Part shown: piece after piece, positions 1 to 64,000 of the stretch | Layout of the letters: every line of letters starts with the position of its first letter | How positions within the stretch are numbered: position 1 is the first letter of the stretch | Assembly: GCA_963930775.1 (NCBI GenBank) | Contig: OZ005689.1 | Location: 15,376,923 to 15,440,922 of the forward strand | Origin: Cliona cf. orientalis | Lineage: Eukaryota; Porifera; Demospongiae; Clionaida; Clionaidae | Length of the DNA: 64,000 bases | Reading direction: 5' to 3' | The notes under the pieces: model-generated | Database searches by the model: none | What the model was told of the DNA's origin: nothing | What the model saw: only the letters and a program-made list of their open reading frames with translations | Made by a program: the position numbers and the translations under genes

Positions 1-329
1 TCCAGCCCAACAGAGCCTTTCTCAGCTCAGGCTCCCCCAACCATGCCCTGCATGACACTAGTTATCATTATTGCAATATTGCTCTATGGAGCAACTTAAT
101 TTGCTCAATAACAGCCAAGGCTAAAGAAAAGGCTGAGTGCAATAAATGTCATGCATCCAAAGTGATGATTCCTAGCTACCACCTGCTTAGAAAAGTACAG
201 TTCCACTGAGCATACAGACACAGCACTTTGACAGCACTTCAGCTACAGACTGTACGTACATGTACCCCCCCCCCCCCCCCAAAGTATAATTGTGGTTGCA
301 TGTACATGCATACACACACAAGCACACAA

Positions 330-330
<1 letters not shown>

Positions 331-369
<39 letters not shown>
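331..369. repeat. (CA)n microsatellite, next to a poly-C tract
   Basis: An uninterrupted run of about 19 CA dinucleotides, preceded at about 267-281 by a poly-C run. The rest of 1-970 shows no exon I can defend. Confidence 0.95.
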
Positions 370-370
<1 letters not shown>

Positions 371-974
371 GAATGACTACCATACCCCTTGTGCATGTGC
401 CAAGGTACATGATTATACGACTACATCCATTGAGATTTTCCCGTAATTATTGCAGATTTGATAGAGAGAAATGCTGGTGATGGTATAAGAAACTATTACA
501 CACATTTAGGTGAGTCAGGCACATGTGCAGGTGCCGTATTCATTAGGCATACTCATATGTGTGTGTGTACGTGTACATACATGTACATGTATAATATTAT
601 ATGCGAAACAGAGTTAATTAGACTGATTAGAGTGCTAAAAATTCTCAGAAAAAGGTAAGCAGCTAAATTTGAATTATATCAGCATTTTTTGGCCAATTTG
701 CCGTTATATCCACCCACGTAATTTACGGTACCTTAACCAACACTCCTCAAGAGCAAAGTAATTTTAGAATGTTTATTCCACCTGGACCTTGACCTCTAAT
801 ACATTATTATATGGGAATAAATTCTGAGTCAGTTGAGTGTCAAGAAGAAAAGCGGATACTTATGCCCCCCTGGAGGACAAAGTAATTATTTCAGAGTTAA
901 CTAGTAAGATGAAACATTCATATTCCGGCCATAGAAAGTTAGCTTAGGCTATCAGTAAAGAGAACAAACACTTT

Positions 975-3900
975 CAGTACAATTGTGACTACTCGGCTGC
1001 CATTGAATGCCATACAAACGGTAAGTCTTCCTATACGTAATGGGGGCGTGGCATGTTATGTAGAGTACTATGGGACTAATATAGTGCAATTTTTCCATAT
1101 GGGTCTTGTCAGGTTTGTAGGGGAGTGGGAGAGATGGAGGGAGGAAGGGAGGAGGGGAGAGAGAGTACCGTGTATATTGTATTTTTCCAGCTGTCTCTGT
1201 GTGTGATGACTCACAACATGGCCAACTACCTTCAAATTGAAGAAGACAGTGATGCCAAAGGTACGTGTACGTATGTGCACACATTCTATAGTCAGACCGT
1301 TACTTATTGATTGAATGATGCAAGGCCATGCCTGTATATACATGTATGTGCTATAGTTATGTAGTAGTAGTAGTATACGTAAGAGACTAATTTTTATTTC
1401 AGTTGATAAGCTTCTTCTTCGCAAGTCCCCCAGTGGTACGGATGCCTCGCTGCGGTTGCCGTTCACATCAGGACAGGTGGCTACTCACAGATCTCCATCT
1501 TCCAGCTGTTTCTAATTAACAGCCAGCTGGTCCTGAGGCCCTTCAGCAAGTACACCTGTCCAATGGTCAGTGCTCTATGTACTATATGGAATCTATAGCC
1601 TCGCATTTGAGCTTTTTAATGTTTGATACTGAAGTTCCCAGGCCCATTCCCATTCTTGGAACGAGGCTATGGAATCTATCCAACGTACAATGTATAGACT
1701 CTAGCATTAATGATTATGTATGATCTGGATGTGCGTTTTTTATTGTGTTTTTTCAAGTCTCGTATGGCTATTTTTACAGCTACTCCACCATTTTTTTTCC
1801 TTTCAGGAAGTGTGCACGTAATAAGGCATTGCTTTGTTTGATATTCAGTGACTTATCAATAATTAACTTTCTTGTGTTTGTGTAAATTGTGTCTGCCTTC
1901 AGAACTCGAGTCTTGTTGACTTTTCGCTGACGAACCGTGAGTTGTGTGGAGTGTGTGTGTGCAGGAGTGAGGATGGGGAGGGGGAGGAGACCGTCGTCAA
2001 GAAAACTCTCTATGATGAGTAAGTCACCATGTTTACCTGTTTACTAAAGTACATGTACTGTACAACCCTCAATTTTTCCTAAGAAACTTTCATAGCACAA
2101 AGATTTTCGGATATAATTATGGTATTATAAGTTACCACATAGCATGTAAGAAGTAGCTGCCCATAAAGAAAGTCACCCTCTATATCTTAGACACTCGAAG
2201 ATTAAGTAGTACGTCTTTCATTTTTCTTTCAGTGCCATTCCTGGCTTCTGGCAGGCTGTGAAGCTGCTTCCAGACCCACCTGCAGAAGTCACTGTACTCA
2301 AGCAGAAAGACCCTAGGGTGAGTCGTTACACGTAACACATCAGTCAGAGACACCATAGTCGAGATCAGTAATTACTCCTTTAGTTCTCCCTAGCATACAC
2401 AAGGCATATCAGTGGAACAAGCCTTCAGTACAGAATTTCCTTCGATATATAAGTGTATAGGGAGATTTCAAAAGCTTTGGTGACATGCCTTAAATTTGAT
2501 TGGGGAGAACACTGTAGTAGTTGGTACATGTACTTCTGGCAACTGCAATATGCAAGCACTTAGTGACTAGCCAAAGTGTGCAATAGCTTCTGCAGTTTCT
2601 ATAGGTAAAATATGCATGTAATTTTGACCACAGGAAGCATACCTGGAGGCTATCTTCTACCCGGGATGGTTTGCATCGTCAGGAATCAGTCGTACCCTGG
2701 AGCTGTATGGAGTCAGTGAGGTGGAGGAAGGACAGCTGCCAATCATAACCACCATCAAGGTGGAGGCTGAGGTGAGTGTACATGTGAGGTGTTTCTTCAC
2801 AGTAGGAAGTAGAGTGAATATACACTGTAGATATTTTACATGTAACATAAAAGGTACTTTTTTCCTCTCTCCCTTCACACTATCTCTCCCTATCTCTCTC
2901 TCCCTCCCTCCTTCTGTTTCTTTGTGTGTGTGTGTGTGTGTGTGTTTCTGTTTTCCTCTCTTTTTCACTCTCCTCACTTTTCTACCTGTCCTCATTCTCT
3001 TTTCACTCTCCATGCCTCCCCACTTTCTGTCTTTACCTCTCTCCCTCCCCTCTCTCTCCCACTCTCTCTTCCCCTCAGCTCCATGCCTCTGCTGGTTCCC
3101 AAGAGCTCTCTCATGACGAGTACAGAGACCTGTGTATGCAGTGCTGGACAAAGTTCTACGGCTGTTGTAACGAGTACCACAAGCTGCTCTCACAGCCGCT
3201 GAACGTGTTTCTGGATCCTGGAACTGGAATGGGACTGATATTGAAGAAGGGTATGGCCTCATTTCTGAGACCGGATGATGTCATGATCAAGATAGCATTT
3301 AATGAGTATGGTAAGTAGATAAATCTACTCTTTGAAGTATGGACCTGTATACATTATTGTGCCAATGTTGTATACTTTGTATTACCTGTAGAATCGAAGG
3401 ATCTGCATCATTTTGTGAAGTGCATGAAGGAGCTCTGTGCCACTGTCAATGATGATGTCCTCGACATCTTTCTAATTGAACTGGGGTACCGGGGGCATCC
3501 TCCTCCCATCACCATGGCAACAGACATAGCAGCTGCCCTGCATGAAGAGTGAGTCAAACTTGCATGTATGTGCACGACTTCAGGCAAGGAAGAACTTCAA
3601 ATTTGATGAAACTGGGAAAGAGGGGAGGTATTATAGGATCTTGATGGCGCTTTTGCTCAGTGTAATCTTTAACCAAAGCACTTTTAGAACCCCTCCATTC
3701 CCACATCAAAAAGTACTGAAGGTGATACGTTAATTATATGAACCCTTGACCATCTCCCCAGTAGCTGCATAGTGTAATGGTGCTTGTGGTAAAAGGTCGT
3801 CAATAGAATGCGTACACATCGATCGATGCTCGCCCCAGAAATCATGGAGATGGCGTCTAAGATCGACTCTCAGCCTTGACAGCGACAAGTTTCGATGCTT

Positions 3901-5622
3901 CAATCACAGAGACGAACTCGACAGTACAGTATTCCTTCCGAACTTCAGGTTGGTCACGCTGCTGCAGTCGCGCGCGGACCAGCCCCTTGTGACAATGCGT
4001 GCTATATATAGCGCAAGGCTAGCTTTATTTATCCACGGCATTACGTAAGCCAAGAAAACACGTGAAGTTCAACCAACAGTACTTTTCATAGAAAGTAGCG
4101 CTCAGCTTGTAATGTATTCGCTGGATACACGCGTAAGATACTCTACATATTTACTGATTTTCAAGTCCCAGAAAGGCTCCAGCGAGGCCCTGAATTTTCT
4201 CATAATTACCTCATAGATTACCTAAGAGATTACACCATAGGTTTCATCATAATTACACCATAATTACCTCATAACCACAGAAAAGTAAATTGCTACTGGG
4301 AAGATAACTATAATAATATTATATCAATATCCCTGAAGTATATGCTGTGGAAAACAGCATTATACTGCTATTTTCTTCCGCAGAGGTGGTGACACTGGTG
4401 TAGCTTCACAGCTGAGCTCTGTTGACATAGAGACCAAGCTGGAAATGATGCAGACAACTCAATGGAGGAAGGCATGTCCTGCGCCCCCCTCTCCCCCTCC
4501 CTCCCTCTCTTTTTCTTATTTTCTCTCTCTCTCTCTCCCTCCCTCTCTCTCTTATTTTTTTCTCTCTGTCTCTCTCTCTCTCTCTCATTCTTTTCTCTCT
4601 GTCTCTCTCTCCCTTTCTCTCTTCTCTTTTCCCTTCCATAATAAATCACTTTCTGTCTATGTACATGTACATGTATAAATATTTTCCCTTGGTACACAGA
4701 TGGAGTTGATTACCAGTACCAGACGGTTGCAGCACAGCTGTTCGCCAGTCGCGTTGCCACAACAATTCTAGGCTCCGCCCTCGAGGAGGTGTGTCACTCG
4801 AGGGCGGTATTTTGCCGAGATCTGCTCATTCTTCTCTGCGTCCTCAAGTATAACTCTGTATATGAGGTAATTTTACATCATCATTATTATAAGTCTACAT
4901 GCACAGTGCATGCTGGATGGACTATTGTAGAGTTGATCAGTGATTCCACAACTAGTCGCCAAATTAGCCAATGGCTACAACTTATTCCACCTACTAACCC
5001 CTTCATGGAGTTTGACTAGCACAATTATATTGATTGTTGTGTGAAATAGAGATGTTTATGCATGTGATATGATTGTCATGTGACCTATGCAGGCTCCACC
5101 CACCTTGAGTAGTAAGTTCATCCCTCGTGTTTCTACTCTTCTGCTGAACTACTCCACCCTCCACTGGCTCACAACTGCCACGCCCTTCCAACCAACACAC
5201 ACTTCATAGTGAGTACTGAATCTAATACAGCGTATGGGGGAAAAATAATTTCAATTTTGAAAATACGCGTTTTTTTCTGGGTCGTCACTTGGTCCACTGT
5301 TATATAAACGTTCTGAGAATTCGTAAAATGCCAATTTCTTTCGTTAAATTGGATCATAATATATGCTGTATTTGATTATCCGGTAACTACGGTAATAGCT
5401 TTGTGGGTATAGTCTACCTGTACATACATTGTATGACTGACACGATTATGTACACGTACATGTACCAGTATTCATCATTAGCTATCTTTTTGTTTAGTGA
5501 TGCTAATTTGAAGCAGATGGCCTCACTTGAGATCTCGAGTCACTCCTCAAGACATGTGCCTGGTCAATCAGTCTATTGTGCACACATCCTGTTTTGTGTA
5601 TACTGTATAGCAGCAGGCCTAG
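975..5622 (+). CDS. NUP160: Nuclear pore protein NUP160, central part only (possible pseudogene or assembly-damaged gene)
   Basis: NUP160 is a scaffold subunit of the Y-shaped (NUP107-160) nuclear pore complex. Exons read: 975-1020 (weak), 1191-1260, 1403-1565, 1903-2018, 2233-2317, 2634-2771, 3079-3310, 3392-3548, 4384-4475, 4700-4866, 5093-5208 and 5498-5622 (3' limit uncertain). All have GT-AG borders and compatible phases except one break. Signatures shared with vertebrate NUP160 include SIFQLFL, DPREAYLEAIFYPGWF, WTKFYGCCNEY followed by ILKKGMASFLRP, and CRDLLILLCVL. About 500 codons are covered, the end of the beta-propeller and the start of the helical region. Inside 1403-1565 the frame must change at the five-C run at 1427-1431: upstream residues (DKLLLRKSP) and downstream residues (VAVHIRTGGYSQISIFQL) both align with the family but lie in different frames. 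N-terminal exons would lie before the window. No C-terminal exon was recognised between 5622 and 7491. The gene is therefore either truncated here or split by assembly. Confidence 0.85.
2870..3070. repeat. CT-rich intron stretch with (TG)n
   Basis: A pyrimidine-rich tract in the NUP160 intron, with about 12 TG units near 2921-2944. It merges into the polypyrimidine tract before the acceptor at 3078. A similar CT tract fills about 4480-4635 in a later intron. Confidence 0.85.
3752..4290 (+). repeat. Dispersed repeat family R2, copy 1
   Basis: It lies inside a NUP160 intron. Its 3' half (about 3990-4280, starting GCTATATATAGCGCAAGGCT) recurs nearly identically at about 44767-45055, and in reverse orientation at about 19720-19935. 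Its 5' end (AGTAGCTG...GGTAAAAGGTCGTCAATA) recurs near 51740-51785. It carries several TCATAATTACCTCATA-like units at its 3' end. No coding potential was recognised. Confidence 0.75.
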
Positions 5623-5639
5623 GTACATGTAACTTTGGC

Positions 5640-7002
5640 CAGAATTAAATTTGGTGAAATGGCTCTCCATTGATATTGATTTTATCATTAAATTTGCTTA
5701 AAACTACCTCATACATACATGTACCATAATATAGCCGCAAAATTGGGCGGCCTATAATATTATTGCAACCGCCAAATTCATAGGTGGCGGAACCGGGGGG
5801 GGGGGGCAGGGGGCAGTTCCCCCCCACTTTCAGAGAAGGGGGGGCATTGCCCCCCCCCCCCCCCCCCCCAAATTCCAGGGCCTAATGAGGTCACAAATCA
5901 GCAGACTTATCTCTTTAAATTTCATGATAGATACACCAAGATACAGTCAAAAGCTGCCTAGAATAGCCTCAAAAGTCTATCATTGTGCCAATTTTCCATC
6001 GTTTCTTTCTTTTTCTTTTTGAGTAGGTGCAGGAATTAAGCTAACAACCCAGTCATGATCAAAACTGATTATCCCCATCCCCTATAATATGAGGATAGTG
6101 AATTTCTCCCACATGCATACAATATCTAACTTAGTATAAGGAAAGCACCAATGGGTCACCATCGACAGGTGCATGATAAGAGAAAAGCAAGCGTAGGGAT
6201 GTATAGTGGATGTGATTATCCTACAAATCTTGTTTTTGTGTACATTGACCCTGCCATCCCTACTTCATCTTTCAATTACATTGTTTTTTATGCTTGTAAT
6301 ATAATATATCACTCATCAGAAGGTCACGTGAACATGAATACCCATTACTATTAAACAGTCCCCTTAATAAGGTGTCTGCGGGAGAGTAAGTTTGAAAGGG
6401 AAATGTGACATGCCACAATGTGGAAGTAAAAGTCCCTGTCTTGTCATTTCACCATTATTCACCATCTAAAGAGAGCTAGAATTAATATAGGAAAATCAGT
6501 ACAATCTTAGAATTTGAATAAAGCTCATAATAATTATATAAGCATAATAATATTATTATTATACCAAGCCACATTATCATAATAAAGCGAGAACTGCAGT
6601 GATCATGAGATACAAAAGCAGGTATAGCTACTGCCATGCATAAGCGATCAGATTCACAAACTGAGCTGAATGCAATTTGAATGCACATGGACAGTCAGTT
6701 GGGCGATAAATGCTATAATTATACCAGGTATACTACACATGCTATACACTGCAGTAAGGAGAGGAGAGTACCTAATACCCACATAAAGCAATTAAGGATG
6801 TTTTTGAAGTACAAGCATTAACATCACCAGACATACCTTTGTACAATAGATATGATAGATTTGTATGTACAGTACGTAATTATGATATTGCAGAAAATAG
6901 AGGGTGAGTGTACTTCCAGCTTTAGATTATAGATAATATCATATTATTATTCTTGTACACTATAGCTAGTTAGTGATTCACTCTATTTATTACAAAAAAC
7001 AA
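5640..7002. other. Intergenic stretch with G/C-tract repeat and R1 repeat copy
   Basis: No exon was recognised. At 5783-5880 there is a G-run/C-run pair in a GGCGGAAC...CCAAATTCC context, seen repeatedly in this window. At about 6175-6320 lies a copy of the R1 family (TAGGGATGTATAGTGGA ... CCATCCCTACTTCA). From 6320 to 7000 I see only AT-rich unique DNA. Confidence 0.6.
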
Positions 7003-7007
7003 TAAGG

Positions 7008-7386
7008 CTGCTACCAGGAGCATATGAGCCGTCCAAAGGGCAGCGAAGGAGCATCCAACTAGCTACCGTAGGGTTGGCGCTGTAGCATGTGTTAATAATT
7101 TATTTTGGAACATGCAGCTGGTGCAGTGCAAAGCTGGTTACTTTTGTACAAGCCACACTGTACTAGCTAATTGACTTGGTCTGTAGTGTGGTTGTAGACT
7201 GTTTACTATGGGCAGTGCTATCACTATGGAGATCGGTCAGAGCTTAACCAATAGAAGTACCCTGCGGCTGGCCACTACATATAAATATATATGGTAAAGC
7301 ATTGCTAATAAACTTCGCCCAACATATCTGATACGCAGTCGGACGCTCTTTCGCTGCCCTTTGGGCGGCTCATATGCTCCTGCTGT
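7008..7386. mobile_element. MITE-like element with about 40-bp terminal inverted repeats
   Basis: The left end holds AGGAGCATATGAGCCGTCC followed by AAAGGGCAGCGAA. The right end holds the reverse complement (TTCGCTGCCCTTTGGGCGG then CTCATATGCTCCT) with two or three mismatches. The interior of about 300 bp is AT-rich and non-coding. It sits just downstream of the stop codon of the large minus-strand receptor gene. Confidence 0.8.
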
Positions 7387-7491
7387 TACATGGAATGAAC
7401 AGTCTAGAGTTTTTCACACATCTAATCTACCATTAATTTTACTCTCTTTTTATGTATTTAAATCAGTAAAGAACCTCTGTTGTTATTGATG

Positions 7492-8404
7492 TCAATAAAT
7501 TGTTTCATAGATCTTCTCTTCAACTAAATGGTCCTTCACTATTTCATAAGCAACATTATTATCCAAAGCAATGAGTTGCTCAGACTTATAATCCATTAAA
7601 TCGCCATATGATGGATTAGTTTCAACTTCAATATTTGTTATTGTATTCATGGTTGTGGCTGAACATGAATTACTCAAGCACATATCACTAGATGGGATGG
7701 ATGCCTGTATTAATAATTTTTTTCAATAAGGATATACACTTACTTCATCTTCTTTAACTGTCCATCTGTGGACGTTCGTAATTTCCTGAGAATAATGTTT
7801 ATTAGTGCTTCATGAGATAGAGGGACAATCTGACTTTGACTTACTTAACAGCTAGGTATATCAGTATCAAGACAGTGAGGCCCACTAGAGAAAGAACGAC
7901 TGCAATGTATGTTATTATTGATAATTCAACTGAAACAGGTGGCTGAGAGTTGACATCCTAAAAATATTACAGTGCCGTATTAAACATAATTAAGATTAAT
8001 TTACTGTGTCTCATCTCCACTCAGTCCAAAGCTTCTGTGGGCAGGTGGCTGGAAATGGTTCTGTAATCATAACTTTGGTAGGGAATGGTCGTCAAAATCA
8101 AAAGTTCAGCTGTTAAGAAATTGAAACGATAGACTTTTGCTGGGGGGGGGGGAGACCAAATTTGGTAAAGGTTGTCACGTTTATGCACACGCGTAGCCCT
8201 GCCACTTACGTAGTGCGTGAGTGGAAACATTGCAAATGCATGGCTTCCCTATACAAACATACGAGGAAACTTGGTGCTATGTGAATCTTAAGAAGTTTCA
8301 GGGTCAGTCCATTCTGTGTGCTCACGTGAAACATTGTCATGAATAGCTAGTTTCCTAGAATCTCAAACACTGTTTACATTAATTTTTGTAACTTAGTGTG
8401 TAAT

Positions 8405-8435
<31 letters not shown>

Positions 8436-11400
8436 TGGGGGGAGGGGAACGTACGTGCATGTTTCATTTGTTCTCAAAACTTTTTGCCCTATCCCGGACC
8501 CTGACAAACATGTGCTCATGTGTTGGTAAGCATGACATAAGGAAGTATATCTTTAAGTGCTGATGCAATAAAATAAATCTTTAGTACATGAACTTACGAA
8601 TAATAGTATTCCAAAGTGTCCGAATTGTGAGCACTCACACACTACCTTACTGCCATCCCTGACTACCTCCCTACAATCTATAGATGACCATGCTCCAATT
8701 GTTCCTATCAATTTTTAATACAATGAAGTTTTCATGATTTACTAATAATTCCTATTAGGTATTGCATTATTACCTTCTAGAGTAGGATTCCATCTAGCAC
8801 AGTGTTTTTGATAGATATCCACCTATAATATTTTGCAGAAGAACATAAATAGCTAATTATTGTGAGGAATACTCATTTTATGTCCCTCTTACAGTGCTTC
8901 TGGAATGAAATGTAGCCCTAACTCCCATTGGAAGAGTGCCATTCTTTGAGCAAGTAATCCTTGCTCCAATAATCAAGGAAGCAAGTTGATTTGTTGAATT
9001 TCTTGGTTGAAAGAAAGTATCCAAAAGAAACATTGAATAAGTGAGTCTCTGAGGTTGGGAACCAGAACTGCAGTAATCTGCTAATTCCTCCGAGATGTGG
9101 ATTGCTGCTGTGGCATTGCTCGAAATTTCCATTTCAGTTTCAACTGTCATTGTCGTAAAATCAGAAATACCACCAGTGACATTCATAGCCTTTTCAATTG
9201 AATCTAAATTAATGACAAATGTCTCTCCTTTAAAGAAGTTTTGGATATAAAGTGCAAATGTTCTATATGAATAGACTGTGGCATTTTGAGATGATCCAAT
9301 TTCAACCCTGTCCAAAAACTTTGCCAGGCTTTGTAGCAATCTGTACATGTGGAGCTGCTTCATAATCTGTTATTATCCTGTGTATATTATACCTTGAAGA
9401 TGACAGATTATTCATCCCACTTTCCAGAATAGTATCTCTGTTTACTAATTGAAGATTATCAATTGCTCTTAAATAATTAGCTCGTATCTGCATGAAAGAT
9501 TATAATTAGTGACTAGTCAGAGTCTTGGAAAAAAGATCACTAACCATCGGATTAATAATTGCTTCATCAGTCAGATTTTCAATGACTAAGGATGTTAAGA
9601 ATACATCTTTACTGGTGAAATTTCCAGATTTTGTTGTAATGTTTGCAACTGCCTCTGCTCTTGTTAATGACTCTCCATTTCTTTTCTGTTTTTGCGAAGG
9701 TCAAATTGTACAATCATAACAATTAATTACATTTTTAATCAAAGACTTATATAGCAAGAAATTTTCAACTTTTGTGGGTAGACGATAATTTTCATTATAA
9801 TAAAGTATGCAGGATTAACCTTTGTGGCTACACTACTAGTTGATTGCTAAATTTCTCACTATAGTTACAAATACAAATAAAGGGAAATGTCTATGAACCC
9901 TTCTCCCGTTCAATTTGCCCCGATGTGCGTTTCCCGATGCGTGAACCCCTCTCCCGACATTTGTTTTCCTGACACGTGAACCCCTCTCCTAATGTGCGAT
10001 TTCCGATGTGTGAACCCCTTTCAGCAGCGTGTGATTTCCAACGTGCGAAACTTCTGAAACTGTTCGGATATATTTTATAATTATATGACAGGTAGCTATG
10101 CTGTATCTACACAAAGTAGGTTTTCATGCATGCAGGTCCTGTATACAGCTAATTACACAACACAAATCAACAATAATTATTAAATTAACTAGTATAATTA
10201 TTATTAAAGAGTTCGGAAGTGCCTGATCAGTGCACTTCTGATGACATGTGTAAACCACTGAACGCTTCAGGAGACAAACACACATCAAGAAAAACATACC
10301 TCTGACAAGGCCAATGTGGAAAAAGTATGGAGCGGGAAACCAACAAAGGGACAACGCATGTCGGAAAAAATGAAGTTGGGAAAAGTACTGGGGAGGAAGA
10401 TGAACGTCAGGAGAGGGGTGACCATTCACGTGGCGGAAATCGCACATCGGGAAACACACGTCATTGGGGCAAGATGAACATTGGGATCAATGTGTATCAC
10501 GGATAGTGTCCTTCTCGGCCCCTTTAGGTAATGCCAGAGATATTTAATTAATAAAAGTGTTAATATTCTAGAAGCACCTATTCTAACTAATCTGTGGAAA
10601 CAAAGCTGGCAAAATATCACTAATTTATTTGTCAATGAGTTTCTACTTGATATGTATAGCTAAACATTATAAATAATTATAATACTTACCTGAGTAGCTA
10701 AGCTACATAGTCGGTTCGTCACCTCATTTGTAACTGAATCACATTGATTATAGTTTACATTTTCCCATTGTCCACCCTGAGAGTAGGTTCCACCACAAGC
10801 TCTACTTGCCATTTGCCCGGATTGTAAAACATCTTCACAGGGACATGGTAGTTGAATCTCTTGTCCAATAGCTAATTCTGGCCACAAAATATCATCAACT
10901 GTATCAGTATTGCAGCCATCTACAAGTAAAATATCATTATTACAATAGTAATTGGGCAGAAACCGTTAACAGTTATTAAAGCTGCTTTAAAAAGGGTATT
11001 AAGAAATGTGATGTTGCAGTTTCTATACAATGGTGTAGACACAAAAATTTAATAGTTCAGAAAGCATCATGTAGTGTTATAGTTAACCTGTCTCATATAG
11101 ATTCTACTCTCAGGTTTCAGTATACGAAATTCAAGCCTTTCAAAGAAGCTAGCATGCAAGCTGGGAATAGCTACCTCCATGGCCTACATACAAGGTCAAC
11201 CAACTGAAAAACCTTTGGATAATGATCAGCCTAACAGCTACTGACTAGCCCAGACTCAACGTTATATATGAAATCTATAACTTCATTCAAAGCAGGGTCC
11301 TTACCTTTCATGTTCAATAGTGAATGTCACAGTGATAAAATTTCACATGATATTATTATGATAATATTAATTTTAAAGTATCTCATCCTCGTTAAACATT

Positions 11401-14400
11401 TGAATTGTATTCGAGTATTAAATCAAGCCCCTGTTATGTGCTTCCCAGCTAGATCAGATTCTCTAGATGTTCTCTAGGATAGTACTTATCAACCATATCA
11501 ATTTTCAAATTGATAGATTTGACAATATTTGCTATGCCTATGAAACAGTAAGTGCCATGACATATCCAATTGGCAGATGTGTGTGGGGGGGGGGGGGGGG
11601 GGGGGGCGTGGAGTGGGGAAGGAAGAAATATTATTCTCTGAATATATATTCAACCACAAATTTACCTCATGCATGCAGCCCATAGCTAAAAGGCCTTCCA
11701 TTAAACATATTATAGATAACTTGGTCGGCCCATGCAGTACCCCTTATAGATATTGTGGTTTTATCCAGCAATAAGTGCATGACAAAAATAAGTAATTGGG
11801 TATAACATGCAGCACATTATTAAATTTATAGGTGGGATTTGGACAAACTTTTCTCTACTTACAGTGATAGCTACCTTTGGATTGCTATTAGATATCATTC
11901 GAGTAAAAAGGGAAAAGCTTTTGGATACCCTATAGCTAGCTAACTATGATGATAGTTATAAAAGCACTCATTATGATTAATTTTGCATGTGTGTACTATG
12001 CTTACCATATCTAATCAGATTTGTAACTGCAAGAAGCGCAGGTGCACTTTCCAATGCATTATGAACATGAGTATACAGAGCTGTTGTTAAAATATTATTA
12101 TCTGATAGTGTGGTAATTAGAAGTATCGCCTCTTCACTGTTCAGATAATGAAATAATATTGAAACCTAAATCAACGCTGTTTCAACATTAAACATAATAT
12201 CTTATTACCTTGATGTTTCATTTAATAACATTTGAACAGCATAAATGCCAGTAGCATAATTCATTCTATTACCAGGATCAGTAATGATGGCCATAACCTA
12301 AAGAGATTAGTATACACAAGCACACTAATTAGATCAGTGAAAAATTGTTTAATGTCACAATCATCGGATAATGTGGCATGATTAGTACACTTAGTTCATG
12401 CACAAACAGTATCCTGCCTATGCATTAGTACCGTGTGCATGACACGGACTATATTTTAAGAAAACGATCGTCTGAAAACTACTTTTCGTTGTATAACATA
12501 GTATAAATATCATAGAGAGTAACTAGAGAGATAATCATAGTATTGATTTTACTCATTACCTCATCAAATTCTTGATTTCTAGCTGACTGATTAAACATCA
12601 GTGTTGCAATAAACTGATTGACACCTATTATTGCTTTTTTAAAAGGCATAATGTAGTGACCAGAAAATTATGAAATACCGGATATACTGATCACAGCTGA
12701 ATCTGATGAAGTTTGTCCTCTGTTATTATAGGCTTGGCATGAATACCTCCCTCTATTGTTAGGCAATGTTTCTGCGATATATAAGAAGGATTTCGTTTCT
12801 CCTGCTATACCCTCTCCATCCTTGTACCACTGATAGGTTGGAGGAGGATATCCCTGAGCAGTACATGAGAGATTAACTGCCGTTGCAATGTTTACGGTGA
12901 TGCTCGATGGCACTTCCACAAGGACTGGTTTCGTTTGTGAAATATTCACCATAATTTCTATGGTTTAATGTGAAACTAATGGTCTATGATTGTTAACAGC
13001 AACCACCTAATTACCTTGGGTACAGTTTTGACCTGTATGCAAGTCTGAGCATATGCATGTGTACCCCTTGTCTAAATCAATACACGTGCCACCATTCTGA
13101 CAGGGATTACTTATTTCACACTCATTGATTTCTGTCACATGATAAATGACTGGCGTAATAATACACACAAATAATATTTAGTATATGTAACACCTTACCA
13201 TGAACGTAGATGTTGATCTGGCTGGAAACTGCATAAAATCCTGGAATATCTGTGCTTACATGGCATGAGTAGGTTCCACTGTCTGATGATGAAACACTGG
13301 ATAACATCAACCTGCTGATTGCAGTTGGCCTCTCAAGGGATTGCAGTGAGTATGTGAATGTAATGTTTGTACGTTGACTATTGATGATAACTGCACCAAC
13401 ATTTTGGTCTCTCTTTATCCACGTTATATTGGGCGAAGGAAAAGTAATTACTTCACAATCCAAAATAGCTGTATCTGATTCATTGTAATTCATGTGCCCC
13501 GTGATCACCACAGTCGGAGCAACTACATCATAAAAATAGCAGCTAAACATCTATAATATTAAAACAAGTATCTTACTCTGAATAGAGAGTGTCGATGAAG
13601 CCTGACTGCTGAGTTGGCCTGTTGTTGCAAGGCATGTATACATCCCATAGTTTGATAATCGTACATCAGTTATTGTCAGAATGCTGTTCCTTTGGGTTGG
13701 GAATGTAACCAAATATCTTGGGTCAAGTGATCCAGCAGCACTGGATAGTTGAAATGTTCGTTTTGAAGTCATATTTGTGAAGGTCCACAGAATGCTTGGG
13801 ATTTCAGATGACCAAACATTGCACTGAAATTGTAAGTTAAGCGTTTCTCCCATCCAAACTACTGTGCTATTAGCTGGTTCTATAAGTGCTGTAATGTTAC
13901 CTGCAGCAGCACATAGTATAAAATGAGTTTACAAGTCTAGTGCTTTGTAGTTTTAAACCTATTGGGCATGGAAAGTAATCCGTACAACAGTCTTGAAATA
14001 CAGGACATAGTGAATCGCAACTGCACGTGGGTGGGTATCCTCGGCATAATCCACTTGTACAACAGCTATTGTAGCCAGCTGCAACACAGCTTCCTGTATT
14101 ATATTATTATGCAAGATGTTATGAAGGTTACATTTACCATAGCCTCCAGGTGTATTCACATAATAACTACTTGACAATAAACGTCTGATGACCAAGATCA
14201 AGCATAGCATAATAATTATTGTTGTTATTATCATGAATTCACACAAATGAGGCTTATATTGCATAATAATTACAACAACATAGTAGTTGTGACATCATTT
14301 TAGTTGGATAGTTAGACTATTATCATGTAATGAAAAGAGCAGTGACATAAATAAAAAGAGTCATACATGTTAGAAGAATTAATATACTTGCTCTATGAAT

Positions 14401-17400
14401 GTACATGTAAAGGGGGGCTTCTTGGTGGCTGCATGCACTGATGGTATAAATACAATGCTATAGATGATAAATGCCAAATGTACTCACCCACCTACATTTA
14501 TATGGGATGATGTCACAACTACATAGTAAGTACTACTAGCTAGTACTAAAATTAATACCGTGTTCCAGAGGAGCAGCGGTTGAAGGTGAAGTTGTTCCTG
14601 TGTTGTCGATCAATTCAATTATAGTTTCAAGTTTAAATGCTAACATACCTGATGAGCAGTTTGTACCATCAGAATCTAACAAAAATCCTTTGTGGCAAGC
14701 ACATGTGTAGCCCCTAGGAACATTTGCACTCAGCAAGCACATGTGACTGCAACCACCATTATTCCCTTGGCAGGGATTGCTACCTATATGAATTGCCAAT
14801 AAGCTTGAGTAGCTTAAATAATGAGTCTATAAAGCCCCATTTACACTAGGCCTTTAAACCAGCTTGGAAGCCAGCTTAGTTAAATCTGGCTTAGTGTAAA
14901 TGCGCTAAACTGCTTTACAAGTCGCCTTCTAAACCGGTTTGTAAACCACGTCTGGGAGGTTGTTCGAAACCGGTTTCAACCCTGTTAAGGATATGTTGCT
15001 ATACAAACAGTCCATGTGTAAGCGCTCTAAGCTGGCTTAAGGCGCTTACATAAGCTGGCTTAAGGTCCTACGTATAAACGCAATAAAGCGCATTCCAAAG
15101 CAGTTTAGTCCAAGCCAACTTGTATGTGTAAACGGAGCGTAAGACTGCCTTGACTATAGGATTATTGGACAGCATTAGTTTTACTCACTACAGTAACTGT
15201 TAATTGTTAGCTTTAATAGCTAGCCCGCTCTATAGTTGGGCTCAACTATTTCTACTGAAATATTACCTGCTGGCTGTCGTTCCTCTGCTATGACTTCTAT
15301 TCCCATAGTATTTCCACATAAGTTATCATAGATGACTTGAACAGTGCCTCCAGTTTTAGGGACAGCATTAATTCCAGTTAAGCGATCAATGAAATATATC
15401 ATTTCTCTGAATACAGTTATACCAAAGGGCTGATAAATGTTAGAATCTGCAATTATTGTCCGGCCTGAACCATCTGTATTGGAACTCTCAATTCTATACT
15501 GGTCTCCATCAATCCAGTAGAGTGTTTGTGTTGACAGATCAAGAGTTATTCCATTGGGCCATACCAAACCAGTGGAGTGAAGCACAATCCTTTCTGTTCC
15601 ATCCATTGATGCTTTTTCAATCTTTGCCACAGTTCCCCAATCACACCAATAGAGCCACCTGATACAAGAAGACGCAATAATATTAGCTATGCACTCTTAT
15701 GAAGTGGACAGAATAATTATTATGTATACCGGTTGATGGGATCAACAACGATGCCCCTTGGATTAGTATCTGCTCCAGTATTGATAAGAATTGTGTAGTG
15801 GCCCAGCAAAAGGTCCAGTACTCCAATTCTGTCATATCCATTGTCTGTCCAGTATAGCTTATCCGCAATCCAATCAACTGCAATGTCATCTGTATGCATG
15901 TTTGTATTATGAGTCTTGTAATTGATATCATGTGATCGTTACTTGGCTAACCAACTACACTTAAATCCCTATCAAGTAACATGAGTGCACTGGTTCCATC
16001 AAGTTCTGATCGCCATAGTTCACTTCTTGTACTCCAGTATAAATAATTCATCCTGCAGTGAATAGCATCATTAGGCTAATACTATTATTATTATAATACA
16101 ACTATTCTAACCTGTAATGAAAATCAATTCCTAATGCAGAATCAAGACCTGATTGGATTGTCTTGGTTCTTGCACCAATGAGACTGAGCCTCTGAATGTA
16201 CAATGAGTTGCTAAATACAAGCTGAGGCCTTGTGTTATCTGTATAAAAGCATAATGCTGAACATAATCATAGTATAATACAGGTTGTTATAATTATTATA
16301 ACATTGCTGTGGGCATGTGTCCATAATGTCGTCACAGCAATCAGCATAAAGATGGCAGTCACTATCACAATAACATGTTCCTGAATCTCCAATACATTGT
16401 TCACCAATGCAACAATGTGAATAACCCACTCTTCTGCAAGAACCTATAGCAGAATGAAATTCATATTAATGTAAGCTTAGAGGTGGTCGATGTTACCAAT
16501 CGTTGTCACTGGAAGTACAGATGTTACTCTGGATCCTACAGGAATATTAATATTTTATAACCGTAAGTACAAACGCAAAACGCACAGACTAGTTTCTCAC
16601 CTTCAATGCATGTTAAGGTGTCATTGCTCATAAACATTCCTTCAGGACAATCACAGGAGTAACCTCTGATATCATTAGCACTCAAAAGGCAAAAATGACT
16701 ACAACCACCATTATCTGTGCCACAAGGATTTACCGCTACCAAAACAAATTAGATATATAAATAACTATCACTTCCTTCCGATTACATGTAATAATATCTA
16801 TACCTTGCGGTTGTCGCTGTATTGAAATCACACGAAGACCATGGGGATATATAAACTCACAAAAGTTGTCGATGCCATATATTGTTGTAGGGGCTTCTTC
16901 TCCAGATTTGTTTACAGAACGCACTCCAAATGTCCAATCAGATAAGTATAGATTATTTGCAAGCAATGATAGTGAAAATGGACGGTCAATACCAATGTTG
17001 GTAATCACTCGCCTATAAGCTCCATTCACAGTAGATGTTTCAATTCTGTGAAATGTTTCGTCACCCCAGTATAGCATTTGGAAGTTGAGGTCTATTGCAA
17101 GAGAGTATGGCCTTGTGATATTAGTATCATGTATTGTTGTTTTGCTTGAACCATCCATTGATGCTTTCCTTATCCTGGCAGCTGTACCCCATTCTGTCCA
17201 GTAGAGCATGCTACGTACATTAAAATGCATAATCTCCAAGATAATTTTAGTGAAATACAATGTCAAGGATTAGCTACACAAACCGTGTTGTTGGGTCCAA
17301 AACAATTTCCCTCGGCTTTGCATCAGTAGTTGTCATCAGCAACATTTTATATAGATGCGAATTAAGGTCGAAAACTCCAATCCACCTCGTTCTGACATCA

Positions 17401-19245
17401 GTCCAATAGATTTTACTGCTTATCCAATCCACAGCTATTCCTTCTGCTCATTATTATTTATTAGGATAGAAATTAAAGTATGCAAATTCTGTGCAAATTG
17501 TATACATGTAGCTTCGTCAGTGTAGGCCATACCATATTATTCAAATAAGCTTTGAATTGTATAAATTAAGAAGCTTTGAAATTTGGTATGACTATAACAA
17601 TTGTAAGCTATACCTTGCCATATTAAACTACCTGGTTGTATCACACTTTGGTTAAATAGCAGAGCTACATTACTCCCATCAAGGTTTGATCTCATGATAG
17701 AATGTCGAATTTTGTCTGTCCAATATAAGTAACCCTGTCTGTAATGACAAAACATTATTACCACCACACACAGGTGAAGCTATAATAATACCAAACCTGA
17801 AGTCAAAATCAACTGCCACAGCAAAACCAAGCCCACTAACCAACGTCTTGACTCTGTTTCCATCAAGACTGAGTTGATGAAGATGAAGTTGGTTAGCTAC
17901 CACGATGTAATCCGATGCTTGCAATTCCCGGGTTTCTATATATTTATGATCAATGCAATAATAATATGTTATATTATTACTAATTTAATTAAATTTAGCT
18001 GACCTCTCTTTGACAATTTTTTAACTGTGTCAACTTTAGTTTTTTCAATGCTTGTCTCAGAACTACCATAATTGTCATTGAGTGTGATATTTATAGGTTG
18101 AGACCAACTGTGAAAGCTGTTGGCTATGAAAACTCTGTCATGTTGCATTGAATTGATTTCACATAGGCAAAATTAATAATCATATAGAATTATACCTCAA
18201 GATAAAATTTGACTGAATTGGCAATTGTATCTTAAAAGATATACTATCACACTGCTCTTTGTTTAATTTAGTCACCAACACTGCATTCTAAATAAATTAA
18301 TTAATATTAATTTTGCCATTAGTACCAAGCTAGAATGAAAGCAAAGGAGTGCAGAACCCTCACCGCTACATGGATGCAAAAATTTGACAAGCAAGTATCA
18401 AGTTAAGGATCTCAGCTATTGCAAACATAATATAATTTATCATAGTACATTGTTTAGCTGGCAAGATGTCATGCTCCAGGAATGATGATCAAGTAATAAA
18501 AACTTCATCTTGGATGTAAAAACAGCACTCCGTGTGTTGGTCTCAGAAATGATACACACTTGAAGGTAGACAGCAAAAATATCCTGAACGGTTCCTTCAT
18601 CAGCAGTATTCAGTAACACTAAATTGTATGTGATAATGGTGATTCAATTAAACATATACAATGTCGTGATCATTGTCACTACAATGTTGAAACCATTAAT
18701 AACTTTGCAACAGTTATTCTTTACTGTCATAGATTTTAACGATATTATTCTTAATCCTACTATTATAATTATGCCCAGTAGCAATTTACTTTTCTGCATG
18801 CGGTTATTAGGTAATGATAATGTAAGGTAATTGCCAGAAAATTTTGGGTCTCCGTGGAGGCTTTCTGAAACTTGTAAATTAGTGTACTATGACCTCAGGG
18901 TTTCATCCACCGTGACCCCTCCTCCCCCATTAGCTGTTAAGATGTAGCCTCGTTCCCAGGCTCTCCCCCTCCTCTTTATTTTATACGCATGATCATATTT
19001 ACGCGATACAATAATTTCGCGTAAATATGATCGCGCATATAAAATAAAGAGTAGGGGGAGAGCCTGGGAACGAGGCAGGTTAAGATGCACTTTATAGAAT
19101 CTGATGTCACTGAGGTATTATGTGATATCATCTAAAGTTTAAGTTACTATTACTGACTGTTTGCACTGCAACGCAAAAACAATATGCTCCCCTCCCCTAC
19201 TACCTCTCTTTCTCTCTCTCTCTTTCTTTTGCAGGGGAGGCGGAA

Positions 19246-19279
<34 letters not shown>

Positions 19280-21353
19280 CTAAAAAAAGTTAAGATCAGT
19301 GGGCCTTGCCCCCCCCCCCCCCCCCCCCCCAAACTGGATGGCTAGAGCTAGACCTACATTATTATTCTGATTGATGTATACTGTATTTCTAGCAACTCAC
19401 CTACTATTATAATAATCAATTCAAGTTTCGTCAAACCAAAATTCTAAATTATGTAATAGCCATGAAGGTGGACCTAATTAGCTAGCTACAAGCTCTGTTT
19501 ATTGAACTGTACTAATTAAATATATGACATTAATTTTGTTATAAAACGTGTGGGTGCCTGACTGCCCCCCCCCCCAAACTGACCTACCCTTAGCTGCCCC
19601 TGTTTTGGGAGGGGGGGGGAAGCTTCTCCCCCCTAATGAAACCCTGCATGTGGAGTATCTGATGCATGTATGCAGCGAATACATTACAAACTATGAGTGC
19701 TACTTTCTCTTACGAGTAGCTACTGCCGGCCAAACTTCACGCGTTCTCTTGGCTGCCCGTGGATAAATAAAGCTAGCCTTGTGCTATATATATAGCATGC
19801 AAGCTGTGTGCCTATCGAGTTCGTCTCCTGTGATTGAAATTTGTCAATGTCGAGAGTCCATCTCTGCGATTGAGGTGCCGGCATCGATGTGGCTTGGACA
19901 GTGTACACACTATATTGACAACTATTTACCATAATATAAGAACCATTAGAATTATGCAGCTATATAGCTATACATATACTGGGGATGTGGACAAATTTTT
20001 ATGATAAAATTAATACAATGTCGTCATGAGCACAGTGAACTTATTATGTTTCACATTTAGTTTTGATATAGGGGTTATAATCATAATATCGATATCCACT
20101 CTCCTATTTGGATAGCTATTAGCTAGCTATAGTGTTCTAACAAAACGTTTTGTTCCATTTCCTCATTCCATTATAATCGGGATTTGGTAGTAATTAACAA
20201 GTGATTCGTTAATTACTACCAAATCCCGATTATAATGGAATGAGAAAATGTTCATACAATTGAAATACTACACAATTTTCATCACTAAAACTCCAACAGA
20301 ATTAATGATCATAGTGTGCATTCCTTCCAGTAAAAAATGGTTGACCGTTCAGTTTGGGATTTTGGTATAAATAATATTATAGCTCTCCTTGTGACATCAA
20401 TAATATTATTATTCATACCATTATTTCCCAAATTTTTTGTTTAGTGATTGACAAATACATGTTATCTTGCACATAATATCATTGAATACTATAATTATAA
20501 TATTGTAGCAATGGTATTAACATTGTTATTGATTATTCAGTTACAGATACTAAATTGTGACCTACTCCAGGAAAATGGACTGCTCAGCGTAAATACTCAT
20601 TTTCCAAAATTAATTATTATGAATACAATCTATATTTTCTGCTTTTTATCTATCAAAAAAGTGAAGGTTTGCTGAAATATAACCATGAGCTTAATTCCTC
20701 TGATTGAGACATGTAATTTAGTACCATAATAAATTAACGATTCTATCTACCTAAATAAATATTTGGTCATAACATAATTTCTGATCGTTTTCCTTCGAAA
20801 CCTGCGCATGCACCATTGTAGCTACTCATAAATAGAGTCATCTATCCATGCCAAATCTCAATATTCATTATATGGTCACCGTTGATTGTTATCACAATGT
20901 TTAATTGTGAACATTAGAGCATAGCAATATACCGGTACTTATAATTGCATACATGCATAATATTGTTATTTTACATAATAGCTATCTTTTATATAGGGCG
21001 AATACTTGTATTAGCCATTGCTATTAAAGTTTTATGTGTCCTTGCATGTACGCAAAATTATTATATAAAAAATACATTTAAGTAATATTCTCTATCATAT
21101 AAGTTTATAACATACCAGTAAATTCTGATATTTGTTGGGCGCTTAAACTGCTATGATTCACTGAGTAGGTTGGCGGTAGTAGCTGTCTTGATCCAGAATC
21201 ACTTGAGACATTACTGATCCCAAATAACCTTGCGATGTTAATCTCATTACAGCTATGGTGAAACTGTGGACAGTAATACACTGCTTCAGCAGCTACGATC
21301 AAACCTAAAATAATGGCTGCATTCATAAGTAAGGATGTTTCCACAAATTTCAA
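7492..21353 (-). CDS. Large adhesion-GPCR-like single-pass receptor (YWTD/EGF/SMB/Ig/HRM/GAIN-GPS)
   Basis: Thirty-four exons (high to low): 21353-21116, 18618-18449, 18287-18196, 18116-18004, 17935-17797, 17738-17632, 17443-17284, 17210-16804, 16735-16601, 16535-16497, 16443-16303, 16238-16112, 16052-15961, 15889-15730, 15658-15267, 14783-14649, 14597-14559, 14093-13959, 13900-13577, 13522-13199, 13131-13015, 12957-12679, 12633-12560, 12297-12209, 12136-12006, 10919-10690, 9685-9545, 9487-9393, 9340-8893, 8822-8774, 8677-8598, 7957-7845, 7785-7744, 7687-7492. Total 5,553 bp, 1,850 codons plus stop; phases close throughout. Order by residue: signal peptide 1-24; unknown 25-204; YWTD propeller 205-475; EGF to 520; SMB 534-580; second propeller 581-837; EGF to 882; SMB 896-940; Ig 941-1048; Ig to 1156; EGF to 1195; Ig to 1288; helical part to 1386; HRM to 1463; GAIN to about 1691; GPS about 1695-1734; one TM helix about 1745-1770; tail to 1850. 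Expected role: cell-surface adhesion or signalling (inference). The GPS lacks the usual HLT/S cleavage triplet. TM2-TM7 of an adhesion GPCR are absent. Confidence 0.85.
8150..8350 (+). repeat. Dispersed repeat family R3, copy 1 (intronic)
   Basis: It contains GGTTGTCACGTTTATGC, GTAGTGCGTGAGTGGAAACA and TTGCAAATGCATGGCTTCC. These match copies at about 32165-32335, about 26880-27090 (partial) and, reversed, about 45740-46035. It lies in the receptor gene's intron between the TM exon and the GPS exon. Confidence 0.7.
8408..8446. repeat. Poly-G tract
   Basis: About 35 nearly uninterrupted G residues inside a receptor-gene intron. A similar tract lies at about 11584-11606 in another intron of the same gene. 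Confidence 0.9.
9890..10495. repeat. Imperfect foldback: two inverted repeat arrays in one intron
   Basis: About 9896-10050 carries repeated CGTGAACCCCTCTCC and GATGTGCGTTTCCCGATG units. About 10300-10490 carries related units in reverse (GGAGAGGGGTGACCATTCACG, AATCGCACATCGGGAAAC). Both lie in the intron between the HRM exon and the first GAIN exon. Confidence 0.6.
14834..15145. mobile_element. MITE-like element, GCCCCATTTACAC family
   Basis: It begins GCCCCATTTACACTAGGC and ends TGTGTAAACGGAGCG. The interior is built of alternating AAACCAGCTT and AAGCTGGCTTA blocks, giving strong self-complementarity. A relative lies at about 34322-34565. It sits in the intron between the second propeller and its EGF exon. 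Confidence 0.65.
18951..19077. mobile_element. Palindromic MITE, CCTCGTTCCCAGGCTCTC family
   Basis: The left arm CCTCGTTCCCAGGCTCTCCC and on to about 19000 is matched by its reverse complement ending GGGAGAGCCTGGGAACGAGG at 19076. The arms are about 55 bp with a few mismatches (ATATTTACGCGA / TCGCGTAAATAT in the centre). A larger relative lies at about 52372-52716. It is inside the second intron of the receptor gene. Confidence 0.85.
19228..19345. repeat. G-run/C-run repeat (GGCGGAAC family)
   Basis: AGGCGGAAC is followed by about 30 G, a short spacer (AAAGTTAAGATCAGTGGGCC), about 20 C and AAACTGG. Relatives are at 5783-5880, 19555-19640 (reversed), 42925-43070 and 51425-51475. Confidence 0.8.
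19720..19935 (-). repeat. R2 repeat, reversed partial copy
   Basis: Read on the minus strand it contains AGGCTAGCTTTATTTATCCA and CCAAGAGAACGCGTGAAGTT, matching the R2 copies at about 4015-4080 and about 44785-44850. Confidence 0.65.
20162..20244. repeat. Perfect 37-bp inverted repeat with 9-nt loop
   Basis: The arm 20162-20198 (beginning CTCATTCCATTATAATCGGG) is exactly complementary to 20208-20244. The 9-base loop is AAGTGATTC. It lies in the second intron of the receptor gene. Confidence 0.95.
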
Positions 21354-21396
21354 TCCTTGAGGCTACTGCATGAGACTGATAAAAAATCCTGTGCAG

Positions 21397-21404
21397 TTTA
21401 TATA
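21397..21404 (-). promoter_or_regulatory. TATA-like box of the receptor gene
   Basis: TATATAAA on the minus strand, 44-51 bases upstream of the start codon at 21353. The spacing suits a very short 5' leader. Promoter function is inferred. Confidence 0.4.
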
Positions 21405-21409
21405 CTAAT

Positions 21410-22340
21410 TAGCTATAATATAATATAATTATTATTATAGTAGCCTGAACCATGTTATGAGTACTATATATAAATACACATGTCAAACCAAGTCCCAAAA
21501 CATACACAATCTATATATCCATCAGTAAACACACACGTCCCAAAGAATAGGACGACGTAAGACTCTGAACATGTATGTGTACATATTACACTCTTAGCTA
21601 TAATTTGTATAATAACTATAATAATATGAGGTCAATAATGCTGTTTTGTTAGTCTAGCTACAAGAATGGTTCATTGCTAACCATCGGTGCATGCATTGTG
21701 CGAGGGTTATATACCGGTCCTTCTTTATGTAGCTAAGCTTCCATGTGATTACATAACGTGTAAAGTATTCTAATAGTGTACAAGGCAATAATTGAAGGAT
21801 GAAATAGGGATGGCAGTGACAAAAAGAATAAGCACACAAACAAGATTTGTAGGGCTATAGATAACTTATCATATTATCATCCACTCTACATCCTGGGTAT
21901 GTGACAATGATGGGAATGGTGGAGCTATGTAGTGGAGTACTAGACTGGATTAATGTACATTTCCCTGGCCCGATATGACCCTAAAGTCAATCAGCTCCCT
22001 CAAGACCAAGGTTGGAAGGCTTCAAGCAGCTACCATATTATATGGATATAATGTGGATGATTGTATCTCTCTATTATACCTTGGCCAGGCGTATTAAGTC
22101 ACAATGCATTTTTACTGGTAAATATTTGTGGTCTAATAATAATAATATTATTATGATGATGACATTGTAATGCCATAAAAAATACTGTTCAATGTTCAGT
22201 CAATCCCAGCATTATACTAGAATGTTTGTAGAATAGCTAAGAGCACAATTTTATATGCATTGGCATTATCAATTAAATTTTTGCCTATGGTGATACATTG
22301 TACCGTAGTGTCTCAGGCAAGCTATAATATTATTATAATA
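21410..22340. other. Intergenic AT-rich DNA upstream of the receptor gene
   Basis: No exon was recognised. A partial R1 repeat copy (GGGATGGCAGTGACAAAAAG ... CAAACAAGATTTGTAGGG) lies at about 21790-21860. The rest is AT-rich. Confidence 0.5.
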
Positions 22341-22345
22341 ACTCC

Positions 22346-22491
22346 CGGGTAAGCGCCCATGTACCGCATTTCAAGGGGTCACTGAAGCAGCCTCTATAGC
22401 GTAAGGAATTTTGATCCTGGGTAGCTAAGTGCCCATGTGTGCCAAAAGTGCTAGTTATGTTTTAAATTTAGTATCCATGGGTGCTTACCCG
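22346..22491. mobile_element. Short MITE with 16-bp terminal inverted repeats
   Basis: It starts CGGGTAAGCGCCCATG and ends CATGGGTGCTTACCCG (15 of 16 complementary). The length is about 146 bp and no ORF is visible. Confidence 0.75.
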
Positions 22492-23323
22492 TAACACTAC
22501 AGTAATTTAACGCTAGCCCACCAGATGTACTCATTACTAATAGCGTCAGGGCCACGGTCACCGTGCTGGTAGGGGCCAAATTGTATTATGTTATGGCTGT
22601 CATTGGTGACGAGGATTGTAAAGCTCAATTCCTGGTGGTCACGAATCATCGGCAAAACCTTTTTTAATAATAAATAATACCACATTGGGTAGAGAGTCAG
22701 TTTAATAGTAATATCAATACGCGCATAATATTATTATTATTATGAAAAAAGGAAGCACACAAACACACTATTAACCGCCTGCTAATCTAGGAATATCGAA
22801 GACATAATAATTATTATAACAGAAGAATCATTAATTTTACTTCATACACTCCAATGGTACTTAAAAAAAAACACATGTCAAACAGTCGTGGTATGCAAAT
22901 GCCGTCATACACGTTATCATTATGGTAGAGTTTACCTCAATGCTAACCATAACATGTGGCAAGAGGGTTAATACATCAAAGAGAACTGTGATGTTTACTT
23001 CCAAGAAGTGGTCGTGTTATGATCATGTGCTCATCATTATTCATATCAAATACTTAGTACACGATATGTGACCTCCATTTACAGTAAATGTTGGGAGATT
23101 CTTCTGATCACTACCACCAGCAGAGATGATAATCTACAAGCTATCACAAACATTTGTCGTTTCATCATCAGCAGCAAAAGTATTGAAGGAAAGAGGTGCA
23201 TCACTAAAGGTTGTGTTGACAGGATGGTGTGTGCTCTCTCCTCTTGTGTTTGTGAAGTCAGTAACATAGTATATATTTGATAGTATTTCTAATCAGCTGA
23301 TTACCATAATTATAACATTGGTA

Positions 23324-23409
23324 GCCTCATCCCCAGGTCCAGTTACCCTCACGTTCAAAGAATATGCCATTTAATTTTAAAGCTGATGGAGTGAACCTGG
23401 GGATGAAGC
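23324..23409. mobile_element. 86-bp MITE, GCCTCATCCCCAGG ends
   Basis: The left end GCCTCATCCCCAGG and the right end CCTGGGGATGAAGC are inverted copies with one mismatch. It resembles the CCTCGTTCCCAGG family at 18951 and 52372. Confidence 0.7.
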
Positions 23410-24370
23410 ATCACAACCAGCTAATTGCAGATGCACTTTAGTGACACAAACTTGATTATGAATAGCTGCCATGTCCTATTATACTTACTAAGTGCTAGAG
23501 CAAATAGCTATCAGTACTAGTCTGCTTCAAAGACACAACTTAGAGGAAATAGATTTTCATCATTGCGGTGTAGCTAGCAAGATGGCGTAATACTGCATGG
23601 TCCAGTGATTTTTGGTGACCTGCTTTAGACTGTTTGCAAACCACATTGATAGCAGCTGTACTACACTGGGTTTCCAAGTCACCCATGGATAACTAATAAA
23701 TAAAATCGCTATCATAATGCACACCAGTGGTGTCGCCAGGGGGGTGCATGTGGGTTCATTTGCACCCAATCCATGCACCTATGCACCCATTCCATAAATT
23801 ATGCATGTGTAGTTTTATTGTTTACCCTATAGCCTGTCACAGCATGCATGTTTCACTACACTGTCACTGCCAGTAATGTAACATGTCATGTATAATAATT
23901 ATATCACTACATATACATTTATATCACTACAGACTGTCTCTATAATATTATATGGAATAGTACCTAAAGTATTAATTAATAGTACATGTATACTATAGTA
24001 GCTACACTTCCGCTAGCTTAATGCATCCACTTGTACGGTTACTTGCAATAACTTGCACCCGTTAAACAATTGCCTAAAGACGCCACTGATGCACCCTTGA
24101 GCCGGTTGACCCAAACGTGACCTCCACCTGCCATGTGCTGGACTGAATGGGGAATCCCCCCCACCCCCCCCCCCCCCCCCCCAGAGTGCGAACTCATCAA
24201 AGAAAGCAAACTGAGAGAATCACCATAATATATAATATATCATTGATAGTCCGTGATCTCTTTTACGCTAGGTTCTAATTCTGGGTCCCAATACCTTAAT
24301 TGTCATGCAAGCTAAACATTAAATTTTTTAAGCAATGTTTATAGTAATCATTGCATCGTAAGTTTCATTA

Positions 24371-24830
24371 TCATATTTTCATCGTCGTTTTATTATAATA
24401 AATTTTATTGTAATTCATCATTGCATGGCAGAATTGTTGATAACGACTCGGGATGTATAATAATATTACAAGTATAAAGAAACAATGAAATTGAAGGCTG
24501 AAGTAGGGATAGGAGGGCCAAAAAGCATACAAACAAGATTTGTAGGGATAATCATGTCCACTATACATCCCTAGCTTAATGTTGTTCCCTAGCTATTGTT
24601 ATGGCTTGTATATAGGGGTGGGGGGATTGACTGTCGCATTACTGCCTGGTTAGTTTATTCCCGTACCTACTCAAAAACCAAGCATAGGGATGTATAGTGG
24701 ACATGATTATCCCTACAAATCTTGTTTGTATACTTTTTGGCCCTCCCATCCCTACTTCACCCTTCAATTTCATTGTTTTTTTATTCTTGTTTCTGTTCTT
24801 TTTTTGTTTCTCTTTAGTGCAATTCATCAA
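24371..24830. repeat. R1 repeat inverted pair (head-to-head)
   Basis: One R1 copy in minus orientation (about 24465-24575) and one in plus orientation (about 24665-24800) face each other across a spacer of about 90 bp. The R1 core reads TAGGGATGTATAGTGGACAT ... ACAAATCTTGTTTGTRTAC ... CATCCCTACTTCA. Single copies occur at about 6175-6320, 21790-21860, 32590-32712 (minus) and 33373-33505 (plus). Confidence 0.75.
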
Positions 24831-25139
24831 TGCTATCTAGCTAGTTCTCAGTGACTCTTAACTTCATTTTCAATGCAGGATGACAAGCCAAAAATTGCTC
24901 GCGCACGAGTCATAGACACGCCCCTCACTAGGTCGTCGTTACTTTTCCGCCATACTCTGCCGCATAGGTGAGCTCTACATCTTGGCATATAAACAGTCAG
25001 CTCAGTGACTAGCCTCATTCCCAGAACCAGAGAAGCTGCTACCAATATAAACTTACTAGTTTTTTAGATTTGCTCCCTAAAATTATAGAAGTTTTTCTTG
25101 GCCTAGCGCATTCTCCTGTCATCTAGTCTACCCGTGCCC

Positions 25140-25350
25140 GCGTGATCGATCCGGTGATGCGTGGCGCGAGCGCTCAACTCCTGTCACATGACTTCACCAT
25201 GGTAACACATTATGAGTATGCGCATTATATGACAAAATGGGGAATAGGACACACCCAATCATACAATGCGCTGACTAAATCCACCATTACGTAACTGTCA
25301 TGATAACGCCAAACTAGTGTGATACTGCACTGCGCACTACAAAATAGAGT
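25140..25350 (+). repeat. Dispersed repeat family R4, copy 1
   Basis: It shares ATGCGCATTATATGACAAAATGG..., CCACCATTACGT, GATAACGCCAAAC and CAAAATAGAGTG with a second copy at about 33840-34045, in the same orientation. Confidence 0.65.
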
Positions 25351-25489
25351 GCCCCTGGCCATTGCCTAGGGTTAAAAAAGTGCTGTGACTACCATACCAG
25401 CACCGGTGTCATAGGAACGGGGCTCCGGGTAAAATTACATCCCCCAGAGCCAGCAATGAAAGGATATCACCCCCCCCCCCCCCCCCCCA

Positions 25490-25770
25490 GAGATTCTCTT
25501 TGACTTGCATCTCTAAGCGCCTCCGCGTTTCCCCAACGTACACCTTAATTACCACACTGGCAGGGGATCTGGTAGACCACACCTGACAGTTTCTCCTTGG
25601 GGAGAGGGTCCTTCACTTTGGTGAGTAGCTAGCTAGCGAGCAGAGAGTTGGGCCCGATTTGAAGACAACCCCACGGTAGGTCGAACTTCTCACAGGGCTT
25701 CCTGATCCCCTCACTCACACCGCTTACGTATGCGATGACTGCCAGTAGTGGTTTCCTCTCATCCTCTCCT
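25490..25770 (-). pseudogene. Penelope-like element fragment (linker and start of GIY-YIG domain)
   Basis: On the minus strand, translated pieces read KEKLSGVVYQIPCQCG and then, after a frame change at about 25540, VYVGETRRRLEMQVKE. This is the linker and GIY-YIG endonuclease start typical of Penelope-like retroelements. Upstream pieces (YVSGVSEGIRK, LLTKVKDPLP) match the same family but include a stop. It is a dead fragment with no reverse transcriptase part recognised. Confidence 0.65.
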
Positions 25771-26087
25771 CCACATAGTTAAGCTGGATGCTTAATAGAT
25801 GCACACAATCATCGGAAAGCAGGCCGTCTATGCTCCTAGTATATAGTAGAGCCTAGAAAACTCAGAGTGTAATATATGATCAGTGTTGAGGAGGTTCAGT
25901 AACAGTGGCCCCTGCAACACTTTACTTCCTACTAGTACTCAAGATTACCACAGCACACACACAAGGCTAGGGAAAAAGCACAAAACAATAATTTTAGGTA
26001 TAATATCGTAGAGGTTCATTGCTATGGACTTAAATGAGATAGAGTTGTTTAGCTTAGCATAGCATACCTTTCATTAAACTTCATCGA

Positions 26088-26125
26088 TTGGACGTTTCGG
26101 TCCGTGGACCTTCGTCAGCAATACT
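26088..26125 (-). ncRNA. Candidate hammerhead ribozyme core beside a Penelope-like element
   Basis: The minus strand reads CTGACGA, then a GGTC/GACC stem with a CACG loop, then GAAAC. This is the conserved hammerhead core order (CUGANGA, stem II, GAAA). Penelope-like elements are known to carry such motifs in their terminal repeats, and this one lies about 50 bases 3' of the GIY-YIG reading frame. Stem III and the cleavage triplet could not be assigned with certainty. Confidence 0.5.
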
Positions 26126-26176
26126 GAAACACATGCACGTTACACGTAAATAAATATGAAATATTGGGGATGTGAT

Positions 26177-26665
26177 CTATCGAGTGCGCATGGTCCATGT
26201 ATCACTGAGCGTCAGCCCACAATCCAGGTTGCACATTTGGGGGGTCTTCTGAACCCAGATTGCCTCCAAGACATGTCTCTTCCATTGGTGTGGCTCAGTC
26301 TCCATGACCTCTGCTGCCTCCCAGTCAGGTTGGTGACCCATGTCCCATGCGTGAACTGCAATACCATTCTTTCTGTTGTTGGTTTTGACTGCATATTTGT
26401 GCTCCATGATTCTCTTCTGCAGGGTCCTCCCTGTCTCACCTATGTAGCTGGTTTCACAGTCTTGACAGGGGATCTTGAATACTACTCCTTTCTTCATCAA
26501 TTCTGGTGTCTTAGTCTTCACTCTGGTCAGTACACTCCATAGGGTTCCACTCGATTTGAAGATTGTTCTAACTTTGAACTTGTGGCACTCAATCTGAATC
26601 TTCTCAGATAGTCCCTGCACATAGGGTAGGTTGTTTGGTGGATCCGTCAGCCACCTCTGTGTCAA
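26177..26665 (-). CDS. Penelope-like element, 3' part with GIY-YIG endonuclease domain
   Basis: An open frame of 162 codons. It begins with a linker (NLPYVQGLSEKIQIE, LLTRVKTKTPEL-like) and continues into VVFKIPCQDCETSYIGETGR with a following HAWDMGHQPDW block. That is the GIY-YIG nuclease (variant SYIGETG) found at the C-terminus of Penelope-like retroelements. In such elements it nicks target DNA next to the reverse transcriptase. No reverse transcriptase was found upstream on the minus strand, so this is a 5'-truncated copy. The upstream frame also contains breaks. The apparent start Met is not meaningful. A possible hammerhead motif follows at 26088-26125. Confidence 0.75.
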   Translation of the reverse strand: MTQRWLTDPPNNLPYVQGLSEKIQIECHKFKVRTIFKSSGTLWSVLTRVKTKTPELMKKGVVFKIPCQDCETSYIGETGRTLQKRIMEHKYAVKTNNRKNGIAVHAWDMGHQPDWEAAEVMETEPHQWKRHVLEAIWVQKTPQMCNLDCGLTLSDTWTMRTR

Positions 26666-26879
26666 CTCTAGCTATCTCAATTTTAGGTATGTTTCTCAAC
26701 TCGATGTACTTTCCCACACATTCATGCATGCACAATGTAAAACTGTAGCTGTATTACCCCACCTGCCTCTTGCAAAAACGGGAGAGCTACTGTTGTGGCT
26801 GATTCTTCATCCATTCAGCAAGTCTCTGGATAAAATACAAGCTCTATGGTAGCCTATGGCCTAACGATTTTCTAAATAA

Positions 26880-27095
26880 GGCACACCGGGACTCAAAACA
26901 TTGCAAACTGTGACACATGGCTCCCCTATAAAAATATATGGGTATATGGCCGTAACTTTAATTCTAAGGCGTGAATCAAAATTGTATCATGTCAAATCTC
27001 ATTTTTCGACCCATTCTGCGTGCCCATGTAAAAATTATGTTCCCAAGTGCTCCCAGTCCCTCCATGAATTAATTTTTTTTCTACTTAGTGTATGT
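26880..27095 (+). repeat. R3 repeat, copy 2 (3' part)
   Basis: It shares GGCCGTAACTTTAATTCTAA, GGCGTGAATCAAAATT, GACCCATTCTGCGTGCCCAT and the end TTTTTTCTACTTAGTGT with copies at about 45725-45990 (reversed) and about 32270-32335. Confidence 0.7.
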
Positions 27096-27103
27096 ATGTA
27101 TAA

Positions 27104-27540
27104 CGCTGTGGCTAACGTACCAGTACCAGTACTGGAAATTTTGTGCTTCCAGTACCAGCAATTAGCCCGCCAAATAACTTAGAAAATTTTCTCAAGTGGG
27201 AGGGAAAAAAATCAAATAATCAAGCGGGATTCGAACCCATGACCATCGCTTCACCAGGCCCAGCCCTAGCCCGCTCATCCACCCAGCCGAGTCACCGCTG
27301 CCAGATGTCATTTTTTTGCCACCTTTATACACCATACCACTATAATACTAACCCTTGATCAACAGCCGTAACCTAAACCTACCCCCCCCCCTCCCCGGCT
27401 CCTAACCTCACTAGCCATCTAGCGTTCAGTAATAGCATGATATAATATTATTATATTATATCTGTAGTTATTATAGCGTTGCCGGTACTCCAAGCACTAA
27501 ATCTTGAGTACTGGTACCGGTACGTTAGCCACAGCGTATG
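27104..27540. mobile_element. Terminal-inverted-repeat element carrying a tRNA-derived segment
   Basis: The left end ACGCTGTGGCTAACGTACCA continues into CAGTACTGG...CAGTACC. The right end has the reverse complement (GGTACGTTAGCCACAGCGT preceded by GTACTGGTACC). The inverted arms are about 50 bp with some mismatches. The interior contains the SINE-like segment listed separately. Confidence 0.75.
27220..27310 (-). repeat. tRNA-derived SINE-like segment
   Basis: The minus strand carries a perfect pol III B box (GGTTCGAATCCCG, 27225-27238). About 50 bases upstream is an A-box-like stretch (CGGCTGGGTGGATGAGCGG). The acceptor stem does not pair, so this is not a functional tRNA gene. Confidence 0.55.
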
Positions 27541-27589
27541 TATAAGGGGCGTAGCCAGGATTTTAGGTAAGGGGTTCCAGTGGAGGCAG

Positions 27590-28200
27590 TTGTGGATTGC
27601 AGATCTCCAGCAACTATTATCTCCAGGAGGATGCTACACGAGATTGCGAGGAACCTCCGCCGCACAGGAAAGCCACTTCCAGAAATGAGTAAGCTCTCAA
27701 TTAAAGTGTATGGTAAAGATGGAAAAGAGGTGGGCATGAGCTTGTGTGTACTTCCCAGCTTGAGGTTAATATCCAAGCTGATGAGAAGAGAGCCTGTGTA
27801 CCTGTGATTGTACAACCGGATAGTGAGCAGGGATGCTTATATTGGGTACTAATGCTACTTCCTTGCTAGAACTCCAGTTTTTGAGGGCAAATAACAAGCC
27901 TTTACGCACGGGTACTGAACCAAAAGAGAGTGTCACTCGTGTTCGCTTGGTGAGAACCATATCTGTCCCGAGCCAAGCTAGTAAGATTGTCAAAGCCGAG
28001 ATTGAAAGCCAGACTTGAATGTGGCGTGAGTATTCCTGAAACGGTGTTGACAATTGGCGAGAACAGAAGAGTGTATATTCCATTGCAAAACATGCAGGAC
28101 ACTAGAGTGAAACTTTGTAGAGGAGCTGAACTTGGCGTTGTTGAGACTTTTGTAGCCATGTCTCCTAGTGACCATGCAACTTGCATGAGTTAAGAGAGTC
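27590..28200 (+). pseudogene. Gypsy protease and connector remnant
   Basis: The 27590-27810 frame shows a retropepsin-like stretch (TIISRRMLHEI, SIKVYGKDGKEVG) whose expected catalytic D-S/T-G has been lost or shifted. At 27830-28195 two frames give LGTNATSLLELQFL and TIGENRRVYIPLQNMQDT, typical of the protease-RT connector. The stop and frame changes show it is inactive. Confidence 0.65.
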
Positions 28201-28229
28201 AACTAGTTGAGAGCAGTTGTGCTAAAGTC

Positions 28230-29063
28230 ATGGTTGATGAGAAGTATGACAATGAGCGTAACCAAATGTTGTTGGGAGCCCTTAAGCTGAATCAGGGTGA
28301 TCTCACGAACAAGCAGTTTAACAGCCTCAAAACACTTATGTTAGGAGCGTCAGATGTTTTTGCTCTTGATAATTCTGAGCTTGATTGCACCAATCTAGTC
28401 CAATACACCATAGACACTGGTGATAGTCAGCCGATAAAACAACAGCCTTACCACACTCTGATGATTTATTGTGAGCAGATGGCAGAAATGATAGAGGATA
28501 TGCAAGCGCAGGGGATAGTACAGCCGTCCTCAAGCCCCTGGGCAAGCCCAGTAGTCCTCGTGCCAAAGAGGGATGGTACAGCTCGATTCTGTATTGATTA
28601 CAGGCGCTTGAATTCGGTTTCGAGGAAGGATGTTTATTCGTTGCCACGGATTGAAGATATTTTGTCCACTTCAGGAGAAGCCAGATATTTCACGACTCTA
28701 GATTTAGCCACTGGATTTTGGCAGATCGAGCTTGACGAGTCTTCTAGACCTAAGTTAGCTTTCACCACACACAAAGGACTGTACGAGTTCGTTCGCATGC
28801 CTTTCGGATTATGCAACGCTCCTACTACATTCCAAAGGTTAATGCAGGTGGTGTTAGCAGGGCTAGAATGGAGCAGTTGTTTTGTATATACATCAATGAT
28901 ATTTTGGTGGCATCGAAAACTTTTGACGAGCATTTGGTTCATCTCATCAACCGAGGAAGGCATAGCTCCAGACCCAGCCAAAGTTCAAAAGGTTCGAGAT
29001 TTTCCCAGTGCCTACCGATGTCAGCAAGCTTCGACAGTTTTTGGGACTAGTGTCTTATTATAG
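28230..29063 (+). pseudogene. Gypsy reverse transcriptase, broken
   Basis: Clear RT blocks: SSSPWASPVVLVPKRDGT, RFCIDYRRLN, YFTTLDLATGFWQI and FVRMPFGLCNAPTTFQRLM. The reading then shifts frame. In the shifted frame (28811-29000) the polymerase motif reads YINDILV where the family has YxDDILV, so one catalytic Asp is replaced by Asn. Part of the thumb region is also missing before the RNase H frame. It is not functional. Confidence 0.85.
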
Positions 29064-29490
29064 GAGATTTGTCCCAGCCTTTGCTAAGATAGCGGCACTT
29101 TTGCATTCATTGACTAAGAAGAACTCGCCTTTCTGCTGGACGAGCGCATGCGACGATGCCTTCTGTGAGCTAAAGGAATTACTATGTGATGCTCCCGTGT
29201 TAGCCTATCCACGTTTTGGCCTGAGCGAGGAGTTTGTGATTGAGACTGACGCTAGCAAAGTCGGCTTAGGAGCAGTGCTCGCACAGAAGCAACCCGACGG
29301 TACTGTGCATCCTATTGCCTATGCGTCACACTCTCTACAGCCTGCAGAACGGAACTATGAGATATCCGAGTTAGAAACCTTGGGATTGGTATGGGCTGTC
29401 AAACACTTCCGTCCGTACATTCTCGGTTACCCATGTACTGTGTACACAGACCATGCAGCCTGTCTATCTCTCCTTAGATCCTACTTGTAA
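29008..29490 (+). pseudogene. Gypsy RT thumb and RNase H domain, interrupted
   Basis: It reads KLRQFLGLVSYYRRFVP, then the RNase H core FVIETDASKVGLGAVLAQ, the SELETLGLVWAVKHFRPY helix and VYTDHAACLSLL. The frame ends at an insertion (29490). The remaining RNase H end (MNLTIKHRSGKKNANADALS) resumes at about 30130-30240 in another frame. Confidence 0.85.
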
Positions 29491-29967
29491 CAAGAACTGT
29501 GATCTGATTGGTTGAACTAAAGTATCTATTGTTGTATCTCTAATTAAGGCGTGTAGTTAGGGTTCGGTAGAGACACTAGTTCAAGGTGACTTTGGCAGAA
29601 TAGAATATTATTATTGTCATGACACTGATTCAGAATACATACATACATACAGGGAAGTAGCGCAAAAGGCGCCGCTACGCTAGCACAAAAGAAAGTGAAC
29701 AAAAGACTGGACAAAAGGTCCGGCCCAACAGAACGATAGACTGAGCATGCGCAGTATTAACATAGTTCAAGTTCAACAGTTAGATGCAGTGTTACATAGA
29801 TACTAAATCTATCCTTCATAGAAAATCATGTAAGCTCTGTAGAAAACCATGTGAAGCTCTGTAGAAAATCATGTAAATTTTCTTGCCTATGGTTAGGGTT
29901 GTTGCTAGGCAGCAGTTTATGTGTCAGGCTTTTGGGCATTGTTGCTAGGATCCTAGGATTTAAACAT
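29490..29967. other. DNA inserted into the Gypsy RNase H region
   Basis: Non-coding DNA separating the two RNase H halves. It has an ACATACATACATACAG run at about 29637 and two or three direct repeats of CTCTGTAGAAAATCATGTAA at about 29820-29880. No identity was recognised. Confidence 0.5.
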
Positions 29968-30105
29968 GTTAGACACTGTTTAGTCAGTTTCTACATGATT
30001 TAGAAGACCTCAGGGCTCAGTAGAACCCTTGCTTAGTTTGGGATTCTATACAGAGCCCTTCTGTCTTCTAAATCATGTAGAAACCTCCTAAACAGTGTCT
30101 AACTA
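29968..30105. mobile_element. MITE inside the Gypsy element
   Basis: The ends GTTAGACACTGTTTAG and CTAAACAGTGTCTAAC are inverted copies. Inside them, TTTCTACATGATTTAGAAGA pairs with TCTTCTAAATCATGTAGAAA. A diverged partial relative lies at about 33150-33245. Confidence 0.85.
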
Positions 30106-30429
30106 TTATTAAGTTCCTGCAATCCATCCACCAAACTTGCAAGATGGGCACTGACTATACAGGAGATGAACCTCACTATCAAACATCGATCTGGAAAGAA
30201 AAATGCCAATGCTGATGCGTTGTCAAGAAATCCGACCAATGAAGAAACCACGGTGTTATCAGTCACTACTGAGGTCTCAGACGATTCGTGTGATGACATT
30301 TCACTGCCAGAAACGCAACGACAGTTTTACGACATCAAATGAGAACAACGAAGCGATTCTGATCTCTTACCTCTCATTGACTACCTAGAAACTGGTAATC
30401 TCCCTCCCGAGGAGCAGACTTCTAAGAAG

Positions 30430-31660
30430 ATAGTGGCTGAGAGTCCAAAGTTCGACCTGATCAATGGAGTTCTGTACTTCGAGTATCCGAGCTCTCCTCA
30501 CCAATGGTGCATCGTTGTTCCAAAGCACCTGCAGCAGATGATATTGGAGGAAGCACACTCAGGTCAATTTGCCGGCCACTTTTCAGAGAAGAAGGTCTAT
30601 GTCCGTCTCCGCCGCTACTATTGGTGGAAGGAATTCGCTCCGATGTTCGTCGTCACGCCAGAGCGTGCCTCACTTGTGTGACCAGGAAGGGTGGACGGAA
30701 GCCTACACGACCCCCACTACACCCTATCCCGGTAGGTGGACCCTTTCATCATCTTGGGGTAGACATACTCCAACTTCCGCTGACAAGGAACAGTAATCGA
30801 TATGTCGTAGTATTTGCCGACTACTTAAGCAAGTGGATCGAAGCATTTCCAGTTCCAGACCAAACTGCAGAAACAATAGCCAAGCTGTTAGTTGATAAGA
30901 TTGTTTGTGTTCATGGAGTACCGGAACAGTTACTCTCTGACCGTGGAGCTAACTTTTTATCAGACTTAATTCTCGAAGTGTGTTCCCTCCTCGGTATAGA
31001 AAAGTTGAATACGTCTGGCTACCATCCTCAGACCAATGGTCTTGTCGAGAAATTTAATTCCACTCTCATCAGTATGATCTCCAAGAGCTTCACCAGGAGT
31101 AATGACTGGGACGAACGACTGCCATTTCTACTCTTTACCTATACTATAGGGTATCTGCCCAAGAGAGTACTAAAGGGTCCCCTTTCTACCTTCTGTTTGG
31201 CAGAAACCCACGTCTTCCTACGGAAACTACCCTAACTCAGCCGAGATATATTTACACTATCGACCTTGAAGACTACAAAACAGCACTTGTTTCACATCTT
31301 GGAAGTGCTTGGGAAGCTGCAAAAGCTAACATTCAGTCCACTCAGAAGAAACAAAAGCCATATTATGACCAAAAATCAAAGGAGACATATTTTAATGTCG
31401 GAGATCGTGTACTCTTGTACATGCTGAATGAAGTAAAAGGAAAGGACTGGAAATTGAGTCGACCATTTCACGGCCCTTATCGTATCATCAATTTAACTGA
31501 TTGTAATGCCGAAGTCCAACTTGTCGATGGTCAGGAAGAACCAATATTTGTATCACTAGATCGGATCCGGCCATGCCCTAGTGAGCTAAGCAATGATGTA
31601 TGTTGGACAGGTCGTGGCAAGAAACATTTTAAGCGACAAAAAGCACGGAAACAGTAGAGC
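30430..31660 (+). pseudogene. Gypsy integrase, frameshifted
   Basis: 30430-30660 encodes the HHCC zinc-binding start (EEAHSGQFAGHFSEKKVYVR). 30640-31230, in a second frame, encodes the DDE core: FHHLGVDILQL (first D), LLSDRGANFLS (second D) and YHPQTNGLVEKFNSTL (E). 31400-31660 encodes the C-terminal GPY/F-like part (FHGPYRIINLTDCNAEVQ). The triad is retained but the frame is broken at least twice. Confidence 0.85.
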
Positions 31661-31909
31661 CAAGTTAAAGATAAAGCTCCTGTTCGTACCATCGGACCAG
31701 TTACGAGGTCCATGACCCGCAATGCAAGTCAGTAACTATAAGTACAATGTCGTGCATTTTCTGAACTATTGTGTATTGACTGAGTAATAGTATATTATTA
31801 TTATTATTGTTTATTGATTTGTGTTAGGTCATTGATCTAACTACCTTTTGTTAGCTTGTTGATTTGTGCTATGATGTCGAGAACGACCTCCCATCTTGGC
31901 CGGGGGAGA

Positions 31910-32137
31910 TGTAGATGTAGTGTTATGTGGTTTTGGTTTTGTATCTTTGGCTATGATGTAATGTTGTGTCATTCTTGTTAGGTCACTCAGACCGGTTTTG
32001 TGTATTGAGTTCAGTTGCTAATCTTTGTCAGTCATGAAGTAGCTATCTTTTTGTAAGTGTAGCCTGTATGTATCTTTGCTAAGTTTACTGAATAAGTATT
32101 TGCTAATAACATCATGCAGGAGACCCTGGTCGTTACA
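31910..32137 (+). repeat. Probable 3' LTR of the Gypsy element
   Basis: It follows the purine-rich tract GCCGGGGGAGA and runs from TGTAGATGTAG to TCGTTACA (TG...CA). The length is about 228 bp. With no 5' copy to compare, the limits are inferred. Confidence 0.5.
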
Positions 32138-32159
32138 CAATACAAGCAGGCAGCCTTAC

Positions 32160-32335
32160 ATCAATTTTGACCAAAGTGGATAATGGTCGTCACGTTGATG
32201 TGCGCACGTGGCCCCACCCCTCACGTAGCACGTGGGCGGAAAACATTGCAAATGCATGGCTTTCTATACAAACATGGGATAATTTCAAAGGATCGTAACT
32301 TGAATTCTAAGGTGTGAATCAAAATTCCCCAAGGA
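32160..32335 (+). repeat. R3 repeat, copy 3
   Basis: It shares GGTCGTCACGTTGATGTGCG, CCACCCCTCACGTAGC and CATTGCAAATGCATGGCTT with R3 copies at 8150 and 45740. Confidence 0.7.
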
Positions 32336-32347
32336 ATTCCCCTTAAT

Positions 32348-32547
32348 TACCGTAAATCGCGATTACTAAATTTTCGTGTCTAAAATATTTCAAGCGATAA
32401 TTTTTCGCGTTAAGTAATTTTCGGACAAACGACCCTGTACCGCATTGTCGTTAATACTGTGCATGCATGTATTTTGTGCGTTTAATTTTCGCACAAGCCA
32501 TGCTGTCCGAAATTATTTTAACATCGAAATATTCGCGATTTACGGTA
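32348..32547. mobile_element. MITE with 15-bp perfect inverted ends
   Basis: It starts TACCGTAAATCGCGA and ends TCGCGATTTACGGTA. The interior is rich in TTTTCG/CGAAA. A related TACCGTAAATCTGG...TTTTCG segment interrupts the first intron of the broken VWA gene at about 40714-40890. Confidence 0.85.
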
Positions 32548-32589
32548 TTTCGACCCATTCTGTGTGCCCATATAAAAATTGTGGAATAA

Positions 32590-33505
32590 TACACTTTACA
32601 AGTATAAAAACCAATAAAATTGAAGGATAAAGTAGGGATGGCAGGGTCAAAAAGTACACAAACAAGGCGTAAGCATCTGCTATAGCTACATCCCTTCGCT
32701 TGCTTTTCTCGATTATTATGCACCTATTAATGTCAATGTATTTGTCGAGTACGGCATGCTAGTGTAGTTAGATACGGTCTTACCACAAGTTATGCCCTCT
32801 GGCTCTAGCAATGCAGAACTATCATGGGCGTAGGAACAGGGGTGGCCACAGGGGCCAGGGCCCCCCACTTTTTGAGCTGACATTTAATATCTGCAGTTCA
32901 GAATGAGATCCAATCCAGCTAGTCTGCAGTGGCTAATATGAGTGAATGTGCCTCAATTGCTTCCAAATCTATTCCATTCGACTTACAGTTCATTTTTTCA
33001 TCGAGAAACTCACGATAGCAGTCTCGAACGTGCAAAAATGAGCATGATTTGTCACAAAGTGGGCGTGGTCGTAAAAATTTCGCGTGCAACTGTATACTGG
33101 GCCCACCCAACCTCCAACATCTTCCTACGCCTATGACTATTTATATGATCTAAACTTGTTGGACACTGTTTCTATGTGATTTAGAAGACCTCAGGGCTCT
33201 CATACGTTCCTCACTTTGCTCGGGATTCCGAGTCCATCAGTCTTCTGTCGAGTACAATATTGTTCGCTTTGAATTTTTACCACATTCATTCACAGAGGAA
33301 AGGGAAAAGTGGTGGATCTGATTGTCACAATGGTTCAGGATAGATTCTGTTACATTCTTTTTGCACCCTTCAAAAAGCAAGTGTAGGGATGTATAGCAGA
33401 TGCTTATGTCTTACAAATCTTGTTTGTGTACTTTTTAACCCTTCCATCCCTACTTCATCCTTCAATTTTATTGTTTTTAATACTTGTTTCTATTCTTTTT
33501 ATATA
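32590..33505. repeat. R1 copies flanking a GGCGTAGGAA-ended element
   Basis: R1 copies lie at 32590-32712 (minus) and 33373-33505 (plus). Between them, 32823-33137 is bounded by GGCGTAGGAA and TTCCTACGCC inverted ends, with no coding frame. A partial copy of the 29968 MITE lies at 33150-33245. Confidence 0.6.
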
Positions 33506-33839
33506 ATTAATCAATGCCATCTGTTTATTCAACTCTCATTGTAATTAAGTAGCTAGTAGATGAGAGGTACCGGAGTTCGTGCGAGCGCGCAAAGTATTAG
33601 CCACACCCTTCAAGGTGGCTGTCAAAGAAGGCTGCCCAGCTCAGGTAGTGGTACCGGTGTCTTTTCAAGTTGTGAACTGGCTGTTATGCTGACTTCTGAG
33701 GAGCCTCTTGATACCTAGTTCACTGGCCTAATTAACTAAGCTATAGATAGCTCGCGCGGGAGATCCTGGCGCCTAGGTCGAGGCTAGAACTGAGCACCGT
33801 GAATGTCTGAGCGATCGAGCTAGGCCGGCCAGTTGCATT

Positions 33840-34045
33840 GTACATCGCGCGCGCCGCGCCCCTGACCATATTCACCGATTTAACCATGGCAACACAATCC
33901 GAGCATGCGCATTGTATGACAAAATGGCGTATCAGACACACCCATTAGTTAATGTGCCGTACATACCCACCATTACGTGTACTTGTCTAGATAACGCCAA
34001 ACAAATGTGCCATGGATCTGCGCATTATAAAATAGAGTGGATTTA
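33840..34045 (+). repeat. R4 repeat, copy 2
   Basis: It shares CATGCGCATTGTATGACAAA, CCACCATTACGTGTAC, GATAACGCCAAAC and ATAAAATAGAGTGG with about 25200-25350. Confidence 0.65.
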
Positions 34046-34321
34046 TACCAGAACTAAGGCGAGCGGTCCAGACACTCTTGAGTTGTCCCTGATAATGAAA
34101 AAGAAAGAAAGAAAGAAGGATAGAATGAGAAATGAGCTATTCTTCAAACATCTGGTTCTGGCATGTACAATTGTTTTGACGAATGATCTTGGTCTTGCTA
34201 GATGCACAATTTGCTGGAGATTCTGATTTTCACACTTAGAAATTCACAAAATTACCAATCTTGAGATATTTGGGTATTTGTAATGTATTACATATGGCAT
34301 ATCCGGGCCATCCCTTCTTAT

Positions 34322-34565
34322 AAGCCCCATTTACACGTAGGGCTTAACTCGGGTCAGGATCCGCATGAAACTAACTCGCTTGTATGTAAACGTGCTAGCT
34401 AATCCACTTGTAAACTGAATCAGTTGACCCGGGTTGTAACCCACATTCTGATGTGTGTTACGTGCATAGTAGTGGGCTATGAATATCTTAACTCAGGTCA
34501 AGCGCGTGCGTGTAAACGCGATTTAATCCGGTTCAGTTTAAACTGGTTTGATACGTGTAAAGTCT
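34322..34565. mobile_element. MITE-like element, GCCCCATTTACAC family, copy 2
   Basis: It starts GCCCCATTTACACGTAGGGC and ends near GATACGTGTAAAGT. The interior has repeated GTGTAAACG and TGTAAAC blocks, like the copy at 14834. Confidence 0.6.
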
Positions 34566-34599
34566 ACCGACATTATGATAAATCCCTAAGGATTTTCTT

Positions 34600-36720
34600 C
34601 TTTCCTGTTCCTTTTTTCTTTTTTCTACAGTAGCTACTTAGTGTGTTAATCTTCCCTATTCCTTTTTTTCCTTCTTTTCTACTTAGTGTATTAATAAACA
34701 CACTCTATGCATACAAAGTACTTCCTTGAGCAATTGAAAAGCCTATTATTCAACTTCTTTTACGATATTTGGATCTAGCCTACCCTTTACCTGTGTTCTG
34801 GAGCAGTACGACATCTTATAGCTGTTGAGCACATCGTTAAAATTAAATTTTAATAATGACTATATAGTTGTTACCTTGCTCATAGCTACCCTAGCTATAT
34901 TCTGCATTCTAATTAGCTAATTTTGCTGCATTTGTAAAAAGATTATGAGGTGAGCATTTAATCATTATAAGTTATTTGTAGCATAATAATTATTGTTATT
35001 TTCTGTATACTATTGCTAATGGTAGATCTAAGGAAACTCAGAGAGGTGGCACACAACACAATCTTCACATATCACGACCCCCTATGCCTAATGTAGCTAT
35101 CTCCTTTAATTCTCTGTCAGCAGATCAGAGCATGCGACCTGTCACACCAGTCTATGATCGGCCTGAAGAATGTAATACGTACTGGACAAGAGGTGACTAA
35201 ATTAACACAAAAGTCACAATAGTAGTTAGCTAATATTATGTCTTGAAGGAGCTTTGTAGGCATTTGATTAATAAACTCATGATCATGCACTGATGCATTG
35301 AATTATTGTATGAGGGAAGCATCACTGACATGTACATTACATGTTAGAGTGATGCTGTGTACATTCATTAAGGGAGGTAGGCAGGTGGCATAAGAACAGG
35401 TGCGCTGCTGAGATCGTCACTTCAAAGTCTAGGTAGCTATACGCGAACTTTTGATCTAGTGACACTGAATTTGGCTGTAATACACATACGTCAGAGGTAG
35501 CTATAGCTAGATGATCATCATTCCTGGCTTAGATTCATCCCTGAAAAGCAGTAACACCTGTTTTCAGGATTGCTTGTTAAGAGCATGCAGGACTTTGCCT
35601 GCTCGAAGAAGGGTGACAGTAGCAGCGTCCTAACTTCCTGCCTCCTCGCCGTTGAAGTCAGACTCGGAGGCCAATATTTCACCACTGGCGTTATCATCAA
35701 CACCTTCTAGCGACATTTTCTTCACAGCTTCCCAATGACTTGCGCACTTGCCAGTTCCGACAAAAATGGCTGAGTCAGCTGTATGGGCTAGGCACGTCTA
35801 TAGGTGTGGCAACATTGTGGTACTGGGCTCTAATTGGAGCTAATTTTCTCGAGAGTCAACAAAGGGCCCCATCATTGGACACCACCATTTATTGTATATG
35901 GCACGGAATATCACGTACCACAAAATTGCAGGCATGCTGTATGCATGGGAAAACGGTTCCGTATAGGTATCTGGGTAACAAAAAACCCTCGATAGTTTAA
36001 TTACTAACTGTTATCTCCAGCACTGAATGAAAGCAGTAGTTAAGAGTTAAACACAAATTTTCCAAGGCGAATAAGAGTTCAGTGAACTTCAACAGGTTGT
36101 AAAAATTTAACAATGTGAGTAAAATTCATGTTTCTGTAGTCATTTTAAAGAGAATTTAGTGCTCTTTTGTGCTAGCTTAGATGCTAGCTATCTGCTGTAT
36201 TGCTGTTAATGCGCCTTAGAGCTTGTTTTGAACAGAGCACCAGATATAATGGACACAATTATTCCCTAGAGTAGTTTTGTGATGGCAAGCTGCTACAGAA
36301 GAGACAAATCTGGTCTGTATGTAGTTCACATGAGTAGGATTGGTTATGGATGAACAAAAGAACAAGCAGATACTGGAGATGGTTAAATCCATAATTGTTA
36401 AATATGGTCGCCCTAACACATTTAATGGTGGAAAACTCGGACGAAGGTGGTGGAGACTATATTTAGAAAATGTCATCCAGAACTCTCTTAGGAAAGCAAC
36501 TAGCTAGTTAGATTAACTCTTTTGTAGTTAATTTTTCTATGGTTGCCGTATGCTTAATAGACCAGTGCAGTGTTATTTTTCAAAAAAAAAGTGTACTAAG
36601 TGCATAGTATCGTTTGATTGGACTTGCTGTCCAGTAATCGGCAACATGCGTAGCGGTACGAAAAGTGGTCCCTTTGTCCAATAAAATTTCATAGTCCATT
36701 TCCTGCAAGATTGTTTATGC
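34600..36720. other. Intergenic AT-rich DNA
   Basis: No gene can be supported. Two weak exon-like stretches were seen (35129-35192 plus; 35657-35723 minus) and not called. Confidence 0.45.
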
Positions 36721-36727
36721 ACATTAT

Positions 36728-37735
36728 TTAAGGTACCATTTAATTGCGTGGGCGTGAGCGTCAGGAATGGCTAATTCAATTAGCGAATCGTGAAGGGGCG
36801 TGGCCGAAGAGGCCATACGAGTGCTTTTGGTCGAAGGTGGGCGTGTCCAGAATCGGCCAGGGATGATTATGCGCGTGTAATTAGCGACCGGAAGTGGCCG
36901 CTGAAGAAAAGGCCGGTAATTGCCCACATCAAAGCAAGATCAAAGCATTCTTGCTTAACTATTAACCGCAACGACAAAAAAAAAAAGAAGCTAATTAGGC
37001 CTAATTAAGCGTGTGGGCGTGTTCCTGGCACTGTGTGGAGTGTGTGCGTGTGCGTTATTGCAGGTTTTATTGCTTCCGATTGGGCGTGGCTTCACGGGCC
37101 AGTGCTTGGACATCGCGGCCGGGGACGTGGCTGCGGCGATAGGTGGGCGTGTCCCGGATGCGGTGGTGACCTTTGAACCCGTCCAGGAGGCTTTGGGGGC
37201 GTGGCAGGAGGTCAAAGGTGAGGCCATGTCTGTTAATGAGGCACTGTACGGCGGTGCGATCGAGGGGCCTGTACGGCCGGACGGAAGCTGACGATGGTTT
37301 GAAGCGGATGTGGTTGCGATGACGTGTTGTTACTCCGCCCACACAGGAAATGAGGTGAGCTCTTGCGTGGGCGGTGTGGCAGAACGGCCTCCAAGTGTTT
37401 GTGTGTGTTTTGGCCTTGAGGAAGCTGTGTGTTTTAATTGGGATTGATTGTGGGCTTCCGGTGGACATCCGGTGGTTAGTAGGCACTTGATTGAGAATGG
37501 TGGTCCTTGGGGAAGAGGGTGGGGCTGTTTTGGGCGTGGCCTGGCCCCTCCCTTCCGGCTCGGCTTCCGGTCCATGGAGGATATTAAATGAACACTTCCG
37601 GCTCTAGCAGCCACACCCCTGAGACCTGTGCAATTAAAAGGGCGTGGTTACCCAACATGCACCTCACTAATGACTTTGATGTGGTTTAGGTGTCATATCC
37701 CCACCTCACGCCCACGCAATTAAATGGTACCTTAA
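36728..37735. mobile_element. GC-rich 1-kb element with perfect inverted ends and TTAA flanks
   Basis: The left end TTAAGGTACCATTTAATTGC plus CGTGGGCGTGAG is matched exactly (31 bp) by the inverted right end at 37705-37735. Both ends are bordered by TTAA, the target site of piggyBac-type elements. The interior is much richer in G+C than its surroundings and holds about ten GGGCGTGG or GTGGGCGTG motifs. No transposase was recognised in it. Confidence 0.8.
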
Positions 37736-38692
37736 GCTCCCTAGAATGTGCTGGGAGCCCGAATAGGTTTGAGTTTGGCTGACAATGTTGGCAAGAATAG
37801 ATATTTGAACCTTAAGTGTCCAAAACTTGGGCCCTTTAGCTACCTGTACATGCACTTCAGAGAAAATTAATTATAATGGACTGATATATCTATCTGTTGC
37901 CTCTCTCACACAAGCGTCCTCTGACTCCGATGATACGGGGCACGTACCTTTGCAGTAGGTCTGCTACATGGAACAATCCAAGCTCCTCCTGGTGTGTATA
38001 TCCCTGCTGTACTACTATGTCTTCCATGGCACAAACATAGCTACACGTGGACTCTAGCCGTCTAGCTTTAATACTTTGTTCATGATGGGTGGTTCAGAGT
38101 GCAAGTAGCTACCAGCGTCGCGGTCAATGATGCGCTGCACTGGGTGGACCGGGTGTCTTTATTCAGCGGAATGGAACGATGGAATGGAATGGTGGAATGG
38201 AACGGTGGAATGGAATGGAATGGAATAGTGGAATGATCACGCCCACCGAGTGTGTGTTTTGTGACGACCTATACCTATTATTCAGTGCCCAAGACACGCA
38301 GGTCTTCTCTTCTCGATCGAATTATGGCTAGCCAGTGGCAGTAATTAAAATGGAATGGAATAGTGGAATGACCACGCCCACCGAGTGCGTGTTTTGTGAC
38401 GACCTATACCTATTATTCAGTGCCCAAGACACGCAGGTCTTCTAGCCAGTGGCAGTAATTAAAAGGACGAGCACTAATTATGCAGGAGAAAAATAGAAAA
38501 TTATGGGCACAACAAAATCGGTATAGGCTTTCAGCTTCCAACATTGAATGCTGATTAACCTCATGCTATAGGTACTTTGTGCATTGGTGTGTTGCCATTT
38601 CCATGGACCAGATTGTGCTTCTTTACTTTGGGCATGTTGGGCTTCATATGTAGGCTGGGCTTCATATGTAGGCTAGCCTTTACCGGTATACT

Positions 38693-38983
38693 CAGGCCCG
38701 TAGCCAGACTTTTTTAAAGGGGGGTGCACATGTGTATGGGTTTAGTGACTACTATAATAATTATGCATGTATTGGTCACAACTGCTTATAGATTGAGGTG
38801 TGATGTTAATTAGCTGCACTAAGTGTGGTTTTGTCAAGCTGATCATGAGAGAGGATAGCATGCAGCCTCAGTCTATTGCTCATGCTATTAAGAACTTCTG
38901 TGAAATGACATGCAATTAGCTATTAGGCTGAAAAAAGGGGGGTGCACGTGCACCCCCCTGCACGCCCCCTGCCTACGGGCCTG
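38693..38983. mobile_element. MITE with CAGGCCCGTAGCCAG ends
   Basis: CAGGCCCGTAGCCAG at the left is complementary to CTGCCTACGGGCCTG at the right (14 of 15). Internally, AAAGGGGGGTGCACATG pairs with GGGGTGCACGTGCACCCCCC. A GGGCGTAGCCAGGATTTTAG relative occurs at about 27547. Confidence 0.75.
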
Positions 38984-39468
38984 ATACTAATAGGAGAGGT
39001 AGCTATTGGCACCTGCCATTCCAGCCACACCAGACTTCCCAAATGGCTCCTGAACAGAAGTAGGTACTAGACCAGAGTGACCCCCATTTCGCTAGCTAGC
39101 CTAGGGGTGGATGTCTTCAGTACTGAGGGCCCCTGCTAGCTATTGCACTAAAACAACCCTGTATCACATGAATGGGGACACCATGCACTCTATAGCCAGC
39201 GACATGGGGGGGGGGGGGGGTCACACATACACCAGACATTCGAAGCCTTCATCGAGAGTAGAGCTAGAACTGCTTCACTTTCAATACTGCAAAATTTGAG
39301 GAGACTTATATGATTAGTAGACCAAGTATCAGAGTAGGGGCCAGGATAAAAGAGCTTTGACACTGAACAGCATTGTGCTATCACTAACTTCAAAACAACT
39401 GTAGCTGAATCTTGAGCCCACACTTCTGATCTCTACTCTTGCTGGATCAGTTCAAGGATCCACTAATA

Positions 39469-39878
39469 CCAAGAGTAAATAATAAGGAGGGGAAGAGCGT
39501 GTCGAACGCGCTAATACCCCGTGTAGAAATATGTTTTCGGCAAGTAACGTGACTTGCAGCCGTGCGCACGTGACTAGCCCAAGGGGCTAAACTCCTGATT
39601 TTCTTAGAACTGAGAAGAATGGAGGCGTTTTTCATGAGTTTTATGCTAGATTCTTTATAAACGCCCGTTTTATATTGTGATCTGCTCGTGCTTTCGGTCG
39701 AAATCGCGCTCGCGTTAGCTTGCACTCGAGGCCACGCCCACAATGTACCATTTGAATCGAACGCTCTGATTGGTCAATTTTTGAATTCCTGGCGCGTGAC
39801 TTTCCGAAAACATCTTGTGCGGAGTATATAGCGCGTTCGATACTCTCTTCCCCTCCTTATTATTTACTCTTGCTAATA
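39469..39878. mobile_element. Terminal-inverted-repeat element upstream of the broken VWA gene
   Basis: AAGAGTAAATAATAAGGAGG plus GGAAGAG...TCGAACGCGCTA at the left is mirrored at 39830-39876 (TAGCGCGTTCGATACTC...CTCCTTATTATTTACTCTT). The arms are about 65 bp with a few mismatches. No ORF is visible. Confidence 0.8.
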
Positions 39879-40121
39879 CTATTGGCTTGCACAAGTTTGT
39901 TTATCTCAATATAATCGGTATAGGTCGTCACGGAACGCGCTCGGTGGGCATGGTCATTCCACTATTCCATTCCATTGTTCCATTCCACCATTCCATTCCA
40001 TCGTTCCATTCTGCTAATAAAGACACCCGGGTGGTCCAATGACGTAACCATTTCGAACTTAGTCGATCCTGCTTGAGTGACTAGAGCTCAAGGTTGAAAT
40101 AACGCGGCCGAAACTATCGAG

Positions 40122-42707
40122 ATGAATACACTACTTGTGATAACGGTAGGATTAATTATTACCATCATGGTAAGAATTGATGCCCAGTCAGGATATGATA
40201 AGACGATGTCGCCAGGAGAAAGAGGTGCAGACGTGGTTCGAGCTGTTAGCTATATCCAAGATCGAAGCTTACGGTCGCTTCATTGACTTTGATTCAGCCT
40301 CAACAAGTCCCCTCTTTATGAGGGTAATGGCGTATGTTGAAACCAGAGATGGCGCTCATGCTGATCCAAACGGAGGTGGCATATGGAACGTTGAAGATGC
40401 ACTATTTAGAAGTACTCAGGACGATCACCGTCTAAACGATATTATCATGCAACTGAAAACAGCAAAATTAATGATTCTTACCTTACGCCTATTGACTGGA
40501 GAAGTCTCAACTACAGCGATCTTTCAATACCATTATATTCTGGCCTTGCAGTTAGACTTATTATACATTTGAATACTCTGGGATCAGAAATTACGCATGC
40601 AAGATACTGGATTATGCATTTTAAAACAGGCATGTCGGTCAGTGGAAGTCAATGGAACATCAATAAGAACAATCTATCACGGACAGAAAGTAAATCATCA
40701 TTTTATATTATACCGTAAATCTGGAAATTTTCGTTGTAAAGATATTTTCGTAGTCGACGGTGGCTATGAAAATTAATCTTACGAAAATTAGCATGCATTA
40801 TTAATGCTAATGCAGTAAGGGGTCGTTCCTACGAAAAAAATTTTACACAAAAGTTTATTATACGAAAGTTTCTTTACATGAAAATTTCCAGATCTACGAT
40901 AATAACTCATAATTGTATGATTACATATTATTATGGTAATTCAGAATGCAAATTAAAGACAGATGTAGTATTCGTACTGGATGGATCTGCAAGTATTACT
41001 CATGATGATTTTCAGAAAGTTAAGAACTTTGTTCATAACTTCTGTGGAAACTTATCAATAGGTGTGACTGGGAGCCGAGTCGGTGTTATTACATTTTCTA
41101 GTGAAGCAGTAGTACACATTCCGTTGAACAATGCACTTAACAAGAGTGCTTTGCTTCATGAAATTGATAACCTTCCCCAAGCAGAGTCACTTACTTACAC
41201 CAATTTAGGGTTGGATCGTATGAGGGAACAAGAGTGGAGGACTGATATATCAGTACTGAGACTTTCCATTGTTCTCACAGATGGAGTATCAGCGAATAAA
41301 GAACGTACTAAAAGGGCAGCAAGGATGGTTCATAATCATGAACCAGACATACTTGTGTTTGCCATTGGTGTTGGAAATGTTAATCTGGAGGAGTTGATGG
41401 AAATTGCATCAGGAAATAGCTCTCAGTATTTAGTTCACTTGGATTCCTTTGATCCTGGTGCACTCGATTCAGTTCGTGAGGGATATTCCTATCAAATGTG
41501 TTACTTGGGTAATGGTTAATATTAATATTGTTCTACATGGATTATAGTGCAATCAATTATCATTATTGTAACAATACAGCCACTACATCTATACCTATAT
41601 CCACAGAAGAGAAAGGAATGATCGCTATGAATGCAACTGCAAGATTTCGATTCACAGTTCCTGTTGCTGTAGGCATGACATTCAATATGTGCATATCTGA
41701 TGGTGAAATAACCATATATGCCTCTACAATACCAAATCCAAGCAGTGCACAGTATACTCGACATCACTCATTGAGAGCTGATGGTGACCTACGTTGCCTG
41801 AGCACATTTTATGACTTCGAGTTCACTAACCAGCGACGTAAACGACGGCAAATATCAAATGATACTGTATCACTGTATATTACTCTAAAAGGCCAAAATG
41901 ATATTAATGAGTTTACATTTAATAGCAGTGTTGGAAACACTATACTAAATTTTGGTATGAACTTTATCAGGTACTATGCATTTCATCTTATTATATTAAT
42001 AATATTATGATATTACGTCCAGAATGTGAAGATGAGCCATGTGATCAAAACGCAGAATGCTTCAACACAAATGAATACTATCACTATACATGTGTAATGA
42101 AAATTTCACTGGAAATGGAACTTCTTGTATTCCAGGTAACTAATGCAAACCAATGATTATTATTATTGATTCTGGCACAGGCACAATTGCGTCATGCATG
42201 CATGCACTGCATGCCCTAATAGACGACCTATATAGCCTCGTGGTGTATATACTATAATTATAGATATAATTACAAAGCTGTATAAGATTATGTTCCACAT
42301 AATAATAATATGATTGCAATATTAGATGCACTTTAGTAACTATGTTTGTGTATGCTTTAAATTTGCAGTTGATTTATCTGTAATGGAGACAAAGGAAATT
42401 GCAAATGGCAAAATTGCTACAGCAGTAATAGTGTCTGTTGTCCTGCTTCCTTTTATAACCATGCATCATCACTGCTATAGTAGTTATCTTCGCTTTTATT
42501 CGAAAAAAGCACAAACAGAAAGGCAATAAAGATTTTAAAGAACAGGAAATGGACACAAATGGTCAACTACAGTTTGAGAATGAAGACAAGAAGGAATTTG
42601 AAGTGACATCAACATGCTCCGAGGCTAAAGAAATAATCCTAACATCGATAGGACTTACAACAGTGGATGAAGATAAATCAGTGGACGGCAAAAATAATTA
42701 TAATTAA
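40122..42707 (+). pseudogene. VWA-EGF-transmembrane gene, copy A (frameshifted)
   Basis: It has the same five-exon plan as the intact copy B (47116-49322): about 40122-40689, 40945-41508, 41580-41954, 42023-42135, 42369-42707. The VWA exon is intact with MIDAS residues DGSAS and LTDG, and the third exon retains the RRKRRQ furin-type site. Breaks relative to copy B: about 4 extra bases at 40251 (TTAGCTATATCC against TTATATCC); a second frame change near 40460; 2 extra bases and a lost Cys in the EGF exon (about 42085-42100); and about 7 extra bases (ATGCATC) in the transmembrane exon near 42460. Past the last break the correct frame runs open for about 75 codons (RKKHKQKGNKDFKEQEMD...), a longer cytoplasmic tail than copy B has. 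It is probably a pseudogene. Homopolymer-type assembly error would not easily explain 2-, 4- and 7-base changes. Both copies share ACGCGGCCGAAA just upstream of the start. Confidence 0.8.
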
Positions 42708-42924
42708 TGACAGACAAAAGTTTCTGTTTGAGCTGAGTTAGTGCATGCATAAAATATAATGTTTTTCCAACAAGTTAGTGTATTAATAACTAAAGGCAGT
42801 TTTGTTTTAACAAATCTTTTGATAAACTTGGTCGTAAGTGCATTAATTTTTCTTTGCATCAAGGAATAGCTAACATTAATATTTTGTTTGTCAATGAGAA
42901 TATTTCGCAAGCACGTTCCTGGTA

Positions 42925-43075
42925 TATACAAGGGAAGCGGAACAGGGGCGGGGGGCAACTGCTCTCCCCTCCCCAAGGTGGAAGGCTACTATTAAAATAT
43001 GAAATTGTACGTTCTAAGTATGACTTTGCCCACCCCCACAAAAAACTGAACTACCCTTAGCCGCCTCTGGGTAAG
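42925..43075. repeat. G/C-tract repeat (AGCGGAACAGGGG family)
   Basis: AAGCGGAACAGGGGCGGGGG ... CCCCTCCCCAAGG ... ACCCTTAGCCGCCTCTGG. It has the same framework as the poly-G/poly-C repeats at 19228 and 19555. Confidence 0.65.
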
Positions 43076-43106
43076 AATACCATTTGAAATTTGGTTTCAG
43101 ATACTC

Positions 43107-44250
43107 ATGACCAATTAATTAATTTGTTTACAGATAGAGAGTACCCTCATTGTTAGAATTCTTTTGGCTTGTGAAACTGTATAATTGTATTATAGGTACT
43201 TATGGTGTGCTTACATGCATGAAGTAATCATCTGTATACCTATATAGCTGGCTTCGTATAATTATATCGAGTAATGCAGATTGACTATGAATATCATCTA
43301 TGGTTGTTTTTGCACTAGGACTCAGTGGCGCCAGAGTGGCGCCACAGTGGGGGTGGAAATCTTTCAACTATATAGCTAATATAGCATAATGCAGCTAATA
43401 AATTGAATCAATTCTGCTCTAAGCGTATTAATTGTATAGCCACTATGATGTTTCCCTAATAAGTTATGATATGTCTATCTTTCTTGGTATACACAATTAA
43501 ATAGTAATAGCCATAGTATATTATTCTGCTTGCAGTAGCTATGAAGACATAGCCAATACCTTGACCTTAATAAAAATTGTTCATCTCAAGCTCTAAAGCT
43601 AGCTATGTGTACCCGGTAAATGTTACAGTAATGTATACGTACTGACTTGATGGCTAGTATGGAGCAGATTGGTGGTGTCTGAAATAATTTTTGAGGTGGG
43701 TGGCTGGTATTGATATGGCTATGATGAAGCATGATTGGGGGTGACTTACATGTGCTAAAAAGACACGCAAACTGTTATCATTACATGCAAAGTCAAACAT
43801 GTTCTGGGAGGAGGACGTAGATAATAATACGTGAGTAAAACTAATATGAATCTGAGGTAATGTAGGTGAGTAGAGCGGGTGTGTCCCACCCAGGCTACCA
43901 TAGTACCAGCTGCACTATACAGTTGTACAGCTGCTATCTGGGTATACATAACACCCTCTTAAAGTATAAGATATTGATAGTGCATGGCAGCCTTGATTAA
44001 AAATTGTCTACGTCATCCTACCGGAATGCTGTAACAGTTACTATTATAGTACTAGCTATAATATAATATTATAATACGTAGCTCAATACTCCTATCTAAT
44101 CTTAGCCTGGAGACAAGGCTAATCTAATCTACTCCTGTCCTTATAAATCCCCTTGACAACTTCACAATGTGCCACTGTTAATGTTTGTGATTCTTTAAGC
44201 TTTTTAATGATGGCCAAGGGAAATAACTGGATAATTAAGATCAGCTCCTG
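43107..44250 (+). repeat. Arm 1 of a diverged inverted duplication
   Basis: Segments at 43120-43265 (GGTACTTATGGTGTGCTTAC, GTATACCTATATAGCTGGCTTCG), 43731-43756 and 44140-44240 (TTGACAACTTCACAATGTG, AAATAACTGGATAATTA) reappear as reverse complement at 50400-51297. Confidence 0.65.
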
Positions 44251-44766
44251 ATATTAGGTATATAACTGTTGAAGCCAGCTCTTTGGGGCAAGCAAAATAC
44301 CAATAGAGCTAGTATACTTTAAAAGAATCTCTACGTATCAGTACAATATATTATAGTTAGAGAGGACGATTGTTGTAATATCCAGAGAATTTAGACACCT
44401 TTTGAATTCTAAGAAACTGATTCCTACCTGCTTTTATTTAAGGACCTAGGATAAGAACTCCCTCTAACCTTATACATTAGATTAATTTCTAGGAATTGAA
44501 TTTCTTTACGAGAATCTGATGTTTAGAGTAATCCATAACTACCTAAATATTGTGTGATTTAGTTTCCTACTTAATGAATAATTGTGCACTGCTAACTAAT
44601 TAAAAATTTAATGTGGGGAATTGTCTAAAATTTCAGCTGTATGTTGTACTCTGCCAAGTTGTCCTTTGCAAAAATATCTATAGCCATAATTATTATTTTG
44701 GGGGGGGGGGGGGGGGGGGGGAAGGGTGGTATTTGAGGGTATGGTTCTCAGTAGTTTAATTGTTTG

Positions 44767-45055
44767 CTATATATAGCGCAAGGCTAGCTTTATTTATCCA
44801 CAGCATTACGTAAGCCAAGAAAACACGTGAAGTTCAACCAACAGTACTTCTCAGAAAAAGTAGTGCTCAGCTTGTAATGTATTCGCTGGATACACGTGTA
44901 AGATACTCTACACATTTACTGATTTTCAAGTCCCATGGAGAAAGGCTCCAGCGAGGCCCTGAATTTTCTCATAATTACCTCATAGATTACCTAAGAGATT
45001 ACACCATAGGTGTCATCATAATTACACCATAATTATCTCATAACCACAAATTGCT
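44767..45055 (+). repeat. R2 repeat, copy at 44.8 kb
   Basis: It is nearly identical to about 3990-4280 (GCTATATATAGCGCAAGGCT through the TCATAATTACACCATAATTA units). From 45060 to 45720 no gene was recognised. Confidence 0.8.
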
Positions 45056-45739
45056 ACCGGGGAGATAATGTATTCATTAAGCAGAGTAAAATACTACCAA
45101 ATAAAATTATAGGATGCAATGAGTGAGTTCACTCCCATGTAGCTATATGGTGTCTAGCTATGGACAAACTGAAGAGGCACCTTTTGATGATGAAGACTTA
45201 CAAAGATTAGTATAAATTAGCTACAATAGCATCCAAGTGAGAGAATGTTACAGTAGCTACCCACATTTATATAGTCACAGAGTCATGATTACTATAAACT
45301 CTAAAACAGTAAAATTAATACCCGGTATTATAGCTATAAGTCAATGGTGATCATATCATCATTTCTACCCTTATCACTCTAAACACAAGGTTGTACTGCA
45401 GAAATTACCCCGACATGCTTTACAAAGAACTCTTAGACTAACTCGTGCACACAGTGAGCCCCCAGGCTACCATTCTATTAGCACAAGCCCTAATAGTGTT
45501 GTGGCTGCAGGATAGCCCCACCCACCAAGTGCATGCACTACAGCCACACCCACAGCAAGCGAGCATTCGGAACGCACTTAAATTCATCTTGTGCCTTTAT
45601 AACTTAGTCATGTTTTTCTTTTTGTTGTCTTGTTCTTTCTGGGTACATGCACGTTAGCAAGTTATCTTAATTGCTATTTTTGTATCCATGCTATAGAAGC
45701 AGAATTATTATAAACAAATTAAACACTAAGTAGAAAAAA

Positions 45740-46035
45740 AAAAAAGATTTTTAATTAATTAATTCAGGGGGGAACTGGGAGCACTTGGGGACATAATTTT
45801 TGCACCGGCGCGCAGAATGGATCGAATGCAGAGATTTGACCTTCAGGAATTTTGATTCACGCCTTAGAATCAAAGTTACGGCCCTTTGAAGTTTCCCCAT
45901 ATGTTTGTACAGGGAAGCCATGCGTTTGCAATGTTTCCGCCCACGCGCTACGTGAGGGGCGGGGCCACGCGCGCACATAAACGTGACGACCTTTACCAAC
46001 TTTTTGACAAAATTGAAATTTAGGCTGCCTGCTTG
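45740..46035 (-). repeat. R3 repeat, reversed copy
   Basis: On the minus strand it carries GGTCGTCACGTTTATGTGCG, CACGTAGCGCGTGGGCGG, CATTGCAAACGCATGGCTTC and GGCGTGAATCAAAATTCC, ending toward a CTACTTAGTGT/poly-T tail at about 45725. It is the longest R3 copy in the window. Confidence 0.75.
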
Positions 46036-46123
46036 CATTGTATGGTTCCACTATGCACCCAGCTCGATTATATGGTGGTTTTTGGACAATTTTTTTTTTC
46101 TGCTTAGTGTTCAGGTCGCCTTG

Positions 46124-46159
<36 letters not shown>
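46124..46159. repeat. Poly-A tract
   Basis: About 35 A residues, possibly the tail of a retroposed sequence. Confidence 0.9.
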
Positions 46160-46162
<3 letters not shown>

Positions 46163-46204
46163 ACCTGAGTCTGGATTAAGTGGCTAGCTATATACAAGGG
46201 AGCA

Positions 46205-46660
46205 TTTACTTAAAGTTTTAGCAGAGTATGGATGTACATTTTTATTATTATGGGAGAATTTTAAGTAAAGGTCAAAGGTCACATGTAAATCTTTGCTCCA
46301 GTTACTGTTAGCCATCAGTATTATATGGCATGATTTTACACCACTTCAGTACCTGTGGTGGCAACTGGTGTAAAATCGTCCCTTATATAATATTATAGCA
46401 GAGGTAGCTAAGTTATATGGGAGAATTTTACATGAGTAAGCCCCTTAATTTTGATGTGGTGTAAAATCCTCCCTTATAATATGCTTGGCATACAATAAAT
46501 ACTCAGGATTTTACACTAATTTTGCTGGTGTAAAATCGTCCCATGAGTTACTCTAGGTTGCATTGGTGTAAAATCGTCCCATAAGTTACTCTAGGTTTTG
46601 CTGGTGTAAAATCGTCCCATGAGTTACTCTAGGTATAAAACTCTATTTTACACTGAAATA
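46205..46660. repeat. Clustered GGTGTAAAATCGTCCC repeats upstream of VWA gene B
   Basis: Three near-identical units of GGTGTAAAATCGTCCCATGA + GTTACTCTAGGT lie at about 46526-46560, 46565-46597 and 46603-46634. Looser copies are at about 46365, 46455 and, inverted (GGATTTTACAC, GATTTTACACC), at about 46333 and 46505. GGGAGAATTTTA units occur at 46252 and 46420. The last unit runs into TATAAAAC. Confidence 0.8.
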
Positions 46661-46734
46661 TGTAGGACCCTAGAACTCGAGATCTGGCGATTTCCGTGCC
46701 GACGACGACAACAACAACGACGACAACGACAGAC

Positions 46735-47010
46735 GGACAAACCGATTGCTTTACTCCTTGCGCATGCGCGCGGGGTAATTATACACTGTACTCTTCAGAC
46801 ATGCATTCAAGTTGATAGCTACAGTGTTTTATGACTGTGCCAGGGTATCTCTTGTCTCAAGTTGTTTATACTCTGGCTTGTAACATAGCTACTGCTTATT
46901 GGCAGAGTAGCTATTAAAAATTTGGCTATTTTTTTGCTGACAGGCAGACAAACAGATTGCTTCACCACATGCTTGTTGTTGCGCATGCGCGCACGCGGGA
47001 TAATTATCAC
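46735..47010. repeat. Duplicated GATTGCTT...GCGCATGCGCGC segment
   Basis: GGACAAACCGATTGCTTTAC..TTGCGCATGCGCGCGGGGTAA (46735-46780) recurs as CAGACAAACAGATTGCTTCA..TTGCGCATGCGCGCACGCGG (46943-47005), both followed by TAATTAT. It lies in the 5' flank of VWA gene B. Confidence 0.65.
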
Positions 47011-47115
47011 TGAAGCACGGACAGGAAGTTATGAATTTTGGAGAGGCTGCTTGCTGGAGTTCAAGGCTGAGTTGCGATTCAGAGTCGAAAAACAAACGCG
47101 GCCGAAAATAATATT

Positions 47116-49322
47116 ATGGAGATGAATACGCTACTTGTGATCACGGTAGGATTAGTTATTACCATCATGGTAAAAATTGATGCCCAGTCAGATAAGACAC
47201 TCTCGCCAGGAGAAAGAGGTGCAGACGTGGTTCGAGCTGTTATATCCAAAATTGAAGCTTACGGTCGCTTCGTAAACTTTGATTCAGCCTTAACAAGTCC
47301 CCTCTTTATGAGGGTAATGGCGTACGTTGAGACCAGAGATGGCGCTACTCCTGATTATGATCCAAACGAAGGTGGCTTATGGAACGTTACTGATACCGTT
47401 TTTGACAGAACTCAGAGTGACCCTCTTCTGGACGAGGTTATCATGCAACTGAAATATTTAAGCAGTCCTGAAAATTACATTAGGCCTGTTGATTGGAGAA
47501 GTCTCAACTACAGTGATCTTTCAATACCATTTTATTCTGGCCTTGCAGTTAGACTTATTATACATTTGAAAACATTGCCAGCAAGTACAGAGCATTCACG
47601 TTACTGGGTTAATCATTTTAAAGACATGTCAGTAAATAATGATCATTGGGACGAGGGTGAGCACAATCTATCAAGAGAAGAAGGTAATCCATGACAGTGT
47701 TTAATCAACACAATGTTAGTATTCAAGGATGTATGCATGATATTATTATGCTAATACAGAATGCAAATTAAAGACAGATGTAGTGTTCGTACTGGATGGA
47801 TCTGCAAGTATTAGTCATAATGATTTTCAGAAAGTTAAGAAATTTGTTCATAATTTCTGTGCAAACTTATCAATAGGTGTGACTGGGAGCCGAGTCGGTG
47901 TTATTACATTTTCTAGAGAAGCAGTAGTACACATTCCGTTGAACAATGCACTTAACAAGAGTGCTTTGCTTTATAAAATTGATAACCTTCCCCAAGCAGA
48001 GTCACTTACTTACACCAACTTAGGGTTGGATCGTATGAGGCAACAAGAGTGGAGGACTGATATATCAGTATTGAGACTTGCCATTGTTCTTACAGATGGA
48101 GTATCAGCGAATAAAGAACGTACTAAAACGGCAGCAAGGATGGTTCATGAACATGAACCAGACATACTTGTGTTTGCCATTGGTGTTGGAAATTTGGTTA
48201 ATCCAGAGGAGTTGATGGAAATTGCATCAGGAAACGGCTCTCAATTTTTAGTCTACTTGGATTCCTTTGATTCACATGCACTAGATTCAGTTGGTGAGGG
48301 ATATTCCTACCAAATATGTTATTTAGGTAATGGTTATTTAATCTACATGTATACATGCATGCATGGATTATAGTGTATTTTAATTATTGTTATGATTGTA
48401 ACAATACAGCAACTACATCTGTAAATATATCTACACTAGAGGAAGGTGTAATCATAGAGAATGCAACTGCAAGGTTTCGATTCACAGTTCCTGTTTCTGA
48501 AGGAATGACATTCAGGATATGCTTAAGGGATGGCGAAGTGACCATATATGCCTCTACAATACCAAATCCAAATAGTGCACAGTATAGGAGGCGTGAGATG
48601 TTGAGAGCTGATGGTGACCTACGTTGCCTGAGCACATTTTATGACTTCGAGTTCACTAACCAGCGACGTAAACGACGACAAATATCAAAATCTAATGATA
48701 CTGTATCACTGTATATTACACTAGAAGGCCATGGTGAATTTACATTCAATAGCAGTGTTGGAAATACTATACTAAATTATGGTATGAGCTCTATTATTAT
48801 GTTATAATTATGCAATAGATAATCTTTTATCTGTTATGTCCAGAATGCGAAGTTGAGCCATGTGATCCGAACGCAGAATGCTTCAATACAAATGGATCTT
48901 ATCACTGTATATGCATTGAAAATTTCTCCGGAAATGGAACTTTTTGCTTTCCAGGTAATACAAACTTAGTATAATTCTGACACAATTGCATCAAGTGCTG
49001 AAGACATACCATGTTAAATGACCTATAGTAGCCTCATGCATGGTATTGTATAGATCAACCAATAATAATAATATTTATTTAGATGTACTTTAGTAATTAT
49101 GTTGGTGTATGCTTTAAATTTGCAGTTGATTTACCTGCAACAAAGGATTTACCATCAATGGAGACGAAGGCAGAAGACGAGAATGTTCCAGGAGTACTAG
49201 TAAGAGTGTCTATTGCCCTCCTTGCTTTCGTAACTATCACTGCTATAGTAGTTATCTTTGATGTATTATTATGCTTTGCTTTCACTCGAAAAAAGCACAA
49301 TCAAAAAGGTAATAAACATTAA
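47116..49322 (+). CDS. VWA-EGF single-pass membrane protein, copy B (intact)
   Basis: Exons 47116-47683, 47760-48326, 48410-48781, 48844-48954 and 49126-49322, all GT-AG with matching phases, give 1,815 bp: 604 codons plus stop. Residues 1-24 are a signal peptide (ITVGLVITIMVKIDAQS). Residues 25-190 are an N-terminal module of unknown function (SPGERGADVVRAV, GGLWNVTDTVF, DLSIPFYSGLAVRL). Residues 190-378 are a VWA domain with DGSAS, the Thr loop (LTYTNLGLD) and LTDG, so the metal-ion-dependent adhesion site is complete. Residues 379-502 are a beta-rich stretch with a furin-type RRKRRQ site. Residues 503-539 are a six-Cys EGF module (ECEVEPCDPNAECFNTNGSY). A linker, a transmembrane helix (SIALLAFVTITAIVVIFDVL) and a short basic tail follow. 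It is probably a surface adhesion protein, possibly cleaved at the furin site (inference). The alternative start is the second Met, two codons later, which aligns with copy A. Confidence 0.88.
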
Positions 49323-49492
49323 ATTCTTAAGAAATGATTTGTGAAGTCAGCTGTTTTGAAAATCCTTGTTATAAGTACCTTTCCATCAAAGAATAATATT
49401 AATTTTTGTTTGCTGCGAACATTAAATTTTAATACAAGTCGTTCCTGTATGTGACCTACGTAAAAAGTTTAAAGTGCTAAGAACAATAGAGG

Positions 49493-49682
49493 GCAATTTT
49501 CGAGGGAGAAAACTTTCGCAGATCGGTAGGAAAGGAGCATTTCACGGAGAAAAATTTCGTGGAATGTTAAAAGTGGTCGCATAATGGGTGTGGTATACCA
49601 AGAATTTCGTGAAGAAAACTTTTGCGGATGGCTGAAAAATCGCAAAATTTGTGAAAGTTTTCTCCCTTGAAATTTTCCCACT
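49493..49682. mobile_element. MITE with AGGGAGAAAACTTTCGC arms
   Basis: GGGCAATTTTCGAGGGAGAA plus AACTTTCGC at the left is mirrored by GTGAAAGTTTTCTCCCTTGA plus AATTTTCCC at the right. The arms are about 33 bp with four or five mismatches. It sits just 3' of VWA gene B. Confidence 0.8.
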
Positions 49683-49880
49683 ATACGGTATAGTGGGCTA
49701 ACCCTCAAATGTTGACTTAACAATCCCCCCCCCCCCCCCCCCGAGTCTTGAAAATATTTTATATTTCTTGAGCTGAATACATCATTGATTTTTTGACAAT
49801 TCCCCACCAGTGTACAATTTTTCATTTGCTAGGAAACTTAATCACAATATTATCATACTTTAGTAATCTAAACTGCTCAC

Positions 49881-50362
49881 TAAGGGGCCTTGTCCAAAGT
49901 CCTTGTGGAAAAAGTAACGTCATTATGACGTTAACATTTTACCCCCCTCCCCCCCCCTCTCTTAACGTCACAGCATTTCAACATAGATTCAATACTGAAA
50001 CTCTGATTCTGCTCCATTTAGCCTACATATTCGGTATTCACTTGTATTCTACAGTGCTAGCTATGTCTTCATGAATTCATTGCATACCTGTGCTTCTTTA
50101 GCAGTTTCTTGCTTGCCTGTAGCTACGTGCACACTTTTTGCTACGTAGTACTTGATATAGCTGTCACTAAAATGCAAATTTTGACACTGCTGGAGGTGTG
50201 TCTAGACTTGTTCAACCACAAGAATGCATAATCACAACTAAAGCTAAAATCTGCTGACAATGCAGTTGTAAAACGTCATGGGCCAAGACCCCCTCCCCCC
50301 CCCCCCCCCCCCCCCCCCCCAATGACGTTAATTTTTCCACAAGGACTTTGGACAAGCCCCCT
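49881..50362. mobile_element. Element with 42-bp terminal inverted repeats
   Basis: The left end is AGGGGCCTTGTCCAAAGTCC plus TTGTGGAAAAAGTAACGTCATT. The right end is its reverse complement with two mismatches. The interior has poly-C tracts and repeated GACGTTAA. No ORF was recognised. Confidence 0.85.
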
Positions 50363-50399
50363 AATACAATGAACAATAAAAGAAATTAGCTTCCTAGAA

Positions 50400-51297
50400 A
50401 TAAATAAGATTATAGAGGAAATTATCCAGTATAGCTAGTTTAACGTGGCCATCAGTAACAATCTAGAGGCCATTATTAAATAGCCACGAATTATTAAGGA
50501 TGCACAAGAAAAGTAAATAAAGATGGTACATTGTGAAGTCATCAAGAGGTTTATAAGGAGGAAGCACATTAGCATGGCTTTCCTGAAGTTTTGATGTGAA
50601 CATGTAGCTACATCACAGTTTTTGGCATATGTAAGTCACCCCAATCATGCGTCGTTATAGCCATTTCAATACCAGCAGAGAAAGAGGGAGAGTATCCTAC
50701 AGTCCTACTTCACTATGTTACTCTGTTACAACACTTTACGGGGATCATTGTAAAGATTTCACATGTAAAGTTGTTTCACAGCTTGTCCTACAACATCACA
50801 TAAACAATGTCATATATTATATAGCAGCTAGTGCTCTACAGTAGTGTCATATGTGGCTTAGCTACATGCCCACAGACAGCTGGGAATGAGCCCTCAAGCA
50901 TATGAATATCATTACAAAGATGCACGATTACCCTCATAAAGTGTTGTAACATGAGCCCATATTATAGTGAATTCTTGAAGTGGGATTCTCCCTCTCTCTC
51001 TACTATATTACACTCTTGGCTACATTATAATTTAAAGGTTTCTACCCCCATGGTCACTGTGGCACTGCTGTGCAAAAACAACCATTGATCATAATATTCA
51101 TAGTTAACCTGCATAACTCGTAATCATAATAATTATACTTACGAAGCCAGCTGGGTATACAGATGATTACTTTATGTAAGCACACCATGAGTACCTACAG
51201 TACAGTTATACAGTCTCATAAGTCAAAAGAATTTTAACGATGTGAGTACTCCATATCTGTAAACACGTTAATTGATCATGAGTACCTCAAAACCCAT
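50400..51297 (-). repeat. Arm 2 of the inverted duplication
   Basis: On the minus strand this segment matches 43107-44250. Examples are CGAAGCCAGCTGGGTATACA against TGTATACCTATATAGCTGGCTTCG, GTAAGCACACCATGAGTACC, ATATGTAAGTCACCCCAATC and TTCACAATGTACCATC. Divergence and indels are visible. Confidence 0.65.
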
Positions 51298-52371
51298 TTC
51301 CAGATGAGGGGATTATTAATGATGTCATCACAAATGCAAAAATAGATTTTTGTATCATTCACCGAAATCCCAACAACATATTTCTGAAGGTGCCATAATT
51401 AATGTACCTGACCACTGCATAGGCATCGGAAAGGGGGGGGGGGGGGGGGGGGGGGAGGAGCCAGGGGGCCCTCCCATTTTTTTTCAGGCTGACACACCCA
51501 TTGGAGCCAACGTAGGTCGAGTAGCTAACTGGTGGATGTGGTGTAATTGGATCCGGGTCAGGGTCTCCCTACGGTCAAGTTGATCGCTTGAATCACAGGA
51601 CCGTCCAACATTTAGATGAGACGCACACTAAAATTTACGGCAAACAAGCATGCAAAAAAGTGTTAACATCTTTTGTACATAAGGCCACTCCAAATTAATT
51701 CGTTGCTTCTCATTACCCAAAAAATGATGCGACCACATCCCCAGTAGCTGTAATGGTATATGTGGTAAAAGGTCGTCAATATACCCTGCGCACTCGTAGT
51801 ATCAATCGCTAACACCACTCGTGGTTGTATTAGCAGTATTTGTAACTTTCAAACACAACATCAAACTGGGCCATCTGCTGCCGGTCTCTTGCTTTTGAGC
51901 CGAGCGCGCACTCGTATGGCTTCACCAAAATTAGGATAAAGTAGGTAAAGGTCGTCGGGGGAAGGGGTCTAGCTTGATGTCACTGGACCCAAACTGGCGG
52001 TGGAGAGTAATTACGCTACTGAGAGTTTTGGCGATATGGAGCGTGATAGCCGTGACCTAGGCCAGTGCGTTGCAGAGTGCGCCAGCCGAGGAGGAGATAC
52101 GAAAGATAAAATAATCGCCAGCGGTCATGTATCAGGGCAAGAAGAACAGTCTGACTCTGAAAGTGAGGGGGCAACTTTGTTCCCCCGGACCAGCCCCCGG
52201 GGGGCCAAGGAAAGTAGAAGAAGGAAAAATACAAACCACATTTCCTACTCAGATTTGAACTACCTAAGCAGTTCGTCGAGACAAGAAAAGAGGAGAATTG
52301 AGGGAGAAAAAATTAATGGATGTAAACTAGGTGAGTGGAAATCAATCATACTAGAGTAGATCGACACTAGC

Positions 52372-52716
52372 CTCGTCCCCAGGCTCTCTTGGGGGAGGGG
52401 AAAAGAGAGCCTGGTAACGACTGCATGCGCATGCGCGAACCCTTACCAGCAAAACATGGTAAGGCAGTTTTCATAGCTAAACGGCCTTTCGAGGGGACAA
52501 AAACCAACGTTTGAGTGATTTACCTCATTTAAGCCTCCTAGACACCATCACTAGCTGATAGCAAGATACTTTTCGAGTGCTTGGGCGACTTTTGAGCTTG
52601 ACTGATAGTATACGATCAAGTAGTCCACGGATAGTATACGGAGATTTTTGGCGCATGCACATGCAGTCGTTACCAGGCTCTCTTTCCCCTCCCTCAAGAG
52701 AGCCTGGAACGAGGCT
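52372..52716. mobile_element. Larger CCTCGTTCCCAGGCTCTC-family element
   Basis: It begins CCTCGTCCCCAGGCTCTCTT and ends AAGAGAGCCTGGAACGAGG. Nested inner arms AGAGAGCCTGGTAACGACTG / CAGTCGTTACCAGGCTCTCT pair as well. It lies in the death-domain gene intron and is related to 18951-19077. Confidence 0.85.
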
Positions 52717-52781
52717 AAGATTGACACATGACATGTTTATAGAAGGCGAGATAATGGGATTTCAGAGTCTGATCAGACTAA

Positions 52782-53274
52782 CGCACCTGTCAATGGTATG
52801 CCCCACTACCCCTATACACAGTGTTGCCAGGTTGGTTCCTCCAAAAATCCAGAAATCACAGAAAAGTGTGCATTTCTTCTTATCCCCCATAGTTAACTAT
52901 ACCTCATCTGTTGATCAAAAATCCGTAGATTCTGGATAAATCCGTAAACCTGGCAACACTGTATGCATGCATGGAGCTGATGTGGGGCAAGGTGGGGATT
53001 GTTCATCTCGAATTTCAATAATGTCCCCACCCCTGGGCACTTCAAGCTATGCAAAGCCCCCACATATTCTATTCTTTGTCGCCAGCTAGCTTACTTCCTG
53101 AGCTTTGCTCATTGTGTTGGCTTCAAGATTATTGATGAGCACTTGATTTGTGGGCATGACAATGCCCCACCCCCAAGGCAGGCTTGATTTTGCACATCTT
53201 CAATTCTAATAATATTATTATTGTCTCCTTGTTTGCCCAAAGTAGGGGTGGTGGGCCATACCATTGACAGGTGC
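52782..53274. mobile_element. Inverted-repeat element with a nested MITE
   Basis: The outer arms are GCACCTGTCAATGGTATGCC (52786) and GGCCATACCATTGACAGGTGC (about 53254), continuing into CCACYACCCCTA. Nested inside, 52819-52962 starts CAGTGTTGCCAGGTT and ends AACCTGGCAACACTG (15 bp, perfect). Confidence 0.8.
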
Positions 53275-53639
53275 ATAACTGATTAGTAATTACTCACTAA
53301 TATTTTCTGTTTTTCCTCCAATGCTATGTATACAGATCTCACTATCCACAACATAGTACAGGAGCTGAGAGGAGTGGACATTTTCAAAATTCATGAATTT
53401 CTTTATAAAAACATACTTGGCATCCCTCATACACAACTTGCTGAACTCCGTTCTGCTCACCACTCTACTGATGAACAAGAAGCAGCAGTGGTCCGGTATT
53501 GGCTGTGACGAGACCCACTCGCCAGTTGGAGGAGAATCATATTCCAACTAGATGAGTGGGCTGGTGATCCTGGCTATGGTCATTTCAGTGATATTGCAGA
53601 CAGGATACGTCACTATATGCTGAGGAGCTGACTGGTATG

Positions 53640-55520
53640 ACATGTTCTTTTGTATATAACCCTCTATACAACATTATCCATGACATTGTAATAGTATAGA
53701 TGGGACTAACTGTGATTGCTTAGAATAAGCTTGTGCTAGTAACCCTAATATCCTAGCATAGCCACCACTGATTCAGAACCCACTAAGATTTAGTGTGTAT
53801 AAACCACTCTGTGCACAATTATACCAGATGCCAACCTAGATCATTGGCCTGCCCGATGCCATCACCCACACTCCTCTGATAGCCGGCAACTTCCTACACG
53901 AACTTTGGTAGCTATGCAACCGCCAACAACTATTACCATCCTGCACTTATCATGTACGGTGATGGCACGAGATAATTATACTATCACAACAATAGCTGTG
54001 GCAATAAGAGTGTATTATTATTATAGCCACCATTGAACCCCCTAGTGCTTGGCTATCAAGTTTGAATGCATATTATGGTTGTTAGCTAATTAGCCAAAGT
54101 TTAATGCTAATACCAGGTATAATTAACAACCAGTATTGAAAAAATCATCAGTAAGCAGAGCCTACTTGGGATGCAGTTAATCTACTTCAGTGGTGCACAG
54201 CCAAGTCAGCATGTATATTATTATTATAATCAACAATATTTTCAATTCTGTACTTATATTGTCAACTAGATGTAACATAAAGTAGCTATAGATTATCCAA
54301 AACCAGTCTTGGCAGACATGCATATTATTATACCAAGGCACAATAATAGAATTTACATTTCAGTATTTATAATATTACTGCGGAATTATAATAGCTACTC
54401 ATCACTGGACCAAAACCATAAAATTTCCTGCACCTCGCTGTACATGAAATTCCATTGCAATTCTCGTCCAGTGTGAGTTCCAGGTATTCAAGTCTATCTC
54501 CCAAGCTTATTAAGGCAGTGTAGTACAGAAGACTATAATAGTTTGCCTGCACTAAATAATTGTACATGTGGTAAATTAACTAATTTGTGAGGAGGCGTAT
54601 GAAAAGGGACCTATATTATATATAGGGTCACACAATCGAATTTGTGATTTTTCACTAGCTCGTTTGGTACTTTAAGGTGTGATGGGTGCATGGATAACCA
54701 CACCAGGTCCTATCATTGAAATAATATAATAATTATTATAATTGAGTCGCAGTGTGAATGTTTGCAAAATATTTAACACACTAAAATTTATCTCATAACA
54801 ATACAATAGTCCCGTTTTTCCCATGCCACCGCCTATTTAAACCATGGGTGCATGGCTATAGTTTTATACTTGCTTGACTAAATTCATCATTACAGCACTA
54901 GCTATATGGATAGCAGTGCATAGTAATTTTTGGTCTGCATGCATGCATGGTTGATATGTGAGGAGGCATTTATTAAGTTCACCAATGTGGTGCCAATTGG
55001 TCCGGATTCCCAAGTCCAAGTGCTTGGATGAACTTTTCTTCACGTTTAGGTACTATCATCACAAGAGAAATAGGCATTGTATAGGTAAGTTAAAATCATA
55101 GAAAGACACATTTTCAAGTTTGATAGTATTCACTGGTTCAGTTATACAGATAGGATTGCCTAGACTAGGGATGCATGAGTCATAAAAATACTATAGACCC
55201 AGTAAAAGTAAGCATGGAGAGCATTAACAGAATAATTGGATTGACTGGAGCTGCAAGCCCTGCATGTATTTAATTATATTCAAGGGATAAAATTAATACA
55301 TGTTTGCATGTCATAATAATAATATTATTATATAATATATAATATTAGTAAAGTTGGATGTTTGTATGCATTTTTACGTACTGTCACAGTGCGTGAAGAG
55401 TTCCGGCTGGATATAGCTCTCAGTGGATGAGTGCATCACAATTGTTGATAATCAGCTGGCCAACAAAAACCTATCAACGTAGGAAACAAATTAACTTATC
55501 AATAATCATATCAAGAAGTT
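53640..55520. other. Intergenic AT-rich DNA
   Basis: No gene was supported. A Cys-containing minus-strand frame at 54367-54567 lacks a convincing exon context. Short TATTATTA runs and unique DNA fill the rest. Confidence 0.45.
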
Positions 55521-55527
55521 GCCTGTA

Positions 55528-57996
55528 CTAAGCGATCATTTCACAGTTTATCGCGCATTCCTTGTTACCACAGTTAGAACAGGAAATATCAAATACTTTA
55601 ATCCTTTTCACTCCAATCGACTCTAGGTGCTCGATCCGATTTTGTTTTTCGAGGATCTGTCGAAGGGCTGCTTCACCTTGGTGACTAGAGGATCGAAAAT
55701 ATGACTTTGTTAAAACGTCATTTTTTTTCTCAAGACCTTGTTGAGTAAATGGTATGATAGATCCGTGGAGTTTCATAAATTCCCCTACATGGTTCATTAG
55801 AGCATGGATATAGGGAGTGACATGTTTGCGTTGGTACAATGCTACAAACTTTTCCCCCCATTGTCTAGCACGTCTCTCGAATTCAGCAATAACGCGACTA
55901 GATAGATCTTTTGCTGGTTTTGAAATGGTCATATTTAGGTTTAAAAGTTCATCCCATAGGTTCTGAATCTGTCGGCAGTTAGTGGGAGTAAAGGTAGGTA
56001 ACAGATTTCGAATACTAATATTTCGGAAGAGCTTTAGCTTTTCGGGGCCAGTTAGAGAGCGGCATTTAAGTTCCTTCGAAGAGCGACCAATGTAGAACTC
56101 GAACCCAGGTATACCCAGTGACGAAACGAAGGTCTGAAACAGCTGAATGTGCTTGTACCTAGTAAGATCGGAGTTAGAGAACTTTTTAACCTTCTCAATT
56201 GCATCTTGTCGACGTAGTTCAACAATGAGAAGATCGATGAGCACATCTGAAGTGCGTAGGAACAGGTGCAGGTTATCTATGACGACGTTTGCGAGAGGAA
56301 TGTTTGGAAACAAAGGCTCGTTTGATACATTAAAGGTTTTTCGTGAGCGGGGATGCTTCACTAGTTCGACATTTTCATCGATTGTTCTGGCACCCTTATC
56401 TTTCTCACTGAGTGACCATTCTCGTTGGATATCCCCACGTTCGTCCTTCTTGCAATGGCACCAGATACAGGCATAATCACTTGATGCCGAATCAATGCCA
56501 GTGACCATAGCGAGAAATTTCCAGTCACCTCCCATATAGTAGGTGATCCGAAATGTAGTATCATCGACCTGAATTTTTTCGAGCTCTTTAACTTCTGCAA
56601 TTATGTCAGCCAGTGCTAGCTTAAGGCAGCTGTAAGATTCAGGTTGTTTAAAAACAGCCAGTATGTGATTACCAGCTGCCGAACCAGCTTGGTCTTCTTC
56701 TAGGAGGGTGAATGTAAATGCTACCACATGCAGGCGCTTTCCAATCTTAGTTCCATCGCCTGAGAGTTTGACTTGCACCGTCTTGTTTTGTAGGAATGGA
56801 GCAGTTGAATCCGAAATTTGAACAAGGCGTCTAATTCTGATCTCTAGGCGATTTTTTAAGCTTTGCTGAACACCTTGCGTATTGTTTGGAGTTGGGGTTA
56901 TCTCCCATAGTCTATTCAGTGCGGATATCCTTTCCCTAAGCTTGTATTGCCGTGGCATTTGAGTACATACCTTTGCAAGTTCATGATAGGCACAGTCAGA
57001 CACATTATGCCAGTCTTTGATGTAAAGCATCATATTTACAGTGTCTATGGCATCTTCGCTTATCTCGTCTGTTTCACCGAACATTTGCTTTAAATTATCG
57101 GTATGAAGCTCGAACACTTCTTCCTCACCAGTTGTAGCATTAACCACAGTGACCGTCGTGGGTATATACCCATGAATTTCTAGCCAGGAGAGAGAGTCGG
57201 TACAACTTTTAGTCCTGTCACGTTTTAGTTTCCGGCGATAAGATTCGGAGTATTCACTCTCTGGCTTGTAGCTTCTTCCTCTTGTTGGCGGACTTGACTT
57301 GCACAAATCAGAAGTGAGTTCTCGTGCTCGACTCTGTAACCGCTTGATTTCAGTTTTCAGTTGGTGTATTTCAACTGACTGTTCTTCTTCTCCCACCCGT
57401 AGCTCGTCTACCACCGTCCGAAGCTCTTGAATGTCTTGTGCAGCATGAGATACTTCACATTTAAGTTCAGTCACTTCATCCTCCAAAGCTTCAATCTTGT
57501 TCTCCATGACCTTTAATTGAATGGCATCTTCACTTACACACAATTTCCATTCCAGTTGGAGAAATCGTTGTTTCTTTGCTGATCCCTTGAAGCTCTTAAC
57601 TTTTAGTCTTAGGTGGTTGGCACGTACGACAAGTATTCTGTGCAGGCGAGCTGTGTACTGAAATGTTACGCCAATCTTATCAGCGATCGCTTCGATCCAC
57701 CTTCGAACCACTGATTCGGTAGGCGACGAACCATCACCTCGAGTCAAATCATACAGGAACTTGCTGTAGTTGTAGAAATTATAGACTATAATCAATTGTT
57801 TTGCTGACTATAATTATGCCTCAATCGTTACAATAGAGTCGAATAATTTATGAGTGTTTACTTACTTAGTGACAAGGAAGGTGTACAAAGAGCCATCGCC
57901 AGCTTCACTTTCGTTGCCTCCATCTGCCAGGGACGGACGTGCCATAAGCAGTACCAAGAGTAGTAGCGTCATGAAAATGACGGGTTTTATCTTCAT
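55528..57996 (-). CDS. DDE-transposase-like protein (RAG1/Transib-like motif order) with a signal-peptide exon
   Basis: Exon 1 57996-57866 encodes a signal peptide (MKIKPVIFMTLLLLVLLMAR) and an acidic stretch. After GTAAGT, exon 2 (57763-55528, acceptor ACTACAG) joins in phase, giving 788 codons. Residues 110-200 form a coiled coil (ENKIEALEDEVTELK, QLKTEIKRLQSR), followed by a basic patch (RRKLKRDR). The core carries SGDGTKIGK (Asp 380), GGDWKFL, a CIWCHC knuckle (476-481), VVIDNLHLFLR (Asp 540), HALMNHVGEFMKLHGSI and QQGLEKKND (Glu 722). A Cys cluster (CSNCGNKEC) ends the protein. The order D, zinc knuckle, D-LH, H, late E resembles RAG1/Transib RNase H-fold transposases (inference, no search run). 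The frame is fully open, which is unusual among the decayed elements here. No terminal inverted repeats were recognised beside it, so it may be a domesticated gene. A signal peptide conflicts with a nuclear role. An unspliced start at 57795 is the alternative. Confidence 0.65.
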
Positions 57997-58130
57997 CTTG
58001 AGTTCCAGAGGAGGAGATCACTAGTTGAACAAGAGATTAACGCCGATCGATCACAATTAATTTTCACACAATTTTAAATATCGTTGCGTATACGCGGCGC
58101 GGAGACGTACAATTAAATTTTTCGATGTAC

Positions 58131-58138
58131 CCTTTATA
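58131..58138 (-). promoter_or_regulatory. TATA-like box upstream of the DDE-like gene
   Basis: TATAAAGG on the minus strand, about 135 bases upstream of the start codon at 57996. Function is inferred from position only. Confidence 0.3.
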
Positions 58139-58886
58139 CATTACGTTAAATTAGAGTAAAGGGGCGTAACGATGATAATTCTAATTAACGCACATCGTAG
58201 ACGGCACTGCATAGATAGCAGATTTGCAATCGAATCGGCAGATATAGAAAGTAAGATTAGGTCATTTCTTGAGTATAATTTGATAGCTGAGATACCAAAG
58301 AATATTAGTCTGAGTGGTAATTTTCAGTATATGTTACAGACGCTAAGAAACCAGTGTCATGATTGATGTGTCTTTATCTTTTGCCATAGACACATTCTAT
58401 GTAAATCGGCAGAGCGAGTGAGTCCTATACGATCATAACTTTTATATCATTAGATACCTGAGGTTGCAGTGAATATTAATATAACTGGTAATTTTTATGC
58501 TGCGGTTGTCTGGAATCAAAAAGTAAAGAAGTATGTAGTATCCCCTATTGTTGCTGTACATTTTATTCCAGCCCTGAAGGTGTGATAAACTGTTAGGTGG
58601 AGCAAATAATCGGTGACTTCTTGATATGTATTATATACACAGCTCTTTATTATTTCTTCGTCCATATTATGTTATACTCATGCAGTAGTCTATTCTGTTC
58701 CATGATTTGAAATTCTGTAGTCTAAGATTGCTACACACTTATGAACATGCACATGCACACATAGCATTGAATCTAGTAAGTGTGTGATGCAGTTCTCTAG
58801 TTAATATTATAATATGGGTGTCTACCATGTAACTACTGACCACAATCTGTTTTTAATGATCACTTCTAAGCATTAATTCAGCATAC

Positions 58887-58932
58887 CTGTGCTGGCGATC
58901 AGCAGAAGAAGGAAGAGCTGTGGATACATCAT
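58887..58932 (-). CDS. Signal-peptide first exon of an unidentified gene
   Basis: ATG at 58932 begins MMYPQLFLLLLIAST and stops at a GTATGC donor, leaving one base of the next codon. It is hydrophobic as a signal peptide should be. A TATAAAAG box lies about 140 bases upstream (59072-59079). No following exon fits: the acceptor at 57763 is in the wrong phase. The gene may end in the unexplained stretch 58000-58880 or be a relic. Confidence 0.4.
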
Positions 58933-59071
58933 GGTGATAACGTGAGAGGTGTTCCAATTGAACCTGTCTCGGACGATTATATTGATGAGCTTTGCCTGAA
59001 GTGAAGTGAAATTCTTTAAGTCAGATGAGCAGCTGCTGATAGAACATGGAGATAGCCTGCTCTCTCTCGCT

Positions 59072-59079
59072 CTTTTATA
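59072..59079 (-). promoter_or_regulatory. TATA box for the signal-peptide exon at 58.9 kb
   Basis: TATAAAAG on the minus strand, followed by a GA-rich leader (GAGCGAGAGAGAGC) toward the ATG at 58932. Confidence 0.4.
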
Positions 59080-59959
59080 CAGATCGACATGCATGGTATT
59101 GCATGTTTTACATGCTGTGACATCATACTGCAATACAGGTAATGATGCAAGCAGGAAGCATGGCACGGTGTATACACATGCATGCTTTAGACTAGACAAA
59201 TGCTAATTGCTGTAACTACATACCTTTAATAATAATAAGAGCAAAATATCATGGACATTGCAATAAAGGTCACCACTATGTATAGATAAGATAGTTACTG
59301 CCAGTCGACATCACCCTGACTTGACAAATGAGCAGTAACTGGCAATGAGTAATTATGGCTATTTTATTATATTATCTTGTTGCATGAAGCCATCAGATAA
59401 AAGTACCACAGTGCCAACAACGATACATATGGCACAGTAGTCCATGCAGTCTTCTATATTAGGATTTTTATCTACTCTAGATATATTAACCTGCAGTAGC
59501 TATTATTATTACGGTATTACTATACCAGTACTTAGGATGTATCAGGTGCATAATATAGGGGAGGCCTAGCCACTTAAGGAGACAGATTACACCATTAGCT
59601 ATAGCTATTATAGCTATTGAGTAGCTATAGCCAGGAGTGGACTGAATTGGAATAATGGACAGACCTCTGACCTCAACTTTAACTCAGAATAAAAGTCTAA
59701 GAGTTGATATAATATTAATATGCATGGTTTACCTAGCTAGTAGCTAATCAGTACAATTCAGCTGTGGCATGTTGAATGTTTCCAATTATGGCATGCACTA
59801 GACTTAGCTAGCTATAGCTAGCAAATTAAGGCATGCTTGCTCAAGCATTGGCAATATTTGCTATAGAGGGAAGGAGACTCAGTCACTGATTCTAAGGATA
59901 TGTTTCTCATGCTGAATTCAGGTAGCTAATGCACTCTAGGTGGCTACATAATGTCATAA

Positions 59960-60650
59960 TTAAAGGAACCAACAGATTGCACACTAATTAGTGAAATCTC
60001 TAATGGAACCTATAGTTGAAGCTTACAGACTACATGATTCAGTAAAGGCTCATTACTGCAGAAACTCTATGTGGATAGCTATAATAATATTATAGTGTTA
60101 TGTGGGTGCATGTGCGTATCCCTAGCAGAACCTATAGTTTGTGTCTTGTAACTTATAGGTAGATAATACAACCTACCAGCTACATATCGTAATGGAACGT
60201 ATAGATTGTAGCTAACGGAACCTTTGAACTACATATTATTGTAGCTAATGGATCGACTACACATTGGAAACATCACGGGTAGCTAGCTGTAATTATAGTA
60301 CATGTGGGCACACGCACATAGCTACCTATCGGAACATAATATTATAGATTGCATCTTAAATTTCTAGGTAGCTAACAGTGCCTATGAATTACATGCATAT
60401 GCATGTCATGATACAGCAAACAGCCTACACATTGGAACTTATAATTCTACGGTCGGGTAGCTATATAGTGTCTGACATGTGTGGTTGTAGGTAGCTATGT
60501 ACCACAGTAAAAAAGGAACCTATATATATGCTGCACGTGTTGAAAATAGTGGAACCAATAGTTAGACTTTGCAGAGTGATTCGGTAGCTAGCTAATGGCT
60601 ATAATATGTATAGCTACAGTTTGTGGAACATGCAAAGCGTAGGCGGAGGG
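59960..60650. repeat. Decayed GGAACCTATAG minisatellite
   Basis: GGAACCTATAG-like units recur at about 60004, 60127, 60193, 60219, 60334, 60433, 60516, 60551 and 60626, usually with TAGCTAAC/TAGCTAAT nearby. Spacing is irregular, so this is an old degenerate array. The rest of 59210-62780 shows no gene; a (TCCG)n run lies at about 60680-60707. Confidence 0.5.
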
Positions 60651-62797
60651 TTACTGCAATCGTTTGGCGATTTTTGTCTGTCCGTCCGTCCGTCCGTCCG
60701 TCCGTCGCAACCCTCTTTTGCTAAATGGTAAGGGTCGTTATAGAGAAAGTACACATTCCAAAGTATACGTGGCATAAGGAAGAGTGGTCATGTTAAGTCC
60801 TGCCCAGTGGAGTAGTGGTGTGCAGCTGTTGCAACTTGCAATTGCCAGTCTGTGTACATGGCACCTACGTACCTCAACTAGCTACATGTGACTGATTGCC
60901 ATTCTGTGCTTTGCTGGTCAGTTGTCAATGCAGTGACAGTGTAAACAAGCTGTGGCTCTCAAGTGCATAATTCAGTTGAAGTATGTCACAGAGGCTTTCA
61001 GTTTATATAGTGACATAGCCAGGTGCCTTCCCCCAACTCTTAGATCACAGACTCTAGTATCAGAACCCTGTTTAGGTACAGGATATGTAGTATACCAGTA
61101 CCCCATTCGGGTGTAGGGTATGTAGTTCAATAGCTACTCCTGACTCCTCAGGCTGATTGCTGATATTGAACATGCACAGAGTGAGCCATACTATATGCAT
61201 GCATGTAGCGGTGAGGGTTCTGCACTCCTGTGCATTCATTACTAATGCGATAAACTTATAGAGGAGAGCTATTTTTAACTAAGTGACGATTATGAATAGG
61301 AGCTCAACTTCAGTTTGTAAAACAGGTTCTTTTTGCACATCTTGTCACATGTCACTGTTATAATTTGCTAACATTAACAATACCTGTCAGGTAGGCAAAC
61401 TAATATCGGCAGGAAGCCTAGGTGTTAATGGGCATTGCATGATTTGGAATGTAACCAACTAGCTAGCTACCTATAAATTAGCTACACTTTCCTGCCTGAC
61501 AGTTACTTATTCCTTCACATGTATTTCCCAAAGCATGTTTTGTCACTAACTCGTCACGCAGCTTGTAATAGGTACATGAATATAACTGTAAACTTTGTAT
61601 CATGCCTCTATATAGCAGCTGCTGCTAGCTAGCGGTAGCAAGTGACACTAAACTATTGGCAAGGTGATAGTGTAGCACGCATGATTTAGATCTGAATTTA
61701 CATGCCCTGAGTGTATAATTATAGTAACAGCCAGGTAACAACGCAGTTCAGGACAAAACTCAGAATCACATGCAGCATGTGTGGTCAAATAATATTATAG
61801 AAATTTTGCTACTATAATTCCCCCAATTACTCGCTTCTACTCTAGCAATTAACTATTATACAGTTGTGAGGTAGATCTATATAGCTATATGAGGTAACAA
61901 TTAAAATATGATTACAGTATCTCATGGAGGGAATTGGGGCATGCATGTATGTAGCTAGTTGATTTCTACAGTAGTCGAGCTTATGTACACACCATCTAGA
62001 GGAGGTGCAATGGCATGGAATGAACTTAGTGCTCCAGAGATTTTTTACTATAATAGGGGGAAGACCTGTTAAATAAATATTGCTGATGCTGAATTCAAGC
62101 AATTGAATCATACATGGGCCTGCATGAGCCTAATATTCGGGAATATATAATTCTTTGATGAACAGGAAACTTCATGAAGAAGTGAAATAATGTGCTTTTC
62201 AACTGCTCTGCACATGTGCATGGTCACAGATGAGCCTGCATGTGATTAATTATTTGAGGAAGTGCTGGAGCTGATAAACAAGGTATTATAGCAGCTAGCA
62301 TGGTAACAGATACATAGACACACACACAAAATGACTACTAAGGGAATATTTAGCCCTGACCTACCTCAAACCAATTAATTAAAATCTAACGCAATACTAG
62401 TGCAAAAGTTGTTTTCTTGGCCTAAAAGAGCACATTTTTTCCGTAAAATACATTACCATAATAAAAGCAAGTAAATAAATGTTAGAATGATATCAGAATA
62501 AAAATTATGGTCAAAATGTACAGGTCAATAATTATAGAAGCTTCTCACTGTAGCTATGTTAATTTAGACTAGATTCCCATAAATCAACACTGGATGTTTA
62601 TCACACCGTGGTGTGTTCTCATACATGTTAGCTTCTTGAATTTCATACCTTCATGTCATTGATTGAAGTGTCAAAATTGAAATAATATTATGTCAAGCAT
62701 TTCATTGTATGTTTACTTGCATCACCTGTTGAAAAATCTGTCTATTTAAACAATTGCTTATTAGAGCTCAACTTCACTGCAAAATATTCTGAAGATC

Positions 62798-63409
62798 ATG
62801 AAGCTTACTGCTGCTCCTTTAGTGTTTATGGCAACTTTTGTTGCGTCCCTACCAACAAGTAAGATAGCTATTGTAAGCGTGCTTGCATTAAGCATGGAGA
62901 GATTAAATACAACAGGTGATTGTAGTCCTCTCACTGTTGCAGGATTATTAATTTTATAATATATTATTGTTTCTAAAGAAGCTTCCCCATAATAGAGTTA
63001 CATCCCAGTAGCTCACAAGATGAGGAACTAATGAATAAAATACATGGAAGCTAAACCTGCAATGTTGCTGACACTGTATCCTGTATCACTGCATGCCAGT
63101 AGCTACGGATAGTGATTGCATGCATGTAGTAAAATTAGCATTGATGAACCGTATAAAGGTAGACAACCGGGACATGGTCATTATTCTACCTCATGGTCTT
63201 CAAGGACACAATATACTTCAACAGTCACCTTCAGGAGCTGCATGCAAGGAAGACGATGTGCACTGCAGCTGGGTTGTTTTTGATGTCACTGTTTTTGTCA
63301 GCTCTCGCCAGTTTTAGTGGTCCTAATAGAGATATCGGCTACCTGCCTGCCCACCAAAGAAAACTACTCAAAAATTATCATTATCTGCAAAACTACCTAG
63401 ATGCTGAAG
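62798..63409 (+). CDS. Start of an unidentified secreted or membrane protein gene (two exons seen)
   Basis: Exon 1 62798-62858 encodes a signal peptide (MKLTAAPLVFMATFVASLPT) and ends at GTAAGA with one leftover base. Exon 2 63302-63409 follows a strong acceptor (TGTTTTTGTCAG) in the right phase and reads TLASFSGPNRDIGYLPAHQR then KLLKNYHYLQNYLDAEG, ending at GTAGGT. A possible third exon (63443-63500, GPIAMWIICASLMQFYFLI) is in phase but weak. I do not recognise the family. The gene probably continues past the window. An alternative first exon begins with an ATG at 63256 (MCTAAGLFLMSLFLSALAS), which is also a good signal peptide and reads straight into exon 2. Confidence 0.45.
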
Positions 63410-64000
63410 GTAGGTTTGTATATTTAATGTAGTTATTACCAGGGCCAATTGCAATGTGGATCATCTGTGCATCCCTCATGCAGTTTTACTTCCTTATAAG
63501 GTATATTATTTAGCTATTAGTTTCGAAAGAGCTAGCACAAGCATAGCTAATAATTATATCTATAGGATTAGTGGCAGCACTCTTCCTGCTATGTATTATG
63601 ATCTCTTCATAGCCGCAAGATCTGCCCTTTCAATGTCCTGTTTATAGCAGTGCATGTAGGTACATGATGGAAAATACATGACTGTACAAATCGGGTGTGC
63701 ACCACCCCCTAGCTATTTTACATATTCATGCTTGTTGTAGTTACAATTCTGTATACGTAGAAATGTTCACCGATTTTGCCACCTGCTATCATTGGCGAAA
63801 GTTTTATCACGCTATTTTTTGTCCTATTATTACAATGATGCGTATTAGTCCATATCTGGGAGCATAATATAGTATGAGCCGGCCATACAATAGTTAGATC
63901 AAGTAGGTATATTTTTTGTCAATTATTATTTCTATAATTCTTTGCAATGCCACAATAATTATACTTAAGATTTGAGGCCTAAAATATTATGAGCAAATGA

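Follow-up and report, generated by a model that had tools for sequence, protein, structure and literature searches.

How did a gene of the sponge Cliona cf. orientalis come to carry the ectodomain of an adhesion G protein-coupled receptor (GPCR) on a single transmembrane (TM) helix? The earlier note on this locus proposed a receptor of new architecture, put together on one membrane pass. That proposal was not supported: the same ectodomain plan is found on two complete seven-transmembrane (7TM) paralogs in the genome, and the single pass is therefore best read as secondary loss of TM2 to TM7. From sequence comparison, we put the probability that the gene is an adhesion GPCR that lost these helices secondarily at roughly 0.88. 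The whole explanation, which adds a predicted function to the loss, we consider probable but clearly less secure. No described receptor with this domain order was found in the open-access literature, which was covered in part.

A 34-exon gene with one transmembrane helix

An independent exon model placed the gene on the minus strand, from 21326 to 7492 of the window (the whole 64-kb stretch of DNA analyzed), with 34 exons, 5,460 bp, and 1,819 residues. All 33 introns are GT-AG, and the only stop codon is the terminal one. Previously a 34-exon model closing in phase over 5,553 bp (1,850 residues) had been proposed; the exon number and the closed reading frame were recovered, but the length was not. 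An alternative acceptor for exon 34, at 7704, shifted the frame and led to a stop after about 10 residues; the model uses 7687.

The predicted product consists of a signal peptide, two modules of YWTD propeller, EGF, and somatomedin-B-like (SMB) unit, an Ig-Ig-EGF-Ig stretch, HRM, GAIN/GPS, one TM helix, and a 78-residue tail (Table 1). This domain order, and the approximately 80 residues following the helix, agree with the earlier reading. Pfam recognized Ldl_recept_b in both propellers, an FXa_inhibition EGF behind each of them, three Ig domains, and a further EGF. Both SMB units scored below the Pfam cut-off, and their cysteine pattern is also present in the paralogs. HRM was recognized at 5.7e-7 on an isolated piece, at 25.2 bits (cut-off, 26.2) on a long piece, and at 1.1e-4 (30.3 bits) in the genome search. 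The GAIN domain adjoins TM1 and aligns in sequence to ADGRG2 and ADGRG6; the ADGRG2 alignment spans GAIN, GPS, and TM1 and stops just past TM1. When the GAIN half was the query, none of the 7,996 candidates scored in a large protein collection reached E ≤ 0.001; that collection probably holds few animal proteins.

Table 1. Predicted features of the gene, with positions in the window
Feature	Position	Strand	Evidence
Exon 1: start codon, signal peptide, N terminus	21116..21326	-	Exon model, hydropathy; without paralog support
Exons 2-4: N-terminal part without known domain	18004..18618	-	Exon model; best paralog match E 0.34
Exons 5-8: YWTD (LDLR-type) propeller 1	16804..17935	-	Ldl_recept_b 1.4e-22
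Exons 9-11: EGF, linker, SMB-like unit 1	16303..16735	-	FXa_inhibition 4.9e-10; SMB E 0.029, below cut-off
Exons 12-15: YWTD propeller 2	15267..16238	-	Ldl_recept_b 1.3e-25; LRP2/4/6 and LDLR chains
Exons 16-18: EGF, linker, SMB-like unit 2	13959..14783	-	FXa_inhibition 7.8e-11; SMB E 0.007, below cut-off
Exons 19-20: Ig1 and Ig2	13199..13900	-	Ig_3/I-set, three stretches counting Ig3
Exon 21: EGF	13015..13131	-	PF00008 9.2e-7
Exon 22: Ig3	12679..12957	-	Pfam Ig_3/I-set
Exons 23-25: between Ig3 and HRM, without known domain	12006..12624	-	Exon model; no Pfam, no paralog match
Exon 26: HRM (hormone receptor) domain	10690..10919	-	PF02793
Exons 27-31: GAIN, GPS at end, triad QF/G	8598..9685	-	GPS 1.1e-8; ADGRG2 E 2.3e-12; ADGRG6 E 4.3e-9
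Exon 32: TM helix homologous to adhesion-GPCR TM1	7845..7957	-	7tm_2 positions 3-36, 20.5 bits
Exon 33: putative remnant of ICL1 end of TM2-3 exon	7744..7785	-	Position and phase as KLRTSIHGQILINL (C14), QLRSSIHGQILINM (C18)
Exon 34: cytoplasmic tail with NPSY, YGDL, YEIV, YETI, paralog-like C terminus	7492..7687	-	Decapeptide match; motif scan

A Kyte-Doolittle scan of the product gave one helix besides the signal peptide. That helix matches 34 positions at the start of the 250-position 7tm_2 profile, just under the cut-off of 20.6 bits, and its likeness to TM1, like the single pass, was claimed rightly before. The introns that follow TM1 are 59 and 56 bp long, too short for TM2 to TM7, as the earlier note had argued. 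For this locus (L038), tblastn at E < 1 showed no similarity to TM2-TM7 in the window or in the 8.9 kb past its low-coordinate end; these queries did detect 7TM sequence at all seven other loci, in one case across just 22 residues. The gene lacks the seven-transmembrane class B domain that characterizes adhesion GPCRs.

Complete 7TM receptors with the same ectodomain plan

Two relatives, at 2.68 Mb of C14 and 5.65 Mb of C18, have the same type of ectodomain and a complete 7TM domain (7tm_2 E values, 3.6e-28 and 4.2e-27, respectively). In both the order is that of the window gene, propeller, EGF, SMB, Ig, EGF, Ig, HRM, and GAIN/GPS, and the exon boundary after TM1 is shared. They differ from the window gene in retaining all seven helices and, further, in that C18 has one propeller-EGF-SMB module rather than two and C14, with two, has more Ig domains. 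Neither C14 nor C18 gave a convincing match to two parts of the window gene, exons 1 to 4 (about 165 residues; best E, 0.34) and exons 23 to 25, between Ig3 and HRM (best E, 0.16); these are the least certain parts of the predicted gene model. A diverged relative on C16 (2.080 to 2.090 Mb), placed in the group by colinear tblastn, has propeller, EGF, SMB, Ig, Ig, EGF, Ig, HRM-like, and GPS-like segments and several TM-like frames. In the C16 pieces given to Pfam its GPS was below the cut-off (E 0.0063), and neither HRM nor 7tm_2 was recognized.

In the subfamily of these paralogs, 13 loci have both a TM2-3 exon (at least 79% identity) and a last exon (match from the exon start over at least 164 residues, with at least 52% identity). 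The GPS of the window gene is 50 to 62% identical to that of five subfamily members, versus 27 to 35% for six matching loci that do not belong to the subfamily, including two that overlap. TM1 is 36 to 40% identical to that of four subfamily members, C18 not being among those reported, and 45 to 48% identical, over shorter stretches, to three loci outside the subfamily (L001, L029, and L043), so that TM1 alone does not distinguish members of the subfamily from other loci.

The window gene is one of 22 of 113 GPS loci with no 7tm_2 match within 3.5 kb downstream among the 150 of 162 matches used. When seven of the other 21 were fetched, six had 7TM sequence past the start of TM2, and one, on C2, ended inside TM2. 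Five more (four on C10, and C12:4508693) had a match to the TM2-3 exon, which brings the loci covered to 12 of the 21.

Putative remnants of a 7TM ancestor

Exon 33, immediately after TM1, matches the 5' end of the TM2-3 exon of the paralogs at the same boundary and in the same phase (Table 1). At the other end of the tail, the last ten residues match two of the four 7TM-paralog tails, and for each of these none of 3,861 control ORF ends did so. When the decapeptide was anchored, none of 50,000 shuffles scored as well against VEEHIYDNVY (L044) and 7 of 50,000 did against DEENIYDDVY (C14); L042 was weaker (32 of 50,000), and C18, unlike C14, did not match (15,466 of 50,000). The stub and the C-terminal match to 7TM paralogs are best read as the outcome of TM2-TM7 loss and not of a new fusion. 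Descent from adhesion GPCRs is indicated jointly by the plan of the ectodomain, the phase of the exons, the ICL1 stub, the level of identity in the GPS, and the C terminus.

Most simply, a single deletion of about 1 kb would have begun within the ICL1/TM2-3 exon and ended in the portion of the last exon that encodes the C-tail. Left over would be the LDLR-propeller/SMB/Ig/EGF/HRM/GAIN ectodomain, the old TM1, a stub of ICL1, and a shortened, tyrosine-bearing C-tail.

Unanchored alignments of the whole tail were less discriminating, with 140 (L044), 1,042 (L042), 46 (C14), 33 (C18), and 431 (C16) of 5,000 shuffles as good. A profile built from six paralog tails, four further fetched loci being left out because they had no tail by pattern, failed to recognize the tail of the window gene (388 of 5,000 shuffles scored as high). 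In two of the six tails used, Cys stands where the motif has Tyr. Upstream of its last ten residues the tail is too diverged from the paralog tails for comparison. Intron 33 was considered as decayed tail sequence and gave no signal.

Alternative explanations

The strongest competitor, which we judge unlikely, is an LDLR-like scavenger or endocytic receptor, in which the propellers would catch ligand, NPxY and YxxPhi motifs would drive internalization, and HRM-GAIN-TM1 would be a leftover stalk. Like LDLR/LRP receptors, the window gene has YWTD-EGF modules, a single pass, and an NPxY motif in the tail, and among solved structures propeller 2 and its EGF best match LRP2/4/6 and LDLR. The motif in the tail is NPSY (NPxY occurs in 0.5% of tail shuffles), and an NPAY in the partly fetched C16 tail (0.6% of shuffles) raised our estimate for this explanation slightly. 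The C14, C18, L042, and L044 tails, however, lack NPxY, and YxxPhi motifs, of which the tail has three, number at least three in 10.8% of shuffles. Unlike LDLR/LRP receptors, moreover, the gene had no LDL-A repeats reported by Pfam, adds SMB, Ig, HRM, and GAIN, and has a TM helix from an adhesion GPCR.

A decaying pseudogene would fit the loss of G-protein signaling that should come with the loss of six helices, and the C2 relative that ends inside TM2 could be taken as a parallel. Yet there are 1,819 codons in 34 exons without a stop or frameshift, and with splice sites intact, at 21 to 63% segment identity to the relatives. An open reading frame intact at such divergence indicates long maintenance and makes decay improbable. 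That TM2-TM7 exist but were missed, in distant alternative exons or because exons 33 and 34 were wrongly joined through an error of assembly or haplotype, is conceivable for sequence from a single assembly, and we rate it slightly lower still. Besides the negative search in and beyond the window, exon 34 continues in frame to a paralog-like C terminus, C14 and C18 have TM2-7 inside about 1.2 kb after TM1, and a genome search with the tail found only itself, with no second copy.

Independent exon shuffling, in which a single-pass LRP-like receptor gained HRM-GAIN-TM1 and the tail had a separate origin, would fit the nonsignificant whole-tail profile match; it is very improbable given the agreement with the 7TM relatives in the order of ectodomain parts, in the boundary and phase of the TM1 exon, in the ICL1 stub, and in the decapeptide. 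Least credible is a model that fuses a propeller/Ig gene with a neighboring GAIN gene, for despite introns of about 1.1 and 1.0 kb on either side of the HRM exon and the unsupported exons 23 to 25, the order is repeated in C14, C18, and C16 and the phases close at every junction.

Possible role of a single-helix adhesion GPCR

The product is predicted to be expressed and to stand at the cell surface uncleaved. The autoproteolytic GPS triad is H-X-S/T (PMC13062082) and occurs in many but not all adhesion GPCRs; the QF/G of the window gene lacks both the His and the Ser/Thr. Cleavage residues are absent from all seven triads read, those of the relatives being QL/A (four times), YI/A, and EL/P. 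In a study of engineered ADGRE2, a 1TM truncation was found at the cell surface but 2TM to 6TM truncations were not (PMC12488864).

The product may also bind the ligands of its 7TM sisters, although its ectodomain identity to C14 and C18 is only 21 to 60% by segment. By analogy, the closest functional precedent would be the 1TM isoforms of Drosophila Cirl/latrophilin, which likewise carry an adhesion-GPCR ectodomain on one helix and apparently form pairs with the 7TM receptor (Bormann et al. 2025, as cited in PMC13197933). The Cirl isoforms reportedly arise when an intron is retained in transcripts of a gene from which the 7TM form is made too, whereas the window gene appears to encode a 1TM form alone: TM2-7 were not found at the locus, which argues against alternative splicing of a 7TM gene, and the tail looks 7TM derived. 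The window gene might thus be a gene-encoded counterpart of these isoforms that pairs or competes with 7TM sisters through its ectodomain, while its tail could recruit tyrosine-motif adaptors or endocytic machinery. Such a partner or decoy function is a tentative suggestion. Equally tentative is the composite proposal of an obligate, gene-encoded single-helix adhesion GPCR, produced by deletion of TM2-TM7 from one paralog of a subfamily whose ectodomains carry LDLR-type propellers and kept as a dedicated, noncleavable co-receptor or decoy toward the 7TM sisters.

If this reading is correct, a receptor can be retained after losing six of the seven helices that define its class, a natural experiment in which adhesion and the tail act apart from G-protein coupling. 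With 1TM and 7TM genes matched in ectodomain type, one could also test whether the 1TM partner is required, a need reported for the Cirl isoforms.

LDLR propellers would in addition join the ectodomain repertoire of adhesion GPCRs. They are not among the domains named in the available text of sponge and choanoflagellate surveys, and no sponge adhesion GPCR with LDLR repeats was found in the open-access literature, partially covered. The membrane-proximal part is conventional for adhesion GPCRs (class B2), with HRM directly before GAIN/GPS and then a TM1 homologous to that of ADGRG2/G6. The span from HRM to the TM helix is about 310 residues, compared with 280 to 330 reported for choanoflagellate and filasterean adhesion GPCRs (PMC12716839).

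Gene model and domain order

The 33 introns of the receptor gene are all GT-AG and their phases close, giving a CDS of 5,460 bp and a protein of 1,819 residues. The in-phase closure of the 34-exon model in the earlier note therefore stood, but not its CDS length, which was 93 bp longer. Comparison with paralogs gave no support from relatives for exons 1-4 (~165 residues) or 23-25. Exon 34 has two candidate acceptors 17 bases apart: 7704 leads to a stop after ~10 residues and 7687 keeps the tail frame, the latter being preferred because its frame ends in a peptide common to the paralogs.

Pfam places two LDLR class B repeat blocks (propellers), each followed by an FXa-inhibition-type EGF, ahead of Ig1, Ig2, an EGF and Ig3, then HRM (above the cut-off only when that piece was searched in isolation) and GPS. 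Two units with Pfam E values of 0.029 and 0.007 are only suggestive of SMB; their cysteine pattern recurs behind each EGF in the C14 paralog and behind the EGF in C18 and C16. A hydropathy scan showed a signal peptide and one helix, and the 7tm_2 match covers positions 3-36 of the 250-position model. The closest solved structure by sequence to the C-terminal half is ADGRG2 (E 2.3e-12), in an alignment that spans GAIN, GPS and TM1 and stops at the start of loop 1.

Features of the window and related loci
Feature	Location	Strand	Basis or remark
Receptor gene, 34 exons	window 21326-7492	-	boundaries picked by hand, then checked with scripts
L054, fourth, diverged propeller-bearing relative	G000:C16:2080601-2089600 (2.080-2.090 Mb)		colinear order; GPS-like and TM-like frames
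L041, subfamily member	G000:C2:5969695-5972695, 349-621		TM2-3 exon cut inside TM2
C10 cluster	G000:C10:6424019-6538640		seven subfamily members with 7TM
NUP160-like nucleoporin gene exons	window 3037-5019	+	Pfam PF11715 1.9e-16, PF23345 6.6e-7
Retrotransposon	window 28194-29490, neighbouring ORFs to ~31657	+	reverse transcriptase and RNase H matches
ORFs beside retrotransposon	window 30441-31657		integrase-like by reading of frames
Two similar genes, ~7 kb apart	window 40770-42010 and 47071-48807	+	VWA-like pattern (DVVFVLDGSASI), by eye in ORF list only
759-codon open frame	window 55528-57807	-	coiled-coil-like N-terminus, by eye

Paralogous loci in the genome

Searched by protein family, the assembly yielded 113 GPS, 14 HRM, at least 70 Ldl_recept_b and at least 162 7tm_2 matches, the last two counts being lower bounds from the part of the candidates that was scored. 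Among the matches listed, propeller and GPS lay together, by eye, at three places: the window, C14 at ~2.68 Mb and C18 at ~5.65 Mb. The window protein is colinear along both paralogs in tblastn. The open frames of C18 read propeller, EGF, SMB, Ig, EGF, Ig, HRM, GAIN, GPS; C14 keeps this order but has a second propeller-EGF-SMB module and additional Ig domains. Spliced 3' models of C14 and C18 close in frame and match 7tm_2 in full (E 3.6e-28 and 4.2e-27). In the C16 locus, propeller, EGF, SMB, Ig, Ig, EGF and Ig are followed by an HRM-like exon. The next stretch is similar to C14 from GPS to TM3 (E 6e-15), and further hydrophobic frames lie behind it; Pfam gave only sub-threshold GPS and SMB there and did not recognise a 7TM. 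Judged from sequence, the order shared by C14, C18 and C16 identifies the ectodomain plan of the receptor gene as an adhesion-GPCR plan.

Identity of the GPS piece is 50-62% with five subfamily loci, versus 27-35% with six others. TM1 alone does not separate the subfamily (36-40% identity to four loci) from the outsiders L001, L029 and L043 (45-48%, over shorter stretches), and no TM1 match to C18 was reported.

The TM2-3 exon (at least 79% identity) and the last exon are both retained in 13 loci. Matches to the last exon begin at its start, extend for 164 residues or more and show at least 52% identity; one of these loci carries an in-frame TGA. L041, a fourteenth locus, breaks at KLRTSIHGQILINLSLALMGVY, followed by other sequence and a stop. 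It is broken close to where the receptor gene is, and this second break seems recent.

Probable loss of TM2-TM7

The receptor gene, C14, C18, L041, L042 and L044 share the codon phase in which the TM1 exon ends. In the relatives the following exon opens with loop 1 (KLRTSIHGQILINL in C14, QLRSSIHGQILINM in C18) and runs through TM2 into TM3, or in L041 only into TM2. Exon 33 of the receptor gene opens with a 13-residue stretch, then a donor site. The introns behind TM1 are 59 and 56 bp, and TM2-7 queries from C14 and C18 found no similarity at E<1 in the window or in the 8.9 kb past its low-coordinate end. The same queries matched all seven test loci (the C2 locus over 22 residues only). The intron lengths bear out the earlier claim that these introns are too short to hide TM2-TM7.

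In the simplest account, a single deletion would have taken out TM2-TM7 and part of the tail, and a new 56-bp intron would have formed at the joint; we infer the size (~1 kb) and the single event from the layout of C14.

The 7TM relatives end in VEEHIYDNVY (L044, a C10 member), DEENIYDDVY (C14) and DEEHIYDDAW (L042). With the alignment fixed at the stop codon, the window tail end was equalled against L044, C14 and L042 by 0, 7 and 32 of 50,000 shuffles and by 0, 0 and 1 of 3,861 control ends (from ORFs with 30 codons or more in the window and in other fetched loci, leaving out 13 loci that hold family last exons or their neighbours). The C18 tail did not match when stop-anchored (15,466/50,000 shuffles; 860/3,861 ORF ends). 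Unanchored whole-tail alignments were weak, their scores being reached by 140 (L044), 1,042 (L042), 46 (C14) and 33 (C18) of 5,000 shuffles. So was a profile of six paralog tails (388/5,000), two of which end in Cys where the motif has Tyr; the pattern used to collect tails yielded none in four further loci. A genome search with the window tail found only itself. Because whole-tail matches are weak, the putative descent from a 7TM tail rests on the C-terminal peptide. Among three C10 cluster tails read, L050 and L051 end EEHICDDAC and L046 has EEHIYDNVY.

As far as the evidence goes, what is new is a member of a propeller-bearing subfamily that lost TM2-TM7 and codes solely for a 1TM form; adhesion GPCRs as a kind and 1TM isoforms are already known. 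A search in part of the open-access literature listed no LDLR-repeat adhesion receptor of this type. Many ectodomain modules are named in the available portions of sponge and choanoflagellate surveys (PMC4302439, PMC12716839), LDLR class B repeats not among them.

GPS cleavage

In the canonical H-X-S/T motif, His is the base and Ser/Thr the nucleophile (PMC13062082, in part). The corresponding triads are QF/G in the receptor gene, QL/A in C14, L042, L044 and L041, YI/A in C18 and EL/P in C16. Since both cleavage residues are missing in all seven members read, of at least 16 (13 loci, C2, C16 and the window), no self-cleavage is predicted for these seven. The five outsiders with a visible triad (L001, L002, L005, L006, L043) have HLT. 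ADGRB3 is a known uncleaved adhesion GPCR, according to the same portion of PMC13062082. Cleavage-dead ADGRE2 had an unchanged steady-state surface level and peaked lower in an assay of synchronised release (PMC12488864, accessible sections).

Possible function

The best precedent for how the gene may work is Drosophila Cirl, in which an intron-retention 1TM isoform apparently pairs with its 7TM counterpart via the ectodomain (PMC13197933, available text); the title of a paper cited there calls this isoform "required" for 7TM function. An engineered 1TM truncation of ADGRE2 reached the surface when other truncations did not (available part of PMC12488864), so a stable 1TM product is plausible. 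These precedents therefore favor, at a probability of roughly 0.35, a role as partner or decoy toward C14/C18-type receptors. An LDLR-like endocytic role, for which the propellers and an NPSY in the tail speak (0.5% of tail shuffles contain NPxY), is the leading alternative, at a somewhat lower probability. An NPAY in the C16 tail, which was fetched without its end, made this role slightly more probable; NPxY is missing from the tails of C14, C18, L042 and L044.

Other features of the window

The NUP160-like gene and the receptor gene lie tail to tail.
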